From positions 1-45,967 of the IMG/VR virus record IMGVR_UViG_3300008107_000093: a DNA stretch of 45,967 bases; one strand, given 5' to 3'. The position numbers were made by a program, and so were the translations under genes. The stretch is from a virus. Of the stretch, positions 1 to 45,967 are shown piece after piece (within the stretch, counting starts at the first letter, position 1; each line of letters starts with the position of its first letter). The notes under the pieces were generated by a model. That model had not been told where the DNA came from. It made no database searches and worked only from the letters and a program-made list of their open reading frames with translations.

Positions 1-813
1 AAACTTGATGGTGCCCCGGCATTAGTGTGGGGAACTAACCCGCAGAATGGTAAGTTTTTTGTCTGCACGAAAGCAGCATTTAACAAGCAAAAGATTCGCC
101 TTTGCTATAATGAAGATGATGTTTTCCAGCACTTTGGTCATCAGCATCGCGTAGCACAAATCCTCATTTTCTGCCTGGACTTCCTGCCTCGCACTAAACA
201 AGTGCTGCAAGGTGATTGGATTGGTTTTGGTAAGGGTTTGGATACCTTTACTCCCAACACGATTACCTATAAGTTTCCTGAGGTAATTCGTCAAGAGATT
301 ATCATTGCTCCGCACACGATTTACAGTGGTGCTGATGATATTCGTGAGATGACTGCTGCTCCTCTGACTAGCAAACTCATCAGCACTAAGGATTGTCTTT
401 TCGTGCAACCTGAGGTGTCGCTGAATCCTCATCGTGAAGATTTGGAAGAGGTGTGTAACTTTGCTAGGCAAATGAGTACGCTGTGTGAGTTTGTCAGCGA
501 AAAGAAAGCATCACAAATCAAAAAAGAGATTAACGCTTGCATCCGTGAGCAAAGGGACGTTTGTGAGTATGAAATCGCAGAAAAATGCGATTGTGATAAG
601 AACCTGATTCGTTTGTGGAAACTGGTTGCATCTATCAAGATGGATTTGTTCCTGTTCATTGATAGTAGCACGGACATTCGCTGCGAGATTGAAGGTAAGT
701 TCAGCGACCACGAAGGTTATGTTATCGTGAATCAATTTGGAATGATGAAAGTGGTTGACCGTGAGACTTTCTCTTGTGCAAACTTTACGATTGCAAAAAA
801 CTGGGCAAAGTGA
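1..813 (+). CDS. DNA/RNA ligase-family nucleotidyltransferase-like protein, 5' truncated
   Basis: The reading frame is open from the first base, so the N-terminus lies outside the window. The first visible residues, KLDGAPALVWG, fit ligase motif I (K-x-D-G), whose lysine would be adenylated. Further on are QGDWIGFG (motif III-like), FTPNTITY, EGYVIV (motif IV-like) and MMKVVDR (motif V-like), in the order seen in the covalent nucleotidyltransferase superfamily. This resembles phage proteins labelled DUF6267, but that name is recalled, not searched. The natural substrate cannot be read from sequence. The stop overlaps a GTG that opens the first copy of the junction repeat. It could be an RNA ligase, a DNA ligase-like enzyme or an uncharacterised nucleotidyltransferase. 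Confidence 0.6.
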   Translation, partial: KLDGAPALVWGTNPQNGKFFVCTKAAFNKQKIRLCYNEDDVFQHFGHQHRVAQILIFCLDFLPRTKQVLQGDWIGFGKGLDTFTPNTITYKFPEVIRQEIIIAPHTIYSGADDIREMTAAPLTSKLISTKDCLFVQPEVSLNPHREDLEEVCNFARQMSTLCEFVSEKKASQIKKEINACIREQRDVCEYEIAEKCDCDKNLIRLWKLVASIKMDLFLFIDSSTDIRCEIEGKFSDHEGYVIVNQFGMMKVVDRETFSCANFTIAKNWAK

Positions 814-819
814 CTATAA

Positions 820-846
820 CTGGGCCCGTGAAAGTGCATCAGTAGT
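820..846 (+). repeat. junction repeat copy 1 (fused to ATG 847)
   Basis: The 27-bp core reads CTGGGCCC, then GTGAAAGTG, then CATCAGTAGT. It follows the stop of the ligase-family gene, and the next ATG abuts it. Homology extends upstream to TGACTATAA. Confidence 0.9.
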
Positions 847-1170
847 ATGAGCAACACCGTTACGATGGACCTTTCCACTGTAGACCAGCAAATCCGCATC
901 CTTGATTCACTCAATGAGATTGCGTATATGAAGGTGAGTTCTTCTAATCTTGGTGGGACTACTTCATACTTCCTGCATATCTCACTGGACAAAAAAGAGG
1001 ACTGGGTGAATAACATTTTTCACAACAGTCGCTATGCTATTTTTGCACTTCAATCCGGTAAGATTGAACTGATTGCGAAACACTATCAAATGCCTAAGTT
1101 TCGTAAGTGCAATATCAAATCTGCTGCCCAAGTTGCGGAAAAGATTGCATCCTACTGCATTAACAACTGA
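847..1170 (+). CDS. hypothetical protein, 107 aa
   Basis: The ATG sits directly on the end of repeat copy 1 (core 820-846), with no Shine-Dalgarno sequence. The product is 107 aa, soluble-looking, with no membrane segment or signal peptide. It contains a central segment (SSYFLHISL-like pattern around residues 38-48) of alternating hydrophobic residues and a basic C-terminal helix candidate rich in Ala and Ile. I do not recognise a family. It is followed 5 bp later by the next small gene, so it probably belongs to one polycistronic unit with it. Confidence 0.7.
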   Translation: MSNTVTMDLSTVDQQIRILDSLNEIAYMKVSSSNLGGTTSYFLHISLDKKEDWVNNIFHNSRYAIFALQSGKIELIAKHYQMPKFRKCNIKSAAQVAEKIASYCINN

Positions 1171-1175
1171 TTATT

Positions 1176-1400
1176 ATGACTGACGCACAAAAGATTGAGT
1201 TTATTGTTAAGTTGCTGCAAGAGACAGCAAATAAAACTCACTGCAAAGATGGTGACGATTATGAAGATTATGACTCTGCGGATGAATGGTACAATCCAGC
1301 AGATAATGGTAATTTTGATGATGCTTTTGCAGATGGAGAAATCTGTGGAGAAATAGAATATGCCCGTACTATTCTTGCAAAGATTCAAGAACTGAACTAA
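1176..1400 (+). CDS. small acidic hypothetical protein, 74 aa
   Basis: The product is very acidic, with a run of Asp, Glu and Tyr at about residues 26-40, followed by NGNFDDAFADGEICGE and a C-terminal helix. This Asn-Pro-x-Asp-Asn-Gly-Asn-Phe-Asp-Asp type pattern recurs in small cyanophage proteins as far as I remember, but no function is known to me. The gene starts 5 bp after its upstream neighbour; the leader has no Shine-Dalgarno sequence. The acidity could mimic nucleic acid or serve protein binding; that is only inference. Confidence 0.65.
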   Translation: MTDAQKIEFIVKLLQETANKTHCKDGDDYEDYDSADEWYNPADNGNFDDAFADGEICGEIEYARTILAKIQELN

Positions 1401-1430
1401 CAACTGATTCACACTTAGCATTGAACACAA

Positions 1431-1754
1431 ATGACTAATCAAGGCAAACAATGTGAAAGGTGTGGTAAAGGCACCTACGAAATCGCTGACTTGAATGATG
1501 AAATTCACGGTGAACTTCATTGTAACAACTGCGGGCACTTTAGTAAACTTAATTCTACACCCAAAACGAAAGAAATCAAGTCCGTCATTGTAACACGTTC
1601 CATTGAGTATTCTCCCGAAGCATATCTTGAATGTTGCAAAGAAGATGATGAAGAACCCACACAAGAAGGTTTCATTGAATTCATCCAAGATTGGATTTAT
1701 GATGACTTTAGGTGTGGTAACACTGCACAAGAAATCACCACTCTGAACTACTAA
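1431..1754 (+). CDS. zinc-ribbon protein, 107 aa
   Basis: The first 40 residues hold two Cys pairs, C8-x2-C11 and C31-x2-C34 (CERCG and CNNCG), a typical zinc-ribbon spacing, so zinc binding is likely. The remaining part, residues 50-107, is acidic (a KEDDEEPTQEG stretch) with a hydrophobic and aromatic helix (FIEFIQDWIYDDF). Such two-part proteins may bind nucleic acid or protein through the ribbon; no specific function is recognised. Its stop codon TAA shares an A with the ATG of the next gene (TAATG), suggesting translational coupling. Confidence 0.7.
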   Translation: MTNQGKQCERCGKGTYEIADLNDEIHGELHCNNCGHFSKLNSTPKTKEIKSVIVTRSIEYSPEAYLECCKEDDEEPTQEGFIEFIQDWIYDDFRCGNTAQEITTLNY

Positions 1755-1942
1755 TGGAAACTGCATTCGTCACGCCTAAGTCTAAGAAAGCAAAGAACAG
1801 GTTTGCTAATCTTATGGAGTCAAATCCTGAATGTTTCGTAGAACAAGACAAGGGAAATCGTTTCTTTCTGTGTTCTGCAAATAGCAAATACTTTTTCTGG
1901 GTTGACCTGAACAATGACCCAAATTGGCAAGTGGAGTTCTGA
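1754..1942 (+). CDS. hypothetical protein, 62 aa
   Basis: This short protein has a basic N-terminus (PKSKKAKNRF) and a C-terminal half rich in aromatic residues (RFFLCSANSKYFFWVDL). The start overlaps the stop of the zinc-ribbon gene (TAATG), which favours coupled translation. No family is recognised. The length, the tight spacing on both sides and the absence of an equally good overlapping frame support a real gene. Confidence 0.6.
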   Translation: METAFVTPKSKKAKNRFANLMESNPECFVEQDKGNRFFLCSANSKYFFWVDLNNDPNWQVEF

Positions 1943-1948
1943 ATCAAA

Positions 1949-2122
1949 ATGAATATGACACCCAAACTGTATGTTTTCGGCAACTATGATACAGGTGAAA
2001 TGGTATCAGTAACCGCATCTTGTCTCACTGCCGCAACTGCAAAACTTCGTGATGATTATGAATATCACAACTTCTACGTTGAGTCACTGACTACAACTGG
2101 GCCCGTGAAAGTGCATCAGTAG
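1949..2122 (+). CDS. 57-aa hypothetical protein whose C-terminus lies in the junction repeat
   Basis: The frame starts at ATG 1949 (or in frame at 1955) and encodes MNMTPKLYVFGNYDTG, a compact alpha/beta-looking sequence, then a Tyr-rich stretch. It reads straight into repeat copy 2, which supplies the final residues TTGPVKVHQ and the TAG stop (2120-2122). The next gene starts one base later (TAGTATG). The gene is the only clear case here where the repeat is protein-coding at the end of a gene. No function is recognised. Codons look natural throughout, so I regard it as real. Confidence 0.55.
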   Translation: MNMTPKLYVFGNYDTGEMVSVTASCLTAATAKLRDDYEYHNFYVESLTTTGPVKVHQ

Positions 2123-2123
2123 T
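2097..2123 (+). repeat. junction repeat copy 2 (fused to ATG 2124)
   Basis: The core is identical to copy 1, with the upstream extension TGACTACAA. It is translated as the end of the 57-aa gene at 1949, whose stop TAG is inside the repeat. Confidence 0.9.
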
Positions 2124-2465
2124 ATGACCCCCAATCGCTTCCCAATGAACTTCAACGACATTCACGATAGCATCAATCTTGCGTCCAAACTTGCCAAGGA
2201 CAATTATGATGCCCGCAATGGTATCATTGACCGTCTGAATGAGACTGTTGTTGTTGATGTTCGTTCCCGTGCATCATATATTGCTGGTGAATGTTCGTAC
2301 TATTTTCCGCTGCACAATCAGAACGGCGATAAGATTAACGAGGTCAAACTCTATTGTCGTTGTTCTCCCACTGTCAAAGGAGGAATTCGTTATTCCTATA
2401 AATTGAATGGTAAGGTCATTCCTCGTCATAAAATTGCCCAACGAATGAGTGATTTGGGAGTCTAA
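2124..2465 (+). CDS. hypothetical protein, 113 aa
   Basis: The ATG is fused to repeat copy 2 and follows the TAG of the upstream gene by one base, so re-initiation is plausible. The protein has a helical N-terminus (residues 8-30) and a beta-rich centre and C-terminus (TVVVDVRSRASYIAGECSYY, then KVIPRHKIAQRMSDLGV). Basic residues are frequent towards the end. No membrane segment is present. I do not recognise the family. Confidence 0.7.
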   Translation: MTPNRFPMNFNDIHDSINLASKLAKDNYDARNGIIDRLNETVVVDVRSRASYIAGECSYYFPLHNQNGDKINEVKLYCRCSPTVKGGIRYSYKLNGKVIPRHKIAQRMSDLGV

Positions 2466-2479
2466 AACTTCTATGTCAA

Positions 2480-2623
2480 ATGAACACTCACACCTCCTAC
2501 TCAATGCCTAGTTTTTCAACCAGAGTTCTTGCCTTTCTGAATACTCTTACTGATGAACAGTTAGATGATTTCAGTGACGATGACATTATGCAACACATTC
2601 TAAATCAAGAGGAAAACCAGTGA
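2480..2623 (+). CDS. small acidic protein, 47 aa
   Basis: The frame from ATG 2480 gives 47 residues ending in an acidic helix (TDEQLDDFSDDDIMQHILNQ). This Leu-Thr-Asp-Glu-Gln-Leu-Asp-Asp pattern resembles short helical proteins common in phage early regions, without known function. It overlaps the GTG start of the next gene by four bases (GTGA), a classic coupling arrangement. It is short, so confidence is moderate. Confidence 0.55.
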   Translation: MNTHTSYSMPSFSTRVLAFLNTLTDEQLDDFSDDDIMQHILNQEENQ

Positions 2624-2928
2624 AAAAGTATCAAGAACTGGAACAAAAGATTCGTGAACTTCAACAAGAAGTAAATCGCCTGAAAGAAGAAGAAAAAGAG
2701 AACAAGATTCCTGATCTTTTTAATCTTGAACCCACACTTGAAGTTCTAAAGAATCCAAGGAAGAATTATGGTCGGTTGATTTTATCTTTTGAATGGGTTC
2801 TTACTCCTCAAGGTCATACGCATTGGGGAAACCTTTGCAGCGGAAACAAACCACTGACCGACCAGGATATTATTCAACTTCAAAAGTGGGTGATTCTTTA
2901 CTATCAACAACAACAGAAATCCAAATGA
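2620..2928 (+). CDS. coiled-coil protein, tandem paralogue A (102 aa)
   Basis: The start is GTG, overlapping the upstream TGA, and AGAGGA just before it can act as ribosome binding site. Residues 1-30 (MKKYQELEQKIRELQQEVNR and following) form a strong coiled coil. The C-terminal half ends in DQDIIQLQKWVILYYQQ. The next gene encodes a clear paralogue with nearly identical ends and a diverged middle. The two genes overlap by four bases (ATGA). The coiled coil suggests self-association or pairing with the paralogue. Function is unknown. Confidence 0.75.
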   Translation: MKKYQELEQKIRELQQEVNRLKEEEKENKIPDLFNLEPTLEVLKNPRKNYGRLILSFEWVLTPQGHTHWGNLCSGNKPLTDQDIIQLQKWVILYYQQQQKSK

Positions 2929-3218
2929 AAAAGTATCAACAACTAGAAGAGAAAATCAAAGAACTTCAACAAGAAGTAGAGCGTCTGAAAGAAGAAGAAA
3001 AAGAGAATAAACTTCCTGATTATTTCAAGATTGAAAAAGTTCTTGAGTTTCTAGAAGATACCAGTAAAGTTTGGTTGATTGATGAATGTTTTACTTGGGA
3101 ATCTACTCCTCAAGGTGATGACTACTGGTGCGAACTTAGTGAGGAACTACGCCCAGTGAATGACCAGGATATTATTCAACTCCAGAAGTGGGTGATTCTG
3201 TATTATCAACAGAACTGA
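2925..3218 (+). CDS. coiled-coil protein, tandem paralogue B (97 aa)
   Basis: ATG 2925 overlaps the stop of paralogue A. I chose it over upstream in-frame starts because the protein then begins MKKYQQLEEKIKELQQEVER, aligning with residue 1 of paralogue A. Both share the coiled coil, the KEEEKENK linker, a TPQG motif near residue 65 and the ending DQDIIQLQKWVILYYQQ. The middle has diverged (about residues 33-60). A rho-independent terminator lies about 90 bases downstream, so this is probably the last gene of a transcription unit. Confidence 0.75.
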   Translation: MKKYQQLEEKIKELQQEVERLKEEEKENKLPDYFKIEKVLEFLEDTSKVWLIDECFTWESTPQGDDYWCELSEELRPVNDQDIIQLQKWVILYYQQN

Positions 3219-3306
3219 AAATGAGGAAGAAGTTTGCCTCAATTCACAAACAAAAGTGACTTCGTAGAGTGTGAATAATTCAATAGGATAGGTGATTGGG
3301 TGTATG

Positions 3307-3336
3307 AAGCAAGGACTGGTAATCCTTGCTTTTTTT
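3307..3336 (+). terminator. rho-independent terminator
   Basis: A perfect 9-bp stem AAGCAAGGA/TCCTTGCTT with a 7-base loop is followed by a T tract (3330-3336). It ends the unit that contains the tandem coiled-coil genes. Confidence 0.85.
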
Positions 3337-3485
3337 ATTGCTTATGAAAGATAAAAGGTATTAAAAACAATTAAAAAGCCATTTTTAAATATAAACGTGT
3401 AATTAAGCTGTGTGATACTTATTATGATTAAAGGGTGATTTTGATAAGAATTCGTATCAAATAGGGTTGGTCATTTAATACACTC

Positions 3486-3547
3486 AGAACCCTTAATAAT
3501 CCATTTAAATCCTTCTAGACCCCTTAGTATTCTCATTTAAATCCAGC
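3486..3547 (+). repeat. two imperfect 31-bp direct repeats
   Basis: Units at 3486-3516 and 3517-3547 both begin AGAMCCCTTA-like and share ATTTAAATCC near the end. They adjoin head to tail in an intergenic region, consistent with tandem binding sites or replication slippage. Confidence 0.5.
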
Positions 3548-3661
3548 CAGGTCTTGTGATCTTAGCGAGCGTACCATAAGAAACGCAATTTGTCAAGGGA
3601 TAACCACCGCCGCGAGATTTTGAAATCCTCATAAGGGACTCACAAAAGTATCAGAGGTGCT

Positions 3662-3669
3662 TATAAATA
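3662..3669 (+). promoter_or_regulatory. T4-type late promoter motif
   Basis: A perfect TATAAATA octamer lies 70 bases before the gene at 3740. In T4-like phages this box is read by the late sigma factor gp55 with gp33 and the sliding clamp. Confidence 0.6.
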
Positions 3670-3679
3670 CTCCACGAAC

Positions 3680-3708
3680 TTGACAGAATCCTCAAGTTGT
3701 CGTACAGT
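3680..3708 (+). promoter_or_regulatory. sigma70-like promoter
   Basis: A perfect -35 TTGACA (3680-3685) is followed after 17 bases by TACAGT (3703-3708), a 4/6 match to the -10 consensus. It would start transcription about 25 bases before the ATG at 3740, so the gene may have both early and late transcription. Confidence 0.6.
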
Positions 3709-3739
3709 AGCTACACGCACTAATTGGAGCAAAGTTCAG

Positions 3740-3910
3740 ATGGTTTCGTCTTACGCACTGGCACAAAAGAAGAAAGTTCGTGTAACCCTGGAACTCAATG
3801 TGTTTCAGGATTTTGATGCAAAACAGATTGATTTTGAAAAACTGTTTGAATTGGAACCTGCCGAAAGTGTGCAGGTCTACGTTGAGGATTTCTCTGAGAA
3901 TCCTTGGTGA
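3740..3910 (+). CDS. small conserved-looking protein, 56 aa
   Basis: ATG 3740 is preceded by GGAG at about 10 bases, one of the few clear ribosome binding sites in this region. I prefer it to an in-frame upstream TTG at 3680, which coincides with the -35 box. The product has a basic N-terminus (ALAQKKKVRVTLELNV) and an acidic C-terminus with repeated Phe-Glu and Glu-Pro residues (FEKLFELEPAESVQVYVEDF). A single gene between a double promoter and a terminator suggests independent, probably strong, expression. Function is unknown. Confidence 0.75.
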   Translation: MVSSYALAQKKKVRVTLELNVFQDFDAKQIDFEKLFELEPAESVQVYVEDFSENPW

Positions 3911-3960
3911 TTTCTATAACGCTCTGAGACCCCTGTAGAATCGCCTACAAGGGGCATCTG

Positions 3961-3998
3961 AACCCTTGGATATACTTTGGGATACCCAAGGGTTTTTT
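3961..3998 (+). terminator. rho-independent terminator
   Basis: Stem AACCCTTGG (3961-3969) pairs with CCAAGGGTT (3986-3994), followed by T residues to 3998. A second, imperfect stem (CCCCTGTAG with CTACAAGGGG) lies just upstream, so the two may act in tandem. Confidence 0.8.
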
Positions 3999-4030
3999 AT
4001 ATGAAATGAAGAGTTCCAGAGTGACTACAA

Positions 4031-4057
4031 CTGGGCCCGTGAAAGTGCATCAGTAGT
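4031..4057 (+). repeat. junction repeat copy 3 (fused to ATG 4058)
   Basis: The core is identical to copies 1 and 2. It lies between the 3961-3998 terminator and the first gene of the next unit, so no upstream gene end is attached. Confidence 0.9.
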
Positions 4058-4468
4058 ATGAACACTCCCCAAACCACGATGGAGATTCTTCAATATACTC
4101 AAGCACTCTGCGAATCGCTTGAGGTTGATTATCGTCTCTACTGTACAAGGTCTCACCGTCATTGTGTTGAGCGCAATCAAGATGCACACTATCACAATAA
4201 GTGTCTGCAGGAGATTGCGAATGGTACTTATACCTTCACCACTACCTTTGAGATAGTTGAAGGTCGCAAGTATTACAAGGTTGTGATGCTTACTTCTGGG
4301 AATCGGAGTGTTCATTGCTTTGTGAACAAGACGACTGGTGATGTATTGAAATCTGCCTCCTGGAATGCACCTGCAAAGGGAGTCAGATACAATCTTCTGA
4401 ATAAAGAATCGCGGGAGAATTGCTACCGCTATGCAGACTGGAGTGGTCGCTATCTTTACCTTCGTTGA
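4058..4468 (+). CDS. conserved phage hypothetical protein, 136 aa
   Basis: The start is fused to repeat copy 3. The N-terminal part is Cys- and His-rich (CTRSHRHCVERNQ). The C-terminal part, from about residue 65, has the pattern EGRKYYKVVMLTSGNRSVHC, then VNKTTGDVLKSASW, then GVRYNLL and YRYADWSGRYLYLR. I recognise this second part as a recurring phage protein family that also occurs alone, but I know no function for it. Being first after a terminator, it may head its own transcription unit. Confidence 0.75.
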   Translation: MNTPQTTMEILQYTQALCESLEVDYRLYCTRSHRHCVERNQDAHYHNKCLQEIANGTYTFTTTFEIVEGRKYYKVVMLTSGNRSVHCFVNKTTGDVLKSASWNAPAKGVRYNLLNKESRENCYRYADWSGRYLYLR

Positions 4469-4508
4469 GTTCATCTTTCTTTTCAATTCACCTTACTTGA
4501 TTAAAACA

Positions 4509-4832
4509 ATGTTTGAACAATCCTTCCCCCCTGCTGATGCTATGGTCAATCAACTCTCCAAGATTGAGTATAAGAAGCATTGGCAACAGTTTGTGACATT
4601 TACTCTGACTGTGTTTGCTATTGTAACTGTTCTGGCACAAGATGCATACAAGCGTGTGACTGAATGGTATCAGAATGGCGGCAAAGAGCAACTGATTTCT
4701 TATGCTCACCGTTCCGCACTGTTTATCAATAAGCATACAGGTCTTGGTAATAAGTTCTATGCTGCACTGGTTTCTGTACATAATCGGATTGAACTTTCCG
4801 CGCATCAGGTAGATGATGCTTTGAGTGCCTGA
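4509..4832 (+). CDS. hypothetical protein with one membrane segment, 107 aa
   Basis: ATG 4509 follows a Shine-Dalgarno-less, pyrimidine-rich leader. One hydrophobic stretch near residues 28-44 (FVTFTLTVFAIVTVLAQ) would span the inner membrane; the rest is soluble with charged and amphipathic helices. No signal peptidase site is evident. Members of such single-pass phage early proteins may alter host membrane functions, but no family is recognised. Confidence 0.65.
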   Translation: MFEQSFPPADAMVNQLSKIEYKKHWQQFVTFTLTVFAIVTVLAQDAYKRVTEWYQNGGKEQLISYAHRSALFINKHTGLGNKFYAALVSVHNRIELSAHQVDDALSA

Positions 4833-4854
4833 GTATAACTTATTCTTCACAATC

Positions 4855-5025
4855 ATGACTGAAAAAGAAATTCAAATTCGGGCACAAGTTCTTCCTCTGA
4901 TTGATAGTCTGGCATCCAATTTGTTTGATGATGGACAGGCAATCTATGGGCGCAAGTTGGATAGAATTCTCATGAAGCTTGAGAGTATTCTAAATGAGAC
5001 TTCCGACCAGTCTAAACCATTCTGA
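4855..5025 (+). CDS. hypothetical helical protein, 56 aa
   Basis: I chose ATG 4855 because upstream in-frame starts overlap the preceding gene. The product is mostly alpha-helical (EIQIRAQVLPLIDSLASNLF, then GRKLDRILMKLESIL) and soluble. It resembles in length and style the 5094 product, from which it is separated by repeat copy 4. No function is recognised. Confidence 0.6.
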   Translation: MTEKEIQIRAQVLPLIDSLASNLFDDGQAIYGRKLDRILMKLESILNETSDQSKPF

Positions 5026-5043
5026 ATGAGTGCCTGAGTTAAA

Positions 5044-5070
5044 CTGGGCCCCTCAAACTGCATCAGTAGT
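5044..5070 (+). repeat. junction repeat copy 4 (ATA variant)
   Basis: The core carries CTCAAACTG in the variable middle. The expected ATG reads ATA, and the gene starts 23 bases further on, at 5094. Confidence 0.9.
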
Positions 5071-5093
5071 ATAAGCACAACCGACACAAACAA

Positions 5094-5261
5094 ATGGCAA
5101 CCCTGAGCACTGAAAAGACCTATACTCTGATTCTTTCTGAGGATGAAATTCGGATGATTTTCTCTTCGGTTGAGAATGCTCTGGAGTCCAATCTGTTCTC
5201 TATGCAATATGAAAAGATTGCCAAGGATTTTGCAGAGGAAATTGCCCCTGAACTGATCTGA
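5094..5261 (+). CDS. hypothetical protein, 55 aa
   Basis: This short frame lies between repeat copies 4 and 5, each within 23 bases of its ends. The sequence begins MATLSTEKTYTLILSEDEIR and continues as a helix with an amphipathic pattern (FSSVENALESNLF) and an acidic end. Its position as the only content between two repeat copies makes it look like one unit of a modular cassette. Function is unknown. Confidence 0.6.
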   Translation: MATLSTEKTYTLILSEDEIRMIFSSVENALESNLFSMQYEKIAKDFAEEIAPELI

Positions 5262-5262
5262 A

Positions 5263-5289
5263 CTGGGCCCCTTAAAGTGCATCAGTAGT
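5263..5289 (+). repeat. junction repeat copy 5 (ATA variant)
   Basis: The middle is CTTAAAGTG. It follows the TGA of the 5094 gene by one base, and the next start is displaced to 5320. Confidence 0.9.
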
Positions 5290-5319
5290 ATAAGCACAAC
5301 CCCATCGCTACTTTCCCCA

Positions 5320-5631
5320 ATGCGTAAGATTGAAACCCTGATGAACTCTGCCATTCAGAATGAGCAGAACTGGTCTCAAGATAACACCACTGTTACTACT
5401 CTGAATGGTGTATCTTCTGTCCGTCTGCATGGCAATCTGATTGCTGATATTGGTGATACCTGGATTCGTCTTTTTGACGGTGGGTATAAATCTAAAACCA
5501 CCAAAAGCCGACTGAATGCTATTCTTGCAGTTCACGGCAATGGTGATAAAGTTTACCAGAAGAACTTCAACTGGTACGTTGAAACTAACGGCACTGAAGT
5601 TCCCTTCTCCAATGGTCTCACTCTTCGCTGA
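5320..5631 (+). CDS. conserved phage hypothetical protein, 103 aa
   Basis: The start follows repeat copy 5 by 30 bases, with CTTTCCCCA directly before ATG. Residues 20-60 show the pattern WSQDNTTVTT, then VSSVRLHGNLIADIGD and WIRLFDGGYKSKTTKSRLNA, followed by VYQKNFNWYV. I recall this as a recurring small-phage-protein family, with beta strands and a conserved Leu-His-Gly-Asn motif, of unknown function. No membrane segment is present. Confidence 0.7.
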   Translation: MRKIETLMNSAIQNEQNWSQDNTTVTTLNGVSSVRLHGNLIADIGDTWIRLFDGGYKSKTTKSRLNAILAVHGNGDKVYQKNFNWYVETNGTEVPFSNGLTLR

Positions 5632-5641
5632 GTGACTACAA

Positions 5642-5668
5642 CTGGGCCCCTCAAAGTGCATCAGTAGT
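5642..5668 (+). repeat. junction repeat copy 6 (fused to ATG 5669)
   Basis: The middle is CTCAAAGTG. The upstream extension TGACTACAA is present, and the ATG follows directly. Confidence 0.9.
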
Positions 5669-5905
5669 ATGAACACCGATTCTCAAATGAACTTCGATTT
5701 CGTTAAGTCTGCCTCCGCTGCTGGTCTTAATCACCAGTGGAATCTTGTCTCTCATTATGTACTGCACAAGTCCAACTATCCCGGAATGACTGTTAGCGAA
5801 ACCATCGCGTTCCGTGATGCACTTAAGGTTGAACTTGACGACCGTTGGGAGAATGGAGACAAGCAAGCTTTTGAGGAAATGATTGCACGAACCTTCGGTC
5901 GCTGA
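5669..5905 (+). CDS. hypothetical protein, 78 aa
   Basis: The start is fused to repeat copy 6. The protein is helical, with the segments NHQWNLVSHYVLHKSN and VSETIAFRDALKVELDDRW, and a mixed-charge C-terminus (FEEMIARTFGR). It is soluble and has no cysteine. No family is recognised. Repeat copy 7 starts 6 bases beyond its stop. Confidence 0.65.
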   Translation: MNTDSQMNFDFVKSASAAGLNHQWNLVSHYVLHKSNYPGMTVSETIAFRDALKVELDDRWENGDKQAFEEMIARTFGR

Positions 5906-5911
5906 GTGAAA

Positions 5912-5938
5912 CTGGGCCCGTCAAACTGCATCTATAGT
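5912..5938 (+). repeat. junction repeat copy 7 (most diverged)
   Basis: The middle is GTCAAACTG, and CATCAGTAGT has become CATCTATAGT, followed by GTA in place of ATG. The gene start is displaced to 5981. Confidence 0.85.
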
Positions 5939-5980
5939 GTAGGGGCACAATTCCCACCACAATTCTTTACTCTAACTCTC

Positions 5981-6193
5981 ATGTTTGATTTTGATCAGTT
6001 TCTCAAGGATCTTCTCTCTGAAGGTTTTGTCTGGTCTGATGATTATCTGGTCAAGAAAGATAACAACGGTGTCGTTCATACCTATACTCCCAACGAGAAT
6101 GATTGTTCCTATTTGCATCAACAATTCCGTTGCATTGTAGGTGTAGGAAATGAGTTGATCGGTAGCAATCGCATTGTCTGCACTTTCTCCTGA
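5981..6193 (+). CDS. hypothetical protein, 70 aa
   Basis: I start the gene at ATG 5981 rather than at an in-frame GTG (5906), because the extra 25 codons would be translated repeat copy 7 plus a C/T-rich leader. From 5981 the product begins MFDFDQFLKDLLSEGFVWSD and continues with beta-type sequence (YLVKKDNNGVVHTYTP). Function is unknown. Confidence 0.6.
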   Translation: MFDFDQFLKDLLSEGFVWSDDYLVKKDNNGVVHTYTPNENDCSYLHQQFRCIVGVGNELIGSNRIVCTFS

Positions 6194-6229
6194 TTCCTTT
6201 ACACTTACTCCAGGGGTTCTAAGACATAA

Positions 6230-6256
6230 CTGGGCCCCCGAAAGTGCATCAGTAGT
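6230..6256 (+). repeat. junction repeat copy 8 (ATA variant)
   Basis: The middle is CCGAAAGTG. It is followed by ATAAGGACAA and a displaced start at 6278. Confidence 0.9.
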
Positions 6257-6277
6257 ATAAGGACAAACGAAACCAAG

Positions 6278-6469
6278 ATGATCACCGAATCCTACATCTC
6301 TGCTCTCTACTGGTTCGCCTACAGTGTTGTTAACCTTGCAGAGCAGTTTAACATTAAGCACTCAATGGGTGACTGGTTCAACTTCGAAATCGGTGCAGAT
6401 GTGTTTCACGATGATATCTGCCGTGCCCTTGCTGTTGATACTGAATCCAAGCAAGTCTACGGGTTCTGA
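6278..6469 (+). CDS. hypothetical protein, 63 aa
   Basis: The start follows repeat copy 8 by 21 bases. The N-terminus is aromatic and moderately hydrophobic (YISALYWFAYSVVNLAEQF), short of a convincing membrane span; the rest is acidic with FEIGADVFHDDICRAL. It is not recognised. The next gene follows after a G-poor, pyrimidine-rich leader rather than a repeat. Confidence 0.6.
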   Translation: MITESYISALYWFAYSVVNLAEQFNIKHSMGDWFNFEIGADVFHDDICRALAVDTESKQVYGF

Positions 6470-6511
6470 TACCCAATCCGTTTCCCACTAACTAACACTT
6501 TTCTTCCCCCA

Positions 6512-6757
6512 ATGACTAACACCTACCAGACCAATCTGACCGACCGCACCTATAACGGTTGGACCAACTATGAGACCTGGAATGTTGCTCTCTGGATTGG
6601 CAATGATGAGGGTCTGTATAACCTTGCCCGTGAGTGTGGTGATTATCAAACCTTCCTGAATGAGGTCGGTGTGGGATACTCTACTCCTGACGGTGTGAAG
6701 TTTGCCGATCCGAAAGTTAACGTGATTGAGATTAACTCTGACGTGTTTGATTTCTGA
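6512..6757 (+). CDS. DUF7249-like phage protein, 81 aa
   Basis: The sequence YNGWTNYETWNVALWIGNDE near residues 14-33 matches a widely distributed phage motif, Gly-Trp-x-Asn-x-x-Thr-Trp followed by a Trp-containing helix, which I associate with DUF7249; the family number is from memory. The function of this family is unknown to me. The start is preceded by TTTTCTTCCCCCA, without Shine-Dalgarno sequence. Repeat copy 9 begins 38 bases after its stop. Confidence 0.7.
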   Translation: MTNTYQTNLTDRTYNGWTNYETWNVALWIGNDEGLYNLARECGDYQTFLNEVGVGYSTPDGVKFADPKVNVIEINSDVFDF

Positions 6758-6795
6758 GTGGCCAGTTACACTTAAGAGTTCCCAGTTAACAACAA

Positions 6796-6822
6796 CTGGG
6801 CCCGTCAAAGTGCATCAGTAGT
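6796..6822 (+). repeat. junction repeat copy 9 (fused to ATG 6823)
   Basis: The middle is GTCAAAGTG. Its left end takes part in a local inverted repeat CCCAGTT/AACTGGG (6781-6787 and 6794-6800). Confidence 0.9.
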
Positions 6823-7020
6823 ATGACGAACGATACCAAGATGACCCAAGAGCAAGCACAAACCATCAACAACTTTTTCACGGTTGATGAGTGGGATGCC
6901 ATCTATTCTGCAATGGGTGATTATGCTAACTACGGTGATGATGAGTCTGACGTTGCTGATAGTGTCCGCCTGAAGATTGCCAAGTTGGTTGCACTGACTG
7001 AGCACAACATTTCCATCTGA
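6823..7020 (+). CDS. acidic hypothetical protein, 65 aa
   Basis: The start is fused to repeat copy 9. It begins MTNDTKMTQEQAQTINNFFT and has an acidic centre (YGDDESDVADSVRLKIAKL) ending in a helix. It is soluble, with no cysteine. No family is recognised. It is the last gene attached to the repeat; downstream genes of the same cassette have ordinary G-poor leaders. Confidence 0.65.
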   Translation: MTNDTKMTQEQAQTINNFFTVDEWDAIYSAMGDYANYGDDESDVADSVRLKIAKLVALTEHNISI

Positions 7021-7056
7021 ATCACACAAACTCTTCGCTCCTTAGTTAACACTCCA

Positions 7057-7221
7057 ATGCACAACGTCACTGCCTCTCGTTATACCTTTGATGAGATTGT
7101 CCAGCAATGCTTTGATGCTATCAATCGCATTCCCACAGTGAGCACCAGCAGCGACGACAGTTTCTATAACGAACTCCTGCAATTTGAGGAGTATCGTATT
7201 CTTATCGGTCTCGCACAGTAA
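7057..7221 (+). CDS. small hypothetical protein, 54 aa
   Basis: A frame from ATG 7057 encodes 54 residues with two helices (YTFDEIVQQCFDAINRIP and NELLQFEEYRILIGLAQ) joined by a Ser-rich linker. The leader is C/T-rich and lacks a Shine-Dalgarno sequence, as for its neighbours. Small size limits certainty; codon choice matches the surrounding genes. Function is unknown. Confidence 0.5.
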   Translation: MHNVTASRYTFDEIVQQCFDAINRIPTVSTSSDDSFYNELLQFEEYRILIGLAQ

Positions 7222-7297
7222 GCATACACAAGGGGAATGAGATGCGCCCCTATTAAAGACACTCACACTCCAAACAGTTTCTTACACTTTTCTTCCT

Positions 7298-7432
7298 ATG
7301 TCTCGCGACCTTGCTATTGCCATTCTCCGCAGCAATCAAGTTGCCACTGGCACTCAGCTTCTGGAGGTTCTTGATGTTATCGCATCTGACGTTGCAGAAG
7401 CAAATGCCGCACAAGAAACTGACGCTAACTGA
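7298..7432 (+). CDS. small helical protein, paralogue of next gene (44 aa)
   Basis: The frame from ATG 7298, after the leader TTTTCTTCCT, encodes MSRDLAIAILRSNQVATGTQ and LLEVLDVIASD. It aligns with the next protein around a Gly-Thr-x-x-Leu-x-x-Leu-Asp-x-Ile-Ala core. Similar tiny proteins, with a Leu-Leu-x-Gly-Asn-x-Gly-x-x-Ile-Leu-x-Ile-Leu-Asp pattern, are frequent in phage early regions as I recall. Function is unknown. Confidence 0.55.
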   Translation: MSRDLAIAILRSNQVATGTQLLEVLDVIASDVAEANAAQETDAN

Positions 7433-7473
7433 TACAAACTCTCTGTTCTTTATTCACACTAACTGACTTCATT

Positions 7474-7614
7474 ATGACCAAGCAAGTTCTTATCTCTCTG
7501 CTCAAGCAAGGTAACACTGGCACTGAGATTCTGTCCATTCTGGATGCAATCGCTGAGGACAATTCCACTGAGGGTTACAATAGCGAACCCACTGCAGATG
7601 TGATTGCTTTCTGA
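7474..7614 (+). CDS. small helical protein, paralogue of previous gene (46 aa)
   Basis: ATG 7474 gives MTKQVLISLLKQGNTGTEIL then SILDAIAEDN and a polar C-terminus. The first 30 residues match the preceding gene product, so the two are tandem duplicates. Tandem TGATAG stops follow, and a strong terminator begins 7 bases after the stop, so this closes the cassette. Function is unknown. Confidence 0.6.
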   Translation: MTKQVLISLLKQGNTGTEILSILDAIAEDNSTEGYNSEPTADVIAF

Positions 7615-7620
7615 TAGTCT

Positions 7621-7651
7621 GGGGGCAGAGGGTTTGACACTCTCTGCCCCC
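7621..7651 (+). terminator. strong hairpin terminator of the early cassette
   Basis: A perfect 10-bp stem GGGGGCAGAG/CTCTGCCCCC with an 11-base loop lies just after the last small gene. The following tract (TTATGTTATGATT) is only moderately T-rich. Confidence 0.75.
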
Positions 7652-7823
7652 TTATGTTATGATTGGTGATGTAGTGATTCGGCAGTGTTTTATGCCGCGT
7701 TCCTTATGCCGCCGCGCGGCGTTAACGCCCCGTATAAGAATTTGGGTCCTTCCTAACCTACAGAGGTGACAAATCGACCTCTAAATATCGTTCTCTTAAA
7801 AATTTTCCGCAAGTACTTGAAGA
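7652..7823 (+). other. intergenic region with overlapping palindromes
   Basis: No gene is supported. Two perfect 12-bp palindromes overlap: CGCCGCGCGGCG (7710-7721) and GGCGTTAACGCC (7718-7729). A further hairpin AGAGGT/ACCTCT (7762-7767 and 7777-7782) precedes a weak late-promoter-like TCTAAATA (7780-7787). The direct repeat TTATGCCGC occurs twice just before the palindromes. Confidence 0.5.
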
Positions 7824-7976
7824 ATGAAAAACGCCCGCAGAAAAACCCCATATTGGAATTTCTGGAAGGTTGTCTTTGCAGGATGGTTAATTCGCTATCC
7901 TGATAAAATTTTCAGATTTATCGGAGTGCCCCTTGGAATTCTGATAGTGATGATATATAATGCGGTTACGAAATAA
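7824..7976 (+). CDS. small membrane protein, 50 aa
   Basis: The frame from ATG 7824 encodes a basic N-terminus (MKNARRKTPYWNFWKVVF), a first hydrophobic stretch and a C-terminal segment (RFIGVPLGILIVMIYNAVTK) that looks like a transmembrane helix. The positive charges at the start suggest an N-in orientation in the inner membrane. It is short and preceded by no clear ribosome binding site, yet its composition is far from random and resembles small cyanophage membrane proteins. Function is unknown. Confidence 0.55.
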   Translation: MKNARRKTPYWNFWKVVFAGWLIRYPDKIFRFIGVPLGILIVMIYNAVTK

Positions 7977-8017
7977 AAAAGTAATAAAAAAATTTTCGGA
8001 AAAATTTTTGAGACCCT

Positions 8018-8209
8018 ATGGAAAAAATATATCACATATATGCAAAGAATAAGTGCATTTATCACTGTTTATCAGAGGATAAATTCTCTGAGACCTGGGA
8101 GATGCTGCACAGAATGATTGAGTTTATTGATATGAATATTTCTAAGGAAGATTTGCAGTATGAGGAAGTTATCACACACAGAGAGGTAATTCTAAATTCC
8201 TCTCATTGA
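8018..8209 (+). CDS. hypothetical protein, 63 aa
   Basis: The product begins MEKIYHIYAKNKCIYHCLSE and continues with a helix (FSETWEMLHRMIEFIDM) and a C-terminal basic and acidic mix. The pattern of strand, His-Cys and helix resembles small conserved cyanophage proteins, none with known function. The TGA stop lies inside the -35 box of a promoter for the next gene. AT-rich leader DNA with AAATTTTCGGAAAAATTTT precedes the start. Confidence 0.65.
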   Translation: MEKIYHIYAKNKCIYHCLSEDKFSETWEMLHRMIEFIDMNISKEDLQYEEVITHREVILNSSH

Positions 8210-8235
8210 CAAGTGCATATATAGACTGTTAAAAT
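8206..8235 (+). promoter_or_regulatory. sigma70-like promoter before the glycosyltransferase
   Basis: TTGACA (8206-8211) and TAAAAT (8230-8235) are separated by 18 bases, 24 bases before ATG 8260. The -35 box overlaps the stop of the upstream gene. Confidence 0.5.
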
Positions 8236-8259
8236 TGAGTTTGAAGGTTATTTTAACTT

Positions 8260-9027
8260 ATGGCAAAAGGATTTACTGTAAAAGCTGCGGCACCAAAACC
8301 CAAAGAACAAGAATGGGATATTGATGCAATTAAAGAAAGAATGAGAGGGAAGAGCATCGTCTTCTGTTTACCTGGAAGAGGATGTTCATTTATTTTCCTC
8401 AAGGCATTTGTACAACTCTGTTTTGACTTAGTTCAGAATGGAATGAGTATTCAGATTTCTCAAGATTACTCTTCTATGGTTAACTTCGCACGATGCAAAG
8501 TTCTTGGTGCAAATGTTCTTCGTGGTCCCAATCAGATTCCTTGGGACGGAAAACTTGAATATGATTATCAACTTTGGATTGACTCTGACATTGTTTTTGA
8601 TTCAACCAAATTCTGGCAACTCTGTGATGTTGCTTTCCCAGAAGAAGGAGAGGAGCGTGAAATTGTCGCAGGTTGGTATGCAACTGAAGACGGTCACACA
8701 ACCTCTGTCGCGCACTGGTTGGAAGAAGACGACTTCCGCAAGAATGGTGGAGTCATGAATCACGAAACTGTTGAGAGTATCTCAAAGCGTCGCAAACCCT
8801 TCACTGTTGACTATACAGGTTTTGGTTGGGTAATGATTAAGAAAGGTGTCTTTGAGAACCTTGAGTACCCTTGGTTTGCTCCAAAGATGCAAGTATTTGA
8901 ATCTGGAGCAGTTCAGGATATGTGCGGCGAAGATGTCTCATTCTGTCTTGATGCAAAGGAAAAAGGTTTTGAAATTTGGTGTGACCCACGGATTCGGGTG
9001 GGACATGAGAAAACTCGTATTATTTGA
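8260..9027 (+). CDS. GT-A-type glycosyltransferase, 255 aa
   Basis: The protein has the hallmarks of a GT2-like, GT-A fold enzyme that transfers a sugar from a nucleotide donor. A first strand is IVFCLPGR (residues 33-40). LWIDSDIVF (105-113) holds the Asp-x-Asp metal site at residues 108-110. TGFGWVMIKKGVF (186-198) and CGEDVSFC (222-229) provide acceptor and catalytic acidic residues, and GHEK (248-251) is a late His. No membrane anchor is seen. Similar enzymes occur in many marine phages; the acceptor may be phage DNA, a virion protein or a host glycan, which cannot be decided here. A promoter directly upstream suggests separate expression. Confidence 0.8.
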   Translation: MAKGFTVKAAAPKPKEQEWDIDAIKERMRGKSIVFCLPGRGCSFIFLKAFVQLCFDLVQNGMSIQISQDYSSMVNFARCKVLGANVLRGPNQIPWDGKLEYDYQLWIDSDIVFDSTKFWQLCDVAFPEEGEEREIVAGWYATEDGHTTSVAHWLEEDDFRKNGGVMNHETVESISKRRKPFTVDYTGFGWVMIKKGVFENLEYPWFAPKMQVFESGAVQDMCGEDVSFCLDAKEKGFEIWCDPRIRVGHEKTRII

Positions 9028-9051
9028 TTGAAATTAAGGAGGTAACTTAAA

Positions 9052-9192
9052 ATGGCTAAAGGTGGATTGAACAAGACTGTATTTGAAGCAGGAGCTCCTA
9101 AGAAAACTCGTCAGGGACGTTCTTCTCGTACATTACTAAGCGCAACGTCTCGTAATGGAAGAAAGAAGAGATATCGCGGTCAAGGAAAGTAA
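9052..9192 (+). CDS. small basic conserved-looking protein, 46 aa
   Basis: A clear Shine-Dalgarno AAGGAGGT lies about 8 bases before ATG 9052. The product is very rich in Lys, Arg and Gly (KKTRQGRSSRTLL and RNGRKKRYRGQGK), a composition typical of nucleic-acid binding or an unstructured basic tail. I recall similar small basic proteins near this place in cyanophage genomes. It may bind DNA or RNA, which is inference. Confidence 0.7.
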   Translation: MAKGGLNKTVFEAGAPKKTRQGRSSRTLLSATSRNGRKKRYRGQGK

Positions 9193-9198
9193 TTCATT

Positions 9199-9417
9199 AT
9201 GATTCAACTAAACCCACCCATTCCTCTTGTGACCCCAAAAGGTAATGGGTGGGCATTTTTTTGTATTGATCGTTCTCAAGAGCACGATTTGGAGTGGGTC
9301 GTATTTATAGATAATACAGGAGAATGTTGGACTTTTAAGAATTCGCAAATTCGCATTCAAAAGAATTACACTCTAAACAGAAATAATATTCCAAGTCTCG
9401 GGATAGAAACCCCGTAA
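9199..9417 (+). CDS. conserved phage hypothetical protein, 72 aa
   Basis: The sequence NPPIPLVTPKGNGWA, then SQEHDLEWVVFIDNTGECW and NSQIRIQKN, is a recurring pattern in tailed phages, with Pro-Lys-Gly-x-Gly and a Gly-Glu-Cys-Trp motif. Its function is unknown to me. The first third of the gene also folds as a terminator-like hairpin (9213-9262), so transcription could be attenuated inside it. The family match from residue 4 on argues for the start at 9199 rather than after the hairpin. Confidence 0.75.
   Translation: MIQLNPPIPLVTPKGNGWAFFCIDRSQEHDLEWVVFIDNTGECWTFKNSQIRIQKNYTLNRNNIPSLGIETP
9213..9262 (+). terminator. intragenic terminator-like hairpin
   Basis: CCCACCCATT (9213-9222) pairs perfectly with AATGGGTGGG (9244-9253), followed after CA by seven T residues (9256-9262). 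It lies within the 72-aa gene. The 21-base loop is longer than usual. Confidence 0.6.
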
Positions 9418-9451
9418 AAAGTTCTGATTTTCTATAAATCAGGAGAAAAAA

Positions 9452-9619
9452 ATGACTCAAAAAATGCTTAGAGAAATTTCAAATGACGATTTAACTCCCA
9501 AAAAGCACAACTTTATTCTTCAAAACGAAATACATTCCAAAATTCGTAATGATAATGATTATGATGATTGGGAGTATGGTACAGAACCACTTTATGAGGT
9601 AAAAAACCTTAATAAATAA
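9452..9619 (+). CDS. hypothetical protein, 55 aa
   Basis: ATG 9452 follows AGGAG at 9 bases. The product is polar, with a helical part and an acidic and Asn-rich run (RNDNDYDDWEYG) before the end. The last codons coincide with one arm of a hairpin and with a late promoter for gp25, so the gene end doubles as regulatory DNA. No function is recognised. Confidence 0.65.
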   Translation: MTQKMLREISNDDLTPKKHNFILQNEIHSKIRNDNDYDDWEYGTEPLYEVKNLNK

Positions 9620-9640
9620 GATAGATTTGTTAAGGTTTTT
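9602..9640 (+). terminator. hairpin enclosing a late promoter, before gp25
   Basis: AAAAACCTTAA (9602-9612) pairs with TTAAGGTTTTT (9630-9640), an 11-bp stem with T-rich end, and gp25 starts at the next base. The late-promoter octamer overlaps the left arm and loop. Confidence 0.6.
9611..9618 (+). promoter_or_regulatory. late promoter for gp25
   Basis: AATAAATA lies 23 bases before the gp25 ATG, overlapping the stop codon of the preceding gene. It marks the start of the virion gene block. Confidence 0.6.
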
Positions 9641-10042
9641 ATGCCTTTAGAACGGGTAAGTAAAGGTTTCAAAGATCTGAGTATGACATTTCAGGTCAAC
9701 CCAATTAACTATGATCTCATTGCTCTGAAAAACGAGACTGCAATTGCCCGTTCTATCCGCAATTTGGTGCTTACATATCCTGGCGAAAGATTTTTCAATC
9801 AAAATCTGGGTTCAAAAGTTAGTCGGTCTCTTTTTGAGAATATTGATGATATTTCTTCATCAATCATCAAAGACGAAATTGAAAATACTATTCGAAACTA
9901 TGAACCTAGGGTAAATTTAATCGAAGTAATAGTTAGTCCAAACTACGATAGTAATGAATTTAACGTTACAATCAACTATCGCATCGTAGGAATTGACGTT
10001 CTTCCTCAACAATTATCATTTGCACTACAGCCAACAAGATAA
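9641..10042 (+). CDS. 25: baseplate wedge protein gp25
   Basis: The product is 133 aa, close to the length of T4 gp25 (132). The family signature is visible: SKGFKDLSMTFQVNP, then DLIALKNETAIARSIRNLVL and TYPGERFFNQNLGSKVSRSL, with C-terminal beta strands. Gp25 is the small lysozyme-like-fold subunit that joins gp6 in each baseplate wedge and helps prime sheath assembly. The stop codon shares its last base position with the gp6 start region (TAA then ATG), so the two are translated together. Confidence 0.95.
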   Translation: MPLERVSKGFKDLSMTFQVNPINYDLIALKNETAIARSIRNLVLTYPGERFFNQNLGSKVSRSLFENIDDISSSIIKDEIENTIRNYEPRVNLIEVIVSPNYDSNEFNVTINYRIVGIDVLPQQLSFALQPTR

Positions 10043-11953
10043 ATGGCATTAGTTAATTTTACTAATTTAGACTTCGACCAAATAAGATCCTCAATTCGCG
10101 AGTACTTAAGAGCGAATTCAAATTTTACTGACTATGACTTTGAAGGATCAAATCTCTCAACACTCATTGACGTTTTAGCATATAATACCTACATTTCCTC
10201 ATACAATGCTAATATGATTAGCAATGAGGTTTTTATTGATAGTGCAACTCTCAGGGAAAATGTAGTCTCTTTGGCAAGGAATATTGGATATGTTCCCCAT
10301 TCTCGCTCCTCTTCAAAGGCAAATATTTCATTTTTTGTAGATACAACTGGATTTTCGACTAATCCTCTTACCCTAACTCTTAAATCCGGGGTTGTTTGTA
10401 CAACCAATACAACTTTTGGTAATCAAAGTTTTTCCTTCATAATTCCGCAAGATATAACAATTCCCATAGTGAATGGAATTGCTTTATTTGAAAACATAAA
10501 CATTTTTGAAGGAACATTCGTAGTTAATAATTTCACGGTAGATGCAAATAACCCAAATCAAAGATTTATCTTAGACAATCCAAATATTGACATAGATTCT
10601 ATTAATGTTTTTGTCAGAGATACTCAATCAAGTACTATTAGAAGATCCTTCAAATTATCAAAAAATCTTTTTCAGATTAATTCAGAATCAAGTGTTTTCT
10701 TCATTCAGGAAATTGAAGATCAGAGATATGAATTAATTTTTGGTGATGGAATTTTTGGGAAAAAACTTGAGAATTTAAATTATATTGAAATCTCTTATAC
10801 TATCACAAATGGGCCGGCGGCTGATGGGGTATCATCATTTTCATTTAATGGTCGTATTGTTGATAATAACAATAGAGTTATCACGTCTGGCATTTCTCTA
10901 ATCACAACAAATTCTTCCTCACAAAATGGAAGAGAAATAGAATCAGTAGAGTCTATTAAAAAGTATGCTCCAAGAAAATATTCTGCGCAAAATAGAGCTG
11001 TAACAGCAACTGATTATGAGACAATCATTCCGACAATCTATCCCGAGGCAGAATCTATATCTGTTTTTGGTGGAGAAGATTTAAGTCCTCCAAAATACGG
11101 AAAAGTTTTTATTAGTATAAAACCAATTAATGGACCTTTTGTTTCCAATCAGGTTAAAGATAACATTATAAACTCTTTGCGAAGGTATGCTGTTGCGGGA
11201 ATAGTACCTGAAATTATTGATCTAAAATATCTCTACATCGAATCCAACACCACTGCATATTATAATTCGAATTCTACATCCGATCCCAATTACCTAAAGG
11301 ATATTATTCTAACGAATATAAAGAATTATGCGAATTCAAAAGAACTTAACAAGTATGGAGCAAGATTTAAGTATAGTAAATATTTAAAAATCATAGACGA
11401 TACTAATACTGCAATCACTTCAAATATAACCAAAATAGTAATACGACGCGATTTGAGGGCAGAAGTGAATAAATTTGCCGACTATGAGATTTGTTATGGT
11501 AACGAATTTCATATTAAAAATTATTCTGGATATAATATTAAGTCTTCCGGTTTCAATGTATCAGGAATAAATGATACTCTTTATTTGTCTGACATTCCTA
11601 ATAGTGATGGATTAACCGGAAGTATTTTCTTCTTTAAATTACAATCATCCAATACTCCAATAATTGTAAGAAAAAATGTCGGAAAAATTGACTACAAAAA
11701 AGGAGAAATAAACCTGTACCCAATAAATATAACTTCTACGGCAAAATCATCATATTCGTTCCCTATAATTCAAATTTCAGCAGTTCCAAAGTCAAATGAT
11801 GTGATCGGATTGCAAGATTTATATTTACAACTAGATATTAATAATAGTTCGTTAAATATGTTATCTGATGAAATTTCTTCTGGTTCAGATATATCTGGAT
11901 CAACCTATAAGTTTACATCAAGCTACACTAACGGAGACCTTGTAAGAATATAA
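10043..11953 (+). CDS. 6: baseplate wedge protein gp6
   Basis: The 636-aa product has the gp6 (baseplate J-like) architecture and length (T4: 660). The N-terminus FTNLDFDQIRSSIREYLRAN, then LSTLIDVLAYNTYISSYNAN, is diagnostic. The J-like core includes a YSAQNRAVTATDYETIIPTI region and FGGEDLSPPKYGKVFISIKP near residues 315-365. Gp6 dimers link the wedges into the iris-like ring of the baseplate. The gene directly abuts gp25 and is followed after 4 bases by the giant wedge gene. Confidence 0.95.
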   Translation: MALVNFTNLDFDQIRSSIREYLRANSNFTDYDFEGSNLSTLIDVLAYNTYISSYNANMISNEVFIDSATLRENVVSLARNIGYVPHSRSSSKANISFFVDTTGFSTNPLTLTLKSGVVCTTNTTFGNQSFSFIIPQDITIPIVNGIALFENINIFEGTFVVNNFTVDANNPNQRFILDNPNIDIDSINVFVRDTQSSTIRRSFKLSKNLFQINSESSVFFIQEIEDQRYELIFGDGIFGKKLENLNYIEISYTITNGPAADGVSSFSFNGRIVDNNNRVITSGISLITTNSSSQNGREIESVESIKKYAPRKYSAQNRAVTATDYETIIPTIYPEAESISVFGGEDLSPPKYGKVFISIKPINGPFVSNQVKDNIINSLRRYAVAGIVPEIIDLKYLYIESNTTAYYNSNSTSDPNYLKDIILTNIKNYANSKELNKYGARFKYSKYLKIIDDTNTAITSNITKIVIRRDLRAEVNKFADYEICYGNEFHIKNYSGYNIKSSGFNVSGINDTLYLSDIPNSDGLTGSIFFFKLQSSNTPIIVRKNVGKIDYKKGEINLYPINITSTAKSSYSFPIIQISAVPKSNDVIGLQDLYLQLDINNSSLNMLSDEISSGSDISGSTYKFTSSYTNGDLVRI

Positions 11954-11957
11954 TAAA

Positions 11958-14900
11958 ATGACAGAAACCAGAATCAAAATCAGTTCTATTGTTGAAAATC
12001 AACTTCCACAGTTTGTTAGAGAGGAATTTCCTCTTGTTTCTGAATTTTTATCACAATATTATATTTCATTAGAAAGTCAAAGTGGAGTAAATGATTTACT
12101 TCAAAATATAGACCAATATATTAAAGTAGATCAATTAACCAATTTAATAGACTATACAGTTTTAACTTCAGATGTAACATATTTTGATTCTACTATAAAC
12201 GTAATTTCAACCTCTGGATTTCCTGATGAATATGGTTTATTGCTAATTGATTCCGAAATCATCACATACACATCAAAAACTTCTACAACATTTGAAGGAT
12301 GTGTTCGTGGATTTAGTGGTACTACTTCATATGAAATAAAAGATGAATTCGTATTCACAGAAACAGAAGTACAAGAGCATAGTTTTATTGTAAACGGTGC
12401 CCCAAATAAGGTTACAAACTTAAGTATTCTTTTTCTTAAGGAATTTTTAAATAAAGTTAAAAAACAAATCACACCTGGGTTTGATGATAGGGAGTTATAT
12501 TCGGATCTAGATGAAAGATTGTTCATAAAGCAATCAATAGATTTTTACTCATCAAAAGGTACTGATAATTCCTTTAAGATTTTATTCGGTGCATTATACG
12601 GACAGAATGTTGAGGTAATAAGGCCAAGAGATTATTTGATTCAACCATCAGATGCTCAATATAGAATTACATCAGATTTGGTTGTAGAATCTATTGAAGG
12701 AAATCCTGAAGATATTGTAAATAGAACTCTATACCAAGACCAAACATCATTTATAAGCTCCGCGCAAGGAACTATTACAAAAGTAGAGAGAATTAGAAGA
12801 GATTCTAAAGATTATTATGTCATTAGTTTGGACTCTGATTATAACAAAGATATTGGTTCTGTTGGGTCTATTTTTGGGAAATTTACTATTCACCCAAAAA
12901 CAAAACTAATTTCTAATATAGTATCTGGATCAACTACTTTAGAAGTTGATTCTACGGTTGCATTTCCACAGAATAACGGAAACCTTATCATTGATCTTGA
13001 AAATGGGACTTCGTTATTTGTAACGTATAAGTCAAAGAACTTAAATCAATTTTTAGGTTGTTCTGGAATTTCTCAAGATATTTTAGCATCCACAGAAGTA
13101 AAATCGGATTTCTTTGCATATGGCAATTCTTCTGATGGAATTGTCAAGATTAGAATTTTGGGTGTTCTGTCTGAACTAGAATTACCAACGGACACTAAAT
13201 TATATTCAAAGGGAGATACTGTAAAAATAAAAACTTTGGGTATAGATTTAAATGACTATAAATCTAATAATTGGTTTTTCAATATTCCAGTAAAGTATGA
13301 CGTAAAATCTATACACTTACTTGATATCTCAGATAAATCTTACAAAGTTGATTTATATTATACACATTCTCTTAGAGTAGGGGACTATGTAACATTAATC
13401 TCATCAACTGGAAGAGAGCAATCTGGTTATGTAGTATCATTTAATAATGAAAAGTCATTTAGTATTCAATTTGGATCAGAAAATCTAGCATTAGATGTAA
13501 ATTTAAGTTATATTGCTAGAAAAAACCTATCAAAGGTCTCTTCGGATAATTATCCATCAGTAAATCAATATATTTCAAACGTACAGAATGTATATTATAG
13601 TAACAATAAGTCATTATATGTAACTTCCCCCTCTCTTCCCACATATTTGAATAGAAATATAAGTGTAAGCGATAGATCTATAACATTTAGTGGGTCTTTT
13701 GATGGGGAAATTCTGGATTTTGGATCTCCTCATGGATTTTATACCGGGGATTCTATTGTATACAAACCAACAACAAATAATACATTAGGAATTTCTACCG
13801 GAGTTTATTTCGCAAAGAAAGAAAGTGAAACTAAATTAAAACTGGCAAGAAGTAGAAGTAATATTTTTACTAATAATTTTATCACAGTAAGCGGCATAGT
13901 AACAAATGCAAAATTTGAATTAACAGATTTTACATATGGAGATTTAAGCACACAATTATTAGAATCCCAAAAATTAATCAGAAAAATTTCAGAACCAGAA
14001 ACTGATAGTAATGTTTATGAAACTATCCCTGGACTGACTGGAATTTTTGTAAATGGAGTTGAACTACTTAACTACAAATCAAAAGATAATGTTTATTATG
14101 GTCCTATAGAAAATATTATTCCTATAGCACCTGGATCTGGGTACGACGTAATTAATCCACCAATATTATCAATAATAGATCCTGTGGGGGCAGGGGCGAG
14201 TGGATATTGCTCAGTAATTGGCAGCCTTAACAGAATTGATATTATAGATGCCGGATTTGATTACGTCGAACAACCTACAATTGAGATTGTTGGGGGAAAT
14301 GGGTACGGGGCATCGGCAAAGGCAAATTTAATTTCATTTGACCATACTTCAAGTTTCAATTCTCAGGGGTCTGCAAAATTAGTCGAATTAAATCCAATTA
14401 ACACCATCGGATTCTCCGATTATCATAAATTTAGGGATCTTGAGGAGGTTGTTTATATAACTGATTCTCAAATTGCTTTGGGAGGATTATTCGAAAATTC
14501 GACTTATTTTGTTTCTGTTCAGGATGCATACAATATTAAATTGCACAAATCCTTTTATGATGCAAGTGTTGGTATTAATACGGTAGAATTAACTTCGTAT
14601 GGAGTCGGAAATCATACATTTAAATCTAGAAATAAGAAGAAAAAAATTGGATCTATTACTGTACAAGATGCGGGGATAGGATATCAGAATAAATTAACTT
14701 CTACTGAAATAAGTGGTATTAGTACAACATCAGATATAATTACAATATCTAATCATGGATACAATAGCGGAGAAATAGTTGTATATAACGCAACATTGTC
14801 CCCGATAGGAGGATTATCCTCCTCCACTTCATATTATGTAACTAGAATTAACAGTGACCAATTTAAATTGTCCCAAATTGGAATTAATACGCTTGGGATT

Positions 14901-17900
14901 TCTACTACATTCTATTATGAATCAAAGCAATATGTAGATTTAACCTCTGTGGGCGCTGGAGTTCATAAATTTAACTATCCAGAAATTAAAGTATCTGTTA
15001 GTGGGAGAATTGGAGTTTCTACAATTTCAAATCAAAATTTTGGTGCCATAATCCAACCAGTTTTCAGTGGCGAAATACAATCAGTATTTGTAGAATCTGG
15101 TGGTGAAAAGTATGGGTCCGAAGACATTTTAAATTACAATAGACAACCTCTTTTTGAATTGAATTCTGGTTCGGGAATTCAATTAAAACCAATTATTTCC
15201 CAAGGCAAAATTGTTGATGTATTAATCAACAGTTCTGGAAGTGGTTATAATTCGGTGCCAAATATTGAGATAATTGGTGATGGTATAGGTGCTTCATTAA
15301 CACCTATTTTCTCAAATGGGTCTCTATCCGAAATTAAAATTATCAATGGAGGAATAGGTTATAATCCTTCAAATACATATATTACAGTAACATCATCCGG
15401 ATATGGTGCAAAATTTGAAGCACAAATTAAACCTTGGAAGATTAATTTAGTAGAAAGATTGATCCAAAATTCCCAAATACCAGATGATGATGGAATTCTA
15501 ACCTCTGGATTAAATGGCGATTATGGTCTCGAATATACTCATGCATATTCGCCCAGAAATTTAAGATCCTCGGTGCAGGCATCTTTCTTTAAAGAGGGGG
15601 AAAAACTATATGTGCCAGATTTGCAGTTATTTAATAATAAAGAACAATTATCATATGCACATTCTCCAATTATTGGATGGGCATATGACGGAAACCCAAT
15701 ATATGGACCATATGGGTATTCATCAAAACTTGGAGGATCCGTTAATGCTGTAAGAACTGGATATAAATTATCAGACTCAGTAACTGAAGATAGACCAAAA
15801 ACTTCTTTATATCCTAAAGGATTCTTTGTTGAAGATTATGTTTATGTGGGTAATGGTGATTTGGATGAGCATAATGGAAGATTCTGCATTACTCCAGAAT
15901 ATCCAAATGGTATCTATGCATACTTCTCTACTATTAATGGGGATTATGTAGAATCTTCGGGTATGTTTATGAACTATAGACGCCCAATTTTCCCTTATGT
16001 GTTGGGAAATTCTTACAAATCAAAACCAATCGAATTTAATTTCAATAGGGAATCAAATCAAGATCATATTGATATAAATCAAACGGACTGGAGAAGAAAT
16101 ACTAAACCATATGGTATTTTGGATAATCCAAATTCGTATGAATTTCTTTTAAATCCAAATAATATTAAACTCCAAAATTCAACCATAAAATCAGTATCTA
16201 CAGGATCTATAGATTTTATAAAAATCATTTCCCCCGGAAATGATTACAAAGTAAATAATAAAATAAATTTTGATTCTTTACCCTATAGTGATAGTGATAG
16301 TGCTAGGGCTAAAGTTTCTTTAATCTCCGGAAAATTAATATCCCAAATTAGCGTAGGAACTTCTATATTTGATGATGTTAAATTTTATCCAAGCGATAAG
16401 GAATTTATTGGATTTACATCTGTCCCCCATAATTATTCAAATAATGATCTAATCACTATCACTGGCGAATATGATTATCAAAAATCTGCCAATATAAGTG
16501 TATCTAACAATACACTCACAATAACTTCAGGTGTAGGATCAGCCCAATATACGGGTTTAGTAACTTACTTTTCAGTTTCTGGCAATTTAAATTATCCAAA
16601 TATTGGAGAAAATGATATTTATCAAATAGGAAATGAGCAAGTAAAGATCTTAAATGTTGATGCACAGTCTTCCAGAATAAGAGTACTTCGTAACCAAAAT
16701 AATACCTCAGGAATAGTAACATACACTGCGGGTTCTATTTTAAAAGAAAATCCTAGAAAATTTAAAGTCAATTTTGGTATTTCCACTTCATATAATTATG
16801 AAATTAATAGGGAATTCTATTTTGACCCTAAAGAATCTGTGGGATTGGGAACAACATCAGGCGTAGGAATTGTAAGCACCATTTACTTTTCTAACCCAGG
16901 CGTAGGAATTACTCAAAGTACTATTCCAACACAATCAATTTATATTAGGAATCACAATTTAAATACTGGAGATTCTGTAATTTATTCTGCAAATGGAGGA
17001 TCAAGAATTTCCGTATCAACTAATGGATATTCTAGTTTCCAACTTACAGATAACTCTATTGTCTATGTCGCTAAAATTACAAATGATTTGATTGGATTAT
17101 CGACAAATAAAATTAGTATTGGTTCAACGGGAACTTTTGTTTCTGCTGGATCTACTCCAAGTAATATTTTATATTTTACTTCAGTTGGATCGGGAAATAC
17201 TCACAGTTTCAAAACAAATTATACAAATACATTAACGGGACAAATTTCCAAAAATGTTGTTACTGTTTCTACGGCAGAAACTCACGGACTTTCATTGCGG
17301 GATGAAGTTTTTATTGACGTAAAATCTGGACTTTCCACAACATTTGTGGTTAAGTATGATGACTACAATCGAAGATTGCTGGTCAATCCAAGAGAATTTT
17401 CTTCTATAGATCTTGAAAATAATATCATAACTATTGATAATCACGGATATTATACAGGACAGAAAGTTTTATATACCTCAGATACCCCTGCAACAGGACT
17501 ATTAAATGAAAGTTGCTACTATATTGTAACTATTGATCCGAACAAAATCAAATTATCGGATAGTTATTACAAATCAACTAAAAAAATACCAGAAGTAATT
17601 AATATTACTTCTTCTACTCCTGGTACAATTTCCCCAATCAATCCACCTTTAAAGGTGATAAGAAATCAGAATGTTATTTTTGATCTCTCAGATCCTTCGT
17701 TGTCATTTGTTAGTAACTACATTACATATCCGGCATTTGATTTTAAAATTTATCTTGATGAGAAGTTTGCGATGGAATTTGATTCCACATTCACTTCTCC
17801 AATTTTTGAAGTATCTAAAACTGGCGAAGTTGGAATAGACTCTACTGCAAAAGTTGTTTTATCAATAAATCAAAATGTCCCTGGTACATTATACTATAAT

Positions 17901-20900
17901 TTAATTCCAGTAAATACAGATTTGAATTTGGATATTAAAAAAGAAATTTTTGCTGATAGTGAGGTAATTAGTTCAAATAAGATTTCGATAGTCGAAAGTG
18001 GTTATAACGGCAAATATACCATCACTGAAGTATCTCCAACTTCTTTCAAATACAACATCCCACAGAAACCTGAATTATATTCGTACACTGACAACGCAGA
18101 ATATTATACGAACTCACTTTTCGCAAAAGGTCCAATTAAAGGAATAACACTCCAAAATGGAGGAAAAAACTATAATTCATTGCCAGGTATTACTTCAATC
18201 TCATCAAATTCTGGGTATGGATGTATTTTAGAACCTGTTACGACTTCTATAGGTAAAATTACTTCCACAGAAATACAAGATATTGGTTTTAATTATTCAG
18301 CAGATTATAGCGTTAGACCCACTGCAAAGCTACCTGACATTTTTATATTAGATTCTTTATCATCATTCGAATCCATTGGCATAACTTCTTTTGGAAGAAA
18401 TTATAATTCTGTACCAAAATTAGTTGTTGTTGATGGTCTAACAAATAAAGTTATTTCTGATGTAAATTTAACTTATTCGTTTGGTGATTCCCAAGTTACT
18501 ATTCTTAAGAATAATTCATCGCTTAGTAATGTTGCTCCCAAAATTATCCCAACAAATAATTCGAATGGAATAAAAATTAATAATATACAATTCAATCCAT
18601 CATCAAAAGATGTAGTCGTAACCTTAGGAGCAAGTTTTAGTGATCCTGAAGATTTTCCATTTTTTATTGGAGAGAAGGTATTAATAGAAGGTATTAGTGT
18701 CGGTATTGCAACAACCGCAAGAGGATATAATTCATCAAACTATGATTACTCAGTATTCACTTTAACTGGAGTAACTACTGCTCTTGGTGGAATTGGAGCA
18801 ACTGTATCATATAATCTTTCTTCTTATTTGGAAGACGGGCAAATTCCAGGAACTTTCAATACTTCCAATTCTTCTGGAAAAATAGTTCCACAATCACATT
18901 TTCCAATTTTCAGTCCAGTCCTCAAAAAGAATGATTTTTATACAGGTGAGGTAGTATATTCTACATCATCTACTGGAAATGTTGAATATTGGGACTCAAT
19001 TAATCAATATCTCAAGGTATCAACTGTAGATACGTTTGTGTCAAATGACACTATAATCGGGAAATCTTCCGGGTCTGTTGCGATAATAAAAGGTATTATA
19101 AGTTATGATGCTGACTATAAAATTGATTCTTCTTCACCCAATAGAAAAGGATGGAATACTGAAACTGGATTTTTAAACAATGATTTCCAGAGAATTCATG
19201 ATAGTGACTACTATCAATATTTTTCTTATTCACTAAAATCTCAAAAAGACTTTAGTACTTGGGATAATCCCGTCAGTTCTTTGAATCATACTGCAGGTTT
19301 TAAAAAGTTTAGTAATCTGATAATTGAATCTGAGCAATCAAATTCTGGTATTTTAACGGATCAGAATAATGGAGATTTTAGTGGCACCGCAAATTTATAT
19401 AATTTTGTTGATCTAAACTGCGTTTTTGATTTTGATTTGGCTAGAGAAAATAATCTAACTATTGACCAAAATATTAAATCAGATGAGATAATTTTGAATT
19501 CTAGAGTAATTCAAGACTATATCGAATCTATAGGTAATAGAGTCCTGACTCTAGATAATATTTCTGATCAGTTCAATAGTAATCCTAGACCAACGGAATT
19601 TAGTGTCGTAGACTCATTCCCTCTAAATGATGCCAGATCTAAAAAATATATCATATCAATCCAGGACAAAAAGATTTTGGATGAAAAGCAAATAACTGCC
19701 GTTTCGTTGATTTATGACGGTTATTATGGATTTTTAAATCAATATGGAGTACAAACTTTAGGGAATTTGGGATCTTTTGATTTCAATATTTCAGGAAGTA
19801 ACGGAAATTTATTGTTCTATCCAATAAAATCAAAATTTAATGATTATTATTTAAACATATTCTCATTTGCATTAAATGATGTTGTCAGTGGTATAAGTAC
19901 GATAAACCTAGGAAATTCTGCGTATATTCATACGAATACAGTTGCAATTGCACAGGGGTCATCTACTGCTAATACTATTGTTGGTATAGCATCAACATAT
20001 AGATCATCCAAGATCCTGGTACAAATCGGGTCTACTACTTCTTCATATTGCGAATATGATGAAATCACATATATTCACGATGAAAATGAGGTTTATTTCC
20101 TGGATTATGGGCAACTTTCTACTAATTCAATCTCCTCAAGATATTCATCAGGAATAGGTACATATAATGCATATATTTCTGGATCAGAAATTAAAATTGA
20201 TTTAATACCCAATGATCCTACATCGGAAAATTATACAGTAAATACCTTTAACATATCATTGTCGAATGGGAATGTTTCTGGGGTTGGAACAGAAACTGTA
20301 GGAGGAAGTTCTATCAATTCATCTTCTCTTGGTATTGGTTCCAGCAATTCACCAATACCAAATATAATTGCATCATATTCTAATCTGGATTATATTTCTT
20401 CTTATTTGATACTCAGCATTGAAGATAAAACAAATTTACAGTATCAGATTTCTGAAATTTTAGTTCTAACCAATTCCGATGAATGTTACCTCACCGAATT
20501 TGGAGTACTACAAACAAATTCTATTCTTGGAGTAACTACTGCGGGCATTTCTGGAAACAAAACAAACATTTATTTTACTCCAATAGAAAATATTGAAGTT
20601 GATGTTAAGGTGTTCTTGACTAATATTGGATTATCTGATGAAGTATCGCAGATTTCATTAAATAAAGGTTCCGTTAATTATTCTTATGGGGAATATGTTG
20701 GTTCTAATAATGATATCAAAAAGCAATTTAATTTAACACATCAAAATTTGCCAATATTCCAAAGATATTTCAAAGGAAATGATTCCAATATTGTTAATAT
20801 TAATAGCAATACTATCAGAATTCCAAATCACTTTTATGTAACTGGCGAGGAAATTGAATATTCATATAAAGATTCGGAATTAGATACTACAAAAGCTATT

Positions 20901-23900
20901 GGTATAGCAACAACTTCTATTTCTGGAATAGGAATAACTGATAAACTACCTTCGTCACTGTACGTAGTTAAAGTCAATGATCTTGACATTAGAGTTGCAT
21001 CTTCTGCATCCAACGCACTCAAGACAATTCCAAATGTTTTAGACATAACTTCAGTTGGTATAGGAAGTTCGCACCTGTTTACCTCAAAGAATCAAAATGA
21101 AAAAGTAATCATAGGAATAGATAATTTAATACAGTCCCCGATAGTATCTACTGCGATTACATCAACATTGACTGGTAATATCTCAGTTTTTTCTGATCAG
21201 ATATTTGTTTCTGGAATTAGTTCAATATATGGTGGCGATTTTATTAAAATTGACAGTGAAATTATGAAAGTAACTTCAGTTGGAGTCGGCAGTACGAATG
21301 CAATTTCTGTACTTAGACCTTGGTTTGGATCTAGAATTTCATCTCACACATCTTCCACATTAGTCACTAAAATTCAAGGAAATTATAATATTGTAGATAA
21401 TATACTCTATTTTTCTGAGGCGCCATATGGAAAGGTTCCATTTGTCAATTTATCAAATCGTGGCGATGAAGAGGACTATGCAGGAATAGTAACCGGATCT
21501 ACTTTTAGTGGAAGGGTATTCTTGAGGTCTGGATTATCCGGATCAAATGAAGAAGCATATGAAAAAAATTATATATTTGATGATATTTCCAAAGATTTTA
21601 ATGGAAAGAAAAATACTTTTACTTTAAAATCAAATGGACAGAATATTTCGGGAATATCTACAGACAATTGTATTTTGTTGATCAATAATATATTCCAAGG
21701 TCCAGATAATTTAGGCGATTACACTATCAACGAAAACGCTGGCATAAGTTCAGTTTCATTTACCGGAACACCAACAACTAATAACTATGACGTAAATACC
21801 TCCAGTATTCCTAGAGGTGGAATTATACTTTCCGTGGGTTCCTCTCAGGGATTTGGATACCAACCCCTAGTTTCTGCGGGAGGAACTGCGATTGTATCAG
21901 CAGCAGGTACAATTCAATCAATTAGTATTGGAAATAGTGGATCCGGGTATAGATCAGGAATACAAAAAACAATTAATGTTGGCGTGAAAACCGAAAGTAC
22001 TGGAATTCCAAATGTTCAATTCATAGGAACTGCTACTGTCAGCAATGGGTACATTGTAGGCGTGTCTATCACAAATCCAGGTATTGGATATACTTCAACA
22101 AATCCACCAATAGTTATTTTTGATGCTCCACTTTCATATTCAAACGTACCATTAATTTACAGTTCAAAGTCATCATCAGGACTTGGAACTGGAGCAATTG
22201 TCGATATTGTTGTTGGGCAGGGATCCAGTATAATTTCATTTGAATTAAAAAATCTTGGTTATGGATATAATAAGAATGAAATATTAACAGTTTCTATTGG
22301 CGGAACGACTGGAATACCAACAACTTCATCTCCGAGTTTTTCTGAGTTTGAGATTTTTGTCGATGATATTGCTTCAGATAATTTCAGTGCGTGGTCAATC
22401 GGAAATCTGCAAATAATTGATTCCATAGATTCATTATTTGACGACAAAACCAGGGAATTTCCAATAATCATAAACGGAAATCAGACAACAATTAGGTCCA
22501 AAAAAGGTTCAAACATTGATGTCCAGGCAACATTACTCGTATTTCTTAACGATGTTTTACAAGTTCCAGGTCAAGGATATACGTTTAGAGGTGGAAGTAC
22601 GTTGATATTTGCAGAAGCTCCAAAAGTAGGTGACAGATCAAAGTTATTATTCTATAAAGGAACTGGTGATGTTGATACACAGAACGTCGATGTATTGGAA
22701 AGCATAAAGATTGGTGACATTGTTACTCTAAGTAGCGACAATATCGATCTGATAGAATATGAGAGATTGGTATCAGAGATTGTTTCTTCGGATATAATGA
22801 ACACTAATTTATATGATGGACCAGGTATAAGTCAAAATGAAGATTTATATAGACCGCTATCTTGGTGCAGACAAACTGAAGATTTAGTTGTAAATGGGAA
22901 GCAAGTTGCAAAAGATAGGATAATTTATGAGTCTTATATTCAACCATCCACAAACATAATTAGAAATATTAGTGTTGGATCTACTGTATTTTTTGTCGAA
23001 AGTGTTAAGACTTTCTTCGATAGTGAGGGAGAATATCTTCACAATGGTACTAATGAAAAACCCCAAAATAAAATTATAATAATATCTCAGGATTCTATAG
23101 TATCCGCATCAGCAACTGTCGTAGTTTCTTCTTCTGGAACAATTTCCAGTGTTAATATGACAGATAATGGAGTTGGTTACACTACTTCTCCTTCAATTTC
23201 CATATCAAATCCAATAGGAATTGGATCAACCGGCGTTGCAGTATTTAATTCATCCATCATCAACGGATCCGTATCATCAATAGAAATATTGAATGGTGGA
23301 TTTGGGTATGATCAATCCCTTCCCCCATCTGTATTATTTGAATCCCCGGCGTCTTCTTATGAAGTGTTGGATAACGTTTCTTATGAGGGTGATTTTGGAA
23401 TTATTACTGGGATCAGTACAGTTTCTGTTGGCGTAGCTTCTACTGGAATTGCATTTGACTTCTTTATCCCTCTTAATTCTACACTAAGAAATAAAAATAT
23501 TGTTAAGGTTGGAATAGCAACTACGGGAATTAGTGGAATTCAAACTGGATATTACTTTGTAATTAACAAATCAAACGTTGGAAAGGGTGTTACTTCACTC
23601 GATTCTTCCCAAAATGTTGTTGGGGTTGGCACCAGTTTTATTGATAATATCTATCAGGTTGCTTCAGTTTCTATTGCACAGACTTCTGTTGCTGGAGTTG
23701 GAATTACTAATGTTGCCAAAGTTATTGTAAGTGTTTCTGGTTATAATAATTTAACTGGACTTGGATTCAGTGGTTTTTATGGAGAATATAGTTGGGGTAA
23801 AATTTCTTCTGGTACAAGAACAAGTCCAAAGGAATTTGTATCGTATGCAAATAGTGGAGGAATTTCAACTTCTCCAATTATCCAAAGATTTAATAGACTA

Positions 23901-23927
23901 AAATATATTGGGTATTCTACAACATAA
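11958..23927 (+). CDS. giant baseplate structural protein, 3,989 aa (gp7 position)
   Basis: This is the largest gene in the window, between gp6 and gp8, where T4 has gp7 (1,032 aa). The N-terminus (RIKISSIVENQLPQFVREEF, then PLVSEFLSQYY) is conserved-looking and probably attaches it to the wedge. The rest is a chain of small modules. About six repeats start with His-Gly-x-x-Thr-Gly-Asp/Glu and end with Lys-Leu-Ser (near 13.7, 14.4, 14.75, 16.95, 17.4 and 20.8 kb). Gly-x-Gly-Tyr beta-repeats are numerous. A YHYH-like segment, GWAYDGNPIYGPYGYS, lies near residue 1240. The protein is rich in Ser, Thr, Asn, Ile and Gly, with almost no Cys, as in extracellular beta-structured virion proteins. It is probably a baseplate periphery or fibre scaffold; gp7 homology is inferred from position. 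Confidence 0.8.
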   Translation: MTETRIKISSIVENQLPQFVREEFPLVSEFLSQYYISLESQSGVNDLLQNIDQYIKVDQLTNLIDYTVLTSDVTYFDSTINVISTSGFPDEYGLLLIDSEIITYTSKTSTTFEGCVRGFSGTTSYEIKDEFVFTETEVQEHSFIVNGAPNKVTNLSILFLKEFLNKVKKQITPGFDDRELYSDLDERLFIKQSIDFYSSKGTDNSFKILFGALYGQNVEVIRPRDYLIQPSDAQYRITSDLVVESIEGNPEDIVNRTLYQDQTSFISSAQGTITKVERIRRDSKDYYVISLDSDYNKDIGSVGSIFGKFTIHPKTKLISNIVSGSTTLEVDSTVAFPQNNGNLIIDLENGTSLFVTYKSKNLNQFLGCSGISQDILASTEVKSDFFAYGNSSDGIVKIRILGVLSELELPTDTKLYSKGDTVKIKTLGIDLNDYKSNNWFFNIPVKYDVKSIHLLDISDKSYKVDLYYTHSLRVGDYVTLISSTGREQSGYVVSFNNEKSFSIQFGSENLALDVNLSYIARKNLSKVSSDNYPSVNQYISNVQNVYYSNNKSLYVTSPSLPTYLNRNISVSDRSITFSGSFDGEILDFGSPHGFYTGDSIVYKPTTNNTLGISTGVYFAKKESETKLKLARSRSNIFTNNFITVSGIVTNAKFELTDFTYGDLSTQLLESQKLIRKISEPETDSNVYETIPGLTGIFVNGVELLNYKSKDNVYYGPIENIIPIAPGSGYDVINPPILSIIDPVGAGASGYCSVIGSLNRIDIIDAGFDYVEQPTIEIVGGNGYGASAKANLISFDHTSSFNSQGSAKLVELNPINTIGFSDYHKFRDLEEVVYITDSQIALGGLFENSTYFVSVQDAYNIKLHKSFYDASVGINTVELTSYGVGNHTFKSRNKKKKIGSITVQDAGIGYQNKLTSTEISGISTTSDIITISNHGYNSGEIVVYNATLSPIGGLSSSTSYYVTRINSDQFKLSQIGINTLGISTTFYYESKQYVDLTSVGAGVHKFNYPEIKVSVSGRIGVSTISNQNFGAIIQPVFSGEIQSVFVESGGEKYGSEDILNYNRQPLFELNSGSGIQLKPIISQGKIVDVLINSSGSGYNSVPNIEIIGDGIGASLTPIFSNGSLSEIKIINGGIGYNPSNTYITVTSSGYGAKFEAQIKPWKINLVERLIQNSQIPDDDGILTSGLNGDYGLEYTHAYSPRNLRSSVQASFFKEGEKLYVPDLQLFNNKEQLSYAHSPIIGWAYDGNPIYGPYGYSSKLGGSVNAVRTGYKLSDSVTEDRPKTSLYPKGFFVEDYVYVGNGDLDEHNGRFCITPEYPNGIYAYFSTINGDYVESSGMFMNYRRPIFPYVLGNSYKSKPIEFNFNRESNQDHIDINQTDWRRNTKPYGILDNPNSYEFLLNPNNIKLQNSTIKSVSTGSIDFIKIISPGNDYKVNNKINFDSLPYSDSDSARAKVSLISGKLISQISVGTSIFDDVKFYPSDKEFIGFTSVPHNYSNNDLITITGEYDYQKSANISVSNNTLTITSGVGSAQYTGLVTYFSVSGNLNYPNIGENDIYQIGNEQVKILNVDAQSSRIRVLRNQNNTSGIVTYTAGSILKENPRKFKVNFGISTSYNYEINREFYFDPKESVGLGTTSGVGIVSTIYFSNPGVGITQSTIPTQSIYIRNHNLNTGDSVIYSANGGSRISVSTNGYSSFQLTDNSIVYVAKITNDLIGLSTNKISIGSTGTFVSAGSTPSNILYFTSVGSGNTHSFKTNYTNTLTGQISKNVVTVSTAETHGLSLRDEVFIDVKSGLSTTFVVKYDDYNRRLLVNPREFSSIDLENNIITIDNHGYYTGQKVLYTSDTPATGLLNESCYYIVTIDPNKIKLSDSYYKSTKKIPEVINITSSTPGTISPINPPLKVIRNQNVIFDLSDPSLSFVSNYITYPAFDFKIYLDEKFAMEFDSTFTSPIFEVSKTGEVGIDSTAKVVLSINQNVPGTLYYNLIPVNTDLNLDIKKEIFADSEVISSNKISIVESGYNGKYTITEVSPTSFKYNIPQKPELYSYTDNAEYYTNSLFAKGPIKGITLQNGGKNYNSLPGITSISSNSGYGCILEPVTTSIGKITSTEIQDIGFNYSADYSVRPTAKLPDIFILDSLSSFESIGITSFGRNYNSVPKLVVVDGLTNKVISDVNLTYSFGDSQVTILKNNSSLSNVAPKIIPTNNSNGIKINNIQFNPSSKDVVVTLGASFSDPEDFPFFIGEKVLIEGISVGIATTARGYNSSNYDYSVFTLTGVTTALGGIGATVSYNLSSYLEDGQIPGTFNTSNSSGKIVPQSHFPIFSPVLKKNDFYTGEVVYSTSSTGNVEYWDSINQYLKVSTVDTFVSNDTIIGKSSGSVAIIKGIISYDADYKIDSSSPNRKGWNTETGFLNNDFQRIHDSDYYQYFSYSLKSQKDFSTWDNPVSSLNHTAGFKKFSNLIIESEQSNSGILTDQNNGDFSGTANLYNFVDLNCVFDFDLARENNLTIDQNIKSDEIILNSRVIQDYIESIGNRVLTLDNISDQFNSNPRPTEFSVVDSFPLNDARSKKYIISIQDKKILDEKQITAVSLIYDGYYGFLNQYGVQTLGNLGSFDFNISGSNGNLLFYPIKSKFNDYYLNIFSFALNDVVSGISTINLGNSAYIHTNTVAIAQGSSTANTIVGIASTYRSSKILVQIGSTTSSYCEYDEITYIHDENEVYFLDYGQLSTNSISSRYSSGIGTYNAYISGSEIKIDLIPNDPTSENYTVNTFNISLSNGNVSGVGTETVGGSSINSSSLGIGSSNSPIPNIIASYSNLDYISSYLILSIEDKTNLQYQISEILVLTNSDECYLTEFGVLQTNSILGVTTAGISGNKTNIYFTPIENIEVDVKVFLTNIGLSDEVSQISLNKGSVNYSYGEYVGSNNDIKKQFNLTHQNLPIFQRYFKGNDSNIVNINSNTIRIPNHFYVTGEEIEYSYKDSELDTTKAIGIATTSISGIGITDKLPSSLYVVKVNDLDIRVASSASNALKTIPNVLDITSVGIGSSHLFTSKNQNEKVIIGIDNLIQSPIVSTAITSTLTGNISVFSDQIFVSGISSIYGGDFIKIDSEIMKVTSVGVGSTNAISVLRPWFGSRISSHTSSTLVTKIQGNYNIVDNILYFSEAPYGKVPFVNLSNRGDEEDYAGIVTGSTFSGRVFLRSGLSGSNEEAYEKNYIFDDISKDFNGKKNTFTLKSNGQNISGISTDNCILLINNIFQGPDNLGDYTINENAGISSVSFTGTPTTNNYDVNTSSIPRGGIILSVGSSQGFGYQPLVSAGGTAIVSAAGTIQSISIGNSGSGYRSGIQKTINVGVKTESTGIPNVQFIGTATVSNGYIVGVSITNPGIGYTSTNPPIVIFDAPLSYSNVPLIYSSKSSSGLGTGAIVDIVVGQGSSIISFELKNLGYGYNKNEILTVSIGGTTGIPTTSSPSFSEFEIFVDDIASDNFSAWSIGNLQIIDSIDSLFDDKTREFPIIINGNQTTIRSKKGSNIDVQATLLVFLNDVLQVPGQGYTFRGGSTLIFAEAPKVGDRSKLLFYKGTGDVDTQNVDVLESIKIGDIVTLSSDNIDLIEYERLVSEIVSSDIMNTNLYDGPGISQNEDLYRPLSWCRQTEDLVVNGKQVAKDRIIYESYIQPSTNIIRNISVGSTVFFVESVKTFFDSEGEYLHNGTNEKPQNKIIIISQDSIVSASATVVVSSSGTISSVNMTDNGVGYTTSPSISISNPIGIGSTGVAVFNSSIINGSVSSIEILNGGFGYDQSLPPSVLFESPASSYEVLDNVSYEGDFGIITGISTVSVGVASTGIAFDFFIPLNSTLRNKNIVKVGIATTGISGIQTGYYFVINKSNVGKGVTSLDSSQNVVGVGTSFIDNIYQVASVSIAQTSVAGVGITNVAKVIVSVSGYNNLTGLGFSGFYGEYSWGKISSGTRTSPKEFVSYANSGGISTSPIIQRFNRLKYIGYSTT

Positions 23928-23930
23928 ATA
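23923..23930 (+). promoter_or_regulatory. late promoter for gp8
   Basis: CATAAATA overlaps the TAA stop of the giant gene, 16 bases before the gp8 ATG. Confidence 0.5.
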
Positions 23931-23946
23931 GATAAAAAACCGTAAA

Positions 23947-25497
23947 ATGTCTGCAATTATTACTGACCAATTAAGAATCTTGAATGCGAAGAATTTTGTA
24001 TCTGCAGCAACTTCTTCAAATAATTCATACTATGCATTTGTTGGTTTGCCAAATGCCACTGACTATTCTTCAACCTGGGACAATATTCCCCCTGCTCCAA
24101 AGGATAGTTTTGAGCAAGAAAATGATTATTGGGACACCATGATTGCCTTAAAAAAAATTAAGGCCAATGATGTCAACCAAGTTATCAAGAAAGTAACCTG
24201 GTTGTCGGGGATTACTTACGATATGTACCGCCATGATATCAGCAGAACAAACACTTCGAAACCATCTGGAGCGACAAGTATATATTCCACAAATTACTAT
24301 GTAATCAATAGTGATTATAAAGTTTATATTTGTCTCCACAACGGAACAGATCCAGAAAATCCAAATGGAAGACCATCTCTAGATGAACCTACATTTACGG
24401 ATTTGGAACCAAAGGCAGCAGGAGATAGTGGAGATGGTTATATCTGGAAATATCTCTATACAATTAAACCAAGTGAAATTATAAAATTTGACAGTATTAA
24501 TTTTATACCAGTACCAAAAGACTGGGAAACAAACAGTGAATATGCGCCAATTAGAACCAATGCCACAAGTGAAAATAATCAACTTAAGATTATTACCATT
24601 ACAAATAGGGGTATTGGACTAGGAACTGCAAATACAATATACACAAATGTGCCAATTAAGGGTGATGGTGTTGGTGCTAAAGCAACGATAGTTATTAACA
24701 ACGATTCGAAAGTTGAATCAATAACAGTTTCATCTGGTGGTTCTGGATACACTTATGGAACTGTAGATTTAGTTGGAGCAAACTTTCCAACAGGCACAAC
24801 TACACCAACGTTCGATGTTATTATCCCACCAAAGGGAGGTCATGGCGCAGACATTTACAGAGAACTTGGGTCATATAACGTTTTAATTTATTCGCGAATA
24901 GAGAATGATATAGAAAATCCAGATTTTACTACGGGAAATAAAATTGCTAGGGTTGGTATTATAGAAAATCCTCAGGCATACGATTCATCATCTTTGCTTG
25001 ATATTGAGAAGGCAAGCGCAGTTTATGCACTAAAACTTGCTGGAGTAGGGTATAGTAGTGCAACTTTTGTGGCAAACTCTAAAATCACACAAACAATAAG
25101 TACCGGAACAACAGCAGTGGGCAGAGTTGTTTCTTATGATCAAAATACTGGTATTTTGAAATATTGGCAAGATAAAAGTCTTGTTGGTTTCAATACAGAT
25201 GGTTCCCAAAATCCATCACCAGAATATGGAATTAATTTAAATAGATTTACAAGTTCGGTTGGAACTGGCGGAACAACATTTATCAACCAAACAAATTTAT
25301 ACATTGATACTTCATTTACGGGCGTTTCTACTACAATAAATAATAGGACATATAACCTAGGTCAATCTTTCATTAATGGTGTAGCAAACCCAGAAGCAAA
25401 AAAATATTCTGGAAACATAATTTATGTGGATAATAGACCATCAATTACTAGGTCATCAAACCAAAAAGAAGATATTAAAGTTATTTTGCAATTTTAA
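23947..25497 (+). CDS. 8: baseplate wedge protein gp8
   Basis: The product is 516 aa, against 334 in T4. The N-terminus (ITDQLRILNAKNFVSA, then SYYAFVGLPNATDYSSTWD and PPAPKDSFEQEN) is the typical cyanophage gp8 form. The segment GDSGDGYIWKYLYTIKPSE (about 159-177) and IPPKGGHGADIYREL (293-307) are further landmarks. Between them, residues 213-292 hold a Gly-x-Gly-Tyr type module that T4 gp8 lacks and that also occurs in the giant protein. Gp8 is a wedge subunit bridging gp7 and gp10. A further C-terminal module explains the extra length. Confidence 0.88.
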   Translation: MSAIITDQLRILNAKNFVSAATSSNNSYYAFVGLPNATDYSSTWDNIPPAPKDSFEQENDYWDTMIALKKIKANDVNQVIKKVTWLSGITYDMYRHDISRTNTSKPSGATSIYSTNYYVINSDYKVYICLHNGTDPENPNGRPSLDEPTFTDLEPKAAGDSGDGYIWKYLYTIKPSEIIKFDSINFIPVPKDWETNSEYAPIRTNATSENNQLKIITITNRGIGLGTANTIYTNVPIKGDGVGAKATIVINNDSKVESITVSSGGSGYTYGTVDLVGANFPTGTTTPTFDVIIPPKGGHGADIYRELGSYNVLIYSRIENDIENPDFTTGNKIARVGIIENPQAYDSSSLLDIEKASAVYALKLAGVGYSSATFVANSKITQTISTGTTAVGRVVSYDQNTGILKYWQDKSLVGFNTDGSQNPSPEYGINLNRFTSSVGTGGTTFINQTNLYIDTSFTGVSTTINNRTYNLGQSFINGVANPEAKKYSGNIIYVDNRPSITRSSNQKEDIKVILQF

Positions 25498-25503
25498 AGA
25501 ATT

Positions 25504-28500
25504 ATGTCACAAGAAACTAATTTCAACGTCTCTCCTTATTTTGATGACTTTGATGCGGACAAAAATTACCATAAGGTATTATTCAAACCTGGATACCCTA
25601 TTCAAGCAAGAGAACTTAATACTATACAGTCTATATTAAAAAATCAAGTTGAACAATTTGGAAATCATATCTTCAAAGAGGGTTCTGTCGTAATTCCTGG
25701 TCAATTTTCCTATGAAAGTCCATTTTATGCAGTTGAATTAGAATCAACATACAACGGATCTCCTATTTCTTTGTATTTTGAAAATCTTTTAGGAAAAACT
25801 ATCTCTGGTTCTAGTAGCGGAGTATCTGCGAAAATTGTATACCTATTAGACAGTAAAGATTCTGTAAGAGGCAATTACACAATATATGTACAATATCTGA
25901 AAAGTGGTGGATCAGACTTTAGTACTAAAGTCTTTGCTGACGGAGAGACTTTAATAACAGAAAATGATGTTCAATATGGGAATTTTAATATTCCCCCCGG
26001 CCAAGCAATTTGCAATACAATTTCAACAAACGCAACATCAGAAGGTTCTTCGGTAAAGGTAGCTCCTGGTGTTTATTTTGTTAGGGGTACTTTTGTAAAC
26101 GTCACTGAGCAAAGAATTCTTCTGGACCAATATGATCAAAATCCTTCTTACAAGGTAGGATTTAATGTTATAGAAACTATTGTTACTTCTGATGAAGATG
26201 ATTCGTTATATGATAATGCTCAAGGATTTTCTAACTATGCTGCCCCAGGCGCAGATAGATTTAAAATAGAATTGGAATTATCCAAAAAGCAATTTGACGA
26301 AGACACTTCAAATTTTGTAGAAATACTCAGGGTATTAGATGGTGTTCCGCAATTTTTTGATAAAAATCCACAATATAATTTAATTAGGGAAGAACTTGCG
26401 AGAAGAACGTCAGATACTAATGGTGATTATTATGTCAAACCATTTACATTATTTGTTCAGGATAGTCTGAATGATAAAGTTCTCAATAATGGTATATATT
26501 TTGAAGATCAAATAACTTCAAGTGGAAATAATCCATCTGAAGATATGATGATATACCAAATTGGACCTGGTAAGGCATATGTCAATGGATATGATGTAGA
26601 GACCATTTCACCAAGACTCTTAGATGTAAAAAAACCAAGAACTTCAAAAGATCTAACCAACCAAGTAATTTCTTATAATGCAGGAAATTTGGTTGTTGTT
26701 AATAATTCCTACGGTTCTGCTTCTATTAGCCTAGGAACAACTTCATATGTAAGTTTGATGGATTCCCGCATAGGAAGCACCGCTCACGTTGCATCCGGTA
26801 CTACTATAGGTGTGGCTCGGGTTTATGATTATGTTCCAGAATCAAATTATGTTGACGATACAAGTAGATTGAATCTTAGACTATTTGATATACAAACTTT
26901 TACAAATATAACCCTGACATCTAACGTCACACAATCAATACCAGCCTTTATACAAGGCAAAAAGAGTAATGCTACTGGATATCTGAAGTATTCTGTTTCA
27001 AATTCATCATCCCTAACACTATATCAAGTATCTGGAACATTTTCAGAAAATGAACAAGTAATCATAAATGGTGCTGATAATGGAAGACTAATAAACTCAG
27101 TTAGAGACTATAAATTTTCTGATGTAAAATCACTATATTCTAATGTGGGCATATCCACATTTAATGCCGATTTAGTCTTAGATTCGGGATTTATTTTAGC
27201 ACCTCAAGGAACTCCTTTTAATATCAGTGCAGCATCGGCAGGAATTAGTACAGTTTCCGTGGGATTGGAAAATAAATTTACCAATAAAATTTCAGCAGGT
27301 GATATAATTTCATATCCAAATCCAACTACAGGGTCAGATATAATATACAATAAAGTCAATTCGGTCAGTGCTGGGGGAACTAATTTCACAATTTCTGCGC
27401 TAACAAGTGTTTCTGGTATTTGTTCTGGAAATCTTCCAAGTTCCGATATCACTACTACTAATGTAAATAAAGTATATTCGTCTTCATATAATTCAAATAG
27501 TTCTTTATTGACAAAATTAAATAAAAAAAATATATCTTCAATTTCTTTAGAAAATAATGAGATTCTTCAGAGAAGAGTATTTTCAAACGTCTCCTTTTCC
27601 TCAAATAAAATAGAAATTACTGTTAGTGAACCCAGTGTATATTTTGACTCCTTTGATGAGGATAAATTTATTATTACATATAGTGATGGAACATTAGAAC
27701 CACTAAGAAGAGATAAGTATTCTGTTAATGGTACTGCGAAGCAATTGACTTTCAGTGGATTAAAATATTCAAGCGGCACTGCAGAAGTTATTGCTACTGT
27801 AAAGAATATAAACCCTAACTCAAAAATTAAAAAATTAAATAAAGTTAATACATTAATCATCAATAATTCTAAGTATTCTTCATCTGGTATAGGAACTACA
27901 ACTTTAAATGATGGATTGACATACAACGCAACATATGGAACAAGAGTTCAAGATGAAGAAATTTGCCTGAATGTTCCCGACGTATTAAATGTATTGGCTG
28001 TATATGAGTCTTCGTCTATTGCTGACCCATCTTTACCAAACTTAAAATTAACCTCCTTTACTGGACCAACCAATAATAATCAAGATTATATTATTGGAGA
28101 ACAAATAGTAGGAAAAACTTCAGGAGCTGTTGGTCTAGTGGTCAATAGGATTTCAACTGATACTATTGAATATGTTTATTTGAACTTAAATCAATTCACA
28201 GAAAATGAGATTATAAAGGGAAAGGAATCATCTATTGAATCTATAATAACTTCAAAGTATTTGGGAGACAAAAATACAACACGAAATTTTATTTTAGATG
28301 ATGGCCAAAGAGACCAATACTATGATTATGGAAGAATTATAAGAAGGGAGAATGTTTTAGAACCTTCCAAAAAAATAAAAATAGTATTTCAAAATTATAC
28401 AATAGATTCTGGTGATACTGGAGAATTCATAACAGTAAATAGTTATCCAAACGTTGATTATAAATCAGAAATTCCTCTATACGAAGAAACAAGAGTAACA

Positions 28501-31500
28501 GATTTTATTGATATTAGACCTAGAGTTGCTCCATATTCGTTGTCCACCAAATCTCCATTTGAATTTGATTCTCGCATTTTTTCAAACGATGGACAATACT
28601 CAAAATATATCTTAGCACCTGACGAAAATATAATATTGAACTATTCTTATTATGTCGGAAGAATAGACTCTGTATTTTTAAATCAAGACGGAAGTTTTGA
28701 AGTTGTCTCAGGAATTCCCGACGATTATCCAACTGTACCACAAGAAAAAAATAATTCGCTGCAAATTGCAATAATAAACCTTCCGCCATATCTTTATGAT
28801 GTAAAGAATGCTATTGTAAGTATGAGTCAGCATAAGAGATATCTTATGTCCGACATATCTTTACTTGAAAATAGAATCCAAAGAGTAGAAGAATTCACTA
28901 CATTGAGTGCATTAGAATCAAAAACTGAAAATATTACTATAAAAGATGCAGAAACTGGATTGGATCGTTTCAAGTGCGGGTTTTTTGTTGATGATTTTAA
29001 AGATGACACATATCACGATTTACAAAACTATAGTTATAGATGTTCTATAGACCCAGATACTAAGACACTGAGACCTCTACATTATACAACATTGATTGAT
29101 TTGCAATTAGGTTCGGAAGCAATTTCTGGAGTTGGTCAAACATATTCTCCAAACAAGGATCACAGTTATGTTTCCGATCTAGGATCTCCAAATATAAGAA
29201 AAACGGGGGATCTCATTACCCTGGATTATACTGAGGTTATGTATGATGAGCAATTATTAGCTACAAAAACAGAAAGTGTTACTCCGTTTTTGGTTAGATA
29301 TTGGGAAGGAACTTTAATACTTAATCCACCAATTGATACTTGGATAGATGAGAGTGCAATAACTACAAATAGTTTCAATGAGGTTACAACAACTTTAGAT
29401 CCAATTCCAGACGAAAACATCACTATTATCAATAATGTTACGATTGATAATGTAGTTAATATAAAAGATCCACTTACTCATGGTGGCAATAATCCAAGAA
29501 GATGGCCAAAAAGAATATGCTTCCGCAAAAAAAGATCTCGCCATAACCACAACCGCAAGAGAAGAATATGGTGCCATAGAAGAGGATTTGCCGACGCTCA
29601 GTTAAGAACAAGGCAAATTGGACCAATATCATCTTTCCCATTTTTAAATACATCAAATAACGAAAGAGAAAGAATTCGTGATGTTTTTGACAATGGATTT
29701 AGGGTGAGGATGACAAATAGAAGAAGAAGGAGAAGAATTCCTATTCTTACTTTGCCAGAAATAATAGAAACAGGTACAACAACAAGTACAAAAAGTACCA
29801 CTGATGTTACAACTATTGTAACACCGGAACAAATAATAGAAACCGAAACTACATCAGAATCATCTTCTCATTACACTGAGCCTATAAGATTCCTCAGAAG
29901 TAGAAACATAGAATTTGATGCTAGGGGATTAAAACCAAGAACAAGATTTTATTCATTCTTCCAAGGAATAGACGTTAAGGATTATATTATTCCTAAATTG
30001 TTGGAAGTGACAATGATTTCCGGAAAGTTTGAAATTGGAGAAACTGTTGAGAGTGACCCAACTTTCACTACTTCAAAAATTAAATTTAGATTATGTAAAC
30101 CTAATCATAAGGTAGGACCTTTTGATGGAAGTCCTGAAGGTTTTGTGGATTTGTCAATTGACTTGGGACTTGAGGACCAACCTGGTCTTCCTAGTCTTAG
30201 TTATATTCCTGGTTATAGACTAGTACAGCCAGAAACCTTCAAATTGAATCCATACACGCAACAACCAATGCCGGAGGATTATAGTGAATCTTCTTCATTC
30301 TTAAATGTGGATACTAGAGCATTGGAAATTCCTTCTGAAGTTGAATTTTATGGAAGAATATCGCCAAATATGACATTAATTGGTAAAACTTCTGGTGCTG
30401 TTGCAAGAATTTCAAATATTCGTCTTATTTCAGATAATGGAGGAAGACTTATAGGTTCTTTGTATATTCCAGATCCAAATAAAATTGGCAATCCATCTTG
30501 GATTAATGGCGAAAATAATTTCACATTAATAGATACTCCGAATCTTAACGATATAGTATCAAATGAATTCACCACAAATAATGAAAGCAGTGCCGATGCA
30601 ACATTTACTTCGGACGGACAACTTGAAGTAACAGAAACTAATATTATTACAACAAGAAACGTTACTATTATTCCGCCACATACAACTACTATAACAACAA
30701 CAACAAATACAACAACAAATACAACAACAAATACACAAATACCGACAACTCCTAGACCAAGAAATCCTAGACCTAGAAGAAGACAAACTAGACCAAGAAG
30801 AGTTAGAGTAGATCCATTAGCACAATCATTCTATATCAATGAAGACACCGGCATATTTTTAACTTCTGTTGATATCTGGTTTGAAACTAAGGATGAAGAC
30901 AATATTCCGGTTACATTGCAAATAAGACCTGTCATATCCGGAGTACCAAGCAATGTAGTTATTCCTTTTTCTGAAGTAACCCTGACTCCAGATCAAATCA
31001 ATATTTCTGTTGATGGATCAGCATCTACAAGATTCAGATTCCCATCTCCTGTATTTTTGAATGGTCCACAGCAACAGTCAGTAAGGCAAGCACCAATTGC
31101 AAGCAATTCTATTGCCGAATATGCGATTGTATTATTATCCAATAGTTCAAATTATAGAGTGTTTATAACACAATTGGGACAAAATGATATCCAAACTGGC
31201 GTTAGGGTTGTCACTCAACCAACTTTAGGAAGTCTATTCAAATCCCAAGACGGATCCGTATGGACTCCATCACAATTGGAAGATTTGAAATACAGAATTA
31301 ATAGAGCAGATTTTGTGAGTGAAGGATTGGTTAGATTCTATAATCCAAAACTGGCATTAGGAAACAATAGAGTTAGTGTACTAGATTCAAACCAAATACA
31401 AACAATTTCAAAAAGAATTGTAGTAGGTTTAGGGTCTACTGGATACGACTCTTCAATAATTGTTCCTGGAATAACAATCACACAAAATAATAATGCTTAT

Positions 31501-33321
31501 GCGGATTTGATTGGAATAGCAGGGAAAATTACTACAGGAGCCGGTGTTACTGTAAGTAACGCTGGAATAGGGTATACGCCAACTTCAACATCTGCAACAT
31601 TTAATAATGTGTTTCTGTTAACAGAGACTGGGTATGGGCAAGGTGCAACTGCAAATGTCGTAGTAAATTCAAGTTCTGTTTATTCGGTAACAATAACAGA
31701 TGGTGGATATGGTTATCAAGTCGGAGATTCTTTATTAATTCCAAGTATAGGACAAAATGTAGGATTTGGCGCGAAAGTTGTTGTAAGTTCAATATCGTCA
31801 AATAATACTTTTATATTAGATAATGTCCAGGGTTCTTTCTCCTCCGGAATTTCCACCTTAAGTTATATAAATTCTTCGGGTATTACTACATATGTTGGAG
31901 CAGGAGTAACCATTTCAACTATTACTGAAGATCAATATTATGATGGTTTACACTTGAAGGTGTATCAAAAAAATCACGGTATGCACTCTCCTGAGAATTA
32001 TGTGCATATATCGAAGATGAGACCTTTGAATGTAGATACAAATTCTCGATTGGCAACAGAACTAACCTCATTGGAATCAAGTACAATCAATCTGATATCT
32101 TCCTCTGGATTTGAATTGTTTGAAGGTGAGAGCGTAAGTGCTCTCAATCCAGGATACGTAATTATTGGCGATGAAGTAATTTCTTACACTGGAATTTCTG
32201 GCAATTCCTTAACAAATCTCAGTAGATCTATTGATGGCACTCAAGCAATTTCATACATTGCGTCAACTTACGTTTATAAGTATGAATTTAATGGAATTTC
32301 TTTAAGAAGAATCAATAAAATACATAATTTTGCGGAGGTTGACATTGAAAATCATCCAATAACGTTTGATAGTTATCATATCAAGATTGACAATTCTTCG
32401 GAAGATTTCCAAGATAATAGTATAGGTACAGATAGATCAAATGAGTTATACTTTAAGTCATCATCTCAAACTGGAGATGCTGGTACTATAATCTCTAATA
32501 ATATTCAATTTGAATCTATCGATCCTGATATAGCAACAATAATACCTTCAAAAACAGATATATCCGCAAAAGTAAGGACATTTACTGGAACCAGTATTTC
32601 TGGAAGCGAAACTTCTTTCAAAGATTGTGGATTCCAAGATATTGATTTAAATGATGCTACTTATTTTGATAGTCCTAGATTAATCTGCTCAGAAGTAAAT
32701 GAAGAGAGATTTATCACAGAAACTCCAGGAAATCGTTCTCTTAGTATGGAATTTTTAATGTCATCGGAAGATTCTAGAGTTTCTCCAGTAATTGATACGA
32801 TAAGAACGTCTGTAGTTCTGACTTCATGTTTGATAAATTCTCCAATTGCAGAAAATTCTTCTTATGCGGATGATGAATCTGTTAGAAGCTTATATGCAGA
32901 TAAGCACAATTCAATATATATTTCTAAACCAGTTAAACTCAAGATACCCGCAAATTCTTTAAAGGTATTCTTAACTGCAAGTAGAAATGATACCAATGAT
33001 ATCAGAGTTCTATATCAATTATTCCGAGATGATTCTCCAGAAATTCCACAAAATTTTGAATTATTCCCAGGTTATTCTAACTATCAAATTGATGGAATAG
33101 GAATTAAAAGGGTGATAGACCCATCGAAAAATGATGGGTCTGCGGATTCATTTGTGCAGCAAACCTCAGATAGATCATTTAAAGATTATGAATATAGTGT
33201 TGATGATCTTCCCGATTTCAGTTCTTTTGCAATAAAAATTGTTATGTCAGGAAGAAATCAGGCTACTTATCCTATGGTTTCTGCACTGAGAGCTATTGCT
33301 ACCGTAAAACCAAAACTTTGA
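25504..33321 (+). CDS. DUF4815-type giant baseplate/fibre protein, 2,605 aa
   Basis: The start, NFNVSPYFDDFDADKNYHKV, then GYPIQARELNTIQSILKNQV and FGNHIFKEGSVV, matches the DUF4815 N-terminal domain found in cyanophage tail proteins. It lies where T4 has gp9-gp12. After about residue 600, modules with Gly-Lys-Thr-Ser-Gly-Ala and Gly-x-Gly-Tyr patterns follow. A polybasic Cys/His segment is near 1330-1372 and an Arg-rich hexa-Arg run near 1405. A Thr/Asn then Pro/Arg low-complexity linker lies near 1725-1775, followed by a conserved-looking VDPLAQSFYINEDTGIFLTS region. It probably forms part of the baseplate rim or fibre network; the exact role is unknown. Confidence 0.8.
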   Translation: MSQETNFNVSPYFDDFDADKNYHKVLFKPGYPIQARELNTIQSILKNQVEQFGNHIFKEGSVVIPGQFSYESPFYAVELESTYNGSPISLYFENLLGKTISGSSSGVSAKIVYLLDSKDSVRGNYTIYVQYLKSGGSDFSTKVFADGETLITENDVQYGNFNIPPGQAICNTISTNATSEGSSVKVAPGVYFVRGTFVNVTEQRILLDQYDQNPSYKVGFNVIETIVTSDEDDSLYDNAQGFSNYAAPGADRFKIELELSKKQFDEDTSNFVEILRVLDGVPQFFDKNPQYNLIREELARRTSDTNGDYYVKPFTLFVQDSLNDKVLNNGIYFEDQITSSGNNPSEDMMIYQIGPGKAYVNGYDVETISPRLLDVKKPRTSKDLTNQVISYNAGNLVVVNNSYGSASISLGTTSYVSLMDSRIGSTAHVASGTTIGVARVYDYVPESNYVDDTSRLNLRLFDIQTFTNITLTSNVTQSIPAFIQGKKSNATGYLKYSVSNSSSLTLYQVSGTFSENEQVIINGADNGRLINSVRDYKFSDVKSLYSNVGISTFNADLVLDSGFILAPQGTPFNISAASAGISTVSVGLENKFTNKISAGDIISYPNPTTGSDIIYNKVNSVSAGGTNFTISALTSVSGICSGNLPSSDITTTNVNKVYSSSYNSNSSLLTKLNKKNISSISLENNEILQRRVFSNVSFSSNKIEITVSEPSVYFDSFDEDKFIITYSDGTLEPLRRDKYSVNGTAKQLTFSGLKYSSGTAEVIATVKNINPNSKIKKLNKVNTLIINNSKYSSSGIGTTTLNDGLTYNATYGTRVQDEEICLNVPDVLNVLAVYESSSIADPSLPNLKLTSFTGPTNNNQDYIIGEQIVGKTSGAVGLVVNRISTDTIEYVYLNLNQFTENEIIKGKESSIESIITSKYLGDKNTTRNFILDDGQRDQYYDYGRIIRRENVLEPSKKIKIVFQNYTIDSGDTGEFITVNSYPNVDYKSEIPLYEETRVTDFIDIRPRVAPYSLSTKSPFEFDSRIFSNDGQYSKYILAPDENIILNYSYYVGRIDSVFLNQDGSFEVVSGIPDDYPTVPQEKNNSLQIAIINLPPYLYDVKNAIVSMSQHKRYLMSDISLLENRIQRVEEFTTLSALESKTENITIKDAETGLDRFKCGFFVDDFKDDTYHDLQNYSYRCSIDPDTKTLRPLHYTTLIDLQLGSEAISGVGQTYSPNKDHSYVSDLGSPNIRKTGDLITLDYTEVMYDEQLLATKTESVTPFLVRYWEGTLILNPPIDTWIDESAITTNSFNEVTTTLDPIPDENITIINNVTIDNVVNIKDPLTHGGNNPRRWPKRICFRKKRSRHNHNRKRRIWCHRRGFADAQLRTRQIGPISSFPFLNTSNNERERIRDVFDNGFRVRMTNRRRRRRIPILTLPEIIETGTTTSTKSTTDVTTIVTPEQIIETETTSESSSHYTEPIRFLRSRNIEFDARGLKPRTRFYSFFQGIDVKDYIIPKLLEVTMISGKFEIGETVESDPTFTTSKIKFRLCKPNHKVGPFDGSPEGFVDLSIDLGLEDQPGLPSLSYIPGYRLVQPETFKLNPYTQQPMPEDYSESSSFLNVDTRALEIPSEVEFYGRISPNMTLIGKTSGAVARISNIRLISDNGGRLIGSLYIPDPNKIGNPSWINGENNFTLIDTPNLNDIVSNEFTTNNESSADATFTSDGQLEVTETNIITTRNVTIIPPHTTTITTTTNTTTNTTTNTQIPTTPRPRNPRPRRRQTRPRRVRVDPLAQSFYINEDTGIFLTSVDIWFETKDEDNIPVTLQIRPVISGVPSNVVIPFSEVTLTPDQINISVDGSASTRFRFPSPVFLNGPQQQSVRQAPIASNSIAEYAIVLLSNSSNYRVFITQLGQNDIQTGVRVVTQPTLGSLFKSQDGSVWTPSQLEDLKYRINRADFVSEGLVRFYNPKLALGNNRVSVLDSNQIQTISKRIVVGLGSTGYDSSIIVPGITITQNNNAYADLIGIAGKITTGAGVTVSNAGIGYTPTSTSATFNNVFLLTETGYGQGATANVVVNSSSVYSVTITDGGYGYQVGDSLLIPSIGQNVGFGAKVVVSSISSNNTFILDNVQGSFSSGISTLSYINSSGITTYVGAGVTISTITEDQYYDGLHLKVYQKNHGMHSPENYVHISKMRPLNVDTNSRLATELTSLESSTINLISSSGFELFEGESVSALNPGYVIIGDEVISYTGISGNSLTNLSRSIDGTQAISYIASTYVYKYEFNGISLRRINKIHNFAEVDIENHPITFDSYHIKIDNSSEDFQDNSIGTDRSNELYFKSSSQTGDAGTIISNNIQFESIDPDIATIIPSKTDISAKVRTFTGTSISGSETSFKDCGFQDIDLNDATYFDSPRLICSEVNEERFITETPGNRSLSMEFLMSSEDSRVSPVIDTIRTSVVLTSCLINSPIAENSSYADDESVRSLYADKHNSIYISKPVKLKIPANSLKVFLTASRNDTNDIRVLYQLFRDDSPEIPQNFELFPGYSNYQIDGIGIKRVIDPSKNDGSADSFVQQTSDRSFKDYEYSVDDLPDFSSFAIKIVMSGRNQATYPMVSALRAIATVKPKL
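30697..30732 (+). repeat. three 12-bp tandem repeats coding Thr/Asn
   Basis: The unit ACAACAACAAAT occurs three times in exact tandem inside the 2,605-aa gene and encodes a Thr-Thr-Thr-Asn linker. It is a likely slippage site for length variation. Confidence 0.85.
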
Positions 33322-33328
33322 TTTAATT

Positions 33329-33553
33329 ATGGAATACTTTAAGGTAAAGGACAGGGATCATTTAATAAGAGATTGTAACTCAAATGCGATAGTGAACACT
33401 GACGTTGAGAGTTACAATACATATATTGAGAATTATAAGAGAATATATAAATCAAATCAAAAAATAAAAGACCTTGAAAATGATATAAGCGAAATTAAAA
33501 CCGATTTGACTGAAATTAAAAACTTATTGAGGAATTTGGCAAATGGATCCTAA
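33329..33553 (+). CDS. small coiled-coil protein, 74 aa
   Basis: The C-terminal 40 residues (QKIKDLENDISEIKTDLTEI and following) form a heptad-type coiled coil. The N-terminus FKVKDRDHLIRDCNSNAIVN is conserved-looking: I recall the same start, with a coiled coil, in small proteins of related phages. It overlaps the next small gene by 11 bases. Its place between the giant fibre protein and the neck genes suggests a virion or assembly role, unproven. Confidence 0.75.
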   Translation: MEYFKVKDRDHLIRDCNSNAIVNTDVESYNTYIENYKRIYKSNQKIKDLENDISEIKTDLTEIKNLLRNLANGS

Positions 33554-33713
33554 TCAAATCTCACTTGAGAATATTACAAAAATGTTTGAATATGAAAAGG
33601 TTGCAAGAGATATAGATAGTATATCTGACATTGACACTTTGAGAAATTTTGCAAAATCATATGCTAAATTATATCTCAGTCAACAAGAAGCAATTGCTAA
33701 TCTCAAATTCTAA
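33543..33713 (+). CDS. small helical protein, 56 aa
   Basis: The frame from ATG 33543 overlaps the end of the coiled-coil gene, and its TAA shares one base with the gp13 ATG (TAATG). The product is helical (LENITKMFEYEKVARDIDSI, then TLRNFAKSYAKLYLSQQEAI). Tight overlaps on both sides support a real, translationally coupled gene. It may pair with the coiled-coil protein just upstream; function is unknown. Confidence 0.7.
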   Translation: MDPNQISLENITKMFEYEKVARDIDSISDIDTLRNFAKSYAKLYLSQQEAIANLKF

Positions 33714-34558
33714 TGGCACAACCATCAACAAGACAAGAACTTATTGATTATTGCAAGAGAAAACTGGGCGCTCCCGTTCTGGAAATCAATGTTGCCGATG
33801 AACAAATTGATGACTTGGTAGATGATGCCATTCAGTTTTTTCAAGAAAGGCATTTTGATGGCGTATATCCAACATTTTATAAGTATAAGATAACACAAGA
33901 TGATATTGAACGAGGTAGAGCTGGATACAGTGGAGGATCTGTAGGAATAGCATCTACATCAGCAACCGTAAATATAGTCGGCACTGCTACCACATTTACT
34001 TATTTTGAGAATAGTAATTACTTGCAAGTTCCACCAAATGTGATAGGCGTCAATAAAATTTTTATCTTTGATGGCGCAAATACTATTACCAGTAGTATGT
34101 TTAGTGTTAAATATCAATTATTCTTAAATGATATTTACTATTGGGGAACAACTGAACTTCTTAGTTATGCAATGGTTAAGACATATCTAGAGGATTTGGA
34201 TTTCCTTCTGAATACACAAAAACAAATTCGTTTTAATAAGAGACAAGATAGACTATATCTTGATGTTGATTGGTCATCTTTAAGAAAGGACCAATACGTT
34301 ATTATTGATTGTTATTCAACTCTTGACCCAAATGATTATTCAAGAGTTTGGAACGATTCTTTTATTAAACCATATTTAACTTCATTGATTAAAAAGCAAT
34401 GGGGACAAAATATGATGAAATTTACTGGCGTAAAACTTCCGGGTGGAGTGGAATTAAATGGAAGACAAATGTTTGATGATGCACAAAGAGAGATTGATGT
34501 CTTGATGGAAAAGATGTCAAACACTTACGAACTTCCACCTTTAGATATGATAGGATAA
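33713..34558 (+). CDS. 13: neck protein gp13 (head completion)
   Basis: The product is 281 aa (T4: 309). The N-terminus STRQELIDYCKRKLGAPVLE, then EQIDDLVDDAIQFFQERHFDG, is the family signature. The C-terminal part WNDSFIKPYLTSLIKKQWGQ, then MKFTGVKLPGGVELNGRQMF, is also characteristic. A Gly/Ser/Thr-rich loop (about residues 70-95) is inserted in the middle. Gp13 binds the portal vertex after packaging and, with gp14, forms the neck that accepts the tail. It is followed by gp14 after four bases. Confidence 0.93.
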   Translation: MAQPSTRQELIDYCKRKLGAPVLEINVADEQIDDLVDDAIQFFQERHFDGVYPTFYKYKITQDDIERGRAGYSGGSVGIASTSATVNIVGTATTFTYFENSNYLQVPPNVIGVNKIFIFDGANTITSSMFSVKYQLFLNDIYYWGTTELLSYAMVKTYLEDLDFLLNTQKQIRFNKRQDRLYLDVDWSSLRKDQYVIIDCYSTLDPNDYSRVWNDSFIKPYLTSLIKKQWGQNMMKFTGVKLPGGVELNGRQMFDDAQREIDVLMEKMSNTYELPPLDMIG

Positions 34559-34562
34559 TAAA

Positions 34563-35972
34563 ATGCTCAATCCATTCTTTCTGCAGGGTTCTAAAACTGA
34601 ACAAAGTCTTGTTCAAGATTTAATAAATGAACAACTTAGAATGTATGGTATTGAAGTTTATTATCTCCCTAGACAATATATAACAGAAAGAACTGTTATA
34701 AGAGAAGTTATAGAATCTGCATTCAGTAGTGCATATCCAATTGAGGCTTATGTGGAGACATATGATGGGTACAGCGAAAACCCAACTATTTTGTCTAAGT
34801 TTGGTATTCAGGCATTGAATGAAATTACTCTAACTATTTCTAAAGAGAGATTTAAAACTTATATTTCACCATTAATTCAAAATCAACCAGATATTAAATT
34901 ATCATCAAGACCAAAGGAGGGGGATATAATTTATTTTCCTCTAGGGAAACGTTTATTTGAAATTAAATACGTAGAACACGAAAAACCATTCTACCAATTA
35001 CAAGGAACATATACATATCAATTAAGATGTGAATTATTCAGATATGAAGATGAGGTAATAGACACCTCTATTGGGGAGATAGACGAACTTATTAGTGGTA
35101 ATGTTAACGATCCAGAAAAAGTTCCTGTTGGAAATCTGGTAAATCTCAGGATGGTTGGAGTTGGAGTTACTGCATCAGCAGTTACTAGCATAGTGAACGG
35201 TGGGGTTAGGTATGTTACTGTGACAAATAGGGGAGGTGGGTATACCAGCACCCCAAATGTTGGCATTTCTTCTGCTCCAAGTAGTGGAAAAACTGCAACT
35301 GCAATTGCTAAAATGATCGGAGGAATTGTAGTATGCAATGACAATATAAATCCTCAAGCAAAATCTGTCCAGAGTGTTCAAATTGCAAATCCTGGGTATG
35401 GATATACTACAACTCCTGGGGTCAGGTTTATAGGTGGAGGTGGAAGTGGCGCAGCTGCAATTGCAACAATTGGTGACGGAATAGTTGGGGTTATTACAGT
35501 TACAAATCCAGGATCTGGATATGCAATTGCCCCTTCTATTGTATTCTCCGGAATATCAACAGTTTCTGCGGCCGCAACTGCAATTCTTTCTGCGGAAGGA
35601 TTTATTTCATCAATACTCATCACGAATGCCGGCCTTGGATACACTGTGCCACCTACAATAAGCATACAAAATCCAAATACAAACTCAATAGGAAACTTTA
35701 TTTTTAATGAAGTTATTACAGGATCTCAGAGCGGAACTGCCGCGAGAGTCAAATCTTGGGATTCTACTACTAATTTACTTCAAGCTTCTAACGTTGATGG
35801 AGAATTTATTCTCGGGGAAAATATAATAGGTTCTGAATCGGGTGCATCTCATTATCTGCGATCTATTGAAATTTATCCTACCGATGATGGGTATGCTTCA
35901 AATGAAGAAATCCAAATAGAAGCAAATAACATTTTAGATTTTAGTGAATCTAATCCTTTTGGAATGCCTTGA
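34563..35972 (+). CDS. 14: neck protein gp14 with C-terminal repeat extension
   Basis: Residues 1-170 match the gp14 pattern: QSLVQDLINEQLRMYGIEVY, YLPRQYITERTVIREVIES, and SKFGIQALNEITLTISKERF. At 469 aa it is much longer than T4 gp14 (256). The extension, about residues 200-350, consists of four Gly-x-Gly-Tyr repeats (for example NRGGGYTSTPNVGIS, NPGYGYTTTPGVRFIGGG, NPGSGYAIAPSIVFSG). A Gly-Ser-x-Ser-Gly-Ala type module follows. Gp14 joins gp13 on the portal to close the head and bind gp15 on the tail. The added domain would project from the neck. Confidence 0.93.
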   Translation: MLNPFFLQGSKTEQSLVQDLINEQLRMYGIEVYYLPRQYITERTVIREVIESAFSSAYPIEAYVETYDGYSENPTILSKFGIQALNEITLTISKERFKTYISPLIQNQPDIKLSSRPKEGDIIYFPLGKRLFEIKYVEHEKPFYQLQGTYTYQLRCELFRYEDEVIDTSIGEIDELISGNVNDPEKVPVGNLVNLRMVGVGVTASAVTSIVNGGVRYVTVTNRGGGYTSTPNVGISSAPSSGKTATAIAKMIGGIVVCNDNINPQAKSVQSVQIANPGYGYTTTPGVRFIGGGGSGAAAIATIGDGIVGVITVTNPGSGYAIAPSIVFSGISTVSAAATAILSAEGFISSILITNAGLGYTVPPTISIQNPNTNSIGNFIFNEVITGSQSGTAARVKSWDSTTNLLQASNVDGEFILGENIIGSESGASHYLRSIEIYPTDDGYASNEEIQIEANNILDFSESNPFGMP

Positions 35973-35976
35973 GTTA

Positions 35977-35984
35977 TATAAATA
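35977..35984 (+). promoter_or_regulatory. late promoter for gp15
   Basis: A perfect TATAAATA begins 5 bases after the gp14 stop, 41 bases before the gp15 ATG. Confidence 0.7.
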
Positions 35985-36024
35985 TTAGTTATTAGATTAT
36001 CACAACAATAATAAGGTCAATCAT

Positions 36025-37026
36025 ATGTTTGAATATTTTTATCACGAAATTTTAAGAAAAACTGTAATTTCGTTTGGAACGCTTTTTAATAATATATCAA
36101 TTAAACATAATAATGATTCAAATAATACTGTAAGTGTGATTAAAGTGCCTCTTGCATATGGACCAACTCAAAAATTTCTTGCAAGACTTAATCAATCTCC
36201 AGATTTAAATAAACCAGTTCAAATTACATTGCCAAGAATGTCATTTGAGTTCACTGGACTTACATATGATTCCACTAGAAAATCAACTACAACTCAAACT
36301 TTTACTGCAAAATCAGTAACTGATGGTAAAGATGTTAAAAAAGTATATCTACCAGTTCCATATAATATGCAATTTGAATTGAGTATAATGTCAAAATTAA
36401 ATGATGATGCTTTGCAGATAGTTGAGCAAATTTTACCTTATTTTCAACCAGCATATACTTTATCAGTAGATTTGCTAGATACCATTAATGAGAAAAGGGA
36501 TATTCCTGTGATTCTCGAGAATATTACAATGCAGGATGATTATGAGGGAGATTTTACTACTAGAAGAGTTTTAATTTATACTTTAAGATTTACAGCAAAA
36601 ACCTATTTGTTCGGTCCAGTTGCTCAAGCAACCGACAGTATTATCAAGAAAACTTCTATCAGTTACATTGCTGGAGATTTGTCCGCAAATGCAACGAGAG
36701 AAATTGTTTATTCGGTAGAACCAAGAGCAATTCAAAATTATACTGGAATTATTCTTACAAATCTAACCAATGATATTTCAACATCAGACACACTAATTAC
36801 AGTAAATGATGCGAGTTCTATTTCAGAAAATGTATACTTAGACCTGGAAGGCGAGGAAGTGTTTGTGAAATCAAAATCAGGAAATATTCTTACTGTTGAG
36901 CGCGGAAAAGACAATACTACAATAACCTCACATTTAGCGGGAGCACAAATTAAGTCAATTACTTCTGCTGATAATGCCTTAGTTGAAGTTGGAGATGATT
37001 TTGGATTCAGCGGAAGCACTTTTTGA
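36025..37026 (+). CDS. 15: tail sheath stabiliser and completion protein gp15
   Basis: The product is 333 aa (T4: 272). Recognisable parts are FEYFYHEILRKTVISFGTLF near the start, PLAYGPTQKFLARLNQ (about 48-63), ITLPRMSFEFTGLTYDSTRK and PVPYNMQFELSIMSKLNDDA. Gp15 forms a hexamer on the last sheath and tube rings and is the docking surface for the neck. The C-terminal 90 residues are an added module (TLITVNDASSISENVYLDLE, then GNILTVERGKDNTT) that also occurs in the giant protein. Gp16 follows 6 bases later. Confidence 0.93.
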   Translation: MFEYFYHEILRKTVISFGTLFNNISIKHNNDSNNTVSVIKVPLAYGPTQKFLARLNQSPDLNKPVQITLPRMSFEFTGLTYDSTRKSTTTQTFTAKSVTDGKDVKKVYLPVPYNMQFELSIMSKLNDDALQIVEQILPYFQPAYTLSVDLLDTINEKRDIPVILENITMQDDYEGDFTTRRVLIYTLRFTAKTYLFGPVAQATDSIIKKTSISYIAGDLSANATREIVYSVEPRAIQNYTGIILTNLTNDISTSDTLITVNDASSISENVYLDLEGEEVFVKSKSGNILTVERGKDNTTITSHLAGAQIKSITSADNALVEVGDDFGFSGSTF

Positions 37027-37032
37027 TAAGAT

Positions 37033-37455
37033 ATGAAAATGACAAAAAAATTTGACAAACTCAATGAAACATTTAACGTTGATGCGGAAATAGTTCCGGT
37101 TGAAACTCATATTGTTGAAAAGAAAATAGAGTCGTCTAAGGATGACATTAAAAAAGATTATGAGTATGCGAGAGGTAATTTATACTCCCTCATTGAGAAA
37201 GGTCAAGAAGCAATTAATGGAGTTCTTGAGTTGGCGCAAGAATCTGATCAAGCAAGAGCTTATGAGGTTGTTGGCCAGTTGATTAAAAATACCGGAGAAA
37301 TTGCAGAGAAATTATTATCTTTACAAAAAACATTGAAAGATGTAGAGGAGGATAATCAACAAAGAGGTCCTACTACAGTCAACAATGCTCTTTTTGTTGG
37401 ATCAACTGCAGAATTGGCAAAATTGTTGAAGCAACAGTCTGAAGATAACAAATAA
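37033..37455 (+). CDS. 16: small terminase subunit gp16
   Basis: The product is 140 aa (T4: 164). It contains KKDYEYARGNLYSLIEKGQE and AINGVLELAQESDQARAYEV, then VVGQLIKNTGEIAEKLLSLQ, the central helical oligomerisation region of gp16. Gp16 rings recognise DNA and stimulate the packaging ATPase gp17. ATG 37033 or the in-frame ATG 37039 may start the protein; the former is chosen for its fit to gp15 spacing. Position immediately after gp15 matches T4. Confidence 0.9.
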   Translation: MKMTKKFDKLNETFNVDAEIVPVETHIVEKKIESSKDDIKKDYEYARGNLYSLIEKGQEAINGVLELAQESDQARAYEVVGQLIKNTGEIAEKLLSLQKTLKDVEEDNQQRGPTTVNNALFVGSTAELAKLLKQQSEDNK

Positions 37456-37461
37456 TAAATA
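37454..37461 (+). promoter_or_regulatory. late promoter after gp16
   Basis: AATAAATA overlaps the gp16 stop codon, 23 bases before the next ATG. Confidence 0.5.
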
Positions 37462-37483
37462 TAAAGAGATTTAGAGTATCTAA

Positions 37484-39229
37484 ATGCAAAAATTAAAATC
37501 CCATAAGACGGTTGAACAAATAGCGAAGAAGCATCGGTTAGAAGTTTCTTTTGTGCAAAATCAACTTGATATGGGAGAACCTATTGAGCACGAACATACT
37601 CAAGATCATGATTTGGCGAAATATATTGCTTTACAACATCTTGATGAAATTCCAGATTATTATACTCGTTTAAAGAAAATGGAGGCAGATGCTAAAAGGC
37701 ATCATAAAAAATTCAAAGATGTAAAAGAAGAAACAAAATCGGGCGATGAAGGTCTTCGTGATTGGTTTGGTAAATCCAAATCCTCAGATGGTAAAAGTGG
37801 ATGGGTTCAACTTGGGGGAAAGTGGGCAGGCAAACCATGTGCTCGTCAAGAGGGTCAAACTTCCACACCAAAATGCGGAAGTTCTAAAATGAAAAGAGCA
37901 CTTTCAAAAGACGAAGAGGAAGCAGCAAGACGTAGAAAAAATATTCAAGACCCAAATCAACCACAAAAAACTGGCGGCACAAAACCAACTAACGTAAGAA
38001 CTGAAGAAATGGACCTACAAGAAGTCAAAGACAAACCAGGTAAAGGTAGTGGTAAAAAAGATGCTTGCTATAATAAGGTAAAGTCTAGATATGATGTTTG
38101 GCCAAGTGCATATGCTTCTGGAGCACTAGTAAAATGTCGTAAAGTTGGTGCTGCAAACTGGGGAACTAAATCGGAGGCAACTATGCACGAAGAAGAAAGA
38201 TACTGTCCTCTATGTGATAAGAGGGAGTCAAGATCTGAATGTTCATATGGCGAAAAGGCATGGGATAAAGTTTCTGTGAAGGATGAAGAGTATTCTATGG
38301 CAAGATCCGAATTAAAAACTATTCACAATGCACTTAAAAGATTAGAAAAGAAGGTTGGTAAAGGTGAAGGTGATTTGGAAGCATGGGTTCAGTCAAAAAT
38401 CACTAAGGCAGCAGATTATATTGATACTGCTGCAGACTATGTGGCAAGTGGGGAGATGGAAGAACAAAGATTGGTTGATAGAATCATGGACGAAATGAAA
38501 TGTTGGTCTGGATATGAAAAAAAAGGTACTCAGAAACTTTTTGGCAAGAAATATAACAGGTGCGTAAAAAAAGAAGATGTGACCATTGAAGATGCAAATG
38601 GAAATACATTTGCAGAAGTTGTTGATATTATCAAACCAGAACCAATCAAAGGATTTAAATCACAAGTACAAGAAGCAACAAGATTGCAAGCACAAACTGG
38701 CAATGTAGTTGGAGTTACTTTGAACTGGAGAGGGAAATATTATTCACTTAAAATGTTTTTCCCACAAGTAAAACTTCCAACTCGTAAAGATATTAATGTT
38801 GAACTTCAAAAAGTTTACCCAGGATGTAATGTACTTTACCATTCGGTTTCTGAAATTCAACCAGGACAACCATTAATCCAAGCATTTGGACCTCAGGGAG
38901 GAAGCGCATCTAAACCAGGTCCAAATAGAAATTATGTAAAACCTATGGGGGAAGAAGTTGAAATTGATGAAGACTGGCAATCAGTCAATCGTAAAGATAA
39001 GACTGACGGATTAAGTCCTGCAGCAGTTAATGCATATCGCAGAGAAAATCCAGGTTCAAAACTACAAACTGCAGTAACTGAAAAAAATCCTACAGGAAAA
39101 AGAGCAAAAAGAAAAAAAAATTTTTGCAGAAGAATGGGAGGAATGAAAAAAAGATTAACATCGGCAGAAACTGCAAGAGATCCAGACTCAAGAATTAATA
39201 AAGCACTTCGTCGTTGGAATTGTAATTAA
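37484..39229 (+). CDS. basic multi-module protein between gp16 and gp17, 581 aa
   Basis: T4 has no gene here. At least three recurrent phage modules can be read. Residues 35-76 (HTQDHDLAKYIALQHLDEIP) resemble DUF5661. Residues 90-227 include GWVQLGGKWAGKPCARQ, a KCGSSKMKRAL stretch and ACYNKVKSRYDVWPSAYASG, which I associate with DUF5872. Residues 505-580 (DGLSPAAVNAYRRENPGSKL, then FCRRMGGMKKRLTSAETARD) resemble DUF6321. Family numbers are from memory. A Cys cluster CPLCDKRESRSEC sits at 241-253. The protein is rich in Lys, Arg and paired Cys, which suggests nucleic-acid or metal binding. A role in packaging or as internal virion protein is inference. Confidence 0.75.
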   Translation: MQKLKSHKTVEQIAKKHRLEVSFVQNQLDMGEPIEHEHTQDHDLAKYIALQHLDEIPDYYTRLKKMEADAKRHHKKFKDVKEETKSGDEGLRDWFGKSKSSDGKSGWVQLGGKWAGKPCARQEGQTSTPKCGSSKMKRALSKDEEEAARRRKNIQDPNQPQKTGGTKPTNVRTEEMDLQEVKDKPGKGSGKKDACYNKVKSRYDVWPSAYASGALVKCRKVGAANWGTKSEATMHEEERYCPLCDKRESRSECSYGEKAWDKVSVKDEEYSMARSELKTIHNALKRLEKKVGKGEGDLEAWVQSKITKAADYIDTAADYVASGEMEEQRLVDRIMDEMKCWSGYEKKGTQKLFGKKYNRCVKKEDVTIEDANGNTFAEVVDIIKPEPIKGFKSQVQEATRLQAQTGNVVGVTLNWRGKYYSLKMFFPQVKLPTRKDINVELQKVYPGCNVLYHSVSEIQPGQPLIQAFGPQGGSASKPGPNRNYVKPMGEEVEIDEDWQSVNRKDKTDGLSPAAVNAYRRENPGSKLQTAVTEKNPTGKRAKRKKNFCRRMGGMKKRLTSAETARDPDSRINKALRRWNCN

Positions 39230-39246
39230 TACAAAGGAATATTATT

Positions 39247-40899
39247 ATGCCGATCTCAAATGATGTATATCTTGGCAATCCATTATTAAAAAAAGCAAAT
39301 ACGCAAATTGAATTTACTCAAGAACAAATTTTAGAATTTGTCAAGTGTAAAGACGATCCTGTTTACTTTGCAAATAATTATGTAAAAATTGTAACCCTGG
39401 ATCATGGATTGCAGACGTTTAAACCATATCATTTCCAAGAAAAATTAATTAAAAATTTTCACAATTACAGATTTAATATCTGTAAGATGCCTAGGCAAAC
39501 AGGAAAGAGTACTACTGTTGTTGCTTTTCTTTTGCACTATGCAGTATTCAATGATAACGTGAATATTGGCATTCTGGCAAACAAAGCAGCGACTGCAAGA
39601 GAACTCTTAGATAGGTTGCAAACCGCATATGAAAATTTACCAAAGTGGATGCAGCAGGGAATTATTTCTTGGAACAAAGGTTCCTTGGAACTGGAAAATG
39701 GAAGTAAAATCTTGGCTGCTTCTACTTCTGCTTCTGCAGTTCGTGGTATGTCATTCAATATCTTATTTTTGGATGAATTTGCGTTCGTTCCAAATCATAT
39801 TGCAGATTCTTTCTTTGCGTCAGTATATCCTACAATTACTTCAGGTAAGAATACTAAAGTAATTATAGTTTCTACTCCACACGGTATGAATCACTTCTAC
39901 CGTATGTGGCATGATGCAGAAAAAGGTAAGAACCAGTATGTATTTACTGATGTTCATTGGAGCGAAGTTCCGGGAAGAGATGAGGCATGGAAAAAGCAAA
40001 CCATAGCCAACACGTCAGATCAACAGTTTAAAGTTGAATTTGAATGTGAATTCCTAGGTTCTGTTGATACGCTGATTGCACCAAGTAAACTCAGAACCCT
40101 CGTGTATGACCACCCTAAGACCCGTAGCGCGGGTTTGGACGTATATCAGGACCCTATAGAGGAACACGACTATTTGATTACTGTAGACGTTGCTAGAGGT
40201 GTTGGAAATGATTATTCCGCGTTCGTTGTGGTTGATATTACCCAGTTTCCTCATAAAGTTGTTGCAAAATATAGGAACAATGAAATTAAACCTATGCTTT
40301 TCCCCAGCATAATATATGAGGCAGCAATGGCATACAATGCCGCATATATTCTATGTGAAGTAAATGATGTTGGGGACCAAGTTGCAAGCATTCTTCAATA
40401 TGATCTGGAATATAATAATCTTCTTATGTGCTCTATGAGGGGTCGTGCTGGGCAAATAGTTGGTCAGGGATTTTCTGGGAAGAAAACTCAACTTGGCGTT
40501 AAGATGTCAAAGACAGTTAAAAAGGTTGGTTGTCTCAATCTCAAGACGATGATTGAGGAAGACAAATTATATTTAAATGATTATGAAATCATTAGCGAAC
40601 TGACTACCTTTATCCAAAAGCATAATTCATTTGAAGCAGAAGAGGGGTGTAACGATGATTTGGCAATGTGTTTGGTTATCTATGCTTGGATAGTCGCTCA
40701 GGATTATTTTAAAGAGTTAACTGATCAGGATGTAAGGAAGAGATTATATGAAGAACAAAGAAATCAAATAGAACAGGATATGTCTCCTTTTGGATTTATT
40801 TCAGATGGACTTGATGAGAATACTTTTGTTGATGTCGATGGAGACAGGTGGCACGTTGATGAATATGGCGATAGGGCATATATGTGGGAATACATGTAA
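39247..40899 (+). CDS. 17: large terminase subunit gp17 (packaging ATPase and nuclease)
   Basis: The product is 550 aa (T4: 610). Walker A is RQTGKST (83-89), Walker B ILFLDE (172-177), and the coupling motif VSTP follows at 208-211. The RNase H-like nuclease domain starts about residue 280 with the catalytic Asp in LITVDVARGVGND (D314), further acidic residues in CEVNDVGDQ (370-378) and NDDLAM (469-474). The motor pumps DNA through the portal gp20 and cuts concatemers. Its TAA shares a base with the ATG of the zinc-ribbon gene. AAAGGAA before ATG is a likely ribosome binding site. Confidence 0.96.
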   Translation: MPISNDVYLGNPLLKKANTQIEFTQEQILEFVKCKDDPVYFANNYVKIVTLDHGLQTFKPYHFQEKLIKNFHNYRFNICKMPRQTGKSTTVVAFLLHYAVFNDNVNIGILANKAATARELLDRLQTAYENLPKWMQQGIISWNKGSLELENGSKILAASTSASAVRGMSFNILFLDEFAFVPNHIADSFFASVYPTITSGKNTKVIIVSTPHGMNHFYRMWHDAEKGKNQYVFTDVHWSEVPGRDEAWKKQTIANTSDQQFKVEFECEFLGSVDTLIAPSKLRTLVYDHPKTRSAGLDVYQDPIEEHDYLITVDVARGVGNDYSAFVVVDITQFPHKVVAKYRNNEIKPMLFPSIIYEAAMAYNAAYILCEVNDVGDQVASILQYDLEYNNLLMCSMRGRAGQIVGQGFSGKKTQLGVKMSKTVKKVGCLNLKTMIEEDKLYLNDYEIISELTTFIQKHNSFEAEEGCNDDLAMCLVIYAWIVAQDYFKELTDQDVRKRLYEEQRNQIEQDMSPFGFISDGLDENTFVDVDGDRWHVDEYGDRAYMWEYM

Positions 40900-41132
40900 T
40901 GGACTTAGATAAGCAGATAAAACTGGGGCATTTATTACTTGTAGATCGGCAATGTAGAGTGTGTGGGATAATGAAAAATTTAACCGATGATTTTTATAGA
41001 ACACGTAAAGATAGAGGTCCAGTTGCATCTTCATACTCATATGAGTGCAAAGAGTGTTCAATAAAAAGAATAATCAAAAGTAGAAAAAAAATAAGGTCTC
41101 ATAGTAATGAGTGGGAATATCCTGACTGGTAA
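40899..41132 (+). CDS. small zinc-ribbon protein between gp17 and gp18, 77 aa
   Basis: ATG 40899 overlaps the gp17 stop (TAATG), so it is probably translated by coupling. Two Cys pairs, C19-x2-C22 (CRVC) and C50-x2-C53 (CKEC), flank a LTDDFYRTRKDRG segment, followed by a Lys/Arg-rich helix (KRIIKSRKKIRS). This resembles the zinc-binding N-terminal part of phage HNH-type nucleases, but no His-Asn-His residues follow, so a nuclease is unlikely. It may contact DNA or the motor; that is inference. Similar proteins occupy this slot in related cyanophages as I recall. Confidence 0.8.
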   Translation: MDLDKQIKLGHLLLVDRQCRVCGIMKNLTDDFYRTRKDRGPVASSYSYECKECSIKRIIKSRKKIRSHSNEWEYPDW

Positions 41133-41174
41133 TTGCGATTCACGTCATGTTTCCCTTATGGAAAATAAGTTTTT

Positions 41175-41182
41175 CATAAATA
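41175..41182 (+). promoter_or_regulatory. late promoter for gp18
   Basis: CATAAATA lies 34 bases before the gp18 ATG, directly after a weak hairpin (CTTAT/ATAAG, 41155-41169) and five T residues. Confidence 0.6.
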
Positions 41183-41216
41183 TTTTTTAGATAAACTGAG
41201 ATTAACGGAGAAAAAC

Positions 41217-43415
41217 ATGGCGACTCCTCAATTATCTCCTGGTGTATTAATCAGAGAGGTTGATTTAACTGTAGGAAGAGCTGATAATGTACTAGATAAC
41301 ATTGGAGCAATTGCAGGACCATTTGCAATTGGTCCAATTGATGAGGCGATTGACATCACAACAGAAAAAGAATTACTTAACACTTTTGGAAAGCCACTTT
41401 CTACAGATGCTCAATATGAGTATTGGATGAGTGCTTCCTCATTCCTTTCCTACGGTGGTGTTCTTAAAGTTGTGAGAGTGGATGGTGGAAGTTTAGTAAC
41501 TGCCAATGCTATTAGAAACTCTTCCGGAGTTTCTACTGCAGGAGAACCAACACTCAAAATTAAAAATTTTGATGATTATGAGGCAAATTATGCAGACGAT
41601 ATTGCAAATTATATTTTTGCCGCCAAAACTCCGGGATCCTGGGCAAACAACCTAAAAGTTTGTGTAATTGACGATAAAGCAGATCAAATTATTACAGTCG
41701 GATCCGCAGTTGCAGACCAAGCATCAGTTGGGATGGGGTTAACAACAACCTTGGTAAATGTCCCATCTGCAGGAATTGGTACTACTTCATTATTTAACGG
41801 TTACTTGAAAGGAATTGTAACTGGCGTAGGCGCAAGCACTCTTGAAGTCAAAGTAAGTTCTTTAGTTTCCACTGATGGCACTGAAACTCCAATAACTTAT
41901 GCAGCCAAGTCACAATTGCAATCATTCAAACCTTCTACTGGCGGGGGAACTATTGCGGTCAATCTAATTGATTCTTCTGGCACATTGGTCGATTCTTCAT
42001 CAGTAAATACTGGACCTAATCCAATTCTCGATTGGTATGACCAACAAGTATTACAACTATCAAATACTTCAATTTATTGGAATTCAATTGCACCGAAACC
42101 AAGAACTTCACAATATGCAGCAAATAGAAATGGAAGAAGTGACGAGATTCATGTAGTTGTCATTGATGACACTGGTACAGTTACTGGAATTCAAGGCAAT
42201 CTTCTCGAAAAACATGTTGGATTGTCAAAAGCAACTGATGCAGTTTCTGCAGTAAATTCTCCCCAACAAATATGGTGGAAGAACTATTTGTCTCTTTATT
42301 CAAAGTATGTTTATGTTGGAGATAATCCTTCAGATGAACTAAATGTCAATGAACCAGTTGTAGCTACTGGATTCTCCACTGCATTTACTGAGTTTACAAA
42401 TTCACAAGGTCTTTGGAATAAAGACGCTCAAGATAAAACATATAGTGCTCTAGGAAATGTAACGTATACATTAGGAGGCGGAAAAGATTATTCCGCTACT
42501 GGAGGAATGACCGCAATTCTTGGGGATTTATTTACCGCATATAATTTATTCTCAAATGCGGATGAAATTGAAGTTGATTACTTAATCATGGGTCCAGGCC
42601 TTCAGAATAAATTTGAGTCGCAGGCAAAAGCAAATCATCTAATTTCTATTGCTAACGGAAGAAAGGATTGTGTTGCAGTAATTTCTCCCCACCGCGCAGA
42701 TGTTGTTGATCTCACAAATACTGATACCCAAACTGACAATATCATAGAATTCTTCTCGCCACTTTCTTCTTCATCATATGCAGTTTTTGACAGTGGGTAT
42801 AAGTACACCTATGATAGATTCAATAATAAATTCCGTTACATTCCATGTAATGGGGATGTGGCAGGTCTGATGGTAAGAACAAATGTAGTTGCTTACCCAT
42901 GGTTCTCTCCCGCAGGACAACAAAGAGGAATTTTGAATAATGCAATCAAACTTGCATATAATCCAAATAAGGCTCAAAGAGACCAATTATATCCACAACG
43001 AATTAATTCAATTATTAATCAACCGGGTATAGGTATTCTTCTTTTTGGTGATAAAACGGCACTAGGTTACGCATCTGCATTTGATAGAATTAATGTTCGT
43101 CGCCTATTCCTTACGGTGGAGCAAGCACTCAAAAGAAGTGCCGAGGCTCAATTATTTGAACTGAACGATGCGATTACAAGAGCAAACTTTGTCAATATTG
43201 TTGAACCATATCTCCGCGATGTTCAAGCAAAGCGTGGACTTTATGGATTCTTAGTTGTTTGTGATTCTTCCAATAATACTCCAGATGTTATTGATAACAA
43301 TGAATTTAGAGCTGATATTTACCTGAAACCAGCAAAATCCATTAATTATGTCACACTTACCTTTGTTGCTACCAGAACCGGAGTAAGTTTTGAAGAAGTT
43401 GCTGGTGCTGTTTGA
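41217..43415 (+). CDS. 18: tail sheath protein gp18
   Basis: The product is 732 aa (T4: 659). The N-terminus (QLSPGVLIREVDLTVGRADN, then GAIAGPFAIGPIDEAIDITT) and the C-terminal domain (FSPAGQQRGILNNAIKLAYN, RINVRRLFLTVEQALKRSAE, then VCDSSNNTPDVIDNNEFRAD and NYVTLTFVATRTGVSFEE) are the conserved contractile sheath core. The C-terminal strands mesh neighbouring subunits and drive contraction. The middle region is variable, as in other sheaths. CGGAG lies 8-12 bases before ATG. Gp19 follows after 33 bases. Confidence 0.96.
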   Translation: MATPQLSPGVLIREVDLTVGRADNVLDNIGAIAGPFAIGPIDEAIDITTEKELLNTFGKPLSTDAQYEYWMSASSFLSYGGVLKVVRVDGGSLVTANAIRNSSGVSTAGEPTLKIKNFDDYEANYADDIANYIFAAKTPGSWANNLKVCVIDDKADQIITVGSAVADQASVGMGLTTTLVNVPSAGIGTTSLFNGYLKGIVTGVGASTLEVKVSSLVSTDGTETPITYAAKSQLQSFKPSTGGGTIAVNLIDSSGTLVDSSSVNTGPNPILDWYDQQVLQLSNTSIYWNSIAPKPRTSQYAANRNGRSDEIHVVVIDDTGTVTGIQGNLLEKHVGLSKATDAVSAVNSPQQIWWKNYLSLYSKYVYVGDNPSDELNVNEPVVATGFSTAFTEFTNSQGLWNKDAQDKTYSALGNVTYTLGGGKDYSATGGMTAILGDLFTAYNLFSNADEIEVDYLIMGPGLQNKFESQAKANHLISIANGRKDCVAVISPHRADVVDLTNTDTQTDNIIEFFSPLSSSSYAVFDSGYKYTYDRFNNKFRYIPCNGDVAGLMVRTNVVAYPWFSPAGQQRGILNNAIKLAYNPNKAQRDQLYPQRINSIINQPGIGILLFGDKTALGYASAFDRINVRRLFLTVEQALKRSAEAQLFELNDAITRANFVNIVEPYLRDVQAKRGLYGFLVVCDSSNNTPDVIDNNEFRADIYLKPAKSINYVTLTFVATRTGVSFEEVAGAV

Positions 43416-43448
43416 TTTTAATTAAAACACTAAAAGGAGGAATCAAAA

Positions 43449-44039
43449 ATGTCACACTCAATTCAGGATTTCAAAAAAGCACTTAGAGGTGGTGGTGCAA
43501 GGCCCAATCTATTTGAAGTTGCTATTCCCTCACTTCCTAGTGGGATTGATTTTGGTGGTACTGATGGCCAAGATAATTTCAGTATGCTATGCAAGTCAGC
43601 CGCTTTACCAGCATCCAATATTGCTTCAATTGATGTTCCCTTTAGAGGAAGAATCTTCAAAGTTGCTGGCGATAGAACATATGATACTTGGACAGTAACA
43701 GTTCTGAATGATGAAGATTTTGCTGTTAGAAATGCTATGGAAAGGTGGATGCAAAAAATTGGTCAATATGGTGATGCAAGCGGTGACACCAACCCTGCAG
43801 ATTATATGGTAGATGCTTACGTGAAGCAGTATAAAAGATCTGCGTCTAATACCGGATTCAATACTCCTACTGGACAAGGATTAGAAGCAGCTGCTCTCTA
43901 TAAGTTCTATTCTATTTTCCCAACTAACGTTGCTGCTATTGATTTGTCATACGATAGTTCTGATACCATTGAGGAATTTACTGTAGAATTCCAAGTTCAA
44001 TACTGGACTCCTCAAGGTGCCCAGGAAGCGTGGCAATAA
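43449..44039 (+). CDS. 19: tail tube protein gp19
   Basis: A strong Shine-Dalgarno (AAAGGAGG) precedes ATG, in keeping with a very abundant protein. The product is 196 aa (T4: 163). Typical parts are IQDFKKALRGGGARPNLFEV, CKSAALPASNIASIDVPFRG and RIFKVAGDRTYDTWTVTVLN. Hexamer rings of gp19 stack to form the inner tube. The C-terminus DSSDTIEEFTVEFQVQYWTP is also typical. The next gene, gp20, begins 33 bases on. Confidence 0.96.
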   Translation: MSHSIQDFKKALRGGGARPNLFEVAIPSLPSGIDFGGTDGQDNFSMLCKSAALPASNIASIDVPFRGRIFKVAGDRTYDTWTVTVLNDEDFAVRNAMERWMQKIGQYGDASGDTNPADYMVDAYVKQYKRSASNTGFNTPTGQGLEAAALYKFYSIFPTNVAAIDLSYDSSDTIEEFTVEFQVQYWTPQGAQEAWQ

Positions 44040-44042
44040 ATA
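44035..44042 (+). promoter_or_regulatory. late promoter for gp20
   Basis: AATAAATA overlaps the TAA stop of gp19, 31 bases before the gp20 ATG. Confidence 0.5.
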
Positions 44043-44072
44043 GTAACAGTAAAGTAGGATTGAACTTTAATA

Positions 44073-45755
44073 ATGGCAAGATTATTTGGATTTTCTATTG
44101 ATGATAATGAAGAGTTGTCATCAAGTGCAATCTCCCCCGTTCCTCCCAATAAGGAGGACGGGGTTGACCACTATTTAAGTAGTGGGTTTTTTGGTTCATA
44201 TGTAGATATTGAAGGTGTCTATAGAACAGAATTTGACCTTATCAAAAGATATCGTGAAATGGCACTACATCCAGAGTGTGATAGTGCGATTGAGGATATT
44301 GTAAATGAAGCAATTGTAAGTGATACAAATGATAGTCCTGTCCAAATTGATTTGGACAATCTAAATGCAAGTGATGGAATTAAAAAGAAAATAAGAGAAG
44401 AGTTTAAATATATTTTAGAACTCCTAGACTTTGACAAAAAATCGCACGAAATCTATAGGAATTGGTACGTTGATGGTAGACTTTATTATCACAAAGTAAT
44501 TGATTTAAAGAGACCCGAAGCAGGAATACTTGAACTGAGATACATTGACGCAATGAAAATGCGTTATGTTCGTCAAGCAAAGAAAAAGGAAGGGGATAAG
44601 TATAAAGTTTCGAATAGGATGATCAATAATCCTATGGATTATGAATTTCCTGAAATTGAAGAGTATTTCATTTATGAACCAAAAATGACATACCCAACAG
44701 GCACTCCAGCTCCTGGTGCATTGGGTGGGTCAAATTCTGGAATCAGAATGACTAAAGATTCAATAACTTATTGTACTTCTGGACTTGTAGATAGAAATAA
44801 AGGATCTTCTCTTTCATACCTACACAAGGCAATTAAGTCACTCAACCAGTTAAGAATGATTGAGGACTCTCTGGTAATTTACCGCCTATCAAGAGCACCA
44901 GAAAGAAGAATTTTTTACATTGACGTTGGCAATCTACCGAAAGTAAAGGCTGAGCAATATCTTCGCGATGTTATGATGAGATACCGAAATAAACTGGTGT
45001 ACGATGCGAACACTGGGGAAATTCGCGATGATAAGAAGTTTATGGCAATGCTTGAAGATTTCTGGTTGCCAAGAAGAGAAGGTGGCAGAGGAACTGAAAT
45101 TACTACTCTACCAGGCGGACAAAATCTTGGAGAAATTACTGATATTGAGTACTTTAAGAAAAAACTATACCAATCTCTGAATGTTCCCCCATCAAGAATG
45201 GATGGAGAAGGTGGATTTAATCTGGGACGTTCATCTGAGATTTTAAGAGATGAAGTTAAGTTCAGTAAATTTGTCTCTAGATTGAGAAAGAGATTCTCAT
45301 ATATGTTCAGTGATATGCTAAGAACTCAGTTGATTTTGAAGAATATCATTACTCCAGAAGACTGGAATGCTATGGACGAGCATATCCAATATGACTTCTT
45401 ATATGATAACCATTTTGCAGAATTGAAGGACGCAGAACTTCTCAACGAAAGGTTGAATATGGTTCAAGTTGCAGAACCTTACATTGGCAAATATTTTTCG
45501 CAAGATTATGTAAGACGTAAGATTCTGAGACAAACTGATATTGAAATCCTAGAGCAGGACAAAATAATCAAAAAAGAAATAGAGGAAGGAATTATTCCAG
45601 ATCCAAATCAACCCGTAGATCCAGCAACTGGATTGCCATTGGATCAAACTTCACAAATGGATTTGGGACAACCAGTGATGGAACCAGAGATTGATGCTAG
45701 TGCAACTCAACCGAGTACAAAAGCAGTAGATATGCCAAAAGGCGGCGAAATATAA
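44073..45755 (+). CDS. 20: portal vertex protein gp20
   Basis: The product is 560 aa (T4: 524). Diagnostic segments are EFDLIKRYREMALHPECDSA, YFKKKLYQSLNVPPSRMDGE, and FSKFVSRLRKRFSYMFSDML; EMALHPECDSAIEDIVNEAI is the region commonly used for cyanophage g20 typing. Twelve copies form the DNA channel at the capsid vertex, on which gp17 and later gp13/gp14 assemble. The C-terminal tail (about residues 500-560) is Pro/Gln-rich and probably disordered. The start has no strong ribosome binding site (AGGATTG upstream). Confidence 0.96.
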   Translation: MARLFGFSIDDNEELSSSAISPVPPNKEDGVDHYLSSGFFGSYVDIEGVYRTEFDLIKRYREMALHPECDSAIEDIVNEAIVSDTNDSPVQIDLDNLNASDGIKKKIREEFKYILELLDFDKKSHEIYRNWYVDGRLYYHKVIDLKRPEAGILELRYIDAMKMRYVRQAKKKEGDKYKVSNRMINNPMDYEFPEIEEYFIYEPKMTYPTGTPAPGALGGSNSGIRMTKDSITYCTSGLVDRNKGSSLSYLHKAIKSLNQLRMIEDSLVIYRLSRAPERRIFYIDVGNLPKVKAEQYLRDVMMRYRNKLVYDANTGEIRDDKKFMAMLEDFWLPRREGGRGTEITTLPGGQNLGEITDIEYFKKKLYQSLNVPPSRMDGEGGFNLGRSSEILRDEVKFSKFVSRLRKRFSYMFSDMLRTQLILKNIITPEDWNAMDEHIQYDFLYDNHFAELKDAELLNERLNMVQVAEPYIGKYFSQDYVRRKILRQTDIEILEQDKIIKKEIEEGIIPDPNQPVDPATGLPLDQTSQMDLGQPVMEPEIDASATQPSTKAVDMPKGGEI

Positions 45756-45759
45756 ATAA
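45752..45759 (+). promoter_or_regulatory. late promoter after gp20
   Basis: A perfect TATAAATA overlaps the gp20 stop codon, 24 bases before the next ATG. Confidence 0.65.
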
Positions 45760-45783
45760 CAAAGATTATTATCAAGTATCAAA

Positions 45784-45936
45784 ATGGATGATTTAATGAA
45801 TATGATTGCTACTGACGAGTCTCCCTCTCAGATTAGTGACAAGATTAAAGATCTTCTCTTTGCTAAGGCAGCAGAAAAGGTTGATGGGTTTCGTCCCGAT
45901 GTAGCCAATCATTTGTTTAATAACGAAGAAGACTGA
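45784..45936 (+). CDS. small protein in the gp67 (prohead core) position, 50 aa
   Basis: ATG 45784 gives MDDLMNMIATDESPSQISDK followed by a helix (IKDLLFAKAAEKVDGF) and an acidic end. In T4 the gene after the portal is gp67, a small prohead core protein (80 aa) that is processed by the gp21 protease. The position, small size and acidic helical nature agree, but similarity cannot be confirmed by eye. A perfect late promoter lies just upstream. No further gene fits before the window ends. Confidence 0.6.
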   Translation: MDDLMNMIATDESPSQISDKIKDLLFAKAAEKVDGFRPDVANHLFNNEED

Positions 45937-45967
45937 GAGAAATTTACCGAAAGTTAGTAGGTAATCC

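Follow-up and report, generated by a model that had tools for sequence, protein, structure and literature searches.

The nine-copy repeat in this DNA is, as judged from sequence comparison, very probably a promoter that stands ahead of at least a dozen small early genes in T4-like cyanophages. Analysis of the window (the whole 45,967-nt stretch of viral DNA) recovered all nine of the predicted repeats (9/9) on the + strand, against a chance expectation of 0.03 (Table 1). Eight of the nine copies are exact and the copy at 5912 has 2 mismatches. No additional copy with ≤3 mismatches was found anywhere in the window; as the original prediction held, the repeat is limited to the small-gene block upstream of gp25 and is missing from the virion block. 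The attribution of the DNA to a cyanophage was also correct. Control of gene expression by the repeat, one of the roles offered for it, is likely in view of its fixed architecture, the terminators upstream of some copies and the promoter-like repeats that substitute for it in relatives.

Table 1. Positions of the repeat copies and neighbouring features in the window
Feature	Coordinates	Strand	Remarks
Element 1	818..856	+	box CTGGGCCC 820-827; core end 846; ATG 847, second in-frame ATG 865
Element 2 (2097-2123)	2095..2133	+	upstream frame 1949-2122 stops at internal TAG; ATG 2124, second ATG 2145
Element 3 (4031-4057)	4029..4067	+	downstream of terminator; ATG 4058, second ATG 4079; gene phrog_818
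Element 4 (5044-5070)	5042..5080	+	ATA type; gene start ATG 5094
Element 5 (5263-5289)	5261..5299	+	ATA type; gene start ATG 5320 (phrog_554)
Element 6 (5642-5668)	5640..5678	+	ATG 5669, second ATG 5687
Element 7 (5912-5938)	5910..5948	+	2 mismatches (CTATAGTGTAG); GTA type; gene start ATG 5981
Element 8 (6230-6256)	6228..6266	+	ATA type; gene start ATG 6278
Element 9 (6796-6822)	6794..6832	+	ATG 6823, second ATG 6841
Intrinsic-terminator-like hairpin and T run	3960..3998	+	dG -15.1; ends ~30 nt upstream of element 3
Small-ORF array served by the nine elements	847..7020	+	function mostly unknown
Virion block, element-free	9641..37026	+	gp25, gp6, gp7, gp8, VrlC-like, gp13-gp15 by synteny with S-SM2

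Architecture and distribution of the element

The repeat had been described as a 27-bp unit. The copies are real, but the conserved stretch is longer than 27 bp and runs from about -2 to +36, position 0 being the C of CTGGGCCC; over this span the consensus is WWCTGGGCCCSTGAAAGTGCATCAGTAGTATRAGCACMAM. The 9-base part described as variable does vary, but not freely, and consists of AAAG plus a few permitted changes. Siting between genes is not strict for the copy at 2097, since the frame crosses the box there and ends at the TAG of the element. The element lacks a Shine-Dalgarno sequence, as had been noted.

The element-bearing phages have in common the core AAAGYGTnnCTATAGTRTRAGCA, together with a box of 9-10 nt whose spacing to the downstream TATAGT is always 13 nt. 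Box mismatch is 0.92/10 within a genome versus 5.13/10 between genomes, and the boxes fall into 29 majority types (626 copies, 98 sources), CTGGGCCC of the window being one of them. Judged from these alignments, CTGGGCCC serves as an address particular to the genome, and the other half of the repeat is the shared core. A -10-like hexamer TANNNT is present at positions 23-28 as TAGTAT or TAATGT (T 0.98, A 0.96 and T 0.97 in the window clade), and TATAGTRT is present in S-SM2, SynMITS and S-B05, with P-TIM68 less strict. Compared with a sigma70 -35 (TTGACA), the 17-nt spacing fits, but the sequence in that place is the phage-specific box with its 29 majority types.

The pairing proposed between ACTG and CAGT at the ends of the repeat was not borne out. 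This hairpin and two others (GTGC/GCAC and CTGA/TCAG) were rejected because mutual information links adjacent positions only and changes are uncompensated. A role for the self-complementary GGGCCC was rejected because the same slot in the orthologous elements of relatives holds AGGGGGGTCG, TTACTCACC, GTTAGTTACC and other boxes, all of them non-palindromic. Covarying stems or inverted repeats were not found in the aligned element copies, and window positions 1-10000 gave no Rfam covariance match with E≤1. A search of the rest of the genome for a guide RNA or an antisense version of the box found none for S-SM2 or SynMITS; P-TIM68, S-B05 and contig G001 had a few further box matches, which did not suggest a guide.

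By these searches the element is widespread among T4-like cyanophages (Kyanoviridae), including the laboratory isolates S-SM2, SynMITS9220M01, P-TIM68 and S-B05. Among the 626 copies, 2 were on the opposite strand, and the reversed control returned 1 match. The window type accounts for 161 distinct copies on 29 contigs; their scores lie at 27-61 bits, and in the reversed control the best score was below 0. Near-complete genomes carry about 12-14 copies each, essentially in one array and one orientation, and the same orthologous genes carry the element in different phages. A blastn search with a single window copy gave no match among isolate phages because the box differs between phages; the shared core was found only via a repeat search in the syntenic array. 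Viral contigs scanned with the pattern of the P-TIM68 core yielded no relatives. No description of the element was found in the literature searched, which covered few subscription papers.

Of 206 copies, 6 have a terminator whose end lies 0-30 nt before the box. In the element-free phages Bellamy, S-SCSM1 and S-CAM9 the orthologous genes are preceded by other promoter-like repeats with a Shine-Dalgarno sequence, and ACG-2014f, P-SSM2 and S-PM2 use AGTGGCACA-(38-40)-TATAMT in the corresponding early small-gene arrays.

F65 as a candidate reader of the box

In the proposed mechanism each copy would be the promoter of the adjacent small gene or genes in the early array of a T4-like cyanophage (Kyanoviridae), made up of the genome-specific box (CTGGGCCC here), a fixed 13 nt and a core ending in the -10-like TATAGTRT/TAGTAT. 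The core would be read by the host RNA polymerase. The box would be read by F65, a protein that would be packaged in the capsid and injected with the DNA, and whose C-terminal helical tail would bind to its own phage's box and so turn the early genes on at once. The model as a whole (early promoter, core read by host RNA polymerase, box read by packaged F65) seems probable. A virion RNA polymerase of the N4 type was also considered for the giant gp7 and VrlC-like proteins, the two window proteins checked, and neither an RNA polymerase domain nor a DxDGD motif was found in them.

F65 is a basic protein of ~200 aa whose gene lies in the array, immediately before an element. This gene occurred in 5/5 genomes with the element and 0/5 without it, and no other gene family tracked the element as cleanly among these ten. 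It was found in 10 of 50,697 records; its presence in AG-345-O18, an unannotated virus, predicted the element, which was then found there. Among element-bearing fragments, 52/113 have F65, and its absence elsewhere may reflect short fragments. For the phage studied here the gene lies outside the window, ~11.4 kb upstream in contig G006, which overlaps the first 126 bases of the window at 100%; contig L018 bridges the two. F59 (T4-GC 89), too, followed the element through the first ten genomes, and was dropped because P-SSM2 and S-SRM01 have it although they showed no element of the window kind.

Nearly all of the 37 F65 proteins compared begin with MKTFQEF or MKTFSQF..EA, and T4 ipII and ipIII (AF158101) begin with MKTYQEFIAEA. 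From this likeness the N-terminus would be a T4-type capsid-targeting sequence, and F65 looks packaged. Motifs of the TAAATA type (late-type promoter) precede F65 and gp25. The C-terminal end of F65 correlates with the box (r=0.65, partial Mantel p=0.0005, with a permutation that corrects incompletely for shared ancestry), the highest value of 32 array families, versus -0.05 to 0.11 for N-terminal windows. The C-terminus is predicted to form a long and a short helix, with pLDDT 92-95 for the C-terminal helix; the model had no PDB match, and F65 belongs to no PHROG and no recognised DNA-binding family. We infer that F65 is a virion-carried factor reading the box. A more specific reading is that of a private early-promoter code, with an injected F65 whose tail reads the box of its own genome, box and tail changing together, and some early mRNAs leaderless. 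This reading is offered tentatively, as one that may well be right but falls a little short of probable. If it holds, related phages in the same cell would fail to switch on one another's early genes, given the joint change of box and tail.

Start codons and competing explanations

Five window copies continue straight into ATG, as predicted, and each has a second in-frame ATG 18 or 21 nt further, which is usually the native start where homologues are comparable, with exceptions. In 73/80 copies (binomial p about 3e-27) the embedded ATG, at position 27, shares the reading frame of the gene, and out-of-frame ones are often killed (ATA, GTA, ATC) or directly stopped (ATGTAA). In some families it is the sole possible start, in one case directly after a terminator (contig L030) and in another directly after a late gene (S-SM2, 42.7 kb). 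Sigma-type geometry suggests a transcription start at about position 34-35, and the genes with only the embedded ATG suggest one no later than position 27, in which case the mRNAs would be leaderless or almost so. A start 6-8 nt past the -10 would fall downstream of the embedded ATG, and the position of that ATG in several genes argues against it.

In another reading the element belongs to polycistronic early mRNAs, as a signal of the 5'-UTR or of translation initiation, acting through a phage or host RNA-binding protein (RegA-like operator) or through ribosome recruitment without a Shine-Dalgarno sequence. The excess of in-frame ATG, its use as the native start in some families, the disabling of out-of-frame copies and the lack of a Shine-Dalgarno sequence would all fit, and RegA is conserved in cyanomyoviruses (PMC2984593). 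Such a signal is nevertheless unlikely, as the distance from element to start codon ranges from 0 to about 120 nt, terminators end directly upstream of several copies, covarying RNA structure is absent and orthologous genes of relatives have other promoter-like repeats in the same place. It is somewhat less doubtful, though still not likely, that the element is a promoter read by host RNA polymerase with a phage factor other than F65. In most contigs tens of bases separate the F65 stop codon from the following element, so that linkage at the 3' end could add to the covariation; conserved genes correlate moderately with the box by phylogeny, up to 0.47; and F65 has no recognised DNA-binding domain. 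Against this, the box was scored per contig from all copies, so linkage to one copy is insufficient, and the genes that start at the element (MKNTHL and the phrog_818 gene) give r about 0. The cleaner tracking of the element by F65 than by any rival gene family also speaks for F65.

For the suggestion that the repeat is a seam for exchange of small genes, one clean case was found. Contigs L018 and G006, which are otherwise 99.9-100% identical, differ by a 131-bp deletion with one end precisely on the opening base of a box; the difference between them, considered as a gene replacement, is this deletion instead. Homology ends within elements in 64/283 (left) and 72/261 (right) cases versus 2.9% of sequence, but the repeat itself extends alignments and inflates these counts. 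A seam would not need the fixed two-part architecture, the single orientation or a genome-wide change of box, and recombination as the main role, with secondary effects on expression, is quite improbable. A mobile or selfish repeat that regulates nothing would account for many near-identical copies within a genome, but it can be given hardly any credence: the copies occupy one region in one orientation, always before genes, the same orthologues carry them across phages, and element-like ends and scattered copies are absent.

Relation to known systems and implications

The analogy drawn with the start-associated sequences (SAS) of cluster K mycobacteriophages is apt in logic, with copies beside the starts of small non-structural genes in one orientation. 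SAS number 11-19 per genome, in one orientation and only in the non-structural half, beside small-gene starts, and the ESAS consensus differs between subclusters (PMC3203893). The cyanophage element likewise serves non-structural genes only and has an upstream part that varies by group. The SAS, however, is a 13-bp GGGATAGGAGCCC with a Shine-Dalgarno core 3-7 nt from the start, and the ESAS consists of two 17-bp inverted repeats; the cyanophage element has neither Shine-Dalgarno sequence nor inverted repeat, stands 0 to about 120 nt from the start, keeps a rigid box-core spacing and has its box replaced genome-wide, in at least 29 forms. T4 middle promoters have a MotA box at a fixed distance upstream of the -10 and precede many prereplicative genes, and they resemble the element in activator box, fixed spacing and -10. 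Cyanomyoviruses lack MotA and AsiA (PMC2984593), and the cyanophage boxes are distinct from the MotA box and vary from phage to phage. The T4 late promoter, TATAAATA at -10 with no upstream box, is absent from the elements.

Halovirus HF2 has virus-wide intergenic repeats, and nine cloned repeats all had promoter activity; the motifs of this archaeal virus are AT-rich, and the abstract reports no genome-specific exchangeable box such as that of the cyanophage element (PMC8707807). The AGTGGCACA-(38-40 nt)-TATAMT repeats lie in the same early small-gene arrays of related phages and, like the element, are many in ACG-2014f. They differ in box, spacing, strong -10 and Shine-Dalgarno leader, and their box is invariant in the phages looked at (ACG-2014f, P-SSM2, S-PM2), whereas that of the element varies. 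T4 has internal head proteins with a capsid-targeting sequence (PMC3012670). F65 resembles ipII/ipIII in its N-terminus (MKTF.EF..EA vs MKTYQEFIAEA), and is basic with a late-type promoter. T4 IPI* is an injected anti-restriction protein, whereas F65 is a putative promoter reader. The private promoter code, if true, would be the phage counterpart of the herpesvirus logic of VP16 and immediate-early promoters. To our knowledge, no T4 internal protein reads promoters sequence-specifically.

Control of early and middle transcription in T4-like cyanophages has been described as unclear (PMC2984593). The analysis now proposes a concrete class of promoter, the genes it would serve and a candidate protein to read it, in phages with laboratory isolates. 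The element would be a clear case of a whole regulon switching address while the genes stay, and a natural set of no fewer than 29 kinds of box with matching protein tails would supply ready-made orthogonal promoter/activator pairs. If F65 is injected, sequence-specific control of early genes would be delivered by the phage particle.

The repeat and its exchangeable box

All nine repeats claimed for the window in the original prediction were recovered (chance expectation 0.03), and a search of the whole window, virion block included, likewise agreed that there are no further copies. They sit in an array of small ORFs directly upstream of gp25, as in the isolate phage S-SM2. Because gp15 matches that of S-SM2 (67%) and the gene order is also that of S-SM2 (see table), the window is identified from its sequence as a piece of a T4-like cyanomyovirus genome. 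Its gp7 baseplate protein has 3989 aa and a YHYH domain, and gp7 is comparably large in related phages.

A core scan of IMG/VR gave 29 stretches, whose whole contigs were then searched. A position weight matrix refined on these 29 contigs found 161 distinct copies (the weakest of them at 27 bits; reversed-sequence maximum below 0). Conservation spans about -2 to +36, counted from the C of CTGGGCCC, with GGGCCC, AAA and TGC near-invariant and TAGTAT at positions 23-28 (TAATGT or TAGTGT in one sub-class). The pairing that had been proposed for the repeat did not hold up, since dependence is limited to neighbouring positions and does not point to RNA stems; a search of window 1-10000 against Rfam gave no match at E<=1. 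On contig L014 the first two box bases have decayed in about half of the copies (TAGGGCCC, ATGGGCCC, TCGGGCCC), with GGGCCC intact.

The proposed search of related cyanophage genomes revealed the element with a different 5' half, in repeats of syntenic arrays of isolates (see table). The distance from this box to TATAGT is constant at 13 nt, and within a genome every copy has a single orientation and lies in a single region, except for a few copies in contig G001 and phage S-B05. Across the 190,789 bases of S-SM2 there are 12 copies of the 10-mer AGGGGGGTCG, each of them in an element and none on the other strand. This form of the element has no copies in Bellamy, S-SCSM1, S-CAM9, Syn9, S-PM2, P-SSM2, P-SSM4, ACG-2014f, S-SRM01 or B23. 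IMG/VR was also scanned with the shared core AAAGYGTNNCTATAGTRTRAGCA and the adjacent box was read per locus. Among the matches listed, a tolerant core matrix gave 626 copies in 98 sources (2 on the opposite strand; 1 in reversed controls) with 29 majority box types, the box being the same throughout a contig and unlike from contig to contig. Among the same matches, box mismatch was 0.92/10 within contigs versus 5.13/10 between them, and core mismatch 4.05/23 versus 5.49/23. The short contig L223 mixes two boxes (GTTAGTTACC three times, AACTGAAGCC once), possibly as a recombinant or an assembly join. In S-B05 (MK799832), uvsW and two elements are remote from the main array, and the record has an annotated repeat where a contig once ended; this points to a misjoined assembly.

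Elements and associated features
Feature	Source	Location	Sequence or detail	Copies
Element	S-SM2		AAGGGGGGTCG-CCTAAAGCGTCCC-TATAGTATGAGCAC	12
Element	SynMITS9220M01		TTACTCACC-TCTAAAGTGTCCC-TATAGTATGAGCA	12
Element	S-B05		ATTACTCACC	14
Element	P-TIM68		GTTAGTTACC-TCTAAATTGAYTT-ATTAATGTAA	13
Distant elements, uvsW and annotated repeat	S-B05	40,399-40,500 and 156 kb		2 elements
gp25-gp6-gp7-gp8-VrlC-gp13-gp14-gp15	window	9641-37026	order of S-SM2 61-89 kb
gp7	window	11958-23927
Terminator hairpin before copy 4031	window	3960-3995	dG -15.1
Box/TATAMT unit	ACG-2014f	40-63.5 kb (L167-L168)	AGTGGCACA-(38-40 nt)-TATAMT	14 clear
Box/TATAMT unit	P-SSM2	L161-L162	AGTGGCACA-(38-40 nt)-TATAMT
Box/TATAMT unit	S-PM2	20.7-21.6 kb	AGTGGCACA-(38-40 nt)-TATAMT
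Leader after element	P-TIM68	52.1-56.0 kb	TAATCAAGGAATgAAATTATGA	several
131-bp deletion in L018	G006	30826-30956 (rev. coordinates)

Probable promoter character and transcription start

Most probably the element represents a class of early promoters whose address box can be exchanged. Six of 206 copies, among them the window copy at 4031 and two on contig L030 (at 7 and 0 nt), have an intrinsic terminator ending 0-30 nt upstream of the box, which leaves little space for a different promoter. The distance from element to start codon varies from 0 to about 120 nt, so that the element is unlike a ribosome-binding signal. At the same spot, orthologous genes of element-free phages have other repeated promoter-like motifs and a Shine-Dalgarno leader. 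The box and TANNNT would fit the geometry of a -35/-10 pair, with conservation fading around the predicted start. One promoter-like unit, AGTGGCACA with TATAMT, is present in ACG-2014f, P-SSM2 and S-PM2 and is followed by a Shine-Dalgarno leader; in some copies the terminator of the previous gene sits between box and -10.

An embedded ATG at position 27 shares its reading frame with the gene in 73 of 80 copies (p about 3e-27). When element-free homologues are compared, the second ATG often proves to be the native start, as in the phrog_818 gene. The embedded ATG is the sole start in the MKNTHLQHPED family (S-SM2, SynMITS, L028, L030) and the NPYV family. Read-through could hardly supply this codon, because the L030 copy comes after a terminator and, in S-SM2, the first copy (at 42.7 kb) lies about 12 nt past a gene adjoining the tail-fibre block. 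Transcription would then begin at or before position 27, or at 33-36 with some genes dependent on read-through. The former, giving leaderless or nearly leaderless mRNAs, is somewhat favoured; the classic start at 33-36 is a credible but less probable alternative. In the TAATGTAAG, TTATGTAAG and TGATGTGAG sub-class (L030, G004, G006, L035 and others), a stop codon directly follows the embedded ATG, and the sub-class precedes a recurring gene set, such as the MDxFDD 45-aa family. In the Prochlorococcus phage P-TIM68, several copies run on into a near-identical leader with a Shine-Dalgarno sequence, which separates the element from the start of the gene.

F65 as candidate reader of the box

Comparison of five element-plus with five element-minus genomes gave one clean element-tracking gene, F65 (SSM2_065, 193 aa). 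By tblastn it was matched in only 10 of 50,697 phage records: phages already known to carry the element, plus two single-cell viruses that lack annotation. An S-SM2-type element was subsequently found in one of these two viruses, AG-345-O18. F65 is absent from the window. Contig G006 shares the first 126 bases of the window at 100% identity, and L018 bridges both at 99.9% identity. G006 almost certainly adjoins the window on its left within one phage population, of which L018, L032 and L034 are further pieces, 99.9% identical. F65 sits in G006, about 11.4 kb upstream of where the window begins, with an element after it; the 13 extra copies in G006 bring this population to about 22. Relative to G006, L018 has a 131-bp deletion that takes away the 3' portion of a small gene and stops exactly where a box begins.

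The F65 protein is basic (net charge about +30), and its N-terminus, MKTF.EF..EA, resembles the MKTYQEFIAEA of T4 ipII/ipIII. In the T4 internal proteins this signal directs packaging, with IPI*, at least, also being injected (PMC3012670). TAAATA-type late promoter motifs precede F65, and its 3' end usually lies directly before an element. AlphaFold predicted one long and one short helix with good confidence, and no PDB match was found for the model.

When 37 non-redundant F65 proteins were compared, their likeness over the C-terminal 10-50 residues correlated with box similarity (r=0.65, to which ancestry and the closeness of the 3' end to an element may contribute), versus -0.05 to 0.11 for N-terminal windows. 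Partial Mantel tests gave 0.54 (p=0.0005) for the C-terminus given the N-terminus and -0.07 (p=0.82) for the converse. Pairs with like N-termini and unlike C-termini had 0.34 of the box in common, and pairs with unlike N-termini and like C-termini 0.67. The F65 C-terminus ranked top of 32 array families for box correlation (0.67); conserved genes reached up to 0.47, and the uvsW, MKNTHL and phrog_818 families were near 0. An injected F65 protein would read the address box of the element, and we lean slightly towards a promoter read in this way. An early promoter class with an address box and injected F65 as its reader, both taken together, is a fairly probable reading of these sequences. From their position and the known layout of such genomes, the genes served by the element would be expressed early.
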